Source: Pseudofabraea citricarpa
Lineage: Eukaryota > Ascomycota > Leotiomycetes > Helotiales > Dermateaceae
Direction of reading: 5' to 3'
DNA length: 64,000 bases
NCBI GenBank assembly: GCA_029641185.1
Contig: JAPWGK010000012.1
Span: forward strand, 248,001-312,000
The notes under the pieces were generated by a model, which saw only the letters and a list, made by a program, of their open reading frames with translations, made no database searches and was not told the origin of the DNA. Each line of letters opens with the position of its first letter. The stretch's first letter is position 1. Below are positions 1 through 64,000 of this stretch, piece by piece. Made by a program: the position numbers and the translations under genes.

Positions 1-2690
1 CAGCCACTTCCACTCTCCCACTTATTACTTGTACTCTCTAACGCGCCGCGACTGCACTGCACTGCGCTGCACTGCATTGCATCTTCTCACCCTCACCCTC
101 ACCCTCACCCTCGCCCTCACCATCCAGGTCCGAGGCGACGAATCAACCCGGCTGCAATTCACCGAAATGGCTGTCATCCGAGCGAGTCCTTTGGTCTTCT
201 GCTGCTGTCATGCCATGTCATGGTCAGATAGGGAGAGAGAGAGAGGTACAGCAACAGATAGGCAGGCAGGCAGGCGAAAACGGCGATGCAGACGCAGACG
301 GAGACGGAGACGGATTGCTGCAACTGCAAGTGCATGGTCTGTCAGAGAACAATGCAGGTAATCGCACATTGCACATTGCACATCGCTCATCGCTCATTTA
401 ATTGCGCATCGCCCATCGCACATCATCTGGCCTCTGAACCAGGCTGCATGAGCACGAGCACAAGCACAAGCACAAGCAGAAGCAGAAGCAGAAACACAAG
501 CACGAGGACGAAGAAAGGTAGACGGACATCCCTCACGAAGCAGGGCATGGTTTTGGTTACATGCCGCTGCCGCTGCCGCTGCAGGCCGAGGTGCTTAGAT
601 GCTTAGATGCGCTACACACGCTACGCTACGCTCAGCTGCCGTGGTGTTCCCTTCCCATCTTCGTTCTTGCTTTCGCTCTCTCGCTGCAGGTGTTGCACAA
701 CTCGGAAGTATCTCCTTGGGGGCCTTTTTTTTTTGTTGTCTTTTGACTTTTAAACTTTGGTCTCGTCGTTGAAGGATTCCAATCACACATACCGATACAT
801 ACGTACATACATATACACGCGTGCATGCATGCATGGTTGGGCTTCAACGAGAGGAGAAGCCGGTTGTGCTGTTCTGTGCTGTACGGTAGTGGTGGTGGTG
901 GTACTCGGTGAGTGCAGCAGCAGCAACAAAAAAGACCGATACCGAGTCGGGACCGAGTCCGAAGTCAGTCAGTCAGTCAAGTCAGCAACGTGACGAGATG
1001 AAACAACAACAACAAAAAAACGGCCGATAATCTTGGCTGTATGGAAGTCTAAAATGCCTCTGGTGTGCCGTGCTTCGCTGTAGGTATGCCACGTTGAAGT
1101 GAAGAAAGCAAGCAAGCATACAGTAGCATGCATGCATAGCCGGCAGAGTAGGCCGCGGCTAATAACCAGTCCGTAGCTGACTGCGTAAAGATTGAACGAG
1201 CCTGTAGTAAGGTCTAGCCGTAAGCAAAAAAGAAGAAGGGCAAAAAAAGCTGTTGGTAGAATCTCCGAATGGAGAAAACAAAGAACAGAGAGCAGCTGCA
1301 GAGGAAGACCGATGGAGAAATCCCCCACTCCCACACCAACACAAAAAACGCCCAGATGGCCTCTCGACCTGCGGCCTCTGCCAAATCACATGACGCTCCG
1401 TCGGACGCATGCAAATGCAAAATGCAAAGCAAGGATCTAAATCCAACATGAAGAGGATGAAGAAAAAAGTGAGGGAATTGAGGCGGGCAGGCAGGCAGGC
1501 AAGCAGGCAGGTTTGTGGGGGTGGACAAATGGTCATTTGTCTGCTATCCAACATCCAACATCCAACAACCAAGACGAAGACGAAGACTAAGACTAAAAAC
1601 CAACCACCGAGACGACATGTCATCCATCCATCCATCCACAAAGAGATCAGACCAGACTGGACCAGACTGGACCATGTGTTCCAACACCTCTTTTTCTTTT
1701 CTCTTTTCGCCACCTCCTCTTCTTCTTTCTCGTACCGTATATGTGCTCATCCACCAAAGAGGTAAGTAATACTTTCATCTCCCTCCCTCTCTCTCTCTCT
1801 CATCTTTTTATCCAGTCCAATCTAGGACCTAGGTAGTAAAACACAAGACCAACCCCCAAACCAACCAACCAACACAACCCCCCCCCCCAAAAAAAGAAAG
1901 AAATCCAACAGAATGTCACGTCAAGAGGAGCGGGAGGAGATCCGCTCCCTGTCGTCATGCACGGAGCTCGATTGAAAGAGAGAGGGAGAAGGAGAGAAGG
2001 AAAGAACCAATCCAGCCCCTAAAGGCAAGCCTTGAACTTGAACTTGCTGTGCCTGTGCCTGTGATTTCCTACTTACATCTCTCTCTTTGGTTTGGTCTTT
2101 GGTTTGGTTTGCATGCCATGCCATAGATGGATGAATCAAGACGAAAGAGCGGGACGAGATCCGCTCCCTGCCTTATCTTACTTGCCTCACCTCGCCTTAC
2201 TGTACTATACCTTGGCCTTACCTTGCCTTGCCTTGCCTTACCTTGCCTTACATCAAATCAGATTAGTTAGTTAGTTAGTTAGTTATTGAGTTCTCCCTCT
2301 CTATCCCCCGCATATCCTACCTACCAACCTACCAACATACCAACATACCAACTAACCTACCAACCCCCATCCCCCCGTCCCCCTCTCTCTCTCTTGATGC
2401 CCAAGACATAAATCATACCATACCATGCCATGCCATAGCTGTACTCGAACTAGTCAGACAAGCCGGGATTCGTTATTTGGTTAGTTAGTTTGGTTTGGTT
2501 TTGCCAGCTAGGAAAGCAAAGCAAAGCAACTCGACGTACGTCTACGTCTACGTGTAAGTGTAAGTATATATGTTAGATCCTCTTGATTGGTCCTGATCCT
2601 AGTCTAGCCTGGTCTAGCTTATACCTTACATTATCGTCTCGACGGAATCCTAGCTTATTCGGCACTTAATTGATTCTCCTATTCTGTTTT

Positions 2691-2729
2691 GTTCTGTTCT
2701 GTTCTGTTCTGTTCTGTTCTGTTCTGTTC
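2691..2729. repeat. GTTCT pentanucleotide microsatellite
   Basis: Between seven and eight perfect tandem copies of GTTCT, ending in a degenerate GTTCA. It is one of several pentamer arrays in the left 3.5 kb. Confidence 0.95.
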
Positions 2730-2871
2730 AGAGTGAGGGAGTGAGAGAGAGATGGAGAGAGAGAGAGAAAGAGGGGTTGATGAAATCATTTATTTTTCAA
2801 TTGATTCAAGCGTGTTCGAAGATATATCCAAGTCCCAAGTCTCAAGTCTCAAATCTCAAGTGCCGTCCTCT

Positions 2872-2909
2872 CTTCTTCTTCTTCTTCTTCTTCTTCTTCT
2901 TCTTCTTCT
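2872..2909. repeat. CTT trinucleotide microsatellite
   Basis: About twelve tandem CTT triplets in a pyrimidine-rich tract. In one frame this would read as poly-Leu, but the flanks give no gene. Confidence 0.95.
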
Positions 2910-3097
2910 CTCCTGCTGCCACACACATCAATCAGTCGGCACTTGACACCCTCATACCTATAAGTACTCTCAACCACTGACACACACACCTCCACTCCTC
3001 CACACCTCCAGAAATCACTCTACCCAACCCAAGGAGATGATACATCCATTTCAAATTTTCAAATTTTTAGATTTCTTTTTGTGTGAACAAGCCCAAG

Positions 3098-3146
3098 TCA
3101 TATCATATCATATCATATCATATCATATCATATCATATCATATCAT
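3098..3146. repeat. TCATA pentanucleotide microsatellite
   Basis: About ten near-perfect tandem copies of TCATA. The flanks are AT-rich and no gene is seen. Confidence 0.95.
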
Positions 3147-3247
3147 CCGTATCATCCATCAGCCTATCCCATCTCGATTGACCCCTTTTTGTCTCATATA
3201 TCCAAACTCATATCCGTATCCGAATCCCTAACCCGTTCCTCGTACAA

Positions 3248-3322
3248 AGAGAGAGAGAGAGAGAGAGACTGAGAGAGAGACTGAGAGAGAGACTGAGAGA
3301 GAGACTGCGAGAGAGAGAGAGC
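3248..3322. repeat. GA-rich satellite with GAGACT period
   Basis: A purine tract of GA dinucleotides interrupted at regular spacing by CT, giving a higher-order unit of about 16 bases (GAGAGAGACTGAGAGA) repeated several times. Confidence 0.85.
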
Positions 3323-4006
3323 AAGCCATCATCCATCTTCTATACATGAGTAGTAAAAAAAAAATATGCTTGAGAGTATTATCATTAACCCATCTGTCAT
3401 CCGTAACGAACGAACGAGCGAGGTACCACTACAACTCACACGAGACCAAGACCATAAAAAAAAAAAAAAAAGTCCAATGTGCATGCGATGCGAGTCGGAA
3501 CCCCCAAGAGAATCCAACACAAGAGAATCCAACATGCCCCTCCGATAATGTGAGAATCAACTTTTTTTGCTTTTCCCCTTTCCATGCCACATGTGCCAGA
3601 ACCAACCTCTTGGCCGACAGAAACAAAAGAAGCTTGGCCCAAGTCCCCCCCCGTACGCCAGCTGTACCGTACTCTGACCCGACATGCGTTGCTTTGCATT
3701 AACGATTGCATTGAACTGCATCAACCATTGCATTTCATTACGTGAACCAAATTAACAAACCAGAGCGCAAGAGAAGAAAAAAAAACCACCCGAATATGAT
3801 AAATGTAAATGGGACAGACATAAGAGACAGAGCGATGAGAAGAGATAGATAGATAAATCAAACTCCTGTAGATGCCTGCTTGCTTGATCTCCTCCTCCTG
3901 TCCACGCATATAGACCTAGTATTTATATCTGTATTAATCATTCGTGTTATGGATGTGATAGGGCATGGGTTGATGGAAGCTGGGCGCGGGTGAGGGAGGG
4001 TCCTTT

Positions 4007-4029
4007 GTCTCGTTCATCACGAACGAGAC
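4007..4029. repeat. Perfect 9-bp inverted repeat (hairpin)
   Basis: GTCTCGTTC, a five-base spacer ATCAC, then GAACGAGAC: a perfect nine-base stem. It sits in non-coding sequence with no U-tract after it, so I do not call it a terminator. Confidence 0.8.
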
Positions 4030-6516
4030 ACGGAGGTATTGATGAGCTGGAGGCGAGTGGAGAGGAGTGGGGTTTTGTAAGAAAGAAGGAAGTCTAGAAT
4101 GAATATCGAGTCAGCCTATGTTCTTGCTTCTTCTTCGCGTCGTGGCGAGTAGACAAAAAGAAAAGTTCACTTACGCAAATTTTTCCAACTCCAACACATG
4201 CCTCCACTCCCTCTCCTTCTCCCAGATCCCAAACCCAATGCCCATGTGAATTTTTTCTTTTTTTGACTTTTTTGTTTTTTTCTTTCGGGCGGCGGGGCAC
4301 CAATGCTACCCACCGTCGCAGTTCTCACAAAACACATCTAACCGCTCCGTCTGGTCCTTGACCTTACATGGTTTTGAGCGTCCGGCACGCGCCGTCGCGC
4401 ATTGTACGAATTGTACTGTTCGGTGGCCACAGCCGTAGATGTATACCCAGTTGATACACATGTTTTTTTTTTGTCGAGTGGCGGGCGGTCCGGAAGTGGA
4501 GGGGGAGCGAAATGGAGGGGTTGTGGTTTAGGTGGGTGGTGAGTGGGTGCGGTCCGAGCTTCTTGCTTCGGCGAAGGGAAGATGGACTTTGGGTTTTTTT
4601 CGTCTTCGTGTCAAGAGGGGAAAAAAGCTAAAGTTTGGTTAGCTGACCTGTTGTCTCTTTCGGGCTTTATTTTAGAAGGTGAATAAAACTTACGGGTTAA
4701 GCTCTCGATTCAGTAGTTGCCGTCTGGATTTCGCTCTGCGACGAGACTGATGTCGGAGGTGTTCCAGGCCCGGGCCCCGCGAACGCTTGGTAACTTGGTG
4801 CTTGCTAATAGGGTAGCGTAGCGTAGCCAAATTTTTTATTTTTGGGCGATGGAGGGGCGAGCTTTAAAAGAGGAAGCTGGCTGGAGCTTGCTTGCTTGCT
4901 CTCTTGTTGACAAGAAGATTCCAAATTGACTTTGCCAGTAACAAGACTTGGGACTGAAACCGGATTTTTCTTCTCTCTGCCTGTCGGGACCGAGGCTTGT
5001 GGGATGCTGGGATTGTTGTGGTTTGGTATGGTATGGTATGCAGCGGTAGGTATGTATGTATGTCTGTATGTATGGGATGGGACGAAGAGGTAGGTGAGTG
5101 ACCAGACCCTAGTCGGTTGGGTTGGGTGGAGAGGTAGAGGCAGGTGAAGACTCGAGTGAGTAAGTGAATGAGGTAATGCGGAGGGTAATTGTCGGACAAA
5201 AAGATTCGAGTGAGGGGAGGGAGGTGGAGCAGCGGCAGCAATTGATGTCTCTTATAGAGGTCTTGCCTTTGTCTTGCTCGTCGCTCTTCGATTCTTGTCA
5301 CACCATTTCCGACAGGATGGTCGAGATTAGAAGGGCGGTCGTGTGTGTTTGGCTAAGGCGACCGGTGACTGGTGACGACGTTGCGTTTGACGGGTACTTG
5401 AAGTTGTTGGAAAGTGGAAGTGGAAGTGTGGAGCGTGTCAATTAATTTGGATGATGGGACGGAGTAGATGAGCGTGTGATGCCGCGGTGGTAGTCGTAAA
5501 AGTGGTTGTAGGAGAGGCGTGGTGTTTTATGGCCATGCAGTATTGTGAGGGCGAGCAAGAAAGTCGAATTGGAAAATGAGGCCGGTGCAGCAGATAAGTG
5601 TGATTTTGCAGCACAGGCAGGAGAGGAGAGGAGAGGATGGAAAGGGCAGGTTTGTTTGCTTGTGCCTTGTGTGTGCTTTTGCCGTCCGTGATGTTGTTGG
5701 TTGTGAGGACGGACGAGGGTGAGTGGTGAGGAGCTGGGATTGGATGTTTTGGACCCTGCCCTGGCCTGCTGCTGCTGCTGCTGCCGCTGCTGGTTCGCCG
5801 TTGCGTCTGCGTCTGCGTCTGCGTGTGTCTGCGTTGCCGTCGTTTGTCTCGGTCTTTCGGTTCGTTCGCGGTTGGTGGTGGTGGTGGTGGTGGTGGAGGT
5901 GGTAGTAGTAGCAGTAGCAGCAGTAGTAGTAGTTCGGAGGTGGTGGAGGTGGAGGTATGGTAGTGGTAGTGGTAGTGGTGATGATAGTGGTGGTGGTCGA
6001 TGCGGATGTGGATGAAATGGGGAATTTTACAACTGGGGGACGGGGAGGGAAGGAAGGAAGGAAGGTCGAGGGCAAGGCAAGGCAAGGCAAGGCAAGGCAA
6101 GCAAGGTGTGCGTGTCTGTGTGATCAAGTCGTGAGTCTTGAGCCCTTTATTAGAGAAAGGGAAAGATGAGATTTTCGAGTTGGAGCTTGCATCCAGGTGG
6201 GAAAAGTAAATTGTCGACCAGGGAGCTCCCAGCAAGGCCAGCAGCAAGCAGGACCCTTCCAAATCGACGCACAGCTCTGCACTGCACACACTGTACTTAA
6301 TTCCCCGGAGAGCAAGTGGTACGAGGGATGAGGGAGGGATGGGATGCGGAATGTGATCTGAACTGTGTGTGATGCGCCGTGCCCAATGCAAAATGAGTGC
6401 AATGCCAAAAGACGAGGAAAAAGCAATCAGGCCGTGGGATGGCTAAACGGCAGAAGAAAGATGGTAAAGCGGTTGCAATATAAGGGAAGCCAGACTTCAT
6501 TTCGTCGTTTATTCTC

Positions 6517-6540
6517 TTTTTTTTTTTTTTTTTTTTTTTT
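6517..6540. repeat. Poly-T tract of 24
   Basis: An uninterrupted run of 24 T. It could be the reverse-strand poly-A of an old retro-insertion, but I see no element body beside it. Confidence 0.9.
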
Positions 6541-9500
6541 CTTTCCGGGGCCTGTACTGTACGGTCAATCAATCAATCTCGTGCTGGGTGATAATATGAT
6601 ATGCTGACAAGGTTTTTCTTCTTTTTGGAGGGCCGGGGTGCGAGGTAGCCACTCCTTACCACAAGGCACACGCTGATGGGTTCACCTGTACATGGTCATG
6701 GACCAGGGCGTGGACACACCTCCGTCGAGGCTATTCGTCGATGCAGCATAGACGCCGCCGGACGAGACGGGGACGGGGACGGGGAAAGGAAGCAACAGGA
6801 AGAACAAAGCTTGGGGCCGGGAAGCAGATGCAGTGGGGAGCAGCAGAGCAGAGAGAGAAAGATCCACATGCAAGGCCGAATTTGCACAATCCAACAAACA
6901 GGTGTATGGATGGTGCTGTAGATGTATTCGTCGCTACGGTACGGTATGGAGCTGCGATGGTTGTCTATGCCTGGCTTTGGCTTTCTTTGGCTTTGGCTTT
7001 GCCTCTACTGTATCTCTCTACCTCTGCCTTCTGTCAGTCGCCGTCGGCTGTCCTCTTCTGGCCGTGGGCTGGCGAGCTCTCATCCCGTTTAGGCTTTCGC
7101 GTCTCTCAGATGCTCAATCGTCGCTCTCGCTGCAAGAGAAAGTGCGACAGTGGATCGAAAGGCAATCAATGGTCGGCATCCGATTCGAGGCAGCGGCTAG
7201 CGACCGTCACGGCTACTGACATGGCCTGTGTGCTCGCTGGAGTCGCTGGAGTCGCTGGACACGGGGGGGCCATGTGCCAGACTGGATTGCTCCCAGGGCA
7301 GACCTGGAGAGGCTGCTGTAGTGTACTGTAGTGTGTTGGCTCGGGGGGCTCGGGGGCTCGGGGAGGGGCTTTAAGTAGGGGGGTGAAGGACGGAGGGACT
7401 ACTGAGGGGCCTACAGGGCCTACAGGGCCTACAGGGCCTCGAGAGGGCCCTCTATTGTCCTGTACTGCACTGCACTGTACAGTTCAGTGCTATCAAATCA
7501 CCACCACCAGTTCCAACTGACTTTCTAGCAACCACTCCACCCACTGCCGTGTCAGCTGGAGCCGCCATATCACATAATTTCTATCTGATCGCTCTCGAAG
7601 ATCAGTCATGACGAGAAAGGGGATCCACCATCATCACTACCACCGCTACCTATCACTCACCACTACCACCACCACCACCACAACCAACTAGTTCTACTGT
7701 ACTGCCCACGCCAACGCCAACGCCTCCGCCCACGCTCATGCCCACGGACGGACTCTTGCTGCTGCCCACTCACCACCACTACACTACACTACACCACAAC
7801 CACTAACCACTAACCCCCAACCACCAACCACCAACCACTAACCTCTCACTATCAACTCCCCCCTCGGCAGACGATGATGATTCAAGGTTCCTCATCAGCC
7901 GTTGAGGCGCATGCCCTCCCAAGCATCCGTCAAACGGCTGGTCCTTCCATCGTGACTGGTCGCATCCGCGAGGCCTATCACAGAACGACAGCCGGCCTGC
8001 TTTCTCCGCCATGCTACCCTCTCTCTCTCACCTCTCCCTTGCGCATAATCAGGAATGGCACCATGGCCACCAGAAACAGATGCTCCAGCCTTCTTCAGCC
8101 TTCGGACTCCAAAGTGCATCCGTCTGCTTTCGGCGCCTGGGGGGCGTGCGAGGCGCGTTGGAAGTTGGAACGGGCAGGACGGGGACGGGCTGGCAGAACA
8201 GACAGGAGGATGCGTGTTGCGTGCCTGTGACAGAGGCCCCTGCCCGGGAGTTGGTTCTGGGCAGTGGGTTGTACGGTATCATGGCACTGTAAGTCGCCAT
8301 GTACTTTGATTTTATTTTATTTTTTTATGGCTGGTTTCCCACAACGGTCTTATCATATCGCCGGATCGTCATTCTCCTTCCGGACGATGCAACTCTCTCG
8401 CTATCCATCCATGTCTGCGCCGAGCAGTCCACAACCCACAACCCACAACCCACAACCCACAACTCACAACCCACAAACACACAGCCTACAGCCTCCAGCC
8501 AACAGCCAGCCAGCCCAGTTCAACCACTAGTCCTACTACGGGTCCACGGGACTGACAACATCAACCAGAATCCTCTCATCAGCCCGCCGCGGTGCAAAAG
8601 AAAAAAAACTACAGCTACATCTGCCGGCCAAGGGGGTCTGTCTCTTTGCCTGTCAGTCTTTGCTTGGCCCACAGACAGTTCGCATTCCAACGCGAAGCCT
8701 TACAGCACTGTTCTTCTGCTCGATAATCGAGACTCGACCTCCGCGACTCACCTGCGAAGTTCACACGGCACGCTTCATCAGGAAGCCGATTTCTTTCAGT
8801 CTCTGCTCCGGCCTTCCCTTCCCGGATGCCTACCCCACCACGGGTTGCTCCTCTCCACCACCATCATCCCTTCCCTTCCATGTGGTTGAGCGCCAGGGAT
8901 CAGCGCTGTCTCTGTCAGTCTGTAACGGCTTCAACCTTGCCCAACTCTCTCTGCCTCAGTGCCGCCGCCGAAAAGGGCATGTCTATATCCGATCCGTGTC
9001 CGTGTCGCGGTACGGATTTGTCAAGTTTCATGAGTATATTAATCTTTTGATTCATTACAGGTTTCTTGGTCGCTGCACTCTGCACGCCTATATTGCGTGC
9101 GTACAGCACGGTAGGACGAGAAAACCGTTGGGGCTTCTGCAAGGGACCCGACGTCGTCAGGCAGGTTGGAGTTGTGGCCCGGGGGTGACAGGCAGTCCGT
9201 CGCAATTTCGAGAGGGATGCAAGACTTCATGTCAGCTGCAGCTGCTCCTTCGACCCATGCCACCAACGGGAGCAGCCCTTGCGAGACATGATGTGATGGG
9301 GAAGGTCGAGAAAAAGGTTAACGACATGAAGGGTGGGTTGTTTACAAAGATGAAACATATCCACCGACGATCAAGAATCGATCGCATTTTTCGATAAGAA
9401 ATGTGAGCATCATGAAGCTGATGTGCACCAGGCCCTCTGCCTCCTGCAAGCCCATTGGACCCCGAATCGCTCGTAAGCGCCATTTTGGGTGGATGGATGA

Positions 9501-11975
9501 ACGGATGGATGGGGGATGGATGATGGTACGGTGACGGTACGCAGTACGAGCCTACGAGGAGAGAAGAAGAGAAGAGAAGATGCAAACCCCTGGCCAAAGC
9601 CAAATGACCTTGACCCTGTACACACGCGTCAAAGCCGTTGTGTTTGAGCAGAAGGAAACACAAACGGCAGCTTGCTTTGCCTCCATCCATCTGACAGGTC
9701 GTACATGTCCAGGGGGGCAGGCGGTAGAGTAGGGCTGCGTGACGTAGAGTGTTTATACGAGATGGATGGCAGATGGATGGGGAATCTGTCCATCCTCATC
9801 CTCCTCCAAACCGGTTTTCTTTTCTTTTTCCCATCCAACGGAGAGGTCATCATCATTCTAGGGTTCGCGGCTCAATCCTGCATTCCGTTCTTCCAAGGTC
9901 TGCAGAAAAGAAATCATCATGGTCGGGACTATGATGTTTGTCTAAGTAAACGTCGCCCGGAAGATGTTCCTGGCCGGTATCGAATCCTGCATACCCCCGG
10001 ATCATAGCATGCATCCCTCCTCTGCTTAGACTTGCCTTCCTGTACCTTCTTCTGGCTTTGTCACCTGTACGGCCAGAAATACACCGAGATTGATGGGGCG
10101 ACCAAGTACCAACGACACCGGAGGGCCTGCCCATGATCAAAACCAAAGTGACTCTGACATTTATCAAATGTATCTGACGCTCCGAATGAGGTGCAGACAC
10201 GGACGGTACTTGAGTGCGGTCTTGGCACCAAACGTCTGGCAAAACAAAACCAAACAGATCTTCCAGAAACCATTATCCTACCGGTACCCGTAGAATTTTT
10301 TTCTCTTATCCCCGGCGCAAATATTCTTCATGTCGCTGCTACAGTAGCCTCCTATACCGAGTTCAGCCCGAACGGCAGATGGCGGTTGAGATGTGAAATC
10401 ATGTCGACCGCAGTGCAGTGAAGTGAGTCCGTCCGTGCTGTGTGTGCGGTGCGGTGCGGTATATCACTTTGGTCATCTCGTCGGCCAAACTTGAAGGGCT
10501 CGCACACAAATCCTCTCATGCAACTCTGCTGCAAGTCGCGATAGCTACCGTACCTCCCGCCTAATTTACATTCGAGGCCTTCTCGAAATGGGTGGCCCCC
10601 CCCTTCACCGTGTAGTAGCTAGCATCGCAACAATACGCAGTACGAGTGAGTCCCCTCTGCACCGTCGCAAAGAATTGAGCACAACTAGGTTCATGTCATG
10701 CTCATGCTCATGCTCATGCTCCTTCGCCGGCATGGAGCCGAAGCTTGGATGGCCGATGTTGGGCTGGCACTAGGGACTGACTGGTCCGGATGATGATCAC
10801 GTGCGAGGGTGAGACCGGGTGATAGCTTCACCTTCACTCACCTTCGTCGGCCAGGACTATCAATCCTTGGGACTTGGACTTGGACTTCGGAGCTTAGGAG
10901 CTTGGGAGCTTTGGGTAGGAGAAATCCTTTCGAACCTGGAGCCTTCCCTCTTCTTCTTCCTCCTCCTCCTCCTCTTCCTCCTCTTTTGCTTCCATTGACT
11001 GACTCCCTCGACATGGTCTACCTACCGGTAGTCCTACAGCCTGGCCTCTACAGGCTTGCAAGCAGAAAGAAGCAGAATACCAAGAAGTGCTGAAACGAGC
11101 GAGCTTTGGGCCGTCGTTGTTCTGGACCTCGTTCACGGACACACCGGTAGCCTTCACTCCTCCAGCAGTTTGTCTCGATCAAAGCGAAAGTTCAGCAGCG
11201 AGCAATCAACACAACACGAGACGAGCCATAGCCATGTTCCGGTAAGAACTGCTTGCTCGACGCCGATACCTCCCGACGGAACATCACGAAGACGAAGACG
11301 AAGAGCCAACAGCCGAAACAAGACCTCGGCCAACTCTGCATCTTGCAAGGGCGAAAGGCAAAGGGGGCGTCATCTCGCTACCCTTTACCCCAGATTTGCG
11401 GAGTAGCGTATCCCCTCTGCTTGATTTGATGCTATTCTCGTGCGTGTCGTCTGTGTCCGAGAAGAAATCGGGGGAGGAAACAGCACCAAGACGTATGGTA
11501 TCGCATGATCGTCCTTTGTTAGCTTACAGTGCAGTGTTCTATTTGCGGCGGCTATTCAAGGCATTCCCTCGGGCCAATTCTTTGTGAGCTCGTTTCGTGG
11601 CATGGCTTTACCGGTGCTCCCGTATCCACCACCACCACAACTTGAGTCTTGACATGTGCTCTCGACGAGACAAAGATGGATGGGATGATGGGCGTCAAGA
11701 AGCACGAGAGGCGTGAGAAGAGGCTTTCCGGCTTTTCCTCTTCGCGTCACCGATTACTGGTCTATTGGGGTCGTGGACAAGCCACAAGCGTGCTTTTCTG
11801 CTCTGCTGTTCGTCTGGTCTTTTTTTATTTTGGTTGCTTGCGTGTTATCGCATCGTGGGGCTTTCCGTAACTCAGCAACCAGAACTTCCATTTCCCCATT
11901 GGGAAGTGTGGGCTCACCTCGAATTCTGATATCTCGCTCTTCCCCTCCTTTCTTTGACGCTGGTGTTTTTTGACA

Positions 11976-12601
11976 TGAAGATAAAAGCCCGCCCGTGGCT
12001 TCTTTGGATTTTTGATTTTTGATTTTCTGTTGAGCCTGAACTTTGTTTCCCTCTCCCTCTCCCTTCACACGTCTTGCATTCTCTTACTCCTTACTCCTTG
12101 CTCCCTAATCGCGATCTCATCTGGATCTTGCAGTACTTTCGAGTCATCAGGATCGAATCCGCTTAGCACGTGCATCGACGCTGCATTACCAAGCGCTCAA
12201 GCTCCAAACGTGAGTAAGGGACCTACAGGACCTCCATCCTTCCTCTCTATCGTCAAAGGACAGACAAGTGGATCAAACGCGATCTTCAAACACAAAAAGG
12301 AATACCCACAACTTGCAATCACAATCACACACCGACTCTTTGCCCTGCTCGGCGTGCGTGTGTGGGTGCCTCTCATCGATAAGGAACGAAAGGCGAAAGA
12401 CGACATCCCGCTTCAGGAAAAAGCAAAACACACCTCACGATAAATACCCCTCGATAACCCCTCCTTTTTTTCTCGTCTTCAACTCAAAACCTCAACAACC
12501 TCTCTCTCTCTCTCTCTCTCTTCTCAACTCTCGCCTTCTCCCACACGCAAACCATCTCTCTACTTCAGCTTCCAAAAATAAACAAAATAAATCCTCCTAA
12601 A
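11976..12601 (+). promoter_or_regulatory. Probable promoter/leader of the 91-aa gene
   Basis: An AGATAAAAGCCCG stretch near 11,980 resembles a TATA-type element, followed by CT-rich tracts typical of fungal leaders. Short upstream ORFs occur (for example 12,012-12,443), and a GTGAGT...CTTCAG pair could be a leader intron. The boundaries are inferred only. Confidence 0.35.
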
Positions 12602-12877
12602 ATGGCCGCCCAAACCTCATCCGACCTCTCGGCCGCTCAGCCTTCAAACTCCTTCTCCTTCCTCACCCTCGCCCCCACCACGTCGGCCACCTACCCCTCC
12701 ACCCAGGCCTCTTCCAACAGCAACTCCAGCGCCGTCAAGATCCGCCGCTCGTCGTCGTCGGCTTCGGCCGCCTCGGCCTCCTCGTCTGGCCTGCGCTTCC
12801 TCAAGCTCGGCCCCGTGCACTTTGGCGAGGGCGTTGATGGGGAGGGGGACTGGAGCGAGGTCTCGATCGCCGAGTAG
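12602..12877 (+). CDS. Small conserved-looking fungal protein, unknown function
   Basis: An ORF of 91 residues preceded by AT-rich leader with AAAATGG start context. The N-terminal two-thirds is Ser/Thr/Ala/Pro-rich and looks disordered; a basic patch KIRRSSSSAS follows; the C-terminus is ordered-looking, with LRFLKLGPVHFGEG and then GDWSEVSIAE. I have the impression of seeing this C-terminal block in short hypothetical proteins of other filamentous ascomycetes but know no function. Codon use (C/G at third positions, TCG and GCC runs) is clearly coding-like compared with the flanks. A possible leader intron runs from the GTGAGT at 12,210 to the CTTCAG near 12,570. No membrane segment or signal peptide is seen. 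Confidence 0.75.
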   Translation: MAAQTSSDLSAAQPSNSFSFLTLAPTTSATYPSTQASSNSNSSAVKIRRSSSSASAASASSSGLRFLKLGPVHFGEGVDGEGDWSEVSIAE

Positions 12878-13497
12878 GGTTAGAGAAGGGAATTTTTTGA
12901 GTGGGCATCTTTTTTCTTTTTTTGGAAATCGGGAATGGGAGAGCGGAGCGGGGTTTTTATCATATCATATCATGTGCGTGAGGAGTCTTTGGGAGGGATG
13001 TTTTGTTTTTTGTTTTTGTCTTGGGGGGTTTTTCTTGGTTGATGGGATGGAAAGGGAAGGGAAGGACAGCGAAGGGAAGGGTCGTTCGTCGGATTTATCT
13101 ATCTATTTATTTACCGCAGGCTTCATTCATACCTACATGCCTACCTAGAGGAGAGGTAGCATAGATTGGCACAGCACAGCACACAGATACGCGGAAGGAA
13201 ATTAAATGAAATGAAAATATGATCTATATGAGCATCCATCCCCTCAGTCCCTAAATTCATCTGACTTTATCTATCTACAACGCTCAATTCCTGAACACAT
13301 CATCACCCTTTTCTCTTTTTTTCCCCTTCTCCTCTCTCTCTCTAGCCATCTTCCGCCCTACTCTCTCTCTCTCCCTCTCACGAGCTATAAATCCCACCTT
13401 CTCCCCTCTCACCTCCTCTTCCTCTCCCTTCCTTCCTCTCTCTCCAACAATCAAGAGAAAGAGAGAGAGAAAATGAGATTGGCAGCCAAAAAGCCTG

Positions 13498-13545
13498 CTC
13501 AAGCTCAAGCTCAAGCTCAAGCTCAAGCTCAAGCTCAAGCTCAAG
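13498..13545. repeat. CTCAAG hexamer array, 8 copies
   Basis: Eight perfect tandem copies of CTCAAG (48 bases) flanked by non-repetitive sequence. No frame around it looks like a real protein. Confidence 0.95.
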
Positions 13546-13687
13546 TAGCAGCCAGCCTAGCCTAGCCTGTGCTGTTGTGCTGTTCCTTCAATACCTACAC
13601 ATGCATGCGTGAGGATGGTCTGCCTACCTTCACTCTTTTTTTCGGGGAATAATTAGACCGATATGACGGGTTTTTTTTGTGTGGGTT

Positions 13688-13726
13688 GGGGGATTGGGGA
13701 TTGGGGATTGGGGATTGGGGATTGGA
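13688..13726. repeat. GGGGATT heptamer array
   Basis: About five tandem copies of GGGGATT. Four or more evenly spaced G4 runs on one strand could fold as a G-quadruplex. The unit differs from the TTAGGG telomere repeat. Confidence 0.9.
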
Positions 13727-14363
13727 AATAGGAGGTTAGTTGGTGAAGGATGGGAAGGTAGGGAGGGGAGGGTGGGAAGGGGAGGAGGAAGGGGAAGAGA
13801 TTGAATGGGGTGGATAGATGTTTCTTGTAAGTATTGGTAACTGATAATAGGAGTTTACCAGACAGTAGGAGTTTACTTGATAACAGATATGGTAGTGTCA
13901 GGGTGGTAAGCGCGGATATGTTGGACCGCTGCCGGATGAGGACAAGAAGGAGGGAGAACGAGGAGGGAGATGAAGGAGAAATAGTATTCCTTGTTTTCAT
14001 TCCAAACTGCTGCTATATGTGATTAGGATAACAAGATTAAGACATCCCATACCCGAGTTTGATCATCGCGTGAATGAAAGACTACAGCTACAGCTAACTA
14101 ACTAACTAACTGCCTTGGTTAGGTACCTAGGTAGATAGGTGGTAAGAGAAAAGGGAACAGAAAAGAAATGATGTGAAAGGGTTGGTTGTTTGATAATATT
14201 TTACAAGATAAGAGAGAAAAGAAGAAGTGGGTTTCCTCAGGAATTAATCCAAGCCGTCGAATCTTGTTTTTCTTTTTTGATATCACTTTGCTTCTAGGAT
14301 TCCCTTCCACTCTGTTACTTACTTACTTACTTCTCCTCCTCTTTCTTTCAATCCTCTCTTCCT

Positions 14364-15158
14364 TTTTCATGGGGGCCAGCCCCCAAACCCCCGGTGCGCT
14401 GCGCGGCTGGCTGGCCCTTTAAAAACCAAGCCCAAACCCCAAATCTTTCCCAGCTACCAGGTGAAAAAGAACAGCAAGAATGGGAAACCTGCACAGGCCG
14501 TTCAGAGGAGAGCTAGGCTTTTCTTGAATACACATGCACGCATGATGGCATGATAGACCACCTGTGTTGGAAAGAGGAAGAATGAAGATGTTTATTAGAG
14601 AGATACTACGGCTTGTTCTTCACTGACAACAGAACTTTACCTGGCAACAGGAGTATGATTAGGGCCGGATAGATGGATGGATGGATGGATGGATAATCGC
14701 GGAAATGTTCGACCGGACCGTTGCTGTCGGTGGAAGAAAGAAGGAATAGATGATGAGTGAGCAGCAGATGGGCTCTCTCTTCCTGACTTACTAGAGATCC
14801 TGCGTCTTGTCTTGTCTTGTCTTTTTCTTTTCTACTCTTAGCTGGCAGCAAACCTCTACCTGGCAATAGTATGAATTACTAGATAATCGCGATAATATTA
14901 AACCAGTACCGCGGCGCTCTGATGTCAGCTAAAGGATGAATGAATGAATGAATGAGCAGCAGACGACGGGCTATCTTGTTATCAATCCCACGTCTTGTCT
15001 TGTCTTTTGTTCTCTTGGCTGACAACAAACCTCCACCTGACAACAGCACCCGCAACAGCATTGGTATTAGCTTCTTTTATCTTCACTACATCATCGCGAT
15101 AATGTTCGACCGCAGCCGCGCAGCGCATCGGGGGTTTGGGGGCTGGCCCCCATGAAAA
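14364..15158. mobile_element. TIR-bounded element with internal tandem repeats
   Basis: The left end 14,364-14,409 and the right end 15,113-15,158 are inverted copies of one another over 46 bases with a single mismatch; both hold CATGGGGGCCAGCCCCC. Inside are three degenerate direct copies of a unit of roughly 180-210 bases, starting near 14,626, 14,838 and 15,018. Each opens with a TGACAACAGAACTTTACCTG-like segment and closes with ATCGCGATAATGTTCGACCG-like sequence. There is no transposase ORF and no clear target-site duplication. A non-autonomous DNA element (MITE-like) is the best reading; an old inverted duplication is the alternative. A related unit also lies outside, near 13,830-13,950, so the repeat family is not confined to this element. 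Confidence 0.6.
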
Positions 15159-16121
15159 CAAGAATAAGGTAGAAAGAGAGGGGTTGTGAGGCTGGGTCAG
15201 TCAATGTATAAAGATAGATAAAAGGTTAATATCATAGCAGGTTTCGTTTTATTTTCTTTCTTGTACTGTATGAATGAGGCTGTGGGGAAAGTAGCTAAGA
15301 GCCAAGGTAAAGTCGTGTAAGGTGAGGTTCTTATATCAAGAAGCAAGATGAAAAGACGAAAGTTTATTCTTCGTACCTTAGGTGGTTCTCTTACACCGTG
15401 TCCGTGTCGTTCGCATCTCCACACTACACACCACACACACTTGTAATACAATACAATACAACACCAAAGCAAAGAAGAAAAAGGACAAGAGAGAGAGAGA
15501 GCGATGCCGAAGAGAAGAGAAACGTGCGTGTGTGATTGGTCAGATCGCATTGGATTGAGCCGAAATCCGCGCCAAGGCAGGAGTTCTAGCAGGCGACTTG
15601 GGGCCATCTTACATGTCCGTCTATTATGATACCCCTCTCTCACGCCATCGCGGTACAACCAAGCATGGCGAGCCAAAGCAGGAAAAGGAAACGTACGCGC
15701 AAGCACAAGCACGACCATATCTCTCCTCTGCTCGTGTCCTTATTTAAAAGCCTTAGGAGCGAAAATCAAAAGAGAAGAAGAAAATACACAGCCTTTAATT
15801 GCGCAAAACAAACGTGGCTCAGCACCTGTCGATTCTCTTGTTTTCTTTCTTTCCCCCTCCCCCCTCCACACACCCTCCGCCTCCCGTCTTGGTATCTCTC
15901 CCTCTCTTACCCCAGCTCTAAAGAGAGAGGCGTAAATAAATACAAAACCCCCCGAGAAGCAAGATGAGGCATGATCTCAAGATCTACTCTTACCTCATCC
16001 TCATCCTGCACGTGCTCTTCCTGGTCTCTCTATTAGTTATCTTCTACCTTCGCGAGACGCGCCACTGCTGGAGAAGCGGCGCGAGCAGTCCGGAAAACGA
16101 GGACGGGCACAAGAGCAGAAA
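15159..16121. other. Upstream region of the DUF2156 gene
   Basis: Non-coding apart from the small upstream ORF at 15,964. It carries CT-rich stretches (15,840-15,930) typical of fungal leaders and a short ACAATAC-type repeat near 15,450. Confidence 0.5.
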
Positions 16122-16218
16122 ATGGTGGACGGATATTTCGATTTCAATCCTGCCTCACCTTCGTCTGCCGACCTCGTCAGCGGGTGGGGGTATGGCTTTT
16201 CTGACCCGCTGGTTATGA
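15964..16218 (+). other. Overlapping upstream ORF, one membrane helix
   Basis: An 84-codon frame begins 158 bases before the DUF2156 start and overlaps it by 97 bases in another frame. Its N-terminus is strongly hydrophobic (YSYLILILHVLFLVSLLVIF), followed by a polar tail. If the mRNA includes it, it would compete with translation of the main ORF. I found no convincing splice pair that would fuse this helix to the downstream protein. It could be chance. Confidence 0.3.
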
Positions 16219-17885
16219 GAGCCCGGTCGCGCGCGCAGCGCCAGGAGAAGAAGCAGAAGCAGAAGAAGAATAGAGATGAAGACAGAAGAAAGAGTTGCTT
16301 CTCGGAGAAATTGGGCAGGGAGATCGTGGAACATGTCGTTGTGAGAGACGAGGGTGATGAGGAGCATGAGAAAAATATGAGCTTGCTCGATCGCGTATAT
16401 TACGCGACGACCAGAACAGCCCGGCGACGAGAGGGCATGATGGGAGGAGAGAAAGACGACACCATGTTTACCGGCGAGGCGTTAGATATCATTACGTATG
16501 GCAGTGTGAGCGCGTCCGAGGTGTCTCTTCTTCCTCTGCTTCCCTCTTCATCGGCATCTTCTCTGTCGGCCAAAGAAAAACAGAAGTCGAAAAAGAAGGA
16601 GAATCAAACGACGACGTCGTTCTCGCTCTCGCATATCAACGCCCTCTCTTCGATCCAGCATCTCTTCTCGCAGCACAGCCACATCACACACGCGACCTCT
16701 CTACCTCTCTCAGACTCGTCCGACACGGCAGCGCGGTATAAGTTCTTCCTGACGAGCGACCACAGCGCGGCCATCTACTACACGATCCAGAACAGCACGG
16801 CCATCATGCTCGGCGACCCGCTATGCAGCCCGGAACGATTCAGGTCTGCCGTGGCAGAATTCCTCGCGTCGGGCAGCAAGTCGAAGAAGAGGAAGGGCGA
16901 AGGACCTCGGTGGAAGAGCGTGGCCTTCTGGGGCGTGAGCGAGAGATTCCTCGCCGCCATAGAGATCCACGAGGGCTCCAAGTACATGAGCATCGCCGGC
17001 GCCAGAGAATGTGTCGTCGATCCCGTGACGAACCCGGTCGTGTTGGAGACCAAGAGGAAGTCGATTGCGAAGCGATGCCGAGCCTTGCTGGACCCGGCGA
17101 GAGGCGACTTGAGGATCGGTGTGTATATGCCGAGCCAGAGCCCCAGCCGGAGGATAGAGCGGGAGCTGCGAGAGGTGTATTCGCAATGGCGCGACGGGGA
17201 TGGCTTTTCCTTCGGGGCGGCAGGGGCCAAAGAAAGAGACGACGAAGAAAAGTCAAGGCTCTTTGGCAGTGGAAGCCAGGCGGATCCCTTTACGCTCCCG
17301 CACCTCACATCGTACATGTACGTCTTCGACACGCGCAGCAATTCCATCCTGGCCTTCGCCGTCCTCCTCCCCCTCGGAGCCAAGAACGGCTACCACCTCT
17401 CCCATCCCATCATCCCCCCCTTCGCCTCGCCTAAGGGCCTCTCGGACTTGCTGATCTATAGCACCCTCTCCCTGCTCAGGACATGCAACATCCGCTACCT
17501 CAGTCTGGGCTACGATGTTCTCCCCTCTCTGGGCACCACGAACAACATGCCTTCGCTACTCGAATCCCTCGCCCGCAGAGCAGCGGTCGCTAGTGAGATG
17601 GCGTCTGGTCGCGACGAGGGCTATAGGAGGTATCTGGAGAAGTTCTGTCCGTTGGAGGATCAGCGTGCTGAGCTGTTCGTCTGCCTCCCTAGAGGGCTGC
17701 GCGCTGTGAGGGATGTGTTGCATTTTGGCGGTGCGACGTTGAGAGGCTTACTTTGGAAAAGCATGTTAGGTAGACGGAAGACTGCTGACGAGAGGGAGAG
17801 GGAGGCTGACGAGATGGAGTGGGGTGGCTGTTTGGTCCCGGTCGTGTCGTGTGGAAATGCTAAGGAGCGCATGGCTTTGATTTGA
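16122..17885 (+). CDS. ergS: DUF2156 aminoacyl-tRNA transferase, candidate ergosteryl-glycine synthase
   Basis: A 587-residue single-exon ORF. The N-terminal 200 residues are basic and low-complexity (KKQKQKKN region). From about residue 206 the sequence matches a DUF2156 / lysyl-phosphatidylglycerol-synthase C-terminal domain: a YKFFLTSDHSAAIYY segment, an IMLGDPLCSP loop, a WGVSERF / EIHEGSKYM block, then a second half with LGAKNGYHLSHPIIPPF and a YLSLGYDVLPSLG segment near residue 457. DUF2156 proteins are GNAT-like and move an amino acid from charged tRNA to a lipid. In fungi a free-standing DUF2156 protein (ErgS) makes ergosteryl-3-beta-O-glycine, while ErdS is fused to AspRS. No synthetase domain is present here, so ErgS is the better match. 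The substrate is inferred; the domain is fairly clear. Confidence 0.7.
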   Translation: MVDGYFDFNPASPSSADLVSGWGYGFSDPLVMRARSRAQRQEKKQKQKKNRDEDRRKSCFSEKLGREIVEHVVVRDEGDEEHEKNMSLLDRVYYATTRTARRREGMMGGEKDDTMFTGEALDIITYGSVSASEVSLLPLLPSSSASSLSAKEKQKSKKKENQTTTSFSLSHINALSSIQHLFSQHSHITHATSLPLSDSSDTAARYKFFLTSDHSAAIYYTIQNSTAIMLGDPLCSPERFRSAVAEFLASGSKSKKRKGEGPRWKSVAFWGVSERFLAAIEIHEGSKYMSIAGARECVVDPVTNPVVLETKRKSIAKRCRALLDPARGDLRIGVYMPSQSPSRRIERELREVYSQWRDGDGFSFGAAGAKERDDEEKSRLFGSGSQADPFTLPHLTSYMYVFDTRSNSILAFAVLLPLGAKNGYHLSHPIIPPFASPKGLSDLLIYSTLSLLRTCNIRYLSLGYDVLPSLGTTNNMPSLLESLARRAAVASEMASGRDEGYRRYLEKFCPLEDQRAELFVCLPRGLRAVRDVLHFGGATLRGLLWKSMLGRRKTADEREREADEMEWGGCLVPVVSCGNAKERMALI

Positions 17886-18033
17886 TTTGATTTGGTTTGA
17901 TCTAGTAGCGAGGTTGCTTTTGGAGTAAACCGAGAGGAACCTTCCTTGCCTGTCTCTCTTTTCTTTTGTTTCCTTTTGTTTTGTTTTCCTTTCTTTGCTT
18001 ATATGGATTACTGCCGAGCTGATACCCCTTGTA

Positions 18034-18072
<39 letters not shown>

Positions 18073-18145
18073 TCAAAAGAAGAAAAGGAGAGAGAAAAAA
18101 GAAGTGAAAGTGAAAAGAATCCATTTATTATATCATGACATTTAT
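17886..18145. repeat. Intergenic with (CA)16 microsatellite
   Basis: A perfect CA array occupies 18,037-18,069 between two convergent genes. TTTGATTT-type repeats lie directly after the upstream stop codon. No gene is seen. Confidence 0.9.
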
Positions 18146-19354
18146 CTAGAACTTCTGGGCTTGGCCAGCACTGGTGAAGACCACCTTCTCGTTTCCAACC
18201 ACACTCTGAATTTCATGTCAGCATTTCATTCTACTTGTCAAGACGATGAGCTTGTCTTACCTTCAAGACACTGCCGGTGATGCCAGTGACTTGGCCCGAA
18301 GCGTTGGCACCCATCACGTTGGCATAGTTGTCAGCGAAGAGCTGTACTCCAGATACGAAAGCCTGGTTATCGAATCCACTGATATACAAGTTAGTATTCT
18401 GAAATCTACCCGTCAGTTTGGCTAAGCTTACCAGTGACCTCCGTTGTCTGGAGAGTTATCCACAGTCTGGAGAGCACCGATCTGGTCAGCTGCCAGACCA
18501 GCGTCGGTAGCAATCTTCTCATATGCTGTGATGGCATCAGGAATAGCGGGCTGCAGCAGAGCCAATTCGTCCTTGGTGCTCTGGAAATGAATCTTCATGT
18601 TGGCAGCCAAGGTAGCTCCATCGACAACGGCGACTTGAGGTTCGAGGGCGCCGCAAGTCAACGCTACTCCGGTCTTGTACTGAGCTCCAAAAGCTGGGAC
18701 GAAGAATCCAGAGAGGAGAAGGGAGCCACCGGATACACCCATGAAGAAGACATTGGCAGGGTCGAAAGCCACATCTTGGGAAAGCTGGTCTTGAATAAGG
18801 CTGTTGACTGCTGCTGCGTGTGCGACGCCGTCGGTTCGGTCCAGTCCTGATCCGCCACCCCAGAACATGTTCTTGTTTGGTGCGAGAACTACCACGCCCA
18901 TCAAGTTGTTCTGAACTGCCTGGTTGGGGAAATCGAAGAAGGAAGTTCCACCATCTCCGTGAAGAAGAACCATCAAGCCAGCAGCGCCAGTAGTGTTGGC
19001 CGCTGCTGCTCCTCCAGTGACGCCCGATGCTGCGGTGAATTGGTCGGCCGGAGCGCTGATCTTGTAACGAATGGGCAGGTTGCTATCCTTTGGTTAGTAC
19101 TGGGCGAAATGAAGGCGCTCCAAAACCTACTTGATCATAACAGTCTTGTCCAAAATCGAAGATCCATCAGTTGCTTGTGTGACTTTGGTTGCTGCAAGCG
19201 CTGTAGCTCCTCCCGCCGCTGCTCCACCGGTGGCCGCTGAGCCCTTTGATGCGTTGTTCTTGGTCCTTTTTGGGAGAGCATCAGTTGGCAGCGCAAGGAC
19301 GAGGAGAAGGAGAAACGAGAAGACGCGGAGCCATGATTCTTGAAATAACGCCAT
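18146..19354 (-). CDS. Secreted alpha/beta hydrolase
   Basis: Spliced on the minus strand: exons 19354-19131, 19082-18432, 18378-18261, 18205-18146, giving 350 residues. All introns are GT-AG; two show clear ACTAAC branch sites (inside 19083-19130 and 18379-18431). The N-terminus is a signal peptide (RVFSFLLLLVLALPTDA) followed by a Lys/Asn then Gly/Ala-rich linker. The hydrolase core has a VLLHGDGG oxyanion-type strand, GVSGGS as nucleophile elbow (GxSxG with Ser), and GGHCGF near the end, where the joined exon supplies the likely catalytic His. The overall look is that of fungal secreted esterases related to PHB-depolymerase or feruloyl-esterase folds. I cannot name the substrate. The gene is in tandem with the next secreted-protein gene, same strand. 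Confidence 0.75.
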
Positions 19355-20168
19355 GATAAAAGATTATATAGAAAACGGCCAGCGTCAAGTGGAGAGAATA
19401 GAACGGGGATGAAAGAAAGTAGGAAAGAAGATGAAAACTTCGACCACGACAAGACCTGCTATGGGAGAAAGACCCATTGGGATCGAGGGCAGACGTTCAC
19501 TTTTGTCTGAAGCCATAATGAAGCGTGCCCAGGATAGAGAATAAGGTCTCGTACGGTCAAACTGCCAAGTCTGTTTCCCCAAGGCCAACGCTGTGAGCTG
19601 TGGAGCAAGTTGCCTCATGTTTCCCCGACGCGAGGTTTCAGAGGCCCTGGACATGCCCTGTGGTTGGACGCTGCGGGCCTCCGCCACAACTAGCTCCAAG
19701 ATCTGGTCTGAACATTACCGTCGCTAGCATCTCGAAACTTGACAATGTGAAGGAGTGTTTGAGTTCCAGGTGTGAAGCTAAGCCTGTAGGATTCCCCAGG
19801 ACAAGAGTTGGATGAGAGGAGATGAGTGGATGGCCTTCGTAGCCGAGCGCATTCAAGCAACTCAAGCATCACGTGCCCAGCCGGCGGGTCTTGGGGGTTC
19901 CGTTCTGGCGTTTTTGATGAGCTTGATTCGCAGATCATATGCCATGCTTAAACTTATTTGGTGAGAGTATGCGAAGCTGGTAGAGATATCCCCGCAGCTA
20001 TTGTCTTTTGTCTATTTCTCCGATCTCCCCCGGTTTCTGTTGACGGACGAAGCGAAGGATCAGTTGTCAACATGTCAGTCATCCAAGAGTCGGACGAAAA
20101 ATACCCCATGCTAGGCTCTTTGGTGATTAGGATATGCTGAAAATAGATATTAATGTCTGTGTGGCCTA
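19355..20168. other. Intergenic between two secreted-protein genes
   Basis: Holds the promoter of the hydrolase (reading leftward) and the 3' end of the cysteine-rich gene. The short ORFs on both strands have no recognisable content. Confidence 0.6.
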
Positions 20169-20812
20169 TCAACATGCTTGCCAGATATTGTCGATATTGC
20201 ACGTAGTGCAGACGTTCCCATCCGAATCTTCTCTTCCACCAACAACGACGTGCCAGTTATTCGGAGACCTGCAACCTGGACCTTTCATGAAGATCTCGCT
20301 GCTGAGAGGAGCTGAGTTCTCTGTGAAGTCACACTCGCCCACGATATCCGTCATATTGTATAACCCATGGACGATGTCAAGCGCAGGGACTAACTGCTCC
20401 GAACTGCACTATAAAAAGGTCAACAGAGGAATGTTATCTTGAGGTATGCCGACTTGCATCGTTGCAAAGCCATATACCAGTTTCCCACTCGGGCGTGTAG
20501 CCTGCACATGTGCAGAAATTCGGCCCTGCCGGAAGGATTACATCGTCGGGCCAATCTTGTCCTACAAAATACCATGCGCCTGCCCATTTGCCAGGAGAGA
20601 ATCCAGTTTGTGCGACACAGGACTGCTTGGTATTAGATGTGAAGGCGTCGAAATCGTTCAGTTGATCTCACCAAGCTGGGCTGTTGACCATTTGAAAAAG
20701 CCAGAGCCTGCCTGAATATTAGATTGCAGCTTCAATGTTGGAGAAGGGCGCATACCGTTCCGCCGAATCCGAAAGTATAAATATATAGGGAAAGCACTCG
20801 TAGAAGAAACAT
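20169..20812 (-). CDS. Small secreted cysteine-rich protein (10 Cys), unknown family
   Basis: Four exons: 20812-20756, 20707-20672, 20622-20458, 20408-20169; 165 residues. The signal peptide starts MFLLRVLSLYIYTFGF and ends near ALA. The mature part has ten cysteines (SCVAQTG, FCTCAGY, LCND joined to CSSEQ, GECDF, PGCRS, VCTTC, terminal QAC) and many Trp, typical of small secreted fungal proteins that may be effectors or antimicrobial-like. The introns are 48, 49 and 49 bases. The third intron needs a GC donor (GCAAGT at 20457) to keep frame; the nearby GT gives an early stop. I do not recognise the family. The model is by eye, but both halves read open and share composition, so a real gene is likely. 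Confidence 0.65.
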
Positions 20813-21440
20813 GTTGGCTTCAAGAATGGCTGTGAATTTGGAGCGGCGGTTCGAAAGGTTGAAAAATAATGGATGAGAATGTCCTTATGAAGAGAATCAT
20901 AGCAATGAGAGTTTGAGGTATACGCTGGAAAACCAACAGTGCTTCCATCCCCAGGTCTTGAATGTGGCTGTCATCTTCGCCGAGCATTCTATCTTTGCTC
21001 TATGATCTGACAGGCATGAGCTGACCCAACACCAACCAGTAAAAATAGCCTCTGTATGTAGATCGCCTGATTTGTACCGATAACTTCATGTAAGATAGCG
21101 ATGGCTAAGCACCGATCTCCTGAGGACTACTCAGGCGATGCGCATATGTTTATTTGTAGGAATGCATAGAAATAAACAAATGAATGAATGGATGAAAGGA
21201 TATTGTTCTTCGCAATGACGATGCTCTCCACATCTCGTGCCGCTTTCGCTTCACTACTCGTGCTGCCTTAACCGGGTACGAAACCTCAAAATAATGTGCT
21301 CTGCCGATACAACCCTTGACATCCATAGCAAGACGACAATTCAGAGCTCTAGTAAGCAGGAACTGGTTGAGCTCGCGCGGGGAACTTCAATGCTGCGCAT
21401 TTGATAGGCTTCTCAAGAAAGCTGCTTTACCAGAGCTCAC
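20813..21440. promoter_or_regulatory. Divergent promoter region
   Basis: About 630 bases separating the leftward cysteine-rich gene from rightward MDM12. A TATAAATATATAGG sequence (20,776-20,789), about 25-35 bases before the leftward ATG, resembles a TATA box. Nothing else is recognised. Confidence 0.4.
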
Positions 21441-22691
21441 ATGTCCATCGATCTCAATTGGGACACGCTGACCACGGGACCAGATGGCATCGCGTTGGCT
21501 GAGAAGATTCGGGACTTTGTCCATGAGAAATTCCAGACGGTGACATTGCCTCGCTTTATACAGGGTGTCAACGTCCATGCCTTTGAGTTCGGCTCCGTGG
21601 TTCCGGAGATTGAGTTGAAGGATATCTGTGACCCGCTGCCCGACTTTTACGAGGAGACCGAGGATGATTACGGCGAGGAAGAGGAAGAGAATGCGGAATG
21701 GCAACCTACGAATGAAGACAATGAAGCCCAGAGTTTGAGAGAGAGGAGGAAGATGGAGAGGGTTATGAGAACGAATGGTTCTTCTCCAGTCAGGCATCCT
21801 CCGCCATATATCGACACACGACTACCGGGGATGCGAGCCATGCAGACACCTGGTGAAATTGGAAGCCCTTTTCTTGGGGTCAACACTCCCGGCATTCCGG
21901 GAGGCACGTCAAATCTCAGCTACTTCCACTCACAGTTGGCCACGGGGTTGTCAGGCACTCAGACTCCTTTAGCAGCAGTTGCGGGTGCACATCTACCACA
22001 CGGCTGGCCAGATTACTCCAGCCTATCTTCAGCAAGTGGACGTGGACATCACCATTCAGCAAGTCAAAGTTCGCTTTCTCCTCCACCAACTGCAGACGCT
22101 GCGGTCAAAGCATTGCGTGAACGAGCTAGTGTTTCTACCTTGAGTGCGACGACAGCAAGCACGACAACCACAAGACCGCAGACGAGAGATGGCTTTCTTG
22201 CAGAGACGGTAGAAGAAGAACCTTCATCACCGCCCCGGAGATTTAGAGAGCCAAGAGTTGAAGATCTCCAGACAGTCTTCAGAGTGCGATATTCTGGTGA
22301 CATCAAGCTCTCTCTGACAGCAATGATCCTGCTTGATTATCCTATGCCGAGCTTCGTGGGCATCCCAGTCAAGTTGAACATCACAGGGCTGTCGTTCGAT
22401 GGTGTTGCAGTCCTTGCTTACATACGAAAGAGAGCTCACTTCTGTTTCTTGTCGCCGGAAGATGCAAACGCTGCTATCGGGGCCGAAAGTCCTAGTGAAC
22501 AGCGCATGGGCGGAATGAAAATGGGAGGACTCTTACATGAGATCAAGGTCGAGAGCGAGATTGGTCAAAGGGAGAACGGAAAACAAGTGCTCAAAAATGT
22601 GGGCAAGGTTGAGAAATTTGTCCTCGAGCAGGTCAGGCGCATCTTCGAAGATGAGTTTGTGTATCCTAGTTTCTGGACTTTTCTTGTATGA
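21441..22691 (+). CDS. MDM12: ERMES subunit Mdm12
   Basis: A 416-residue intronless ORF. Mdm12 is a lipid-binding SMP-domain protein of the ER-mitochondria encounter structure; it acts with Mmm1, Mdm34 and Mdm10 in lipid transfer and mitochondrial shape. The N-terminus [16 protein letters not shown] and the [16 protein letters not shown] segment are strongly diagnostic, as are [14 protein letters not shown] and the C-terminal [13 protein letters not shown] helix plus YPSFWTF end. Between the SMP halves sits a long Ser/Thr/Pro-rich insert (about residues 85-270), usual in filamentous fungi, with an acidic stretch near residues 75-90. Length fits the family. It is convergent with VPS28, with 90 bases between stops. 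Confidence 0.96.
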
Positions 22692-22781
22692 AATATGTAT
22701 CTATAGCAAATCATCTTGCAAATCAACCCAACTCCTTCGCTATGCCCAGAAACCATTTCTAACTCCAGATAATCATGATCC

Positions 22782-23589
22782 CTATTGCAGTGTTGCTTTA
22801 AATCCTTGGTATGCCGAGTTCATATCGAGCTCCAGCTCTCTCGCCATGTCCTCGCCGACCTCTTCCGTAGCTTTCATTTGGTTCAATGTAATTAACCATT
22901 GCACAATCTTGCCCCTCCCGTCAAAGTCCCTGTCGGTAACTTTATTTACAGACTGGATCACATCTGACAGCAGAGGATGCAGCTGGTCCTTTGCTAGAAG
23001 CCCAAGTTTGAGCGCATCCAGAAAAGTGATAAAGTCCTGTGTTGCTTCCAAAATCAAGGTGCCACTCGATCCACCCATATTTCCATTGTTCGAGGCAACG
23101 TGCGAAGGTGCAGTTACTGTACTTGGTAGACCTATTCGAATCCTTTCTGTTGCTCGAGGGACTTCCATCTACGACAATTAGCTCCCATACAATATCCGCG
23201 AAAGGATCCAACATACATCCCATTCATTCTTGAATGTTTCTAGATCCACAAACTCCTTGGCCACTGCTTCGTCTGCCAGAATCGCCTTGTACTGCTTCAA
23301 CAATCGGTCGCAGATTTCCGTATAATCGGACTCAGTAATCGCATCTTTGAGGTACGCTTTTTCCAGCTCATCGAGAGTGATAATTATACTGAAGACCTCT
23401 GCGAGCGAGTCTTGCAAATCGCGTTCTGCTCGTGTGTCTGCGAGCTTTACTTCCTTTGGAGGGGTCAGTGTGGATCCTAGAAAAGGTGCTTGGTCGCTGT
23501 ACCTCATCAAGGTTGATTGTCGCCGCAAGCGCAGTATTTGGAATATAACCATGCGGAGTTGGCGCATACGCCTGTCGGTTTTGATACAT
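22782..23589 (-). CDS. VPS28: ESCRT-I subunit Vps28
   Basis: Exons 23589-23503, 23453-23217, 23168-22782; 236 residues, the usual Vps28 size. Vps28 joins Vps23 and Vps37 in ESCRT-I, which sorts ubiquitinated cargo into multivesicular bodies on endosomes; its C-terminal domain contacts ESCRT-II. The start MYQNRQAYAPTPHGY is followed by a helical core with EVFSIIITLDELEKAYLKD and TESDYTEICDRLLKQYKA, typical of the N-terminal domain. The C-terminal four-helix domain includes FITFLDALKLGLLAKDQLHPLL and GKIVQWLITLNQM. Introns are 49 and 48 bases, GT-AG. It shares a 227-base divergent promoter with NOC2. Confidence 0.93.
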
Positions 23590-23816
23590 CTTAAACTCGT
23601 GGTATACGGTGATCTTGAATTTCGAGCTTTGTGGTCGTGAGTTTGTTTCCTTGGAGCTTGCTTGGGTTGACGCATCATCTGCCGATTGTGACCGCTCTGG
23701 TATCTACCAAATCAGGCTAGTGCGAAAATAAAAAGTTCAATCTCAGGTCGCTATCTTTGATCTTTTGATGGGTGCTTGAAAACCACACCCACCAACCCAC
23801 CAATCCACACAACACA

Positions 23817-26129
23817 ATGGCGAAAAGCACGGCGAAACGAACTCGTAAATTCGAGAAGAATCATCTTAAGGATGCCATTGAACAACGAAAGGCCGGTGCG
23901 AAAATCAAGCAGAGACAGCAAGTCAAGGCGAAACGACAGGCTCGAAATGCGAAAGATGCAGAATTCTTGACGGGCGCAGAGGATGAGGAGGGCAATCCAA
24001 AGGCCAAGGTCGTGAAGGAGGATTCATTTGGGAAAATGACCGTCGATGACTTTTTCCAAGGCGGTTTTGAGGTCCCAGAAAAGCTTGCAAAGAAATCGAA
24101 AAAGTCTGGTTCCGAGAAGCTGGGCAAGAGAAAGAGGTCTGCGCCCGAGGAGGAGGATGAAGGAGACTCTTCCGATGCATCTTTTGAGGAAGCTCCTGTC
24201 ATGAGTGATAGTGAGGATGACAGTGAAGGCGAGGACGAGACTGGTATGAGCAAAGGAGCCATGGATGCATTGGCAGAAAAAGATCCCGAGTTCTATAAAT
24301 ACTTGAAGGAAAACGATCCCGAGGCCCTCGATTTCGACGAAGACGCTGATCTGGCCGAGGTGGACGAATTAAGTGCAAGCGATGAAGAGAAACCAAAGAA
24401 GAAGAGAAAGAAGTCAAAGAAGTCAAAGAAGGCCGAAGAAGAAGACGAAGAGGTGTCTGAAGACGAAGAGGCCATTGAGGATCTTGCTGAGGTTTCTAAA
24501 GCTATGGTTGCAAAATGGAGTAAGGCAATGAAAGAGCAGCATTCCCTTCGCGCAATGCGACAAGTGGTTCTTGCATTCAGAGCTGCCGCGCATGTTAACG
24601 AAGACGATGGAAAGGATTACAAATATACCATTTCCAGCCCAGAGGTTTACCACGAACTGCTCCTCACAACTCTCAAGCAAGTTCCTGAAGTCCTTAACCA
24701 TCATTTGCCGGTCAAGGAAAACGCAGGTGGAAAAGTCAGAGTTCCAACAGATTCGAAAAAGTTCAAGACACTCACACCACTTCTCAAATCCCACACTTCC
24801 TCAGTACATCATTTGCTTACAACATTATCCGATGCCCCTACCCTCAAACTTACACTTACTGCCATTACACCGCTTCTTCCATATCTTCTATCGTTCAAGA
24901 AAGTTCTGAAGAACGTGGTTAGGAGTGTAGTTGACATCTGGTCCGATGCATCGAGTACAGAGGCTACTCGCATTACTGCCTTCCTAGTTGTTCGTAGACT
25001 TACTGTCATTGGAGATCCAGGAATTCGGGAAGCCGTTCTGAAGACTGTCTATCAAGGTTTGATTAAAGGTGCTCGAAGCACAACAGTTCACACTATCCAA
25101 GGTATCAACCTGATGAAGAATTCAGCTGCCGAATTGTGGGGAATTGATCAAACAGTTGGTTATACCACTGGATTTACTTTCATTCGACAGTTGGCCATCC
25201 ATCTCCGAAGCAGTATCACAAACAACCAGAAGGAATCATATAAAACAGTTTACAACTGGCAATATGTTCACTCTTTGGATTTCTGGTCCTGTGTGCTGGC
25301 AGAGCACTGTAGTCCAGTTAAGGAGGCTGAGAATGGGAAAGAGTCGCAACTCCGTCCTTTGATTTACCCAACTGTACAAGTTACTCTCGGAGCAATGCGT
25401 CTGATCCCAACTGCCACCTATTTCCCATTACGCTTCCAACTTATGCGATCACTCCTTCGACTATCAAGAGCCACCGGGACATATATTCCCTTGGCGTCCG
25501 CATTACTGGAAGTGCTAAATTCTGCCGAGATGAAAAAGCCACCGAAGCCAAGTACTCTTAAGAGTTTGGATTTCAATTCCAATTACAAAGCTCAGAAATC
25601 GTACTTAAGAACCCGAGTTTACCAAGATGGTGTCGGTGAACAAGTTGCAGAACTTCTGTCGGAGTTCTTTGTGTTGTGGTCGACAAGTATTGCTTTCCCA
25701 GAGTTGGCACTACCAGTCATTGTAATGATGAAACGTTGGTTGAAGGATGCTGGGCACAAGACTTCGGGCAATAAGAACAACAAGATCAATTCAACTTTCT
25801 TGCTGCTCGTCCAAAAGATTGAAGCAAACAGCAAGTGGGTTGAGGAGAAAAGAGCCAAGGTTGATTTTGCTCCAAATGACCGTGCTGGTGTTGAGGGGTT
25901 CCTGAAAGGCTTTGAGTGGGAGAAGACACCTCTCGGAGCTTTCGTTGTCGGGCAGCGAAAGCAAAGAGAGGAGAAAGCCAAGCTGTTGGAGGAAGGTAGA
26001 AGAGAAGAGGACCGAAAGAGAAAGCTAGACAGGGAAAAGGAGAAAGAAATGGAAGGAAGTGATGAGGACATGGAAGATGTCGGCGACGATTCCGAGGATG
26101 GTTTCGAAGACGAAGAAGACGATGAGTAA
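23817..26129 (+). CDS. NOC2: Nucleolar complex protein Noc2
   Basis: A 770-residue single-exon protein using the ATG at 23,817. An in-frame ATG 45 bases upstream exists, but its extra residues (HTHQPTNPHN) look like leader. Noc2 pairs with Noc1 and then Noc3 to move pre-60S ribosomes from nucleolus to nucleoplasm. The N-terminus is highly basic (KSTAKRTRKFEKNHLKDA), then acidic/basic low-complexity tracts. The Noc2 domain starts near residue 250 with helical repeats; typical segments include NSAAELWGID, YNWQYVHSLDFWSCVLAEH, TYFPLRFQLMRSLLRLS and FNSNYKAQKSYLRTRVYQDG. The C-terminus is charged, with a coiled coil and an acidic tail. Noc2p family assignment is secure. Confidence 0.95.
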   Translation: MAKSTAKRTRKFEKNHLKDAIEQRKAGAKIKQRQQVKAKRQARNAKDAEFLTGAEDEEGNPKAKVVKEDSFGKMTVDDFFQGGFEVPEKLAKKSKKSGSEKLGKRKRSAPEEEDEGDSSDASFEEAPVMSDSEDDSEGEDETGMSKGAMDALAEKDPEFYKYLKENDPEALDFDEDADLAEVDELSASDEEKPKKKRKKSKKSKKAEEEDEEVSEDEEAIEDLAEVSKAMVAKWSKAMKEQHSLRAMRQVVLAFRAAAHVNEDDGKDYKYTISSPEVYHELLLTTLKQVPEVLNHHLPVKENAGGKVRVPTDSKKFKTLTPLLKSHTSSVHHLLTTLSDAPTLKLTLTAITPLLPYLLSFKKVLKNVVRSVVDIWSDASSTEATRITAFLVVRRLTVIGDPGIREAVLKTVYQGLIKGARSTTVHTIQGINLMKNSAAELWGIDQTVGYTTGFTFIRQLAIHLRSSITNNQKESYKTVYNWQYVHSLDFWSCVLAEHCSPVKEAENGKESQLRPLIYPTVQVTLGAMRLIPTATYFPLRFQLMRSLLRLSRATGTYIPLASALLEVLNSAEMKKPPKPSTLKSLDFNSNYKAQKSYLRTRVYQDGVGEQVAELLSEFFVLWSTSIAFPELALPVIVMMKRWLKDAGHKTSGNKNNKINSTFLLLVQKIEANSKWVEEKRAKVDFAPNDRAGVEGFLKGFEWEKTPLGAFVVGQRKQREEKAKLLEEGRREEDRKRKLDREKEKEMEGSDEDMEDVGDDSEDGFEDEEDDE

Positions 26130-26415
26130 ACTTTTGTATGGTTATAGGAAAAGTCCAAGGCGAAAATCCCATCAACCGGACGGAGTTCTAGGGTCATTTA
26201 TGGATGTCGGCGAGTCAGACTGGTTCATTCCTTCCTTCATTGAGCGGAAATGTCAAAATAAGTGAATTATCCACGACACACCCCTCTTCCCCGCTTTCCC
26301 TTCTTTTCTCCCCATCCCACGTCCTTAATTACTGCTCAGTATTTGTTAAGTATTATTTCTCGGTGTGATAATTATCCATTCGTTCGTTCTCCTTCGCCCA
26401 ATTTGTGCCATTAAT
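26130..26415. other. Short intergenic region
   Basis: About 290 bases with the NOC2 3' end and a pyrimidine-rich promoter of the next gene (CCCCTCTTCCCCGC tract near 26,281). No gene is seen. Confidence 0.5.
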
Positions 26416-29238
26416 ATGGCAGAGTCGAATGCACCTGTTGTAGACACTGATCTTGTCATCGACATATTAGACTTTGCTTTCGACGTACAAAAAGCTCCAC
26501 AAAGTTCGAAGACCGAAATCACGTGAGTAACCATTACTTCGTCGCTTATCGAACGCTTTTTATCTTCTGTTTTCCTTCCTGCTCGCTTATTCCGCATAAC
26601 AACTGAAAACTTTTAGGCCAACCGAGGAGGCAGACCAAACATCTTCTGCATCTCAAGGATTATATCTCACAGAAGATCAAGAGGATTTTTCACAGACTCG
26701 TTCGATTCTCTTGCCTACAACTACAATCACTGCGAGCTGCAAAGCGTTCAGTCCGCCACGAGACCTTTCTCCGGTCCTGGCTCCAAAGACACAATCGATT
26801 GCTGGCTTTCAGTTGTCTCCATTACAGGCCAACAGTAACTGTTCTCTGATCAAACTACCGCCACCTGCTCAGAATAGTAAGTCTTCTCCGAGATCACCAG
26901 CTCGTGTGCAAACCTTAGTCTACGTACAAGCTCAACTGCTACAGAGTATCTAGGTACTAACGAGGTATCGGTAGTCCGAAAGGATCAAGTAACTATAGAC
27001 TCTGCGCAGACCTTAGAACAATTATCGACTGTCGACATCGCAACGAATGGAGCTCCAAATGCAATGCCAGATCCAGAAATTGTAAATAATTCGGAAACTA
27101 CGAACACAAACATGTTGTGTGCAGAGAAAAGCACAGACGACCTTGGTACTCCAACGGCTGTCGATTTGCAGACAAATTCCCAAACCCCAAAGACTGCCGA
27201 TGGTCAAGCAGCTACAAACCCTTCAGCCAGTATCGATATACCGAAAACCTTGCCAGATACAACAAGCAAGCAAGCTCTGGAGATGGCTAAGCCTCCAGTA
27301 GCTGGCGCAAATATCGCACAAACTTCCGACACCAAAGAAAAATTGGTACTAGAACCTGCCGTCGAATTCGTATCTGATACGTCATCTTCTGTTGAGATAA
27401 TTCTCGAAAGACGCACCCCAAATCCTCCACAACGAGACTTGACTACCCAAAAAGGCGAAGCAGTAGCTCAGCCTTCTCAGAGACTTGATCAAGAATTTGC
27501 TCCTACCTCAAGTCTAGGAATTCCTGTCAATGACCGGCTGCACCCGAACTATCAGACTAAGCGCGTTAGGACATTAACCATCAAGGCACCACTCGGGGAT
27601 CCAGCAATTATCAATACTCCCAAAGTTACCGAACCCCCAACAAATAAAGAAGGTTCTGAAAAGACAGCAAGAATAGCTCAATCTAATTTACAGCAAGCAT
27701 CGGGTGCAAAACACTCCAGGAAAAGATGGGAACGTATCCCTATTATGCACAACATTAACCCGCCATTGGGACTTCCCCAGACCAAATTTGCTGATACAAG
27801 CCAGGCAGCACAATTTGGGGGAAGTTTTGGGCCTGGGCAAGTCGAATCTTATGGTTCAAATTCTAAGAAACTATTTGATCCAAGAACTGGAAACACCAAA
27901 GCAGGTAGAACTGGACCTAACAATGCTAGACCAGGAAGCTATCAAATGACAGGCATGAGACACGGCAACGGTGAACCGATTTATACTTTCGTCGGTCCCG
28001 GTAGCTCTTTTAATGGCCCTAGTGGAAACTCACATATGCTCAAAGCAGGATCAAATGCCAATGCTCAACAATTGGGTTCACAATTTCAAAACATTTCCGA
28101 CATCCAGAAGAAAATTAATGATATCCTACAAAACCCTCACAACAGTCAAGCCGAAACTCATCCGACGCGTTTTCAGAGCAGTTCAATGCCTGCAAAACAA
28201 TCCTCTAAGGCTCAGGATCATGTAACAAGCGATGATAGAGTCTCTGGCCACCCTATACCTCAATCCAATGGCCATCCAAATCCTTCGATTAAATATGAGA
28301 CGCTTCAAGATCATGGAAGCCAGCATGAGCCAACAGCTACAACAGGTCAACAACCAAACACAACAGGTCAGACACAGGCTGCGAACCAAATCCAGGATCT
28401 TGGCTGGAATCCCCATGCGAAGTGTCCTCCATGTTCGCCAGAGGAGCAGATGTATTGGGAGCTGGATGCAATTCGGATGCAAATAGAGAGACAGATGAGT
28501 GGCATTGCTTCAACGTACAGTCTATATCCGCTACAAGAGCGTTATCATACAGAGCAAGATACAATGTCGATACCGGTACAGATGGATAAGGGTGGTCATC
28601 CTCAGTGCGCCACGTACCAGCAGCCTATGGAATCTCGACCAGAATATTTCATTCATGGTCAGCAGTATGGGGCTAATTACCCAAACACTGGCACTCTGTA
28701 TGCAGGCCATGATCAAAATTCAACTTTCTGGCAACAATCGAGAGCGCCACCTAGGGAGAACCCGATGGCCATTCATGACTTGGGCGTTGGCCAATCGGTT
28801 CCGGAAGCTGCACAATCAGGATTCACACCCGTAGAAAACCAGTATGAGAAAAATGATGCAGAATCACCCATCCAAGAACAAGTCAATGCTCAGTTAGCTC
28901 AGCAAGTTTCTAGTAACCCCCAGCCAGATTCCTCAGACAGCAGCAGTTCCTCGTCGAGTTCAATTTCGAGCCCAAGTACACCCACTCCTCGCCATTCCCC
29001 CCCATCTTACAATAATCTTCCATTGGCAGAGTTGAGAGCTGCTATAGCAATCCCTCCGTTACCTTTCATGACGGAGTACCTAGCCTGGATCAAACAACTT
29101 CCCGATCTCGGCAATTGTCGTAGCAGGCTAGATAACAGACGTTGTCTCTTGTCAAGGGTTCCGGGACTTGACTTTTGTCATCTGCATTTCCGCGAGGAAT
29201 ATGAACGAACACGTGGAGTTCTGCGAGGAATAACATGA
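26416..29238 (+). CDS. Large disordered protein with C-terminal Cys/His motif
   Basis: Exons 26416-26522, 26617-26876, 26975-29238; 876 residues. Splice signals are GTGAGT...TTTTAG and GTAAGT...GGTAG with a GTACTAAC branch. Nearly all of it is low-order sequence rich in Gln, Asn, Pro, Ser and Thr, with Q-rich parts after residue 450 and a serine run (about residue 755). The last about 70 residues look folded: LPLAELRAAIAIPPLPFMTEYLAWIK, then C-x8-C-x10-C-x2-H and FREEYERTRG. The Cys/His spacing loosely recalls the KANSL2-type zinc motif (zf-C3HC3H) of chromatin proteins. That is only a resemblance. A nuclear regulatory role would fit but is unproven. Confidence 0.7.
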
Positions 29239-29906
29239 ACGATCAAGCCAGGACCCATGAAGCAGTTGGGCGATATTAGAGCATAGGCTTTGATGGCTTT
29301 TTCTTTTGGGAAGTTAACCTGCTAGAGATGTTTGCGATATGCGAGTTGGTCGGGTCTATTGGTGGCTGTGAGTATTGTGTCTCTCCAGGGGGAGGGGGAA
29401 TTGAACGAAGTAGCGTGTATCGATAGCATGTATTTCAAAAGCTTGTTTTTCTGTTTCTTGCTCCTTTGCCTTGTGAGGAAGCTATTGCGTGCGTGTTCTT
29501 GTGATTCGGTTTTGTGTTCTATAAGAATTGTCCAAGTTCTTCTCTTGCGATGCCAATAACCATAACATCGGTAAAAATTCCTTTACCGGTCGTGGAATAT
29601 TTCTGTTTTCTTGATGCGTGTGAGGATTGTAACAATCCTGAAAAGTGTCATGGTTCAAATCATGATATATATTTTAGGGATTGGGCAATTTTACGATTCG
29701 AAAGACGGGAGACATTTCTACTATTTGCAATTCACCAGGGGCAGGAAATCATAAATTCCTTTCCGGGGTTGACGTTTGTGGACTGCTCAAGATGATTGGC
29801 TCTAGCTGATGACTGTGTAGGTATGCTGAGAGCGGAAGAAAATTCCTGGCTGTATTTATGAAAGGGTATATATATTTGTATAAGAGGTCAACCTTCATCC
29901 AAACAA
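29239..29906. other. Intergenic; one doubtful small ORF
   Basis: Contains an open frame at 29,514-29,795 (from an inner ATG at 29,550, about 81 residues, with DACEDCNNPEKCHG). It has no signal peptide and no family I recognise. I leave it unannotated as a gene; transcription evidence would decide. Confidence 0.4.
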
Positions 29907-29987
29907 GGCATTGTGGTAGAGTGGTTAATACGTGAGCCTAGAAAGCTCATGCCTTCGGGCGCGCAGGTTCGAATCCTGTCAATGTCG
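29907..29987 (+). tRNA. tRNA-Ser (anticodon AGA), no intron
   Basis: The acceptor stem GGCATTG pairs with CAATGTC (one G-U) and the discriminator is G. The anticodon arm TGAGC-CTAGAAA-GCTCA places AGA at 34-36, reading serine UCU codons. A long variable arm (TGCCTTCGGGCGC) is typical of tRNA-Ser. The T arm holds the B-box GGTTCGAATCC, and the A-box region TGGTAGAGTGG is normal. Total length is 81 bases. TTTTT at about 30,001-30,005 serves as RNA polymerase III terminator. Confidence 0.95.
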
Positions 29988-30620
29988 GATCGAACATTTA
30001 TTTTTGACTTTTTCCTGCCCTAATTTTTGCTTGCACTAAATTTCGGTGTGGTTTTTATTTATTGATCTTTTTGGAGGGCTAGAAGTGGCTTCGCTTCGTG
30101 AATGGGCGAGCTTTCTTTCGGATAAGTTGGATTGCTCGTGTGATTGGTTAGTCATATTATTTAGTTGCTGCACCAGCTGTAAACTCTTGACACTTTCTCT
30201 GTGGAAAATCTAGGCTTTTTATATGAGGTTTGAAGGGAGATGTGTTTAGCCAACAGAATTACCTTGCTTTCCGATTGCGACATGCCAGAAGGAAATAAAA
30301 AATTCGGCGTTTTGAATCATGGTCCCGTGGTTCAGGAATTTGTATCTAGGTACAATGTTTTGCTGTTGCCCTTATTGAATAATGCCCTGGCCGGATTTGC
30401 CTATATATCTTGGCTTAACATCTTTCATTACTGATAATTTCTTATGGTTTCCTGTTTCGACTCAGAGGCGGAGGAGTAGGAATCTGCAGTGCTATTTTCT
30501 TTTCTTTTTCTTTTTTATTTGCAAAGAGAGCGAAATTACTGCATTTGAAATCTTATCACCATTTATTATGATAATTGTACTGCCAAAGGGGCTTTAATCT
30601 ACTTTCTATATAAAGTCTAA
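29988..30620. other. Intergenic after tRNA; nothing recognised
   Basis: AT-rich, with T-runs just past the tRNA. ORFs at 30,240-30,597 have no coding look. This is also the 3' flank of the leftward permease gene. Confidence 0.6.
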
Positions 30621-32567
30621 CTATACCATAATATCACGGCTCTCTTGTGCTTTAGATGTCATTACCTCCTTTGAAGAAGGCTCGCTACCATCAATACTTG
30701 CGGGTATGCCCTCCAAAAGTTCGGCCTCCGCGAATGGCTCATCAATACCTAGCCCTCGTGGGGGAAAGAATTTACACACGCCAAGATAAAGAGTAAATGC
30801 AAGCACAAATCCTAATATATACGTGATCTGGTAAATCTTGACGGCAGCACCAGTAGTATGTCCCATAATGTTCAGTACGAGACCGGCTATTTTACATTAG
30901 CCATGTCCTTAGTAGATCAAGGTACCCACTTACGAAGAGATGGAATTACTCCAACAATGTAGCAGAACCATGCACGTGGATTGATGCCGTGAAAGAACCA
31001 GTAGATGTATTCGGGTCCTCCTTGATACAAATCTGGGACCTTCCATTTTCGCTGGCGGACAATCCAGTAATCAACTACAAGGATTGCAGTAGTGACGGAG
31101 GAAAAAACTAAGATTCAGTCAAAATTCCGCGATATAATTCCAGTTCATGGAATATGACTTACCACCAAAACTCGAAATAACTGAGATGAAGACGGTCGCT
31201 TGAGTCAGGAACCTCCATGGCTGAATGACAACACCAATAATGCAAAGCAAAAGAGCCCCTCGCTTCATAGAGATATATCTTGGGAATATCCCAGCTAGGT
31301 CCATACCAGCACCATAGTTATTCTGAGTAACATTAACGAACAGCTGATGTGAATAAATAGCAAGTCCAGCGAAGAAGGTTGCAGCTCGGCATCCAGCAGT
31401 ATATTCGGACTTTTGCACAAACTGGAGCAGAGCAAGTGGTTGCCAGTAAGTCATACCGTAGATTGAACGAGTAGCACTCGCAGTCAGAACTCCTAGCAAA
31501 GCACACATGGTGATGACGACAGGCATGGCCGTGGCTGATCCAATAACATGCGAATTCTTCTTCTTGGCGAATCGAGTCCAGTCTGCAAAGCGATCGGCTG
31601 GCCCCGTATATGTCCCACAGACACCTGAGATACATTGAATGAATCGGAAAGCTCGATCCCCGCTGGAAAGAACAATTGTAGGCGTTACGAGATTACCAGG
31701 CGACCCTCCATTCTTATTTACACTCCATGCCATGATACCGAATACGGTTGCGACGGTGCCAATGAATGCGGGCCACATGTACGGCTCTAGCTTGTGTGGA
31801 CGGATGAATATGATTATTGGGAGGTAAGTGATGATGTAGAGAAAGAATCCAATCAGATTTTGACTTGTTGTCCCAGCGCTGTTTTACCGTCAGTAATCTT
31901 GTTTGTTTGAGTGACATATTTTGGACTAACGATGCGGGCAAAGTATTTTCGAGATTGAGATATTGTGGGAAAATGGCACTGAGCATTAGGGATATTGCTT
32001 GGCCTAAGAGATGTTAATGGTATTACTCGAGATGATTGAAAGCTAACATACCTCCATATACAGCCTGAATGCCGAACTTATCCGCATGTTAACAAATGGT
32101 ATTCTTTTAAGACGGCCAATAACTTACAAAGATGATATTGGATACAATTTGAAAAAATAGCGGGAGCCACATTCCACGAAGTCCAAAGGAGACTCGAGCC
32201 ATCATCGTCTAGAATTATTAGAGATTTAGCCTTCTTGAGTAAATACTGGACTCACATATCCCAAATTCTTCTCTGCTCCAACACGACCACAAAGAATAGC
32301 ATTCCCGCTAGCGATCGAAGCCCCAATTAAGACAGCACCACAGGCCTGGCCAGCCGTTAAACCATACACAATATATGAACTCCCGAGAGCAAAGGTTGAA
32401 AGTCCAGCACCACAAGTTGTCCAGTATAGAAAAAAGGCACCTCTTCCGTATGTGCGTTCTTTTGGTGCGATTGGGTAGAGATCATGGTTTCCCCATTTGG
32501 TTGTTCCTTTGTCGGTATGTATGTCTGTCCTCGCCGGTAGTTCTGCCCACTTCATGTATTTCGACAT
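30621..32567 (-). CDS. NCS1-family nucleobase/allantoin-type permease
   Basis: Seven exons: 32567-32256, 32208-32128, 32076-32052, 32003-31931, 31878-31163, 31107-30934, 30886-30621; 548 residues. NCS1 carriers import uracil, uridine, allantoin, purines, thiamine or related compounds by proton symport. The N-terminus has WGNHDLYPIAPKERTYG, followed by about 12 hydrophobic helices. Family-like segments are GASIASGNAILCGRVGAEKN-type loop 1, TMMARVSFGLRGMWLPLFFQ, the SAGTTSQNLIGFFLYIITY helix, GPADRFADWTRFAKK and NNYGAGMDLAGIFPRYI. The C-tail carries acidic and Ser residues. The Fur/allantoin subfamily looks closest to me, but substrate cannot be read from sequence. It is divergent from a flavin monooxygenase, suggesting joint uptake and breakdown of a nitrogen compound. 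Confidence 0.88.
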
Positions 32568-33355
32568 GATTGCGCAGGGGCGACAGAATCTTCAGTGGGC
32601 CTGCTTGAAATTGAATTTGGATAGAAAATGTTTTGCCACACATGACAGGAAGCTCTCTTTATAGATAAGATACCATATTTTCTTTTAGAGCTGCTTATCT
32701 CTAAAGTCCATGTTTTCAGTTTACATATCTAGGCCCCTGCCAAGATCCTGTTATCAAGTTCGGTAGTACTTCTGGGTTGGGTAACTAGTGTGGGTTGTCT
32801 TTGCAGCTCTCATTTATTCTAGATCCCTCACAAATTTATGTAGTGGAAGATCAGTACATTGCTGGATATCTTGTGGCGTTCGGTCGTCTTTTACCAATCC
32901 TAGTTCGATAAGAGGTGTTTGTCGCTTAACCCTGCCATAGCAGCGACTCTCAAAATCATGTTGCCTGGGTTTAATCTAATAAATGGTCCAATAAACTTGG
33001 CTAGTTTTATCGGAATCCCGATTTAAATTGAACGATATCCCATTCTTGGGAACGCAAGTGCTACAACGCAATGCAGGCAGATATACCCCGGGCGGCTTAC
33101 TCGCTCCGACTTTCGGGAAGTCTTTCCGGTCGGGTAGCATGCGCTGAGTACCATGCCGAACATGAGAATGAACACAACTAAATTCGTACACGAACAAAAC
33201 ACGCGATTTCCTCAGGCGCGTCTCCCGAACTTTTTATTTGCCTGCTAACAATAAGACCATTCTTTAAATCAAGAACTTCACATTTCATGATATCAGTGAA
33301 CTGTTTCTTAAGGAATCTTCTATTTGATCCTGAGTAATTCAACAGAGCAGCCAAG
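32568..33355. promoter_or_regulatory. Divergent promoter with paired GATA sites
   Basis: 788 bases between the two opposite ATGs. An AGATAA (32,663-32,668, within AGATAAGATA) and a TTATCT (32,695-32,700) lie 27 bases apart, 95 to 135 bases before the permease ATG. Both fit the HGATAR core read by fungal GATA factors. Placement next to a permease suggests nitrogen control (AreA), which is inference. No gene lies inside. Confidence 0.5.
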
Positions 33356-35310
33356 ATGGCCCCCAAAAAGCAACTTCATCTCAATTTCTTTGATATGACC
33401 TGCAAGTGAGTTTTTTCCCCATATGTTAATTGCACTGATACTAAAACTCCTTCCCAATGGAACCATTTTGTGTCTTCATATGGTTTACCGTCAAGAACTT
33501 TAGAATTAAATAATAACTTTAAAAATAGTGGAAGTCATATGGGAATAGGAATGTGGAAGTAAGTTAGTCTCAAGCGCAGCACGAAAACAAAGACCTAAAC
33601 ATGAAACAGGCTTCCCGAGGATAACTCCAAGTACAAAGACAGCCTCGAGTATTATATCTGGTTAGCAAAACTGGCAGAGAAGGGTAAAATCACAGGCATC
33701 TTCTTTGCTGATACGTACGGGCTACACGAATCGTTCCCCGGCCAGGTGGACGCACAACTCCGGAGCGGCGCAAATTGTGCTCAGATGGATCCAATAGTGT
33801 TTGTTTCGGCGATGGCGTCAGTTTCAAAGTCCGTGTCTTTTGGTATAACTGGGAGCACCTCGTATCTCAATGTTGGTTTTCTTTACAGTTAGGTCAATAG
33901 CAGAACTAATACCACTAATCAGCCTTTCATTATTGCGAGAACATACTCGACGCTCGATCACGCAACTAAAGGAAGAATTGCCTGGAACATAGTCACCAGC
34001 TATAGCAATTCTTCGGCGAAAGCCAATGGCTTGGATAAAATAGTAGCACACGATAAGAGATACGAATATGCCCACGAGTATATGGATTTGGTATATTCGT
34101 AAGCATATCTATTCAAATTACCTAGCTGTACGCTTGCTCACTGACATAGCCTCTGGGAAGGATCTTGGGAAGATGGATCGAAAATGTTCTCCCCGGAGAA
34201 AGGAGCATACGACCCCGAGAAAATCCACAAAATCAACTTTTACGGAAAGCATCATAAGACATCAGCTTATGCTGCTACGCACCCTTCGCCACAGAGAACA
34301 CCGGTTCTGTTTCAAGCGGGTGCCTCGTCTGCAGGCAAAGAATTCGCCGCCAAGCATGCCGAGGCCGTCTTCGTGGGCGGTGGTAAACCTTCCGATACTC
34401 TGAAATACGTCCAAGAAGTGCGGGCAGCTGCGGCAGCCAATGGTCGAGATCCGAACCATATCAAAGTTTTCCCACAAATCACTCCAATCCTTGGAAGGAC
34501 GATAGAAGAAGCTCAGGCCAAGTACGACAAGTATAAGGCTTGCATTGATTATGCTGGTGGTTTAGCGAAGCTCAGTGGATACTTGAATATCGACTTGACA
34601 TCTTATCCACTCGATGAGCCATTTAAGATAGATCCAACCTCGAAGTCAGATAATGCCATTCATGCTATTATTGACACCGTCAAAGGTTTTGATGGCGAAA
34701 TTACTCCCAGGATTTTAGGTGAGAAGATGGCTTTCGGCGGATTTGGGCCTATGCCTGTTGGTACACCAGAGATGATTGCCGATGTGATGGAAGACTGGGT
34801 TAATAATGGTGATGTGGATGGGTTCAATGTAGCCTGTGAGATCTCCCCTGTCTTATATATATATATATATATATATATATTTCTTTTTTCATTATGGCTA
34901 ACTTTTGAAAAGATGTCTCGAATCCCGAGTCTTACGAGGACCTTGTCGAATTATTGGTCCCGGTATTGCAGAAGCGAGGTCTTATGTGGGATGAATATGC
35001 AGTTCCGGGTGGTACATATCGAGAAAATCTTCTCCGGACACCAGGTCAAGCTGTTCAGCCTGATGGCCATCCGGCAAGGCAGTTTCGTTATGACATCTTG
35101 AGCAAAGAATATGCGGATGAAAAGGGTGATATTACTATTGACAGACGGGATCTTGAAACCGACAAGGAGATACAAGTTGCATCTTCACTTGTTGTTGAAA
35201 CATCAAAGGATAGGATTTTGCCGGATCAGAAAGAAGCTGATGCTTTATCTCCAGCTGTGAATGGCCTCAAAATAAGCGAGCAGCCAACAACAGTCCAAGC
35301 GTTGGCATAA
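33356..35310 (+). CDS. Luciferase-like FMN monooxygenase (NtaA/SnaA/DszA type)
   Basis: Six exons: 33356-33405, 33529-33558, 33610-33871, 33923-34098, 34150-34835, 34913-35310; 533 residues. These enzymes use FMNH2 from a partner reductase and O2 to oxidise small substrates such as nitrilotriacetate, sulfonates or dibenzothiophene sulfone. The N-terminus LHLNFFDMTC and then HMGIGMW, GITGSTSYLNPFIIARTYS, LDHATKGRIAWNIVTSY, LWEGSWEDG and the C-terminal GTYRENLL motif are hallmark segments. Intron 1 is long (123 bases) and intron 5 contains a (TA)n repeat. After the core, at about residue 463, there is an extra tail of about 70 charged residues not usual for the family. Divergent from the NCS1 permease. 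Family secure; substrate unknown. Confidence 0.88.
34854..34881. repeat. (TA)14 microsatellite in an intron
   Basis: Lies wholly inside intron 5 of the flavin monooxygenase (34,836-34,912). Length variation here would not shift the reading frame. Confidence 0.95.
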
Positions 35311-36559
35311 GAAAGTAGAATTGTAGCCGGATGAAATTCAGAGAACAAAAATGTCTATATTTTGTATGAAAGTTACGTTAGGGACCTGACAACTGCTAAT
35401 GGAAGATGCTTTTATGCAAAAGATAAAAATATTATGTCCATTTCGTCACCGTTTGTCCGTGAGCCTGGATGCTGGATGCTGAGGCAGGGAACCTCACAAG
35501 CAAGCGATGGTTTTCATAACGATAGCGCATCTACGTCTGAGTAATCTGTGCCATGGGTCGCGATTAGTTGAAGGACTTTGTCTTATTCTTGTAAAGTATT
35601 GGTACTTTGATAGATAAGAGTCACCTCGGCAACTGGAGATATCTTTGCTGCGTCATTTTATGTAGCCTTGATATACGTACAGCACACATGAGCAGTTGTG
35701 TGCTACTCAGATAAAAGTAAGACAAAGGAACCCGAGGAAGCCTTGGAGCCGACCTGATTAGTCGATAGTGTGAAACATTAGAGTTTGTGAAAGAAGGATA
35801 TAGTTGTGTCTCTTTCAGAAACCAAAGAATAATATACAAATTGCGAAAACCAATTTCCTCATAAACAGCATTCCAACAATGCCATTGGGAAAAGCATCCC
35901 TTTGCCCCTTTCTGAATATTATCTATTCTTGCTGATGCCGTCGGCAGCCCGGCATGACTGCGGTAATTCACAGCTGGCGAAAAAACCCGTCTAGACGAAC
36001 TGTTAAGTCAGGGTTCTTCCTGCCATGTGTTTCGGAACTTCCCTAGCCAATTTCCGGCAAACGATCACTGTGGCTGACAATGGATCGGCTCCGTCAAGGA
36101 TGCTAAATAAGCTTTTTTACATTCCTTTCTCCTCCCTCATACGAGGTCAACAAGCACTTGATCGAGACCATTAGATGTTGAAAATGCTGAAGTTCGACGT
36201 TTATTTTGGCTCTTGTTCTGCCTCTGTGATTTATAACACTGATCAAACATTTTCTGGTGAAGTTTGCGTTTTATAACATTGCATACGTTGCTTTCATAGA
36301 CATCAAGTGGGCCAAGCGCGTAAGGTATGACGCGTTCGGAGTTGCTGCTCCTCCATCCTACCGTCAAGCCTGAGGTGCTCTTAAAAGTATGAGAATAGAA
36401 AGTTTGCGCCACAATAAAGTCATCATCAACCCCAGATAAAGGGGGGTTTGGATTATTACTTCACCTTCATCTGCTCTTCTATACCGTCATTGATATTCTT
36501 TGCCTCACTCAATAATATATGGAGTGACTTCCTTTCAAAGGTCGGATACCATTGCCATA
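35311..36559. other. Intergenic, no supported gene
   Basis: Several short ORFs exist on both strands (for example minus 36,412-36,137, about 91 residues), but none has family features or a splice partner. The 3' part is the promoter of the glycosyltransferase. Confidence 0.55.
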
Positions 36560-37984
36560 ATGCAGGTGCAAAATCTCACACCGACCCACTTGCGGCTTCT
36601 TGCTCTTTCAGCTTTAATTCTTCTCGGGTTCACCGGCCTAATTTTTGAGTATCATTCGTTGTTACAAGAATCAATTATTCCCAAGTTAAGGAGTCCATCC
36701 TCATTATGGAATCCCCCAACCATCTTGGCAACGCCTTCTGCTTCAAATCTTGAGTTCTGGTCGTTATTTGCACCAATTTTAGCTGCCGGTGCTCCGCGAT
36801 GCCCGGAACCAGAACTTGTCGGCAAGGCAACTGCAAAATTAAGAAATCAAGAGGGAACCGTGAATGTCGGGAATTTCGTGGAAATGGAAAAGGCTGATGT
36901 CGAATCTATGCGAAAAACTCATGCATGGTTCGTAGATCAAATCCAACACCGGGGCCCGGCTTTGCCATACCAAGAAGGCACGCAAGGTATCGTCACATCA
37001 GCTGGCGCTTCATACTTCCCACCTCTTATTGTCAGTCTCCAATTTTTGCGCCGTACAGGCTCCAATCTTCCAGTCGAGGTTTTTCTTGCCACGCCGGACG
37101 AATTTGAGCCACTTATTTGCGACGAGATACTTCCGTCTCTCAATGCCAAATGTATCATTCTTTCCGACATCATCGACGAGTTCGAACTACCATTTACGTT
37201 TACGAAGTATCAGCTCAAGGCTTTTGCGATACTTTTCTCATCTTTCGAGTCTGTGCTTTTCTTGGACGCAGATAACTTTCCTGTCGAGTCACCAGATTCT
37301 CTCTTTACCGAAGAGCCATTTTTATCTCATCATTTGGTACTATGGCCAGACTATTGGACCCCAACTGTATCACCACTTTACAACACCATCTCAGGTTTGA
37401 AAGATAACCTATTAGCTGGTCGTGCAACAGTTGAAGCGGGACAGATTCTGATCTCAAAGAAACACCATTCGACAACATTACTACTTGTCGCATATTATAA
37501 TTGCTACAGCACTTATTTTTATCACTTGATGTCGCAGGGAGGGCCAGGAGAAGGAGACAAAGAAACCTTCGCAGATGCAGCACTTGTACTCGGAGCACCA
37601 TTTTACGACGTGAAGCAGCGCCCTAGACCACTTGGTACGGCTGGAAACGGGGCAGCTGTGCTCCAAGCACATCCGGCGGACGATGCGAATCGCACCAGAG
37701 ATCATGAAATTGCTCGGCCGCTTTTTATACATGCCAGCTGGCCACCGAAGTTGAATGCGCTTCATAACTTTCAAAAGCATCGCCAGTGGGGAACCAGAGG
37801 AAACTCGAAGAAGCTGTTTGGTCTTGATATCGAACCGATCGCGTGGGGTTTCATGGTAGAAATGGCATGCGGCACGAAAATCCAATTCCGAGAGTGGGGA
37901 GATAAAATCGAGCACGGAATCTGCGAAAGAACGAAGCAAAGCTATAAGGATATGTTCGAACAAGAATACGTACCTTCGCCCTGA
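36560..37984 (+). CDS. Mnn1/Mnn2-like alpha-mannosyltransferase
   Basis: A single exon; I prefer the ATG at 36,560 (474 residues) because it places the membrane anchor directly after a short cytosolic tail. An in-frame ATG at 36,500 is possible. It is a type II Golgi protein: anchor LRLLALSALILLGFTGLIF at about residues 10-30, then a stem, then the catalytic domain. Key signs are PLIVSLQFLRRTGSNLPVEVF, the YQLKAFAILFSSFESVLFLDADNFP block with the DAD metal motif near residue 234, and LVLWPDYW. This matches the alpha-mannosyltransferase family that extends N- or O-linked mannans. Acceptor linkage cannot be told. Not obviously linked to its neighbours. Confidence 0.88.
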   Translation: MQVQNLTPTHLRLLALSALILLGFTGLIFEYHSLLQESIIPKLRSPSSLWNPPTILATPSASNLEFWSLFAPILAAGAPRCPEPELVGKATAKLRNQEGTVNVGNFVEMEKADVESMRKTHAWFVDQIQHRGPALPYQEGTQGIVTSAGASYFPPLIVSLQFLRRTGSNLPVEVFLATPDEFEPLICDEILPSLNAKCIILSDIIDEFELPFTFTKYQLKAFAILFSSFESVLFLDADNFPVESPDSLFTEEPFLSHHLVLWPDYWTPTVSPLYNTISGLKDNLLAGRATVEAGQILISKKHHSTTLLLVAYYNCYSTYFYHLMSQGGPGEGDKETFADAALVLGAPFYDVKQRPRPLGTAGNGAAVLQAHPADDANRTRDHEIARPLFIHASWPPKLNALHNFQKHRQWGTRGNSKKLFGLDIEPIAWGFMVEMACGTKIQFREWGDKIEHGICERTKQSYKDMFEQEYVPSP

Positions 37985-39031
37985 TCCGATTCAGAGAGGA
38001 CTTTTCCATACGCCGAGAAAGTCGACAAGAACAGTTCAAAAGAAGTGAAATCCACAACATCCAAAACCACTCTCTAACCGAATATCATTGCAAAACGATG
38101 CATGTATCCAGTTTTACCCAGAACGTTCTCCCCAACGCTAATTCCTGATAAAATTTGGAATATTTACATGGAAGTGACCGACTTCATGTTGTATGGCGAT
38201 AGTTCTCGAATTAAGCGAACAAAAAAGGGGTTGCCGAGTCACGAAACTGGAGCCGGGAGTCACACAATGGCTTCCTGCCATTTGTCTCCATACCCGCCAG
38301 ACGCGACGACCATATTCCAGACGCGAAAAAAATGAGAAGGGAAAGAGGCAGCCTGAGAAGCATTGGCATTACATTACAGAGGCCGATGTTGATCTTGAAA
38401 GGTTGGGGGAAGAGGTTTCCCAGATATTACAATTTGGTCTAGCCAACAACAACATCGGTTTTGACTCTCCAACTCCGTGGTATTTTATTTTGTTTTATAT
38501 TTTCTACTTTGCCTGGGGATTGGATTTCAAGGATCGATCCATAGCCAGCTCTGCAATCTTTTGTCACTGCAGGTATACCACACTTCAATGTATTGAGATG
38601 GTTTGAAACAATTTTATTTTTATTTTAGATCGATAGTTACTAAGAGGAATGTATACATTCAATACGGAAAAAGCATTCTTAATCTGATCCGAAAAACCCT
38701 TGTCTAATGTGCCTTGTTGATTTATTCTGTTTTCCACTGTGGAAATAAGTTTCATGTGCTGAGGGACCAATAATTTCGGACTATCCCACTTTTTATCCCA
38801 AATGCATGAACTATGTCGTTAGATTAAAGTTGTATTTTGGCAAATTCTGGAGAATATCATGGGGGGCAAATAGTTTAAATTAAAATAACATTATATAAAT
38901 TGTTGGACAGCGAAAAAGTACATAGCCAAAAGGTCCAAAACCCATGACGAACAAACTCTATGGAATATTGTAAAGAAAGGAAGGTTCGGGTTTGAAGAGG
39001 TTAAAAAGCCAGCGTCTTTTAGCGAAGCAAC
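37985..39031. other. Intergenic, AT-rich, no gene seen
   Basis: Convergent 3' flanks of the mannosyltransferase and the SIT transporter. The ORF at 38,193-38,606 is poor in coding character and has no family features. Confidence 0.6.
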
Positions 39032-40950
39032 CTATATCATGAGACCCTTGTTTTGCTTCTTGTCAACGTTATAGTTCTTCCAGACCGCAATACAAGGAAA
39101 CCCTAGGGCAATGGTAGCGGTGGCTGCGATGCAACCGTATTTCTGACTATCGCCCCATGCAAAGTTGATCGCATCTCGAATTTCTGAGCCAACTGGATAG
39201 GTCATTTGGGTGATGTAGCCACCTAGATAGATATCTAGCCATTCCTCCTTGGCAGAATCTGGAAGTGCTGATCGAAGAGACTTGGGGAACACATTGGTAA
39301 AGATAGCAGATGAAACCGCGTATCCAATTGAACCGCCCAGGCTGCCGAAGAGACCCAGAATTGAAAGCATCATAGGGACACCGTCATGGTCAGCAGCAGA
39401 CATCACAGCCATATCTTGGCCAATGACTACGGTTCCACCTGCAATAGCAATAAGAATCTGGCACATGACGATATATCCGATGTTTTCGTGTTGTCCTCGG
39501 AAATGGATCATTAAGCCTGCACCTAGGAGCATCAATGGTAGTCCGAAGAAGAGGCAAGCATACTTGAAGTGTCTAGTCTGGCGTATATAGAGACCGAATA
39601 GTGGGGCCCAGAAGCAGGAACCTATGTTATAGATTTGAAGCATGTACCCAGCATCAGAGACACTGAGATCGTACACGACAATACAGAAATTGTAGAAGTA
39701 TAGATCCCACGAGTAATAACTGAGATTCAACAACGCTGCTAACAAGCAAGCACCGATGACTGTTGGCTGTCTTAGAAGTTCGTACCGAATGAATTGCTTA
39801 CGCGCGAAGAATTTCTCCCACGCGGCAAATACGAAGAAAAGACAGAATCCAATGACTTCCATAGCGATAAACGTAGCTCCTTTGTATTCGGCACGTCCGT
39901 AAGTTGTGAGACTGAAGGGTAGCAGTACCAGAATGAACGCTGCCATCAGTAATAGCAAGCCAACAACTATTGGAACACCCTAAATTAGCATCTGGTCACA
40001 ATGAGAGGATAAACTAAAAATGGCTCGTCACTGAGGGAAGTCTTACCATCAAATTCATGATAATAGTATGTAAGCGACTCCATCTTGGTTCGCTCAATGG
40101 TTACTCTCTTGTAGTGGCCCAGCTTTTCGGCCTTCCACTGGTAGAATTTGAATACAACCGCAAGTGGTAGGAGCACAAACGGAAAGACGATAGCAAAAGT
40201 CCCATATGCCCAGCGCCAAGAAGTCATTTCTAAGAAGGATTGGGCGGCCAGGGGACCAGTGAACGCAGTGCAGATAAATGGTGTACTCGCAAAAGCAAAA
40301 GTGAAGGCTCGATTTCGAAGTCCGGAAGTATCAGCGATAAAGACATCGAGAATAAGATAGATCCCGTTGTAGCCAATCCAGTAAAAGACGTATCCTGCGG
40401 CGTAGGTGGAAGGCCCCTTACACGAAGCAAGAATAATGGTTCCCATGACGAAAATTGCAACAAACACGAGCAGACTCTCAGCTCGACCCCAGATGTTCAA
40501 GGCCTTCGCAATAGGAAGCTTGAGCACACCTCCAATAATCGTCGCCAAAATGCTTGCGGTCGCGAGCTCGGGAGCGGATTTGAAATTGGCGTATGCATTG
40601 AAGATGACATTGCTGCTGATCGATGAATGAAGTGCTAGTACGAAGAAACAGACCCAGATCCTGAATTTCAGATAAAATGTTAGTTAAAGCCGTCCTTTGT
40701 AGAAATTTTAACTCAAGGGTGCATACCAAGCATATGTTGCCCAGACAGCCTTCTTATTCCACACCAATGCTGCTGCTTCAACCTTTTGAACACCAGGTAA
40801 AGCATCCTTAGTGACCTCGTTTGGATGTTGCTTGATTTCCTGCTCATTTCGAGCTTCTAAGCTGATCTGATCGGAATCGGTTGTTGACGTGACTTCCTCG
40901 GAAGTTTGAGAGACTGTTGGCTGTTTATGCCAAAACAGAGGGAGGCCCAT
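39032..40950 (-). CDS. SIT-family siderophore-iron transporter
   Basis: Exons 40950-40727, 40660-40047, 39966-39032; 590 residues, normal for the family. These major-facilitator proteins take up ferric siderophores through the plasma membrane (MirB, Sit1/Arn, Str1). The N-terminus is polar, then a [20 protein letters not shown] segment leading into TM1, as is typical. Fourteen hydrophobic stretches are discernible. Diagnostic stretches are [54 protein letters not shown] and [14 protein letters not shown], the last only after choosing the ATAG acceptor at 39,967 over the nearer TTTAG, which breaks frame. First gene of the siderophore cluster; two GATA sites lie upstream. Ferric substrate presumably the NRPS product. 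Confidence 0.9.
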
Positions 40951-42064
40951 GATGTCGACCAAGTACAAGGGATGAGATTTAAGTAAAAGAGACTGGGAAT
41001 GGTCGAATCTACCAAGAGTCAAGAAATCCAATCCGAGGGCGCTCTATTTAAGAAGCCGTAGTATTGAGTGGACCACAAATAACACAGATTAAGGTGAATA
41101 TTTTTCAAATTCTCAGCAGATAGAAAAAAGGGCAGCAATTACGAATGGCTGGAGGAGAGTCCCAAATCTGGATTTGTCCGCGCCAGACAAGGCAAGGATA
41201 ATATCCTCGGCGCTAAAGGGACACTCACGGATATTCCAACCACTAGTACAATAAGCCCATGCCTCCTTTTTACTCCGAAGCCGGAACAAAAATATGTTTT
41301 ACTAAATTCTGTATCCAAAGTTTTAAGACTCTCCTTTGTCATAAATTACTTATCTAATAGGATTATTCAGTAAGGAACTAGCTCGAAAGTTCAATTGTAT
41401 TGAGTTTTCAACAACGTTGTACTATAAGTGGGGAACGAAAAGTGCTTACTGGATCCTGGGTACTGGGTAGCGGTATTTGTGGCCACACCTTCTTTCTATC
41501 AAGCTTGATGCACATGGGTAATCCTATCGGCCCCATGTGTGGTAGATACCCTTGTGGTCCGGAGGTGGGGGACTTTTATCTGATCTTTTGATTACCAGAT
41601 CGCTGCCTACGAATTTTTCGTAACCTTGTCCGACTGGTCCCACCATGCATTCTCATGCATCTGCAAGAATACGAGATACGCATCCTTGCTTACTCTGACT
41701 ACTTTGGGGAGTAGCTATCAATCAGTAGCTATCAAACGCCACAATCACATCACCATTTCTATCTTGTGACTTTGCAGATTTGTCCGCACGCAAGCCCTCC
41801 TATCACCTCGGCTTTTGCTACTCGTTCTACTCTCCCCTTGAGTTTACAAAATTTGGATAGAAAATTTGGAAGCCCTATCTAGAATCACACCAATTACATT
41901 TTAAGATGGCCTCGAATGTTATTTCGCACCAACAGCATGATTATTGTAGAAATTCCACATTAAGCTGGTATCTTTTCTAAGACCTATGTATAACCTACTC
42001 TGCGTTCTAGTTTTCCCTATTCCTTATTATTTTCCACATTCTAACGTCTCACTACCTGAACTCA
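40951..42064. promoter_or_regulatory. SIT promoter region with SreA-type site
   Basis: Non-coding, 1.1 kb. TTATCTGAT at 41,576-41,584 is the exact reverse complement of ATCAGATAA, 626 bases before the SIT ATG. ATTAGATAA (reverse of 41,350-41,358) matches eight of nine positions 400 bases before it. The ABC gene's 3' end lies at the far side. Confidence 0.5.
41576..41584 (-). promoter_or_regulatory. ATCAGATAA site (SreA/Urbs1-type)
   Basis: An exact match to ATCWGATAA, the iron-repressor GATA element known from Aspergillus and Ustilago siderophore genes, upstream of the SIT transporter. Binding is inferred. Confidence 0.5.
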
Positions 42065-45000
42065 TCAGCTTTCAAAAGATTGATGCAACACACTATCCTG
42101 GTAAGTTTTACTGCGATCCAGAAGTTCCAAGTGTGTACCTTGGTCTACACATTGGCCTTCCTCAATTAAAAATATTTGGTCGGCTCTGTAAATTGTGCTC
42201 AAACGGTGGGCAATTGCAATGATTGTAGTGTTTCCTCCCAAATTAGCAATAGCTTCTTGAATTTTCCTTTCTGAGTCTACATCAAGAGCACTCGTGGACT
42301 CATCCAAGAGAAGTAAGCGTGGCTTTCGAACTAAGGCTCTCGCGATGGAAAGTCGTTGTCTTTGGCCCCCAGAGAACTGTTTTCCGCCATGGCTGCAAAT
42401 AGTTTCATACCCCTGAGGCAGCTCCATGATCACATCATGAATGTTGCTCAATTTGCAAGCCTCTTCAATCTCTGCCTGTTTGGGTGTGTACCCAGGTCTT
42501 GTCCCAAGGCCGATGTTGAACGAAACTGTACCTTCAAACAGAATATTCTCTTGGGGCACAAGTGCAATCTCATCCCTGAAAGAAGCAGATGAGATTCTCG
42601 TTATATCTTGGCCATCAATAATGACAGAGCCAGACGATGGATAGTAAAAACGCTCTAACATGGCAAATGTAGTTGATTTGCCGCATCCGCTTGGCCCAAC
42701 CAAGGCGTAGAATCGACCTGGTTCAATTTTGAGACTCAATCCATTGAGAACAGGGAACTTGGATCGGTTGGGGTATGAGAAATGCACTTTTTGTAACTCT
42801 ACTCCCATGGGCGAGTAAAGCTCTTTATTAGGCGAGGAATCGAATCCCTTGCTGGCCTCAAGATCAAAGCCAGGTTTGATCGGGACGGTCAATTGCGCAT
42901 CCTCAGCATCGGAATCAATTTCCCCTTCAACGGAGTTGGTGTTCACAAGAGTGGCAATGTGAGATGCAGCGTTTCCTGCCTTGGAAATATCTGGGGCAAG
43001 AGCAAGCATTTGTCCACATGATTGCGTGCTGAAGAGGAGAGCTGGTAAGACAATGAAGAACTGCGTTTGCGTGTATAGGCCTGATGCAATCTGCCTTGAG
43101 CCCCACCAGTACGCGAGAGCGCTGATAAGATGACTGATACTGAATGCCAGTGCTAGCCAGAAGTTCCCTACCGTGACAGCTTTCAATATCTCTTGGTATG
43201 GTGCTCGTAGTGAGTGCAAATATTCTTGGTAGAGCTGTTTCTCGAGAGAAAAACTGGAAACAACTCGTACATTGTCCAAAGCTTCCATAGTAATCTCCGT
43301 AGCCTGTGAAAATGCCTTCTTGTGTCGTTCAGCAAATTGACTTTGGACTCGAAGTTTCATCACACCAGCAAAAAGGAGGATGGGAATTGTCGGCACCAGC
43401 ACAATCGCAATTTTCCATGCGAAAGCAAATGAGATGATGATACCCGCAAAGAGGTTCACTGTTGTTGCCAAGAGAAGGCCAATAGTGCTTCCAGTGATGC
43501 CACTTATGGCTGATGCATCGCTCGTAATGTATGAAAGCAGTATTCCTGGACTTCGGCCGTTGGTGCTATGCCATGTTATACTCTGACTCAAAAGTGATCG
43601 AAAAGAAACAGTGCGGATACGATACAGCATCTGATCTGCTGCCCAGCCAAAAGCATATCCACCGATGACATTGGCGAAAAATTCAACGAGTCCGACAATG
43701 AAGAAGAGCAGTCCATATAAGTCACCGCTGTCTCGGATAGACACGGCTGACTTGCATGTACTGAGTCCAGCAACAGTATATCCAAACAGAACTGCGTTAG
43801 AGCTGTAGCTTGCACCGATGATAACTGACATAGCTAGGCCAAGAATAACCAGCAAAATATTCGGGCGAATGAAAGCGAATGCGACTTTGGTGGTGAGCCA
43901 CTTCATCCTTGGTAGAATTTTGTTCTCTTGTACGGACAACGTGGTGGTTCCCGGTGGCTTTTCACCTTTAGACTCGTCAATAGGATAGAGGTCCTTTTGC
44001 TTCTCATCCCGCACGGCTTCTGGAATAAGAGACTTGTCATCTGCTGTAGATATGATTTCAAACTCATCGCCAGAGACTTTCTCTTCTCGGTCGTTCCCTT
44101 CGTTGTCCAATTTTTGGAGCCCAACCATATGCGCATAGACTCCGTCTTGATCAAGCAGATCTCGAGGAGAGCCATGCTCCACTACCTGTCCCTTCTGGAT
44201 CACTACAACCTGATGGGCATCTTTCGCAGTTGCCAAGCGATGGGCAATGGAGACAGTGGTGATGGTTTCGGATACCTTAAGAAGCGCTTCTTGGATAAGT
44301 TTTTCACTCGTCGAGTCAAGAGCTGCCGTAGCCTCATCCAAAATGAGCAGCTTAGGTTCGCGAACAAGAGCAGAAGCAAGAGCAATACGTTGCTTCTGAC
44401 CGCCACTGAGCTGACTACCACTTGGGCCAACCCTTGTTGCTATACCGAATGGCAAGGCCTCGATGAAAGATAGAGCATTGGCCTGGGAAGCAGCATCCTT
44501 AGCTCGACGGATGATCTCGACAATGTCAGAATCACAACTTGCAAGCATTTCTTCTTCAGAACTCCCAGATTGGATCTGCTTTGCAAATTCAGCAATTCTC
44601 ATGCCGAGAATGGCGGAGGCCAGGTGTTGATGATGGCTTGAACCAACCAACCCATACGCAATATTTTCTAAGACAGAGCGGTCCAGCAATAAAGGTTCTT
44701 GCTGCACAAAGCCCATCTGTCCTCGTAGATAGGAAACATTCAGACTTCGAAAACTCTCTGATCCAGTATAAATATCTCCTGATGTTGGGTCATAGAATCG
44801 TTCCAAAAGAGCCACAATGGTTGATTTACCACCTCCCGATGGCCCGACAATCGCTGTATGCTTCTTGGCAGGTATGCGAAAACTGACTCCGCCTAAAATT
44901 GGGTTTTGTGGTCGTGATGGGTACGTGAAGTGAACATCTTGGAAGATGATATCGCCATTACCAAACACGGCATTCTTTTCTCCCTGTTCGGAGGTGCCAT

Positions 45001-46319
45001 CAATCTCTGAAGAACGATTGATAACTTCCAGTAGTCGTTTGGAAGCGCTTGCAGCAGCACTAAAGACATGGATATAAGGAGAAACTTGACTCAGAATAAA
45101 GGAAGCTATAGCATAGATAATCAGTAAATGAGCAACAATGTTTGAATTCGGAGCAGGGGATAACTGACCGTCAATCAATATAAAGATGATGGTGTATACA
45201 GCACCAACAGAAACCCCAGAGTTCTTGCCTTCTACTGAATCGGCGATCAAATGAGCTCCTTTCCAATAAGCCAGAGCATTCGATGAGTATGCAATGAAGA
45301 AAAGGGTTCCCATCTGAGTAGCATGTACCACAGCTTTCTTCAGTGCGTCCTTTTGTGCGCGAGACAAGTGAGCGGAAAATGACTCTTCCAGACGCTCATG
45401 AGCATTGAACGCATGTACTATCTTGAGATGGGAAAGACTGGAAGAAGCTATTGAAGTAGCATTTTCGACATGTTTACCCACGCGACTTCCAAACTTTGAG
45501 GCGAAGTAACCTCCCACTAAAGACATAGCGAAGAAGCATGGAACGATAGCGATGAGAATTCCGGCAATGAGAGGCACCTTGATAAATGCCACGATGTACG
45601 CAGTCACAAAGTAAGAGAGTGTCGCGATGTAGATACCCAGCTTTTCAGATGTCCCCGACTGCACGGTTTCAATGTCGTTCACCAGTCGTGACATGATATC
45701 GCCCGAAGATAAAGAGTCATGAAAGGCGGCTTCCTGTCGGATAACACTGCGAAAATATGTTTTGCGGTACCGACGAGCCAGTCGCTCGCTGAATAGACCC
45801 CAACATGCAGCATAAATATAAATGCTGAAAAAGTTGAAGATGGTAATATAGATGAGGTACAAGACCTTGGTGCGAACGGAGGAGGCATCATACTCGGCGA
45901 CCGAACATGAGACTGTGTTTAGCTCATTGATTAATTGACCAAGGACGATACCGAGTAGAGGCTCAGGGACTCCAGCTGCAATGGCAAAGAATGTCCCTAC
46001 GACCAGCAATAGAATATCTATCTTGGTATAGTTCAGAGAAAACAGCAACCGGATAAAAGTAAACAAGGTCTTGATATCCTTGCCGCTAGGAACGACTTTC
46101 GTCAACTGTCGAGGCTATTTTCTGGGTTAGCATTGGCCTCTTCTTTTGCTCTAAATTTGCAAGACAATTAACGACTGGAAGACAAGACTTCGGCAACAGT
46201 CGAGACAGAGAGTAATCTATTTCAAATTCGTGAAAACGTACTATGATTGCGGAAGCTTTCTTCTCGTTAATGGTCGTGCTCAATGGCTGGTCACCTTCAT
46301 GATGGCGCGATTTCGACAT
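42065..46319 (-). CDS. Full-length ABC exporter (MDR/ABCB type), SitT-like
   Basis: Exons 46319-46242 and 46114-42065, with a likely further in-frame intron of 63 bases (45168-45106: GTCAGT donor, TATAG acceptor). Removing that intron takes the protein from 1375 to 1354 residues and restores the usual GASFILSQ-like helix. Layout is TMD-NBD-TMD-NBD. NBD1: Walker A GPSGGGKST, signature LSGGQKQR, Walker B LLILDEATAALD, H-loop AHRLATA. NBD2: GPSGCGKST, FSGGQRQR, LLLLDESTSALD, AHRLSTI. All catalytic motifs are intact. An ABC transporter of this kind (SitT) lies in the Aspergillus fumigatus siderophore cluster; here it sits between the SIT importer and the hydratase, so export of siderophore or breakdown products is the likely role. 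A drug exporter is the alternative. Confidence 0.92.
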
Positions 46320-46814
46320 GATGGCGCTGGAGAGGAATAGAACATCAACGTCAAGGGCTCGAACTATCTATTCCCAACGACGATAGGAGCAGATCTGGCG
46401 ATTGGATGGCTGTCTCTCTTGCAGCACCATCCAGCCACCAAACAGGAAACCATAAGTTGACATGGTTATAACACGAGAATGATGTCTTCTCCGACCGTCG
46501 GTCACGATGGTTTGTTGAATGTGTGGGCTTGATGTGCCAAGATTGCAAAAGTCTACGTCGGCGACATCAAACCAGCGAGCATCCGCCCTTCGGTGGTTGT
46601 ACTGGTCGGTTAAGTGTGATAATTTCATGGGCAGTTGCAGATCTCGGTACCGTTACTGCAATGTACGAGGTACGCTGGGCTGAAACGGGTGCTGGAACGA
46701 CCCGTTGATTGCTTCGCTTAATTAAAAGCGGGCTAAAAGGAGTGAAGGGATGAATAACAAGCATATTCCGAACTCCGCATCATTAATCAGATCATCAGAT
46801 AAATAAAACTCAAA
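46320..46814. promoter_or_regulatory. ABC exporter promoter with SreA-type site
   Basis: 495 bases between the ABC start and the hydratase stop. ATCAGATAA lies at 46,794-46,802, 475 bases before the ABC ATG. It also overlaps the hydratase 3' flank. Confidence 0.45.
46794..46802 (+). promoter_or_regulatory. ATCAGATAA site (SreA/Urbs1-type)
   Basis: A second exact match to ATCWGATAA, upstream of the ABC exporter. A chance match to a nine-base pattern is possible but less likely twice in one locus. Confidence 0.45.
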
Positions 46815-47719
46815 CTATAGTTTGCAGACCCTCCACCTCGGCTTACGTTTCTCCACGAAAGCTTTGACGCCCTCATGAAAGTTCGGCCCCTCAATGAGCT
46901 TAGAGTACCAATTATCCACCAAGATGGAGCTAGCATCTTCTACACTTGCCACTTCCCATCCAAGATGGAGACCTTCCATGGTCACTCGAATACTATCTGG
47001 GCTGTTCGCTGCGATCGCCGTTGCCATTGCCACTGCTTTGGCCAATAGCTGACTATGCTCTACCACCTCCGTCACCAGGCCCCAACGCTCCAGCTGAGAT
47101 GCACTGAAAGTCAGCCCAGTCAAGGTTATCTGGGCCGCTCGTTGTTTGCCGACGACACGTACGAGACGTGGGAGAGATCCAGCCACGGCAGCAATCCCTC
47201 GTTGCACTTCCGGCAGCCCAAAAGTAGCTTTCTCACTAGCAATTACTAGGTCGCAGTTGACCATCATTTCAAAGCCACCCCCGAGACAATGTCCGTTAAC
47301 AGCGGCAATGATGGGTTTTGTGCCTCGGCGGCGAGGTAATCCAGCTAGGCCTGGCGCTGTCATCTTGTTGACGGCCCCACTCGCATTAAGTGCGTTCCAT
47401 TCTGTGATAATTTTATTTAAGCATATGAATCCAAGTTGCAATGAGAAGATCAAAAGATAGAGAAAAGACGAAAAAAGTGGGAAGAAGTGGGACTACCTTT
47501 GAGATCAGCTCCAGTGCAGAAGGAATTTCCAGTCCCTGTGATGATGGCCACATGTAGACTAGGATCATTGTCGAACCATTCCCACAAGCTTTGAATTTCC
47601 ACACTTAAGGCGAGCGGTATGCAGTTCATGTGCCGAGGTCGATTGAGGGTCAGAACCAAGACTTGCGGAGTAGGGAATGATATTAGGCTGTCCCGAACTT
47701 GGGGGTGTTGTGTTGTCAT
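46815..47719 (-). CDS. sidH: Enoyl-CoA hydratase/isomerase, SidH-like
   Basis: Exons 47719-47497 and 47401-46815; 269 residues, crotonase size. In fusarinine biosynthesis SidH dehydrates mevalonyl-CoA to anhydromevalonyl-CoA. Crotonase marks: VLVLTLNRPRHMN at the N-terminus, the first oxyanion-hole loop TGTGNSFCTGADLK, and the second, IIAAVNGHCLGGGFEMMVNCDL, followed by ATFGLPEVQRGIAA with the family Glu. The protein ends RVCKL; CKL fits a PTS1 peroxisomal signal. I chose the ATG at 47,719; an in-frame ATG at 47,788 would add 23 residues. Shares a 393-base divergent promoter with the acyltransferase. The SidH role rests on neighbours; the fold is certain. Confidence 0.85.
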
Positions 47720-48112
47720 TGTAAGCTTTGGCTGACTTGCGGATTGATGTAGAATACAGATACGAGATGGCTTCTGGAAATTGAACATCCGTTATAAGGG
47801 CGACTTCGGAGCTATTTGAAAGAAAATTCAGAGTCAGATGGACTAAGTAACCGCCAAGATTGGGGGGTTTTCCTCGCAAGCTCGTCATCAAAATTTTCAA
47901 GTCCCTGTCATCTTGTGCCTCTTACTTACGATCTGGGCGAATATCTGTCGATACCACTACCCATCTTTCTCCACTTCTTACCTGTGGTTTCTTGACTTAT
48001 TTTACGATATTTTGATTTCAAGGTGTCTACGTACATATTTCACTAGCACTTCTTTAACTCTTTCGTCAATACCATCAGTTGTTGCACCAAAGATACTCTA
48101 CGACAATTTATC
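47720..48112. promoter_or_regulatory. SidH-like/SidF-like divergent promoter
   Basis: 393 bases between opposite ATGs, pyrimidine-rich near the acyltransferase. I found no exact ATCWGATAA here; co-regulation would have to use degenerate GATA cores. Confidence 0.5.
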
Positions 48113-49525
<1,413 letters not shown>

Positions 49526-50398
49526 GTTTGATGTTTTTTCTTTGAAATTGTAGATTTGTGCAACTCTCTATTGCCAGTCAGGGAAAATCACGTATATATT
49601 TTTCATCCATATTATGCTCATGCTATGAAATGCCTTGTTTGACGTAAATTTATTCCTACATAAACAGTGGCATTATTCTACATCCTATCGGTTATTCAAC
49701 ATGCAAGAAAAGTATAACTAGGCGAAGAACTCAAATGTGGCCAGTATAGTTTTACATCATGGTTTTTACAATACTCAGTTAGAAAACGGAAACGTTAAAA
49801 GGCTCCACATTGAGTTCGAACTCACTTTGCATATGATACCGGTCTCGATCAACTGATGGGTGGATAGTTTAATTATCACATCTCTCAAACTCAAGACCCC
49901 TGAGTATCGTAGTGGTGTAGTAGCATCGAAATGTGTCAGTTCCTCGGCCCGCTCATCGCCACGTCATGATTATTCCTTGCAACTATGCGGCATTTCAATG
50001 TTGTGATTCCCATAGTTCGCCGACCTACTTCGTATTCTATCCCCCTGCCTGCTTCGTATCCGGTTTGCTCGCTTCGTATTAATCCCTCGCTTCGTATGGC
50101 CGAAAGGGGCAGGAGGTGAGGTAAGAGAAAGCATTACCGGAACAGCCTTATGAAAAGTTGGAGAGTGGATATCTAGTGTTTGCTAGATCTAGTCAGAAGA
50201 ACTTTAATGACAAAACTAAAATCTTACTACTCAACCCCAGTATCCGATCTCGGCCGCACGATATGATTGTGCGCGTTGTAGTTTAGATTGACTTTAAGCT
50301 TGAAAGTTAGTTTTGCGATAGTTGGCTTGCTTCAAAGACTTTGACCATACCAAGACACATGCCAGCAACATACAGTTCTTCACAGGATACATCACCGA
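49526..50398. promoter_or_regulatory. NRPS upstream region
   Basis: 873 non-coding bases. One TTATCA (HGATAR reverse) is near 49,873, but no exact ATCWGATAA is seen. Short repeats of TTCGTAT/CGCTTCGTA occur at 50,027-50,100 (CTTCGTAT four times). Confidence 0.4.
50027..50100. repeat. Four CTTCGTAT copies upstream of the NRPS
   Basis: CTTCGTAT occurs four times in about 75 bases (ACTTCGTATTC, GCTTCGTATCC, GCTTCGTATTA, GCTTCGTATGG), about 300-370 bases before the NRPS ATG. Spacing is irregular, so this may be a regulatory cluster or a decayed tandem repeat. Confidence 0.6.
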
Positions 50399-53300
50399 AT
50401 GGAATCTATTTCAGAACCGTGGGACTGTTTTCTACAGCAGGAAATTGCACCTCGTGATGTGCAATTCCAACACACGTTCTTCCCCCTGCAGAATTCCGAA
50501 CTTTCCAATAGTCCCAAAACGGATAGACTGAGACAAGTTGAGCGTTTTCAATTAGGGAATGTCCAGGAATTGACAACTCAGGACGATTTTAATGCACTCG
50601 TTAATAGCTATGTTCAGAATATTATGACTTTGACCGGTCAGGATGTTATTGTGTTCTGGATTATCGTACGGCAAAAAACACAGACTAACAAGCGCAAAAT
50701 AATTCGAGCAGAGTTCTTGGGAAATCCTGTTGTACTGGACTGGAAAATATATGGTGATCCTTTGCAAGATGGCGAGTCTTTATCGGGAATATCGGATTTT
50801 TGTTTGTGTCTGGATATGAATGAATTAGAGACGGAAGTCGATTTGAACATCCCAGTAAGCACCTGTCTGACCAATCTCTACCATAATATAAATAATGGCT
50901 GGCTAACACATATTCTGTTACTCATAGGTTAAATTTGCAATGCAAGTCGAGTTCAGATCTCGGTCCCACAACATTTTCTTCGAATCTGATTTGCGGCCTC
51001 AGGATGAAATGGCGAATATCCTTCAGCAATTTAAATCGACTTCACAGGACCAGAAAAATAGTCAGGATGATATGGGTTTTTGGACAGAGGAGCTACAGGA
51101 CTTTGTGGGAAGCTGTGATCGGCAATTCCCAAGTCTATCCTGTGAGCGTTGGATGGCACAATCAGATGCGGGCATCCTTTCGCAGACTCTCTCCTTAGAT
51201 GTTTCCATGGAGGAAATAGAGCTTTTTGTCAACAAGAATTCCTTAAAGTCAGCTGGATCAGTGATTCGTGCTGCTTTCGCGTATACTTTGGCAGAATATC
51301 TCGAATCCGAAAAAGTTATCTTGGGTGAAACTATCGAGGGTAGCCCAGAAACAGCTACTGAGCCGTCCATGTCAGTTTTACCAATCCCCATTGCTATTTC
51401 CCCTCAGGACAGCTCTCGAGATATAGTTTCCCGCATCGATGAATTTATCGCGAAGTCAGTTTCAGTTCGTATTATATCTCAACAGCTGGTCTCCGATATC
51501 CTACAATGCCAGCCAGCTCAGCCTCCTCACAATGCGGCCTTTATATACCGGACGGACTTTGAACCGCAATCTTGTGCTTTGACTGAGCTTGGCAATTCAT
51601 TCATTTTACCGCCACAAAAACATTCTATTGCATTAGCCGTGCAATCTTGGAAGGATAATTCATTTGCGTGTACTCTTTCAGCCAGGGAGGATTTAATGGA
51701 TCTCCCTCATTTGGAAATGGTGTTGCAGGAAATCAATGCTCTGGTCATCGCCATGGTTGCTGCACCCGATCAGCCTATGCGTGATCTCACGAAGAAATTT
51801 CCAGTAGACCTGTTATCCTTACATGCGCCATTGGCGAGCGAACAGCTTCTTCGGGCACCTTCTATATCTCCTTTCCATTGGGTTGATCACTGGGCCGCAT
51901 CCAATCCCACATGGAAAGCCTTGGAGATTTGTACGGCAATTAACGACCAAAATATTGTGTTGAAGACGTGGTCATATCTTGAACTGTCCCAAACTTCCAA
52001 TCAGGTGTGTTCTTGGTTAGTCAAGCAAGGCTGGCAGAAAAAGATGATCGCGGTTTGTTTGGGCCGTTCGTTCATGGCATATGCTCTGGTGCTAGGCATC
52101 TGGAAAAGCGGAAATTGTTATCTGCCGCTGGCAGAAGACCTTCCAGAGGAGCGTCGTGTTTTTCTACTTAGTGATAGCGATGCTTCTGTGCTACTCACGG
52201 ACAAAGAGACGTCGAGCAACTTGGTTCCTCCGAGCCATTGCCGCATCATCGACATCACCTCGACCGAGTTCCTTGAAGTGCTCGATAAGGTCGAGGAGGC
52301 CACGCCGCTTAAAGTAGAAGCGACAGATAATAGTTACCTTCTATACACATCTGGATCGACTGGGTTGCCCAAGGGCGTCTTGGTCGGCCGTGGGAACCTC
52401 TCTGCGTTTGTCGAAGCGCAGTCTGAATATATTTGTCGTGATGTTCCTGATACTTTGAAACTGGGCGGTTCGGGCAAATACCTTGCGCATGCTAGTCGAG
52501 CCTTTGACGTTCATGTATGCGAGATGGTACTTGCCTGGCGCCACGGGCTCCGATTGTTGACAGCGCCTCGGTCGATGCTGCTAGATAATCTGCCGCTGGT
52601 GCTTCGCCAACTTCATGTCACCCACGCAGGTTTTGTGCCATCACTCCTGGAGCAGACGGGGCTTACAGCAGAAGAGTTGCCAGATCTTCGCTACCTAGGC
52701 GTTGGCGGAGAAAAAATCTCAGAGACGATCATAGAGCGATTTGTGAGCAAGGGATCTATTACTCTTGTGAACGCATATGGCCCCACGGAGGTGTCCATTG
52801 GCATGACCAGCCACACAGTAACAGCGCAGTCGACCATCCGCAATATTGGTACCGCAGTGGGCAACATCACCATCTTCGTTCTAGAGCCTGGGACCGCAGA
52901 GCTTGTGAAACGTGGTCAGCCAGGAGAGCTGTGCGTGACGGGAGATCTCGTGGCAAATGGCTACTTGAATCGTCCGGATGCCACAGGCTTCACTGATTTC
53001 CAGGGTCAACGCATGTACCGTACTGGTGACATTGTACGGCTGATGGCTAACAACTGCATCGAGTATCTGGGTCGCCGTGATAACCAAGCCAAAATCCGTG
53101 GCCAACGTCTTGAGCTCGAGGAGGTATCGGTTGCCCTGCGACGGTGTGCTGATCGTCCTGTCCAAGTCACTTCGCTGGTGGTACCTTCGACCATCACGCA
53201 GCGTCCACAATTAGTGGCCTTCATCAGCCCTTCAGGAGAAGGTCCCCAGCAGTCCCAGGCACAACCGACATTTCTGGAAGATCTGTACCAGGAATGGACC

Positions 53301-56300
53301 CCCCAGATTCTGGCGCGATGCCGCGAGCAGCTACCTGCATACATGGTCCCGAGTGTACTGCTACCCGTCAGTTTCATCCCCATCCAGATCTCGGGAAAAG
53401 CAGATGGACGCCGGCTCATTTCTCTATACCAAAGCCTCTCGGCACCTACTATTCTGCGAGCGACGTCGGGCCCCTCAGTGGCGCCGGGTCCCAATCCAGC
53501 AGAGACGTCCGCGACCATGAATGCCGACGAGGAGCTGGTGCATCGTCTTCTGTGTACAGCGGTATCGGCAGACCCCAGCATGGTTACCAGCATGACAAAC
53601 ATTATGCAGCTGGGCATTGACAGTCTGAACTCGATCGGCTTCGCAGCCAAAATGCGCAAGGCCGGCTACGTCTGTGCTGTGTCGGATATTTTGAAGCATC
53701 CTACAATATCCGAACTTGCAGCGTTGCCGAAGTCCCGTGCTTCTGGGACCAAGCTTCATGCCCAGTTCGATGAAGTTAAGCGACGGTTAGATGACATCGA
53801 CCACTCTGCGCGGCAGCTGCCGAAAGCGGTACCCAATTCTGCCATTGCTATAGTCCGACCATGCTTTACGCTCCAGGAAAGCCTTGTCGCGAGCTCGTTG
53901 AATGATTCCTCGCAGTCCTTGTACATCAATCATATCACGTGGAGGTTAGGACCACGGACGAACTTTGCTTCTTTGAAGACGGCATTTGAAGATTTGATTA
54001 CGGAAAACGAGATTCTACGTACCTGCTTCCACTTTTCGGAAGACAAGATTGTTCAGCTTGTTCTCAAACCTCGTGCAGCAGATTTACACTGGCGTCAGAT
54101 AGCTGTCACAGATGAGCAAAATGCCCAGAGCCAGTTTGCGGATATTCAGGCTGAGATTGCAGCGGATATTGTCCAAAGAATTCAGAGCACACCTCCTTTC
54201 CGTATCTTGGCAGCTTCTTCGATAGATAATCTCTGCCCAGGATGGCTGATGCTCTCCATTCATCATTCCATCTTTGATGGAGCTAGCATGCTTCTGTTTC
54301 TTGAAAGGCTGCAGCATCATTACAAGGGAGAGCGCCCTACGCATTATACAGACCTCACACCTCTATACCAGCACTTTTCCATGACTGATAATGAAGCCAC
54401 CGAGAATTTCTGGTGTGACTATCTCGCAGGCTGTCAGCCGAGTCTCGTGGCCGCCGAGAACTCTTCAGACCCTAAGTTGTTCGAAATAGTGACACAGGTC
54501 TTACCTTTCAAGTTATCCACTGTCGCTAAGTTGGCATCCAAGATATCAACAACGGCGCCGTCGGTATTGGAAACAGTTTGGGGGATCGCACTAGCAAATT
54601 ACTTGAAGCAGGGAGATATCATCTTTGGCCGGGTCTTGAATGGTCGCGCGATTGCCGTAGAGTCAGTGGAAAGCATGTTGGTCCCATTGGTAACAACAGT
54701 ACCTGTACGACTCAAACTTCCTGCTGGCCCATCCAGTGTAGTCAGCCTTATTAAGGAGAACTATAAGACTAGCTTGGACGTCTTACAGTATCAGCATACT
54801 GCACTACGCGACATTCAACGGTTTATCCGAGCATCTGGCCCGTTATTCAACTCTATGTTCACTTACATAGCAATTGGCCCTCGAGCGATGTCAGATGAAT
54901 TATTGCTGGATATGGATACTGTTATGCCCGTGGACTACCCTCTGGCATTGGAGATCAGAGCTGAGACCGAGATAGACAGCATCACCTTACGTTTGAGGGT
55001 GGATACCAGCTCTAGTGCCCTGAAAGATGCTCGAACCTTAATCAAGACCATGACCATTCTATTACAAGCCTTGACGTCCAGTGGAGATGCCATGGTGAAT
55101 GGGCAATCGGAGGGCAGCGCATCAATCCAACAACCAGAAAAGTTGATTTGGGACGAAGAACAATGGGAAGAGGACGAAACGAAGCTGCGGAGTCTGGTTT
55201 CTGAAATCACCCATCTTCCTCATTTCCAAATTTCCAAGAATGCGTCTTTCTTCGCACTTGGGATTGACTCGGTTATTGCGATTCAGCTGGCTCGTCGTGC
55301 CCAAAAGATGGGACTGAGCATGTCTTCTGGCGATGTGATGAAACATCCATCTATCGGTGCTCTTTACAACCATTTGAGGAATCTTCACCAGAAGCATCCT
55401 GCTCACTTAGTTGACGAGGCTGTCCCAACCAATATGATAAAGATCGATCCATATGATGCAAACGATACCATTTTGGAAACATACCCTTGCACGCCGTTGC
55501 AAACGGCAATGATAGCTCAGTGCCTGGGCTCTGAGGGCAGATTGTATGTTCATCATCATGTAGTTGTGGTCGATGATTCGATCGACCTCGATCAGTTGAC
55601 TAGTGCTTGGCTTCAGCTTGTCCAGCAGACGGATATTCTCCGCACATCATTTCATCAGCATGAATCAAGTCGTGGGTTCATAGCAGCTGTCCATAGCTAC
55701 CCTCAGCTGTGTTTATCCCACCAATCAGATGTTTCCTCTTTTTCTGAAGCCATCGACGGAATAGTCGAGAAATCAGTATATTCTCAAAAAACATCCTTTC
55801 ATTCACCTCCCTGGGATATTACATTTTTAACTAAGCAGTCGAAACGACTTATGGTTGTCACAATGCATCACTGCCTCTATGACGGGTTCTCTATGCCACT
55901 ACTTTTCGATCATGTTGAAAGCATATATCGAGGGGAAGGCCCTCGTATTGGCTCTTTTGCACCTGCTGCACGCAGAATTGCCCAAATGCAGAAATCTTCA
56001 ATACAGTTTTGGGCTGACAAGCTTCAAGGCTACTGCAATCCTCGACTTTTGGAACCATTGCCAGTAAAAGGGCAAGCGCCTGTACAGTGGGCAGAAGCGA
56101 AGGTGACAGTACCATTGGCCGATTTGCAACATTATTGTGCTAGCCTTGGTATCACCATACAGACAGTTGCCTTGCTTGCATTTGGAAGATCCTTGGCGAC
56201 ACTTTTAGGTCAGAGAGATGTTGTATTTGGTCATGTGGTGTCTGGAAGAGGGCTAGACATCGATGCTCCAGAATCGATTCTTGGTCCCCTTTTCAACACC

Positions 56301-58475
56301 GTACCATTCCGCTTGACACTTGATCCGATTCTTCAAAGCACTCGCTCGACCCTGAATCAGATCCAGAGTTTCTCTGCAGACTCTCAATCTCATCAACATG
56401 CATCATTAGGCATGGTGCAGAAACTCTGGCGTCAAACGACTCCGATGGCGGGCTCTTCCTTGTTCGATAGTATTTTCACATTTAATAAGACCAGCGACAC
56501 AAATCCCATGGCCATCTTCAAGCCTTATGTATCGGACCGTCTCCCAGATATTCCTGATTACCGGCTAAACGTCGAGTTTGAGCAAAGTCCCGAATGCCTT
56601 CTTGTACGAACATCAAGCAGAGCACTCATGGCAAGCCAGGATCAGTTCAACGCTTGGGTCCAGGATCTTATTCTTGGCTTTGATGACATTGTGTCCCACC
56701 CTGACGCACCAGTTCTTAGCTTCCCCTCCGAAACTAAGTCTTTGCCACTCCATGCCCCTGTTGAGGGACGTAATAGTGGAAACGTAGGGGCAGATACCCC
56801 GATTCAAGCATACCATGCCGGTATAATCAAGGAAAGCATAGCAAAGGTCACAGGCATACCTCTACACATGATTGACCAGGAAAGCAACGTTTTTGCAATG
56901 GGACTGGACTCTATCTTGGCGATTGATGTTAGTGTTATCTGTCGAAATGCGGGTTTGAAGCTCTCTATCAGTGATATCCTTCAAGGAGAGACTATCAGCG
57001 GTATTGCCAAGCTTGCCGCCAAAAAGTTTACTGTTTCCCCAAATGGAATAAAATCGAATACCTCTGAAGAGTATCACATCAGCCCGGATGCTAAGGCAAA
57101 AGCTCTATCCACTTTACGTTTATCAGACGAGACTGTGGAAACAGTTCTGCCTTGTTTGAGTGGTCAGACGTACTATCTTGCCCGCTGGCTGCAGACTGGC
57201 CGTAAACTGTGGGAGTTCACGTTTCCTTTTGTCAGTCGCTCCCGGATCGAGGCGGAGCCATTGAAACAAGCATGGCTACTTCTCAGGCAGAGACACAGCA
57301 TTCTTCGCACCTCCTTCGCAGCAGTATCGCCCAATGAGATTGTGCAAGTAGTCTGGAAAGCATCCACTGTGGACGAGAGCGATGGCTTCAACTGCCAACA
57401 ACTATCTGGAGAGCTTCAGACAGAAATCGAAGACAAGTTTCAAAGCATTGCTGATAAGCCTTCTGATCTCCTCGCACCTCCTGCCCGTCTATGTCTGGTG
57501 CAGCATCCTGACTCTGATGTCCTTCTCCTCACACTTCATCATGCACTTTATGACGCATGGACAATCCCGATGCTTTTAAAAGATCTGGAGGCTCTATACC
57601 TGGGGCAAACACTACCACCACCAATAGACTTCTCCTCATTTATCCGTCATACTCAGCTGGCATCTAATACCAAAACCCAAGATGTGTATTGGAAACATGC
57701 GCTCACTATGGCCCAGTCCACAATTTTGGGATCGGACACGCAATCAGCCGCGGGAAATTTGCGGCTCACGTCTTCCAAAGTCCTTAGCTATCCGTTAGAA
57801 ATCAGTAAAATTGAGGCTTTGTTTCGTCAGAAAGGTATTTCTATACGCGCTGTTGTTCTTCTGGCACTTGGTCGTAGCCTTGCACGCGCTACAGATGTCA
57901 CCAATCCGGCTCTCGGCCTCTTCCAGTTCGGTCGCTCCAGCGACTATCCTAGCATAGAAGCGATGGCAGGTCCTGCTATCAATGTTCTACCCTTAGTCAT
58001 CTCTAACGCTGTTGCCCGCGAGCCACTGGAAGCATTACAGTCGATCCAGCAAGGTCTGATCGAACGCAACTCTTATGACCAGACAGACCTCAAACAACTC
58101 CTCCAGATGATAGAAACGGATTCCAGTGCCCTCCACTTCAACCTTTTTGCCAATCTGTTCTGGGGTCAAATGAAGGAGTCCTCTGGCGAACAATCGGACA
58201 CTCTCTTCGCTCCATTCCAGATGAATTCCACGAGAAATTCAGTTGAGGATAGTCCATTCAAAGGGGAAACAACTGTTGACTTATTTGACACAACCTGGTT
58301 ACGTCCCAATAATGTGCTTCTTGACGTGAACTATAGCCAGACAGAGGACGCTCTTGACTGGAATCTAGACTATCCAACGGAATCATTGTCCGCAATCGCG
58401 GCGGAGAGTTTCCTGAGAGACATAGGAAGGGAAATTGGGGTAATTGCAGATGGGCTTACACATTGTCTTCCATAG
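50399..58475 (+). CDS. Siderophore NRPS, (C*)-A-T-C-T-C-T-C
   Basis: Exons 50399-50854 and 50928-58475; 2667 residues. Exon 1 (152 residues) is joined in frame, so the nearest long-ORF ATG at 50,940 is not the start. Residues 1 to about 440: a partial condensation-like region without HHxxxDG. A domain about 465-950: YTSGSTGLPKG near 623, NAYGPTE, YRTGDIV near 849, KIRGQRLELEEV, SGKADGRRL (A10 Lys). T1 GIDSL near 1048; C1 HHSIFDG near 1264; T2 GIDSV near 1597; C2 HHCLYDG near 1798; T3 GLDSI near 2143; C3 HHALYDA near 2356. There is no thioesterase; the last C domain should release the product. Only one A domain charges three T domains, so it should work repeatedly on N5-acyl-N5-hydroxyornithine and join three units. 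Function in hydroxamate assembly rests on the neighbouring SidF- and SidH-like genes. Confidence 0.92.
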
Positions 58476-59167
58476 TTTGTGTACTTTTAATTGTTGTTTC
58501 GTCTCCCAAGGACAATAATTGCTAATTAGGTACAGCAAAATATTTCACATTTATAATTTTAGAGACTCAATCTAAGTCGTGAGAGCCCAACTCTCCTTTT
58601 TACAGAAGCCAGGCCAAGTATTCAACAGATCTACGTGAATCGAGATACTCAGGACTGGATGGGCTCTACAGCCTTTCTATTCTTTATTTTTAACAGAATA
58701 AATTGATATCATTTTTAGTGGTGGACAATCAATCCCGATGAAGGAAATCCGGACAAGATGGAACAGATGAAGAACGACTTATTCTCCATGGAAGTTGACA
58801 AAGACATAAAGCAGGTATGAATTCCGAGGAGAAATAATTCTATTCCATGTTCCGCTAGCATATAATTCCTATAGTATATAATTCGATCATAATCATTAAC
58901 CAACCGAAGATCCGCTGACTGCCCCAACCCCTAGATTCTCCAGAATGAGACGCAAGCTGTCATGCTGTATCCCGAGATCTCCCTGTATCCGCAACCAAAA
59001 ATTAAACCACAAAATATCCAAGCGCCTTTCGTCTGATGCCGTCGTGTCCCTAATGAATTGCACCCCGCAGCTCCCGGGTCATGCATGCCCTTGAGCCTGA
59101 TCTGCCTCGATGCGTGTAGACCAATCCTCTTGAATAGCTTCGCGTCGTCGATGCCATAATCCAGCCT
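58476..59167. other. Intergenic, convergent 3' ends
   Basis: AT-rich stretch after the NRPS stop. The ORF at 58,927-58,715 is weak. No terminator or gene is recognised. Confidence 0.55.
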
Positions 59168-59453
59168 CTATCTTCCGCCCATTGCCATGTTGCCTTCCTC
59201 GGGGCCCTTTTGCATGGCTCTAAGCTTCTTGGCCTTGCGCCATCTCAAGCTATTGGAAAGGTTAGTCACAAGGTCTTGTTACAACTACATCGAAAATTCG
59301 AATTACTTACTAGAAAAAGAGAGCAACAAGTTGAATGGGTATCGCAATAGCACCACCGATGATCATCCACTTGTATTTGTCCCAAAAGCTCTTGTTGTCA
59401 TCTCTTATCATCAAGATAGCCGATCTGGAGACGAGGTTCATGGTCTGATCCAT
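59168..59453 (-). CDS. 74-residue single-pass membrane protein
   Basis: Two exons, 59453-59311 and 59249-59168, missed by simple ORF calling because they are short. Intron donor GTAAGT, branch GACTAACC, acceptor CAATAG; the junction codon TA/C gives Tyr. The protein has a polar N-terminus (MDQTMNLVSRSAILMIRDD), KSFWDKYKW, a membrane helix MIIGGAIAIPIQLVALFF, then a basic cytosolic-looking stretch LRWRKAKKLRAMQKG and a Gly/Met-rich end. The pattern of aromatic-basic border, single helix, positive tail suggests a small integral membrane protein. I do not know the family. It is opposite in strand to the NRPS, 692 bases from its stop; membership of the cluster is open. Confidence 0.72.
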
Positions 59454-62340
59454 TCTGAATATTTTGGTTGAAGGTTTATGGATGTGTTCGTTGCAAGATT
59501 CTCGTTGTCTGAGATAGGGACTCGAGTTTGGGTGTAGATGTTGGATGGAATGTGTTTGGATATCGATGTGATGATGTTTTTAAAGGGTGAAGAAACAGAG
59601 TACTTTATATGAATGTAGACCAACTTACACTGCCCATGACCCCCCTGACAGACGAGTACGTTGAATGCGCATTTTGCGTACCCTTTTCTTTAAAGTTCAT
59701 ACAAGCGTCATCCTGATAGAGTCAAAGGACTGACAGATCCGTTGATCCCCCCTACAGGAACTGTGATCGGGAGCTTTCCCCAGCCTTATCCACTGTATCC
59801 AGAGCCGTGCCCCTGATAAGCCATTAAATCATCCCAGTTTCTGGATGATTTCCCTTCCTTGAGACTGAATGAGTATGGCCAGAGCTTGATTCTGAGGATC
59901 GCGTTGGCCGAAACGCGCTATGGAAAGTTCCGAGCGATTACGAGAACTCGCTTCTCGCACGTACTCGCTCTTATTAGATGTACTCGAACTCTTTCTCTCG
60001 CATTCAATTCGTGAATGCGAGAGTCTACCGACACTGCTTTTGGACCAAACCGCTCTTCATGGTGACATGGCCATTGATAGAATCTCTAGACAATGGATAA
60101 AATTGCCTGCACATATTCCTATACATCCTCCGCCATGCTATGATTCTGCTGAAAATATTGATTGATGGGTAGGTAGACTGTGCAGCTCCTGCGCTCATCT
60201 CCTGACCTTTCATGGACTCTACAACTCAGGATGAATACTTCCGCAGCCACCTATAATTGGCTATATTGGTGATGACGCGTCAAATTCAAGTCTTGGCCAC
60301 GTTGAACAGTGCGCTGTCCCCAGAGCCTATTATAAGATCGCAATCATATCTGGGCATGCAAGAATGGCGATCCGAGAAATAAAGTTATTTCTGACAAGAC
60401 CACAAATCCGGGGGTTAGTAAACGCCATTCTGATTACAGTAAAAGTTAGATCTTTACATTTTCTAGCCACATTAAGAAGAACCTGAGCATGCTTGTAAAT
60501 CTGTGCCCCAACTCGTGACATGTTTTCCCAAAATAATCTCCACCTCAAGAACTAGAAAGTAGTTCTTTTAATTGAAAAGGTTGCAATCAGGAGCTAGGGT
60601 TAGATTCCACTATAGTATCAAAGTTATCTGTCAACGAAAATAAATGAAATTCAGCTTGTAAGTCTCGTAATATGAATTTCTTGCGAAAGGAGATTTAATG
60701 GAAACCGAGATTTTACGGAACCCGAGATTTAACGGAATCCGAAAGAATATACTTGATTACCGACAAAAAGCTTGACAAAATGTCCGGACGCCTGGGTGAT
60801 CTCGAGCAAATAACTTTGCAGCACGATACACTTGCGGCTTTGAGAATCCTTTTTTCTGGATCCACAATTACAAACCTTTTAGAGAGTAAGGTAAGGACAA
60901 AATATGCAAACGGACGCAAAATATGCTGAGTCGGTTCCCATATTGTTGCTTGAGGCAACCCCACAATCTCCTCGCCAAAAATAAGATGTTCTGGAGCCGA
61001 TGTATGGTCTCTTGACTCTTGTAGAGGTCGTTCGTATTCATATCCCTGTTAAACGAAAATCAACAACCACTGTCAATCATCGAGCTGCTGAGTGGTAAAG
61101 TAGTCACAACACCAAGAGGAAAAGCCCCCATCAATGCCGCGTAATCTTCTTACACGGCCTGTAGTCTAGGTTTGATGTTCTTGTGGTCAACCGCTGCTGG
61201 CGGCTTGGTTCTCTTGTTCCTGCGCCAGTCTTTTGCTCACATGGCGAGATTTCCCAGCCTCCGGTAGCCAGTTAGTATTCAGAGAATTTTCATTGCCACA
61301 GTATGAGACGACAAAAAGTCTTTGAATGGCTCAAGCTCGGCAACATTTTCTCACTTCCAAGCAAATCCGGAGAGATTTCAAGGTACCAAGACCACGGTAA
61401 GACTTTAAGGGTTCTGCCAAAAATGATTAAGGGTTCGCCGAGTTTTTGGACTGCTCACACTGATTCGCGTTTTGTTGGGGTTGTATACCACGAGTAAGGA
61501 TCATATCTACCTGAATACTTTGACAGATTTCTGCGAGTCCAAAAGCGAGCGTCTAGATTGCTCCTGATCCGAGCAGAATAATCCAGAAGCTATGTTAATT
61601 AATATAGAAAGTTAAAACCAGTTACCAAGCAGTCGTAATCAATATGAGGCATATCGTTGCGCATCATGGAGTACCTCACTTTAGCCAAACCGTACGAAAA
61701 CCATTCAAGCTGTGACCAAACCCTTTGCTTCAGGATATCATCTCCAGCTCCTCTTTTATTTTGCGGCGTAAACTGGCAGATTATGATATTAACTGATCAA
61801 AATCTCAAACTCGAGATCTCAGTAAGGATTGTTGTGTTTTCTCAAGAGGGAAATCAATTTTGCAGGCCGATTCTGACCCAATTTTCAGGAATACCAAATT
61901 GGAAAGAGAAATAAATTCTTACTTCATCCATTCAAATTATATCATTATTTTCTATGCTATAACCAGTTTCACAAGCTTAAGCTGGGAAAAGCTACATAGC
62001 TCATCAAAAGGTTGCAATTTGGAAACAAGAATTGGAATTTCGAAATAGACCGATGTCGTCGCCATGAATAAATCTACAATGATAGCCCGATATTATCATT
62101 ACTGGCTGTGGAGAAGTAGGATGGTTATTAATTTTAGACAAGTGGTTAGGGTGTTTGAAACATATTGTGCCGAACTGACTTATAAACAATCACTAACCGA
62201 TAATGTCATGTCAGGCAAGGTACTGCTGTAGTTGTATATAAATGGATGATAATGATTATTTAAATATGGATGCTACGCTTGAAGGCGATCTATAGAGAAT
62301 GCAACGCTAAAAGTACAACGCTAACTATGCAGCAGATATT
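59454..62340. other. Gene-poor AT-rich region
   Basis: 2.9 kb without a supported gene. Short ORFs at 59,920-60,165, 61,303-61,497 and 61,657-62,048 lack family features. It includes a 10-bp inverted repeat near 59,998 and a short direct repeat (GAGATTT-ACGGAA-CCG) near 60,705-60,742. Confidence 0.55.
59998..60022. repeat. 10-bp inverted repeat
   Basis: TCTCGCATTC, then a five- to six-base spacer (AATTC plus flanking G/T), then GAATGCGAGA. It is a perfect ten-base stem in non-coding DNA. Confidence 0.75.
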
Positions 62341-64000
62341 CTACAATTTAATCTGTCCTCGCTTGGTGTTGCGAATTCTGTCTCCATACCAGCCAAAGAC
62401 CCACGGCAGTGGTGCAAATGCCAGAGCAACAAAACCGAGTAGACTATTTCCCCAGCCCCATCCAAGTGCATCATACATATCGAGACCGCATAGTGGAAGA
62501 AGAGCTCCAAGAAGACTTCGAAGAACGGCGTTTGCAGCGATGACACTAGCTGCATACTGCGTGAATGCATCGACCAGGTAAGTTTGAATGGACATAAGAA
62601 TAGCAATTGAGCCAAAGCCAATAATGGCCGTTCCTAGTTGTGCCACAATCCAGTGCACATGTTTCTCGGCGGCCCAGCCATAGAGCAAGAATCCGATAGG
62701 TAGAGCGAGAGATCCAGGCACTGTGATAATAAGGGGTAGACGATCTTCTGGGGTAATGGTCTTTCCTTTAGCCGCTCTCGACTTGATGGTCTTGTCGCTC
62801 AAAATGGCGACGTACAGCAGACCGCATAGCGTACCAATACCACTTCCGATGAAAGCCAACCCGGCGGCAGAAGTCGAGAAACCATAAACATCTTCGAAAA
62901 TGAAAGTAAAAGTTGTAAAGAGAATGTAAAGTAAACCATACATGATGGCGATGTAACTGCACATGGCTGTGACAATAGGACAGAGGATCAGCATCTTCAA
63001 AGGGCGTACGATGCTAACCTTCATCAGGTCCTTGTTGGATAGTTCTGAAGCGAGCTTTGATCGATAGGCGGGGTTTCCAGTTGATTTTCTGAGTTTAGCT
63101 GCCTTTCTCTCGAGGATTGTTACTGCATAAGTTTCCTTCATAACAATGAATGCGAATAGACTCATGCAACCAATCTATTGATCTGATCAGCTTGTGCGAC
63201 ATTGTCTAACCGAAAGATCTCTGCACTTACAGCAATGGCAATAACCCAGAAGACCCAGCGCCAGCCTGCGCCCTCCGTCAGATATCCACCAGCGATTGGT
63301 CCGACCATGGGTCCCAGAATGGGTCCCACAGACCACAGAGACATCGCCAGACCTCGCTTCTCCCTCGGCATAATATCTGCAATGGTTCCACTACCGCATG
63401 TAATTGTTGCCACACCCGCAAACCCGGAGAGAAATCGGAAAGCAAGAAGCATGCCTGGGTTTTGTGCAACGGCGCACAAAATCGTAAAGGTTAAGAAGAG
63501 GACATTCGTGACATTGTAGATGATTACGCGGCCAAACATCTCGCTTAGAGGCGCAAGAAGGAGAGGTCCAAAGGCAAATCCAAGGACGAAAATCGAGACA
63601 ACGAAGGTTGCGAAAGTAGAGGAGGTTGTATTGAAGTCTAACATGACTTGTGGGATGCCAGGCGCAAACATAGAGGATGCGAGAGGACTGAATAAAAAAC
63701 AAAATTAGTTTATCCTAATTAAGGATTGGGAGTAGTTCTTGCTTTACTCACACTAGAAAACTGATACCAGACATAGCAAGCACGTTAAGCCATTTCTTCG
63801 ACATCGGCCAGTTCATGGGGTTTTCTGGGTCCTGGTCCGCTGGCTCTTCCCACCAAACCACAAATTCTGAGTCGGGTTCGCCACTGCCTGTTTGACTGTT
63901 TGTTTCATTCTTCACTGACTCCGAAGATGGATCTGCTGTGTCCTTCTGTTTCGAATCATTGGAAATAGCGTCTCTGTCTTTCTCCTTCTCGTTTGGATAC
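62341..64000 (-). CDS. MFS transporter, DHA1 type (5' end outside window)
   Basis: Exons: first exon enters from beyond 64,000 and ends at 63,752; then 63687-63241; then 63174-62341 with the stop. The visible part has an acidic/polar N-terminus and then EFVVWWEEPADQDPENPMNWPMSKKW, a usual lead-in for fungal DHA1 drug/polyamine carriers. About 12 membrane segments follow, with LSEMFGRV in loop 2-3, LSGFAGVATITCGSGTIADIMPREKRG, GPMVGPIAGGYL (motif C) and GWRWVFWVIAIAIG at the joined exons. Introns are 64 and 66 bases, GT-AG. It may belong to the siderophore locus (product export) or be independent; 2.9 kb separate it from the small membrane gene. Confidence 0.87.

Follow-up and report, generated by a model that had tools for sequence, protein, structure and literature searches.

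Type VI siderophore synthetases are described from basidiomycetes, in which CsNPS2 (basidioferrin) and Cpf1 (coprinoferrin) consist of a tri-ornithine half with a single A domain and use acetyl- or hexanoyl-ornithine; SidF and SidH are not mentioned in the available text of that description (PMC10192304). Coprinoferrin is reported to be a linear amide trimer (PMC12617850), and the same source gives the UniProt number A0A248AFK6 for CsNPS2. A type VI synthetase has also been recorded in an ascomycete, since a gene of Thermomyces was termed a basidiomycete type VI synthetase (PMC11376295). Among the larger synthetases, SidC of Aspergillus nidulans contains A1 and A2 modules in front of an A3 domain that uses acetyl-hydroxyornithine, and this enzyme has been shown to load T domains that lie one or two modules further downstream (PMC10192304). 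SidD of Aspergillus fumigatus uses anhydromevalonyl-hydroxyornithine (AMHO) according to the same source. Aspergillus ochraceus is the source of des(diserylglycyl)ferrirhodin (DDF), a linear peptide of three cis-AMHO units (PMC9452667), and Bushley 2008 proposed this compound as one possible product of a type VI enzyme (PMC2644324).

Gene structure and neighboring genes

We analyzed a stretch of 64,000 nucleotides from Pseudofabraea citricarpa (the window), which contains a single-A NRPS gene next to a set of siderophore genes.

39032..40683, minus strand: MFS transporter split over two ORFs, may belong to the locus
42065..46114, minus strand: 1349-aa ABC transporter of a type present at three other siderophore-gene loci of the genome
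46815..47492, minus strand: SidH-type mevalonyl-CoA hydratase, main exon, assigned by sequence match
48113..49525, plus strand: SidF-type hydroxyornithine transacylase, PF13523 in both exons; intron (49097-49153) and start codon positioned by eye
50399..58475, plus strand: single-A NRPS gene encoding 2667 aa in two exons (50399-50854 and 50928-58475), (c)-A-T-C-T-C-T-C
50399..51836, plus strand: eroded condensation domain, residues 1-455, HHxxxDG lost, homologue of the C domain before A3 in SidC
50855..50927, plus strand: intron of 73 bases, GT-AG (GTAAGC...TAG), with a CTAAC branch point
51837..53465, plus strand: A domain, with H A D V C E L G V G G V A T I G K as the 17 pocket residues (positions after Bushley 2008)
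53487..53738, plus strand: T1 (GIDSL)
53784..55091, plus strand: C1 (HHSIFDG), pairs with SidC C3
55149..55388, plus strand: T2 (GIDSV)
55437..56726, plus strand: C2 (HHCLYDG), pairs with SidC C4
56790..57026, plus strand: T3 (GLDSI)
57072..58451, plus strand: terminal C (HHALYDA), pairs with the SidC terminal C

In the 2515-aa open frame (50928-58475), Pfam recognized a single AMP-binding stretch along with three each of the PP-binding and Condensation types, bearing out the one A domain followed by three T and three C domains of the initial annotation, whose T and C motifs are all present. The layout that it gave, A-T-C-T-C-T-C, is correct for that part but overlooked the eroded C domain before A. 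The spliced product is free of inner stops, and its N-terminus aligns with eight relatives across the exon junction. HHxxxDG is missing from the front C domain of the window NRPS and of all eight relatives. The Ser and Gly modules 1 and 2 of a ferrichrome synthetase are absent, with only the eroded equivalent of SidC C2 left.

No second or degenerate A domain was seen by Pfam or in the linkers between a C domain and the next T domain, as already stated by the initial annotation. These linkers comprise 19 and 27 aa versus 282, 290, and 291 aa in three of six SidD-type proteins measured in the same way. Two of these six proteins gave low-scoring hits to a degenerate A domain (10 and 12 bits), and 147 aa occupy the corresponding region of the second SidD-like gene of the host.

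The predicted SidF and SidH partners were recovered, with solved A. fumigatus enzymes as best matches: the first exon of SidF scored 576.8 bits against 7qf6, and SidH scored 353.4 bits against 7oeq (next best, 118.5). The host genome additionally carries one NPS2-type SidC, whose two ORFs are 62% (over 3010 aa) and 52% (over 1103 aa) identical to Lachnellula, and two SidD-like genes. ATCWGATAA iron-regulator sites showed no excess over chance in the window (2 versus 1.47 expected).

Origin of the synthetase

Every domain of the window NRPS is in register with the C2-A3-T-C-T-C-T-C end of NPS1/SidC-lineage synthetases, including A. nidulans SidC (P0294), in A-domain, A-to-end, and C-domain trees. 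Proteins for these trees were our own choice from 240 to 355 sequences. A domains covering <55% of the profile were left out of the first A-domain tree, A domains with <40% coverage or <40 bits were left out of the A-to-end tree, the pocket comparison, and the A tree used for the AU test, and C domains of ≤330 aa were left out of the C-domain tree. Grouping of the window A domain with six SidD-type A domains was rejected (p-AU 0.00189), and the C domains grouped with the SidC C domains in register rather than with those of SidD. SidD proteins (A. fumigatus P0178 and host L029) differ from the window NRPS by their A-T-C-(degenerate A)-T-C layout and belong to other A and C lineages. Since both the A domain and the C domains fall within the SidC lineage and match its C-terminal half, the window NRPS is well supported by its sequence as a 5'-truncated ferrichrome synthetase of the NPS1/SidC lineage that lost its N-terminal modules. 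An origin by loss of A domains within SidD/NPS6, one of the scenarios of the initial annotation, was rejected on the basis of the trees and the linker lengths. These data establish the anatomy, the origin, and the neighbors of the window NRPS.

The nearest relatives are ascomycete single-A enzymes, as suggested by the idea of a separate ascomycete clade. Look-alikes of the same family account for 40 of the 120 homologues listed, and the 29 that are named are all from Aspergillus or Penicillium. This family (P0001 of Aspergillus bombycis and 39 others, with no function named) displays the domains of the window NRPS in proteins of ~2650 aa in complete models, 43 to 56% identity to it, its 17-position pocket in 34 of the 36 members examined, and the eroded front C domain in the eight members aligned. 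In the A-to-end tree, the window gene is sister to 17 Aspergillus/Penicillium single-A enzymes and is not nested among them. Thus, the single-A layout is not unique in ascomycetes to the window gene and, with at least 40 look-alikes among the 120 homologues listed, is commoner than the initial annotation assumed in regarding it as mainly basidiomycete.

The nearest full-length relatives are the SidC proteins of Neofusicoccum and Lasiodiplodia (P0032 and P0317), which are in register with the window NRPS from A3 to the end but retain A1-T-C-A2-T in front. At the 17 pocket positions compared with SidN, P0032, P0317, and P0353 carry the same residues as the window NRPS. The A2 domain of P0032 matches the Gly-activating A2 of A. 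nidulans SidC at 17/17 positions, and A1 of P0057 matches the Ser-activating SidC A1 at 16/17.

A further scenario raised initially is transfer from basidiomycetes, the donor being a type VI enzyme such as CsNPS2 or Cpf1. The common layout and the name given to the Thermomyces gene are in its favor, but it is extremely improbable, because the nearest kin are the ascomycete enzymes described above and the basidiomycete sequences compared (Exidia, Auricularia, Armillaria, Wallemia, and smuts in the A-domain tree; Exidia, Auricularia, and Sporisorium in the A-to-end tree) fall outside. This comparison bears indirectly on CsNPS2 and Cpf1, which were compared by description; no entry bore either name among the 120 listed of 1523 matches to the Exidia enzyme.

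Substrate, bond type, and product

The closest solved relative of the window A domain is A3 of SidN (475 bits; next, 296), which activates cis-AMHO (PMC11253843). SidN reportedly uses trans-AMHO in vivo (PMC3642064), leaving both isomers as candidate substrates of the window enzyme. Of the 17 SidN pocket residues, 13 are conserved in the window A domain, compared with 9 in A3 of A. fumigatus SidC, 8 in SidD, and 7 in A3 of A. nidulans SidC. Several full-length SidC proteins of unassigned product keep 11 to 14 of these residues, which also makes the pocket less decisive. The Botrytis cinerea SidC-type protein P0324 keeps 14; ferrirhodin is reported from this fungus in the accessible text of two studies, which do not assign it to P0324 (PMC9920419, PMC6941272). 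The pocket code was dropped as decisive proof of AMHO use, because A3 of a Fusarium sacchari enzyme labeled as a ferrirhodin synthetase keeps only 7 of the 17 residues and so scores no higher than A. nidulans SidC, which uses the acetyl substrate. Based on the A-domain comparison and the adjoining SidF and SidH genes, AMHO is the likely substrate.

DA closes the terminal C motif of the window NRPS and of all nine aligned terminal C domains of the NPS1/SidC lineage, two of which have NH in place of HH. The four aligned SidD-type domains contain SHAQYDG (the motif of P0178 and L029) or SHAQYDE, which are a few letters apart from the window motif. The kinship of the C domains with those of SidC, together with the terminal motif, suggests that they form peptide bonds.

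We consider it probable that the locus joins precursor genes of the fusarinine type to the tri-ornithine half of a ferrichrome synthetase (an eroded C2 followed by A3-T-C-T-C-T-C) and that its product is a linear tri-AMHO such as DDF. By homology, SidH and SidF would provide AMHO, which the single A domain would activate and load onto T1, T2, and T3. C1 and C2 would form two peptide bonds, the terminal C domain would free the trimer, most likely as linear DDF or a near relative, and the ABC and MFS transporters may carry the product. A trimer of AMHO was also the simplest product in the initial annotation, a reading with which we agree. The calculated m/z of linear tri-AMHO is 745.398 for [M+H]+ and 798.309 for the ferric form, compared with 727.387 for fusarinine C. 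Linear fusarinine B and DDF are equal in mass, but mild base cleaves esters and leaves the peptide intact. The following counts against DDF: CsNPS2-like enzymes have been treated as SidD homologues and the DDF of Agaricus credited to SidC in the text available to us (PMC8152254), and A. ochraceus is absent from the named homologues among the matches listed.

Alternatively, the enzyme could be a fusarinine-type synthetase that derives from SidC but links its three AMHO units by ester bonds, yielding fusarinine B or C. The AMHO-like pocket and the adjoining SidF and SidH genes, which also accompany SidD elsewhere in this genome, are in keeping with this product. It is nonetheless unlikely, as the C domains are in register with SidC and not SidD, the terminal C motif resembles that of SidC, and the genome already has SidD with its own SidF and SidH at C2 as well as another SidD-like gene at C10.

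The terminal HHALYDA is shared with SidC, the end product of which is cyclic, and could indicate that the tri-AMHO is cyclized or that another NRPS supplies Ser and Gly for a larger product. We regard this outcome as improbable: a front C domain devoid of HHxxxDG in all nine aligned sequences should not accept an upstream chain, and a larger product is further disfavored by the lack of a large ORF between SidF and the NRPS gene and of any other condensation match on contig C4. The A-domain family search for a partner NRPS scored 14 of 120 candidates, which leaves room for a distant one.

Use of acetyl-hydroxyornithine by a basidioferrin-like type VI synthetase, located beside SidF and SidH by chance, would fit the layout of CsNPS2 (PMC10192304) and the failure of the pocket rule on a ferrirhodin synthetase. 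Pocket and neighbors both lean toward AMHO, making this explanation highly improbable.

Significance of the locus

The linear tri-AMHO reading makes this gene family a candidate for the synthesis of DDF, a siderophore known chemically to which the accessible literature assigns no gene of this kind. Tentatively, and with somewhat less than even confidence, we propose that these enzymes form a DDF synthetase family, in which a ferrirhodin-type line devoid of its Ser, Ser, and Gly modules was set into a copy of a fusarinine precursor locus; the gene would then mirror the structure of DDF, and the type VI design would have arisen separately in ascomycetes. As a short natural enzyme with one A domain for three T domains, the synthetase offers a testbed for SidC-style downstream loading without other modules. 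Judging from this locus, the ferrichrome and fusarinine pathways may be recombinable, the assembly line of one being combined with the building block of the other.

Architecture and ancestry of the single-A synthetase

The gene encoding the single-A nonribosomal peptide synthetase (NRPS) occupies positions 50399-58475 on the + strand and is interrupted by one 73-base intron. In Pfam searches, AMP-binding matched the protein once and PP-binding and Condensation matched it three times each, and the T and C motifs listed in the initial annotation were those observed. Its proposal of an A domain without a second, degenerate copy was also borne out, as the C-to-T linkers are only 19 and 27 residues long and contain no trace of a second A domain. 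The corresponding linkers of SidD comprise 282 (A. fumigatus), 290 (Venustampulla), and 291 (P. citricarpa) residues, and a weak match to a degenerate A domain was present in that of two further SidDs.

Residues 1 to 455, overlooked in the initial annotation, correspond to an eroded condensation domain, whose profiles hit the C domain immediately preceding A3 in many SidC proteins. When this region of the window enzyme was aligned with that of eight relatives and with the C2 domains of six SidC proteins, HHxxxD was conserved in all of the SidC domains (as the full HHxxxDG in 3 of 6) and lost in the window enzyme and in 8 of the 8 relatives. The eroded C2 may, speculatively, act as a scaffold for the A domain.

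In an 83-row tree of A domains, the window domain grouped with 16 single-A rows from Aspergillus and Penicillium (support, 100). The next partners of this clade were the A3 domains of Neofusicoccum and Lasiodiplodia SidC (support, 100), followed by other A3 domains of the NPS1/SidC lineage (support, 96), the named ones all being from ascomycetes, while SidD A domains formed a distant clade. The same grouping was recovered in a 45-row tree spanning the A domain to the end of the protein, in which 17 single-A rows, 15 bearing names, formed the sister group of the window enzyme, and in a more careful 29-row A-domain tree (support, 100/100). Exact positions of the basidiomycete and NPS2 rows are unsure in these trees because of long branches. 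Forcing the window A domain to group with six SidD-type A domains in the 29-row tree decreased the log-likelihood by 33 (p-AU, 0.00189). In a 75-row C-domain tree, the eroded front domain grouped, by a long branch, with C2 of SidC, and the other three C domains grouped with SidC C3, C4, and the terminal C. Nesting of the A and C domains within SidD is contradicted by the SidC-lineage placement in the A, A-to-end, and C trees. Since the eroded C2 is common to the window and Aspergillus/Penicillium genes, sequence comparison points to a single truncation that preceded their split.

The locus and other siderophore genes of the host

The window contains the following genes around the NRPS gene:

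34145-35101, + strand, luciferase-like monooxygenase flanking the locus
36494-37984, + strand, putative mannosyltransferase flanking the locus
46815-47492, exon matching solved SidH (353 bits; next best, 118)
48113-49525, gene whose first exon matches solved A. fumigatus SidF (577 bits)
beyond the SidF and SidH genes, opposite strand, ABC transporter of 1349 residues
beyond the SidF and SidH genes, opposite strand, MFS transporter
62341-63704, - strand, further MFS transporter flanking the locus

The matches confirm the SidF and SidH partners initially proposed. Two ATCAGATAA sites (41576-41584, - strand; 46794-46802, + strand) lie upstream of the MFS and ABC genes, a number attributable to chance (1.47 expected).

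The ABC transporter of the window has its three best-scoring paralogues at other siderophore-gene loci of the host, close to a SidA gene and a SidF gene on contig C1, next to the SidD locus on C2, and next to a second SidD-like gene on C10, making the window one of four siderophore-gene loci with this type of transporter. A relative of the MFS transporter, not the best one, is located at 400 kb on C2, close to the SidD locus. No condensation domain was found near the SidA/SidF locus of C1.

The second SidD-like gene (L028:2303-7696; G000:C10:516501-526500), which has its own ABC transporter as a neighbor, displays an A-T-C-T-C layout with a shorter C-T linker (147 residues) and an altered pocket, reading D V D C C H from 235 to 278; it possibly encodes a coprogen-type synthetase. 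SidC of the host (C10, L025-L027) follows the domain order of the NPS2 lineage, A-T-C-A-T-C-T-C-A-T-C-T-C-T-C. Its identity to the Lachnellula protein is 62% over 3010 residues, pointing to a host among the leotiomycetes. A 7359-residue open frame with seven condensation matches, at ca. 80-102 kb on C2, corresponds to a very large NRPS that has no bearing on the single-A gene.

Substrate and predicted product

The closest solved relative of the window A domain is SidN A3 (475 bits; next, 296), described as activating cis-anhydromevalonyl-hydroxyornithine (cis-AMHO) (PMC11253843). The window domain retains 13 of the 17 SidN pocket residues, with identical letters in A3 of P0032, P0317, and P0353, compared to 7 for A. 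nidulans SidC, 9 for A. fumigatus SidC, and 8 for SidD. Of 36 relatives examined, 34 are identical to the window domain at the 17 positions defined in Bushley 2008. The controls were mixed. P0341 of F. sacchari, labelled ferrirhodin synthetase and reported to be expressed (PMC5219032), keeps only 7/17 of the SidN residues. The SidC-type protein P0324 of Botrytis cinerea keeps 14/17; ferrirhodin is reported from this species (PMC9920419, PMC6941272), one of these sources guessing that a relative of BcNRPS2, another NRPS, is the producer. Further full-length SidC proteins keep 11 to 13, and some 9. The pocket leans toward AMHO without proving it, and the neighboring genes are the stronger evidence for this substrate. 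P0032, P0317, and P0353 (Neofusicoccum and Lasiodiplodia), which are full-length SidC proteins with the A3 pocket of the window, may make a ferrirhodin-like AMHO ferrichrome.

A3 of A. nidulans SidC is reported to load T domains one and two modules downstream, loading that was not detected without a C domain in front of them (PMC10192304). The parts for such downstream loading are present in the window enzyme, whose one A domain would serve three T domains, with two internal C domains and a terminal one. These C domains are predicted to form peptide bonds, mainly because they descend from SidC. The terminal active site is HHALYDA; terminal C domains of the NPS1/SidC lineage carry HHxxYDA (7 of 9) or NHxxYDA (2 of 9), and those of the SidD type carry SHAQYDG or SHAQYDE (4 of 4). 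The product would be linear tri-AMHO.

Des(diserylglycyl)ferrirhodin (DDF) from A. ochraceus, which consists of three peptide-bonded cis-AMHO units (PMC9452667), matches this prediction. In the nearest full-length relatives, the A1 and A2 pockets resemble those of the domains for Ser and Gly in A. nidulans SidC, so that the modules lost are those that would add what DDF lacks relative to ferrirhodin. A. melleus and A. steynii, in both of which the single-A family occurs, are placed in one section together with A. ochraceus. We take C. cinerea Cpf1 to be the Coprinopsis type VI gene of Bushley 2008. DDF was proposed there as one possibility for the Coprinopsis enzyme (PMC2644324); coprinoferrin is now given as the product of Cpf1, and this type VI synthetase and CsNPS2 are described as truncated enzymes in which the tri-ornithine region is left (PMC10192304). 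Thermomyces dupontii, an ascomycete, was noted to have a type VI synthetase of the basidiomycete kind (PMC11376295), a table predicts basidioferrin for NRPS-like clusters of Ceratocystis (PMC10491840), and DDF of Agaricus is credited to SidC (PMC8152254). In the accessible text of the open-access literature searched, we found no member of this ascomycete single-A family linked to DDF.

Distribution of the single-A family

Among the best 120 of 2409 matches to the window NRPS in a large protein set, 44 had a single A domain according to domain content. Exclusion of P0072 and P0078, located elsewhere in the A-to-end tree, and of P0102 and P0107, only 33% identical, left at least 40 family members: 29 named entries, which all come from Aspergillus or Penicillium, and 11 without a name. 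Seventeen of the 40 were placed in the A-to-end tree, the others being assigned by identity (43 to 56%) and layout, including some partial models. Other listings under the same species name contain SidC for A. melleus, A. indologenus, and A. homomorphus, and SidD for A. melleus and A. steynii, indicating that the single-A enzyme is an extra synthetase in those species.
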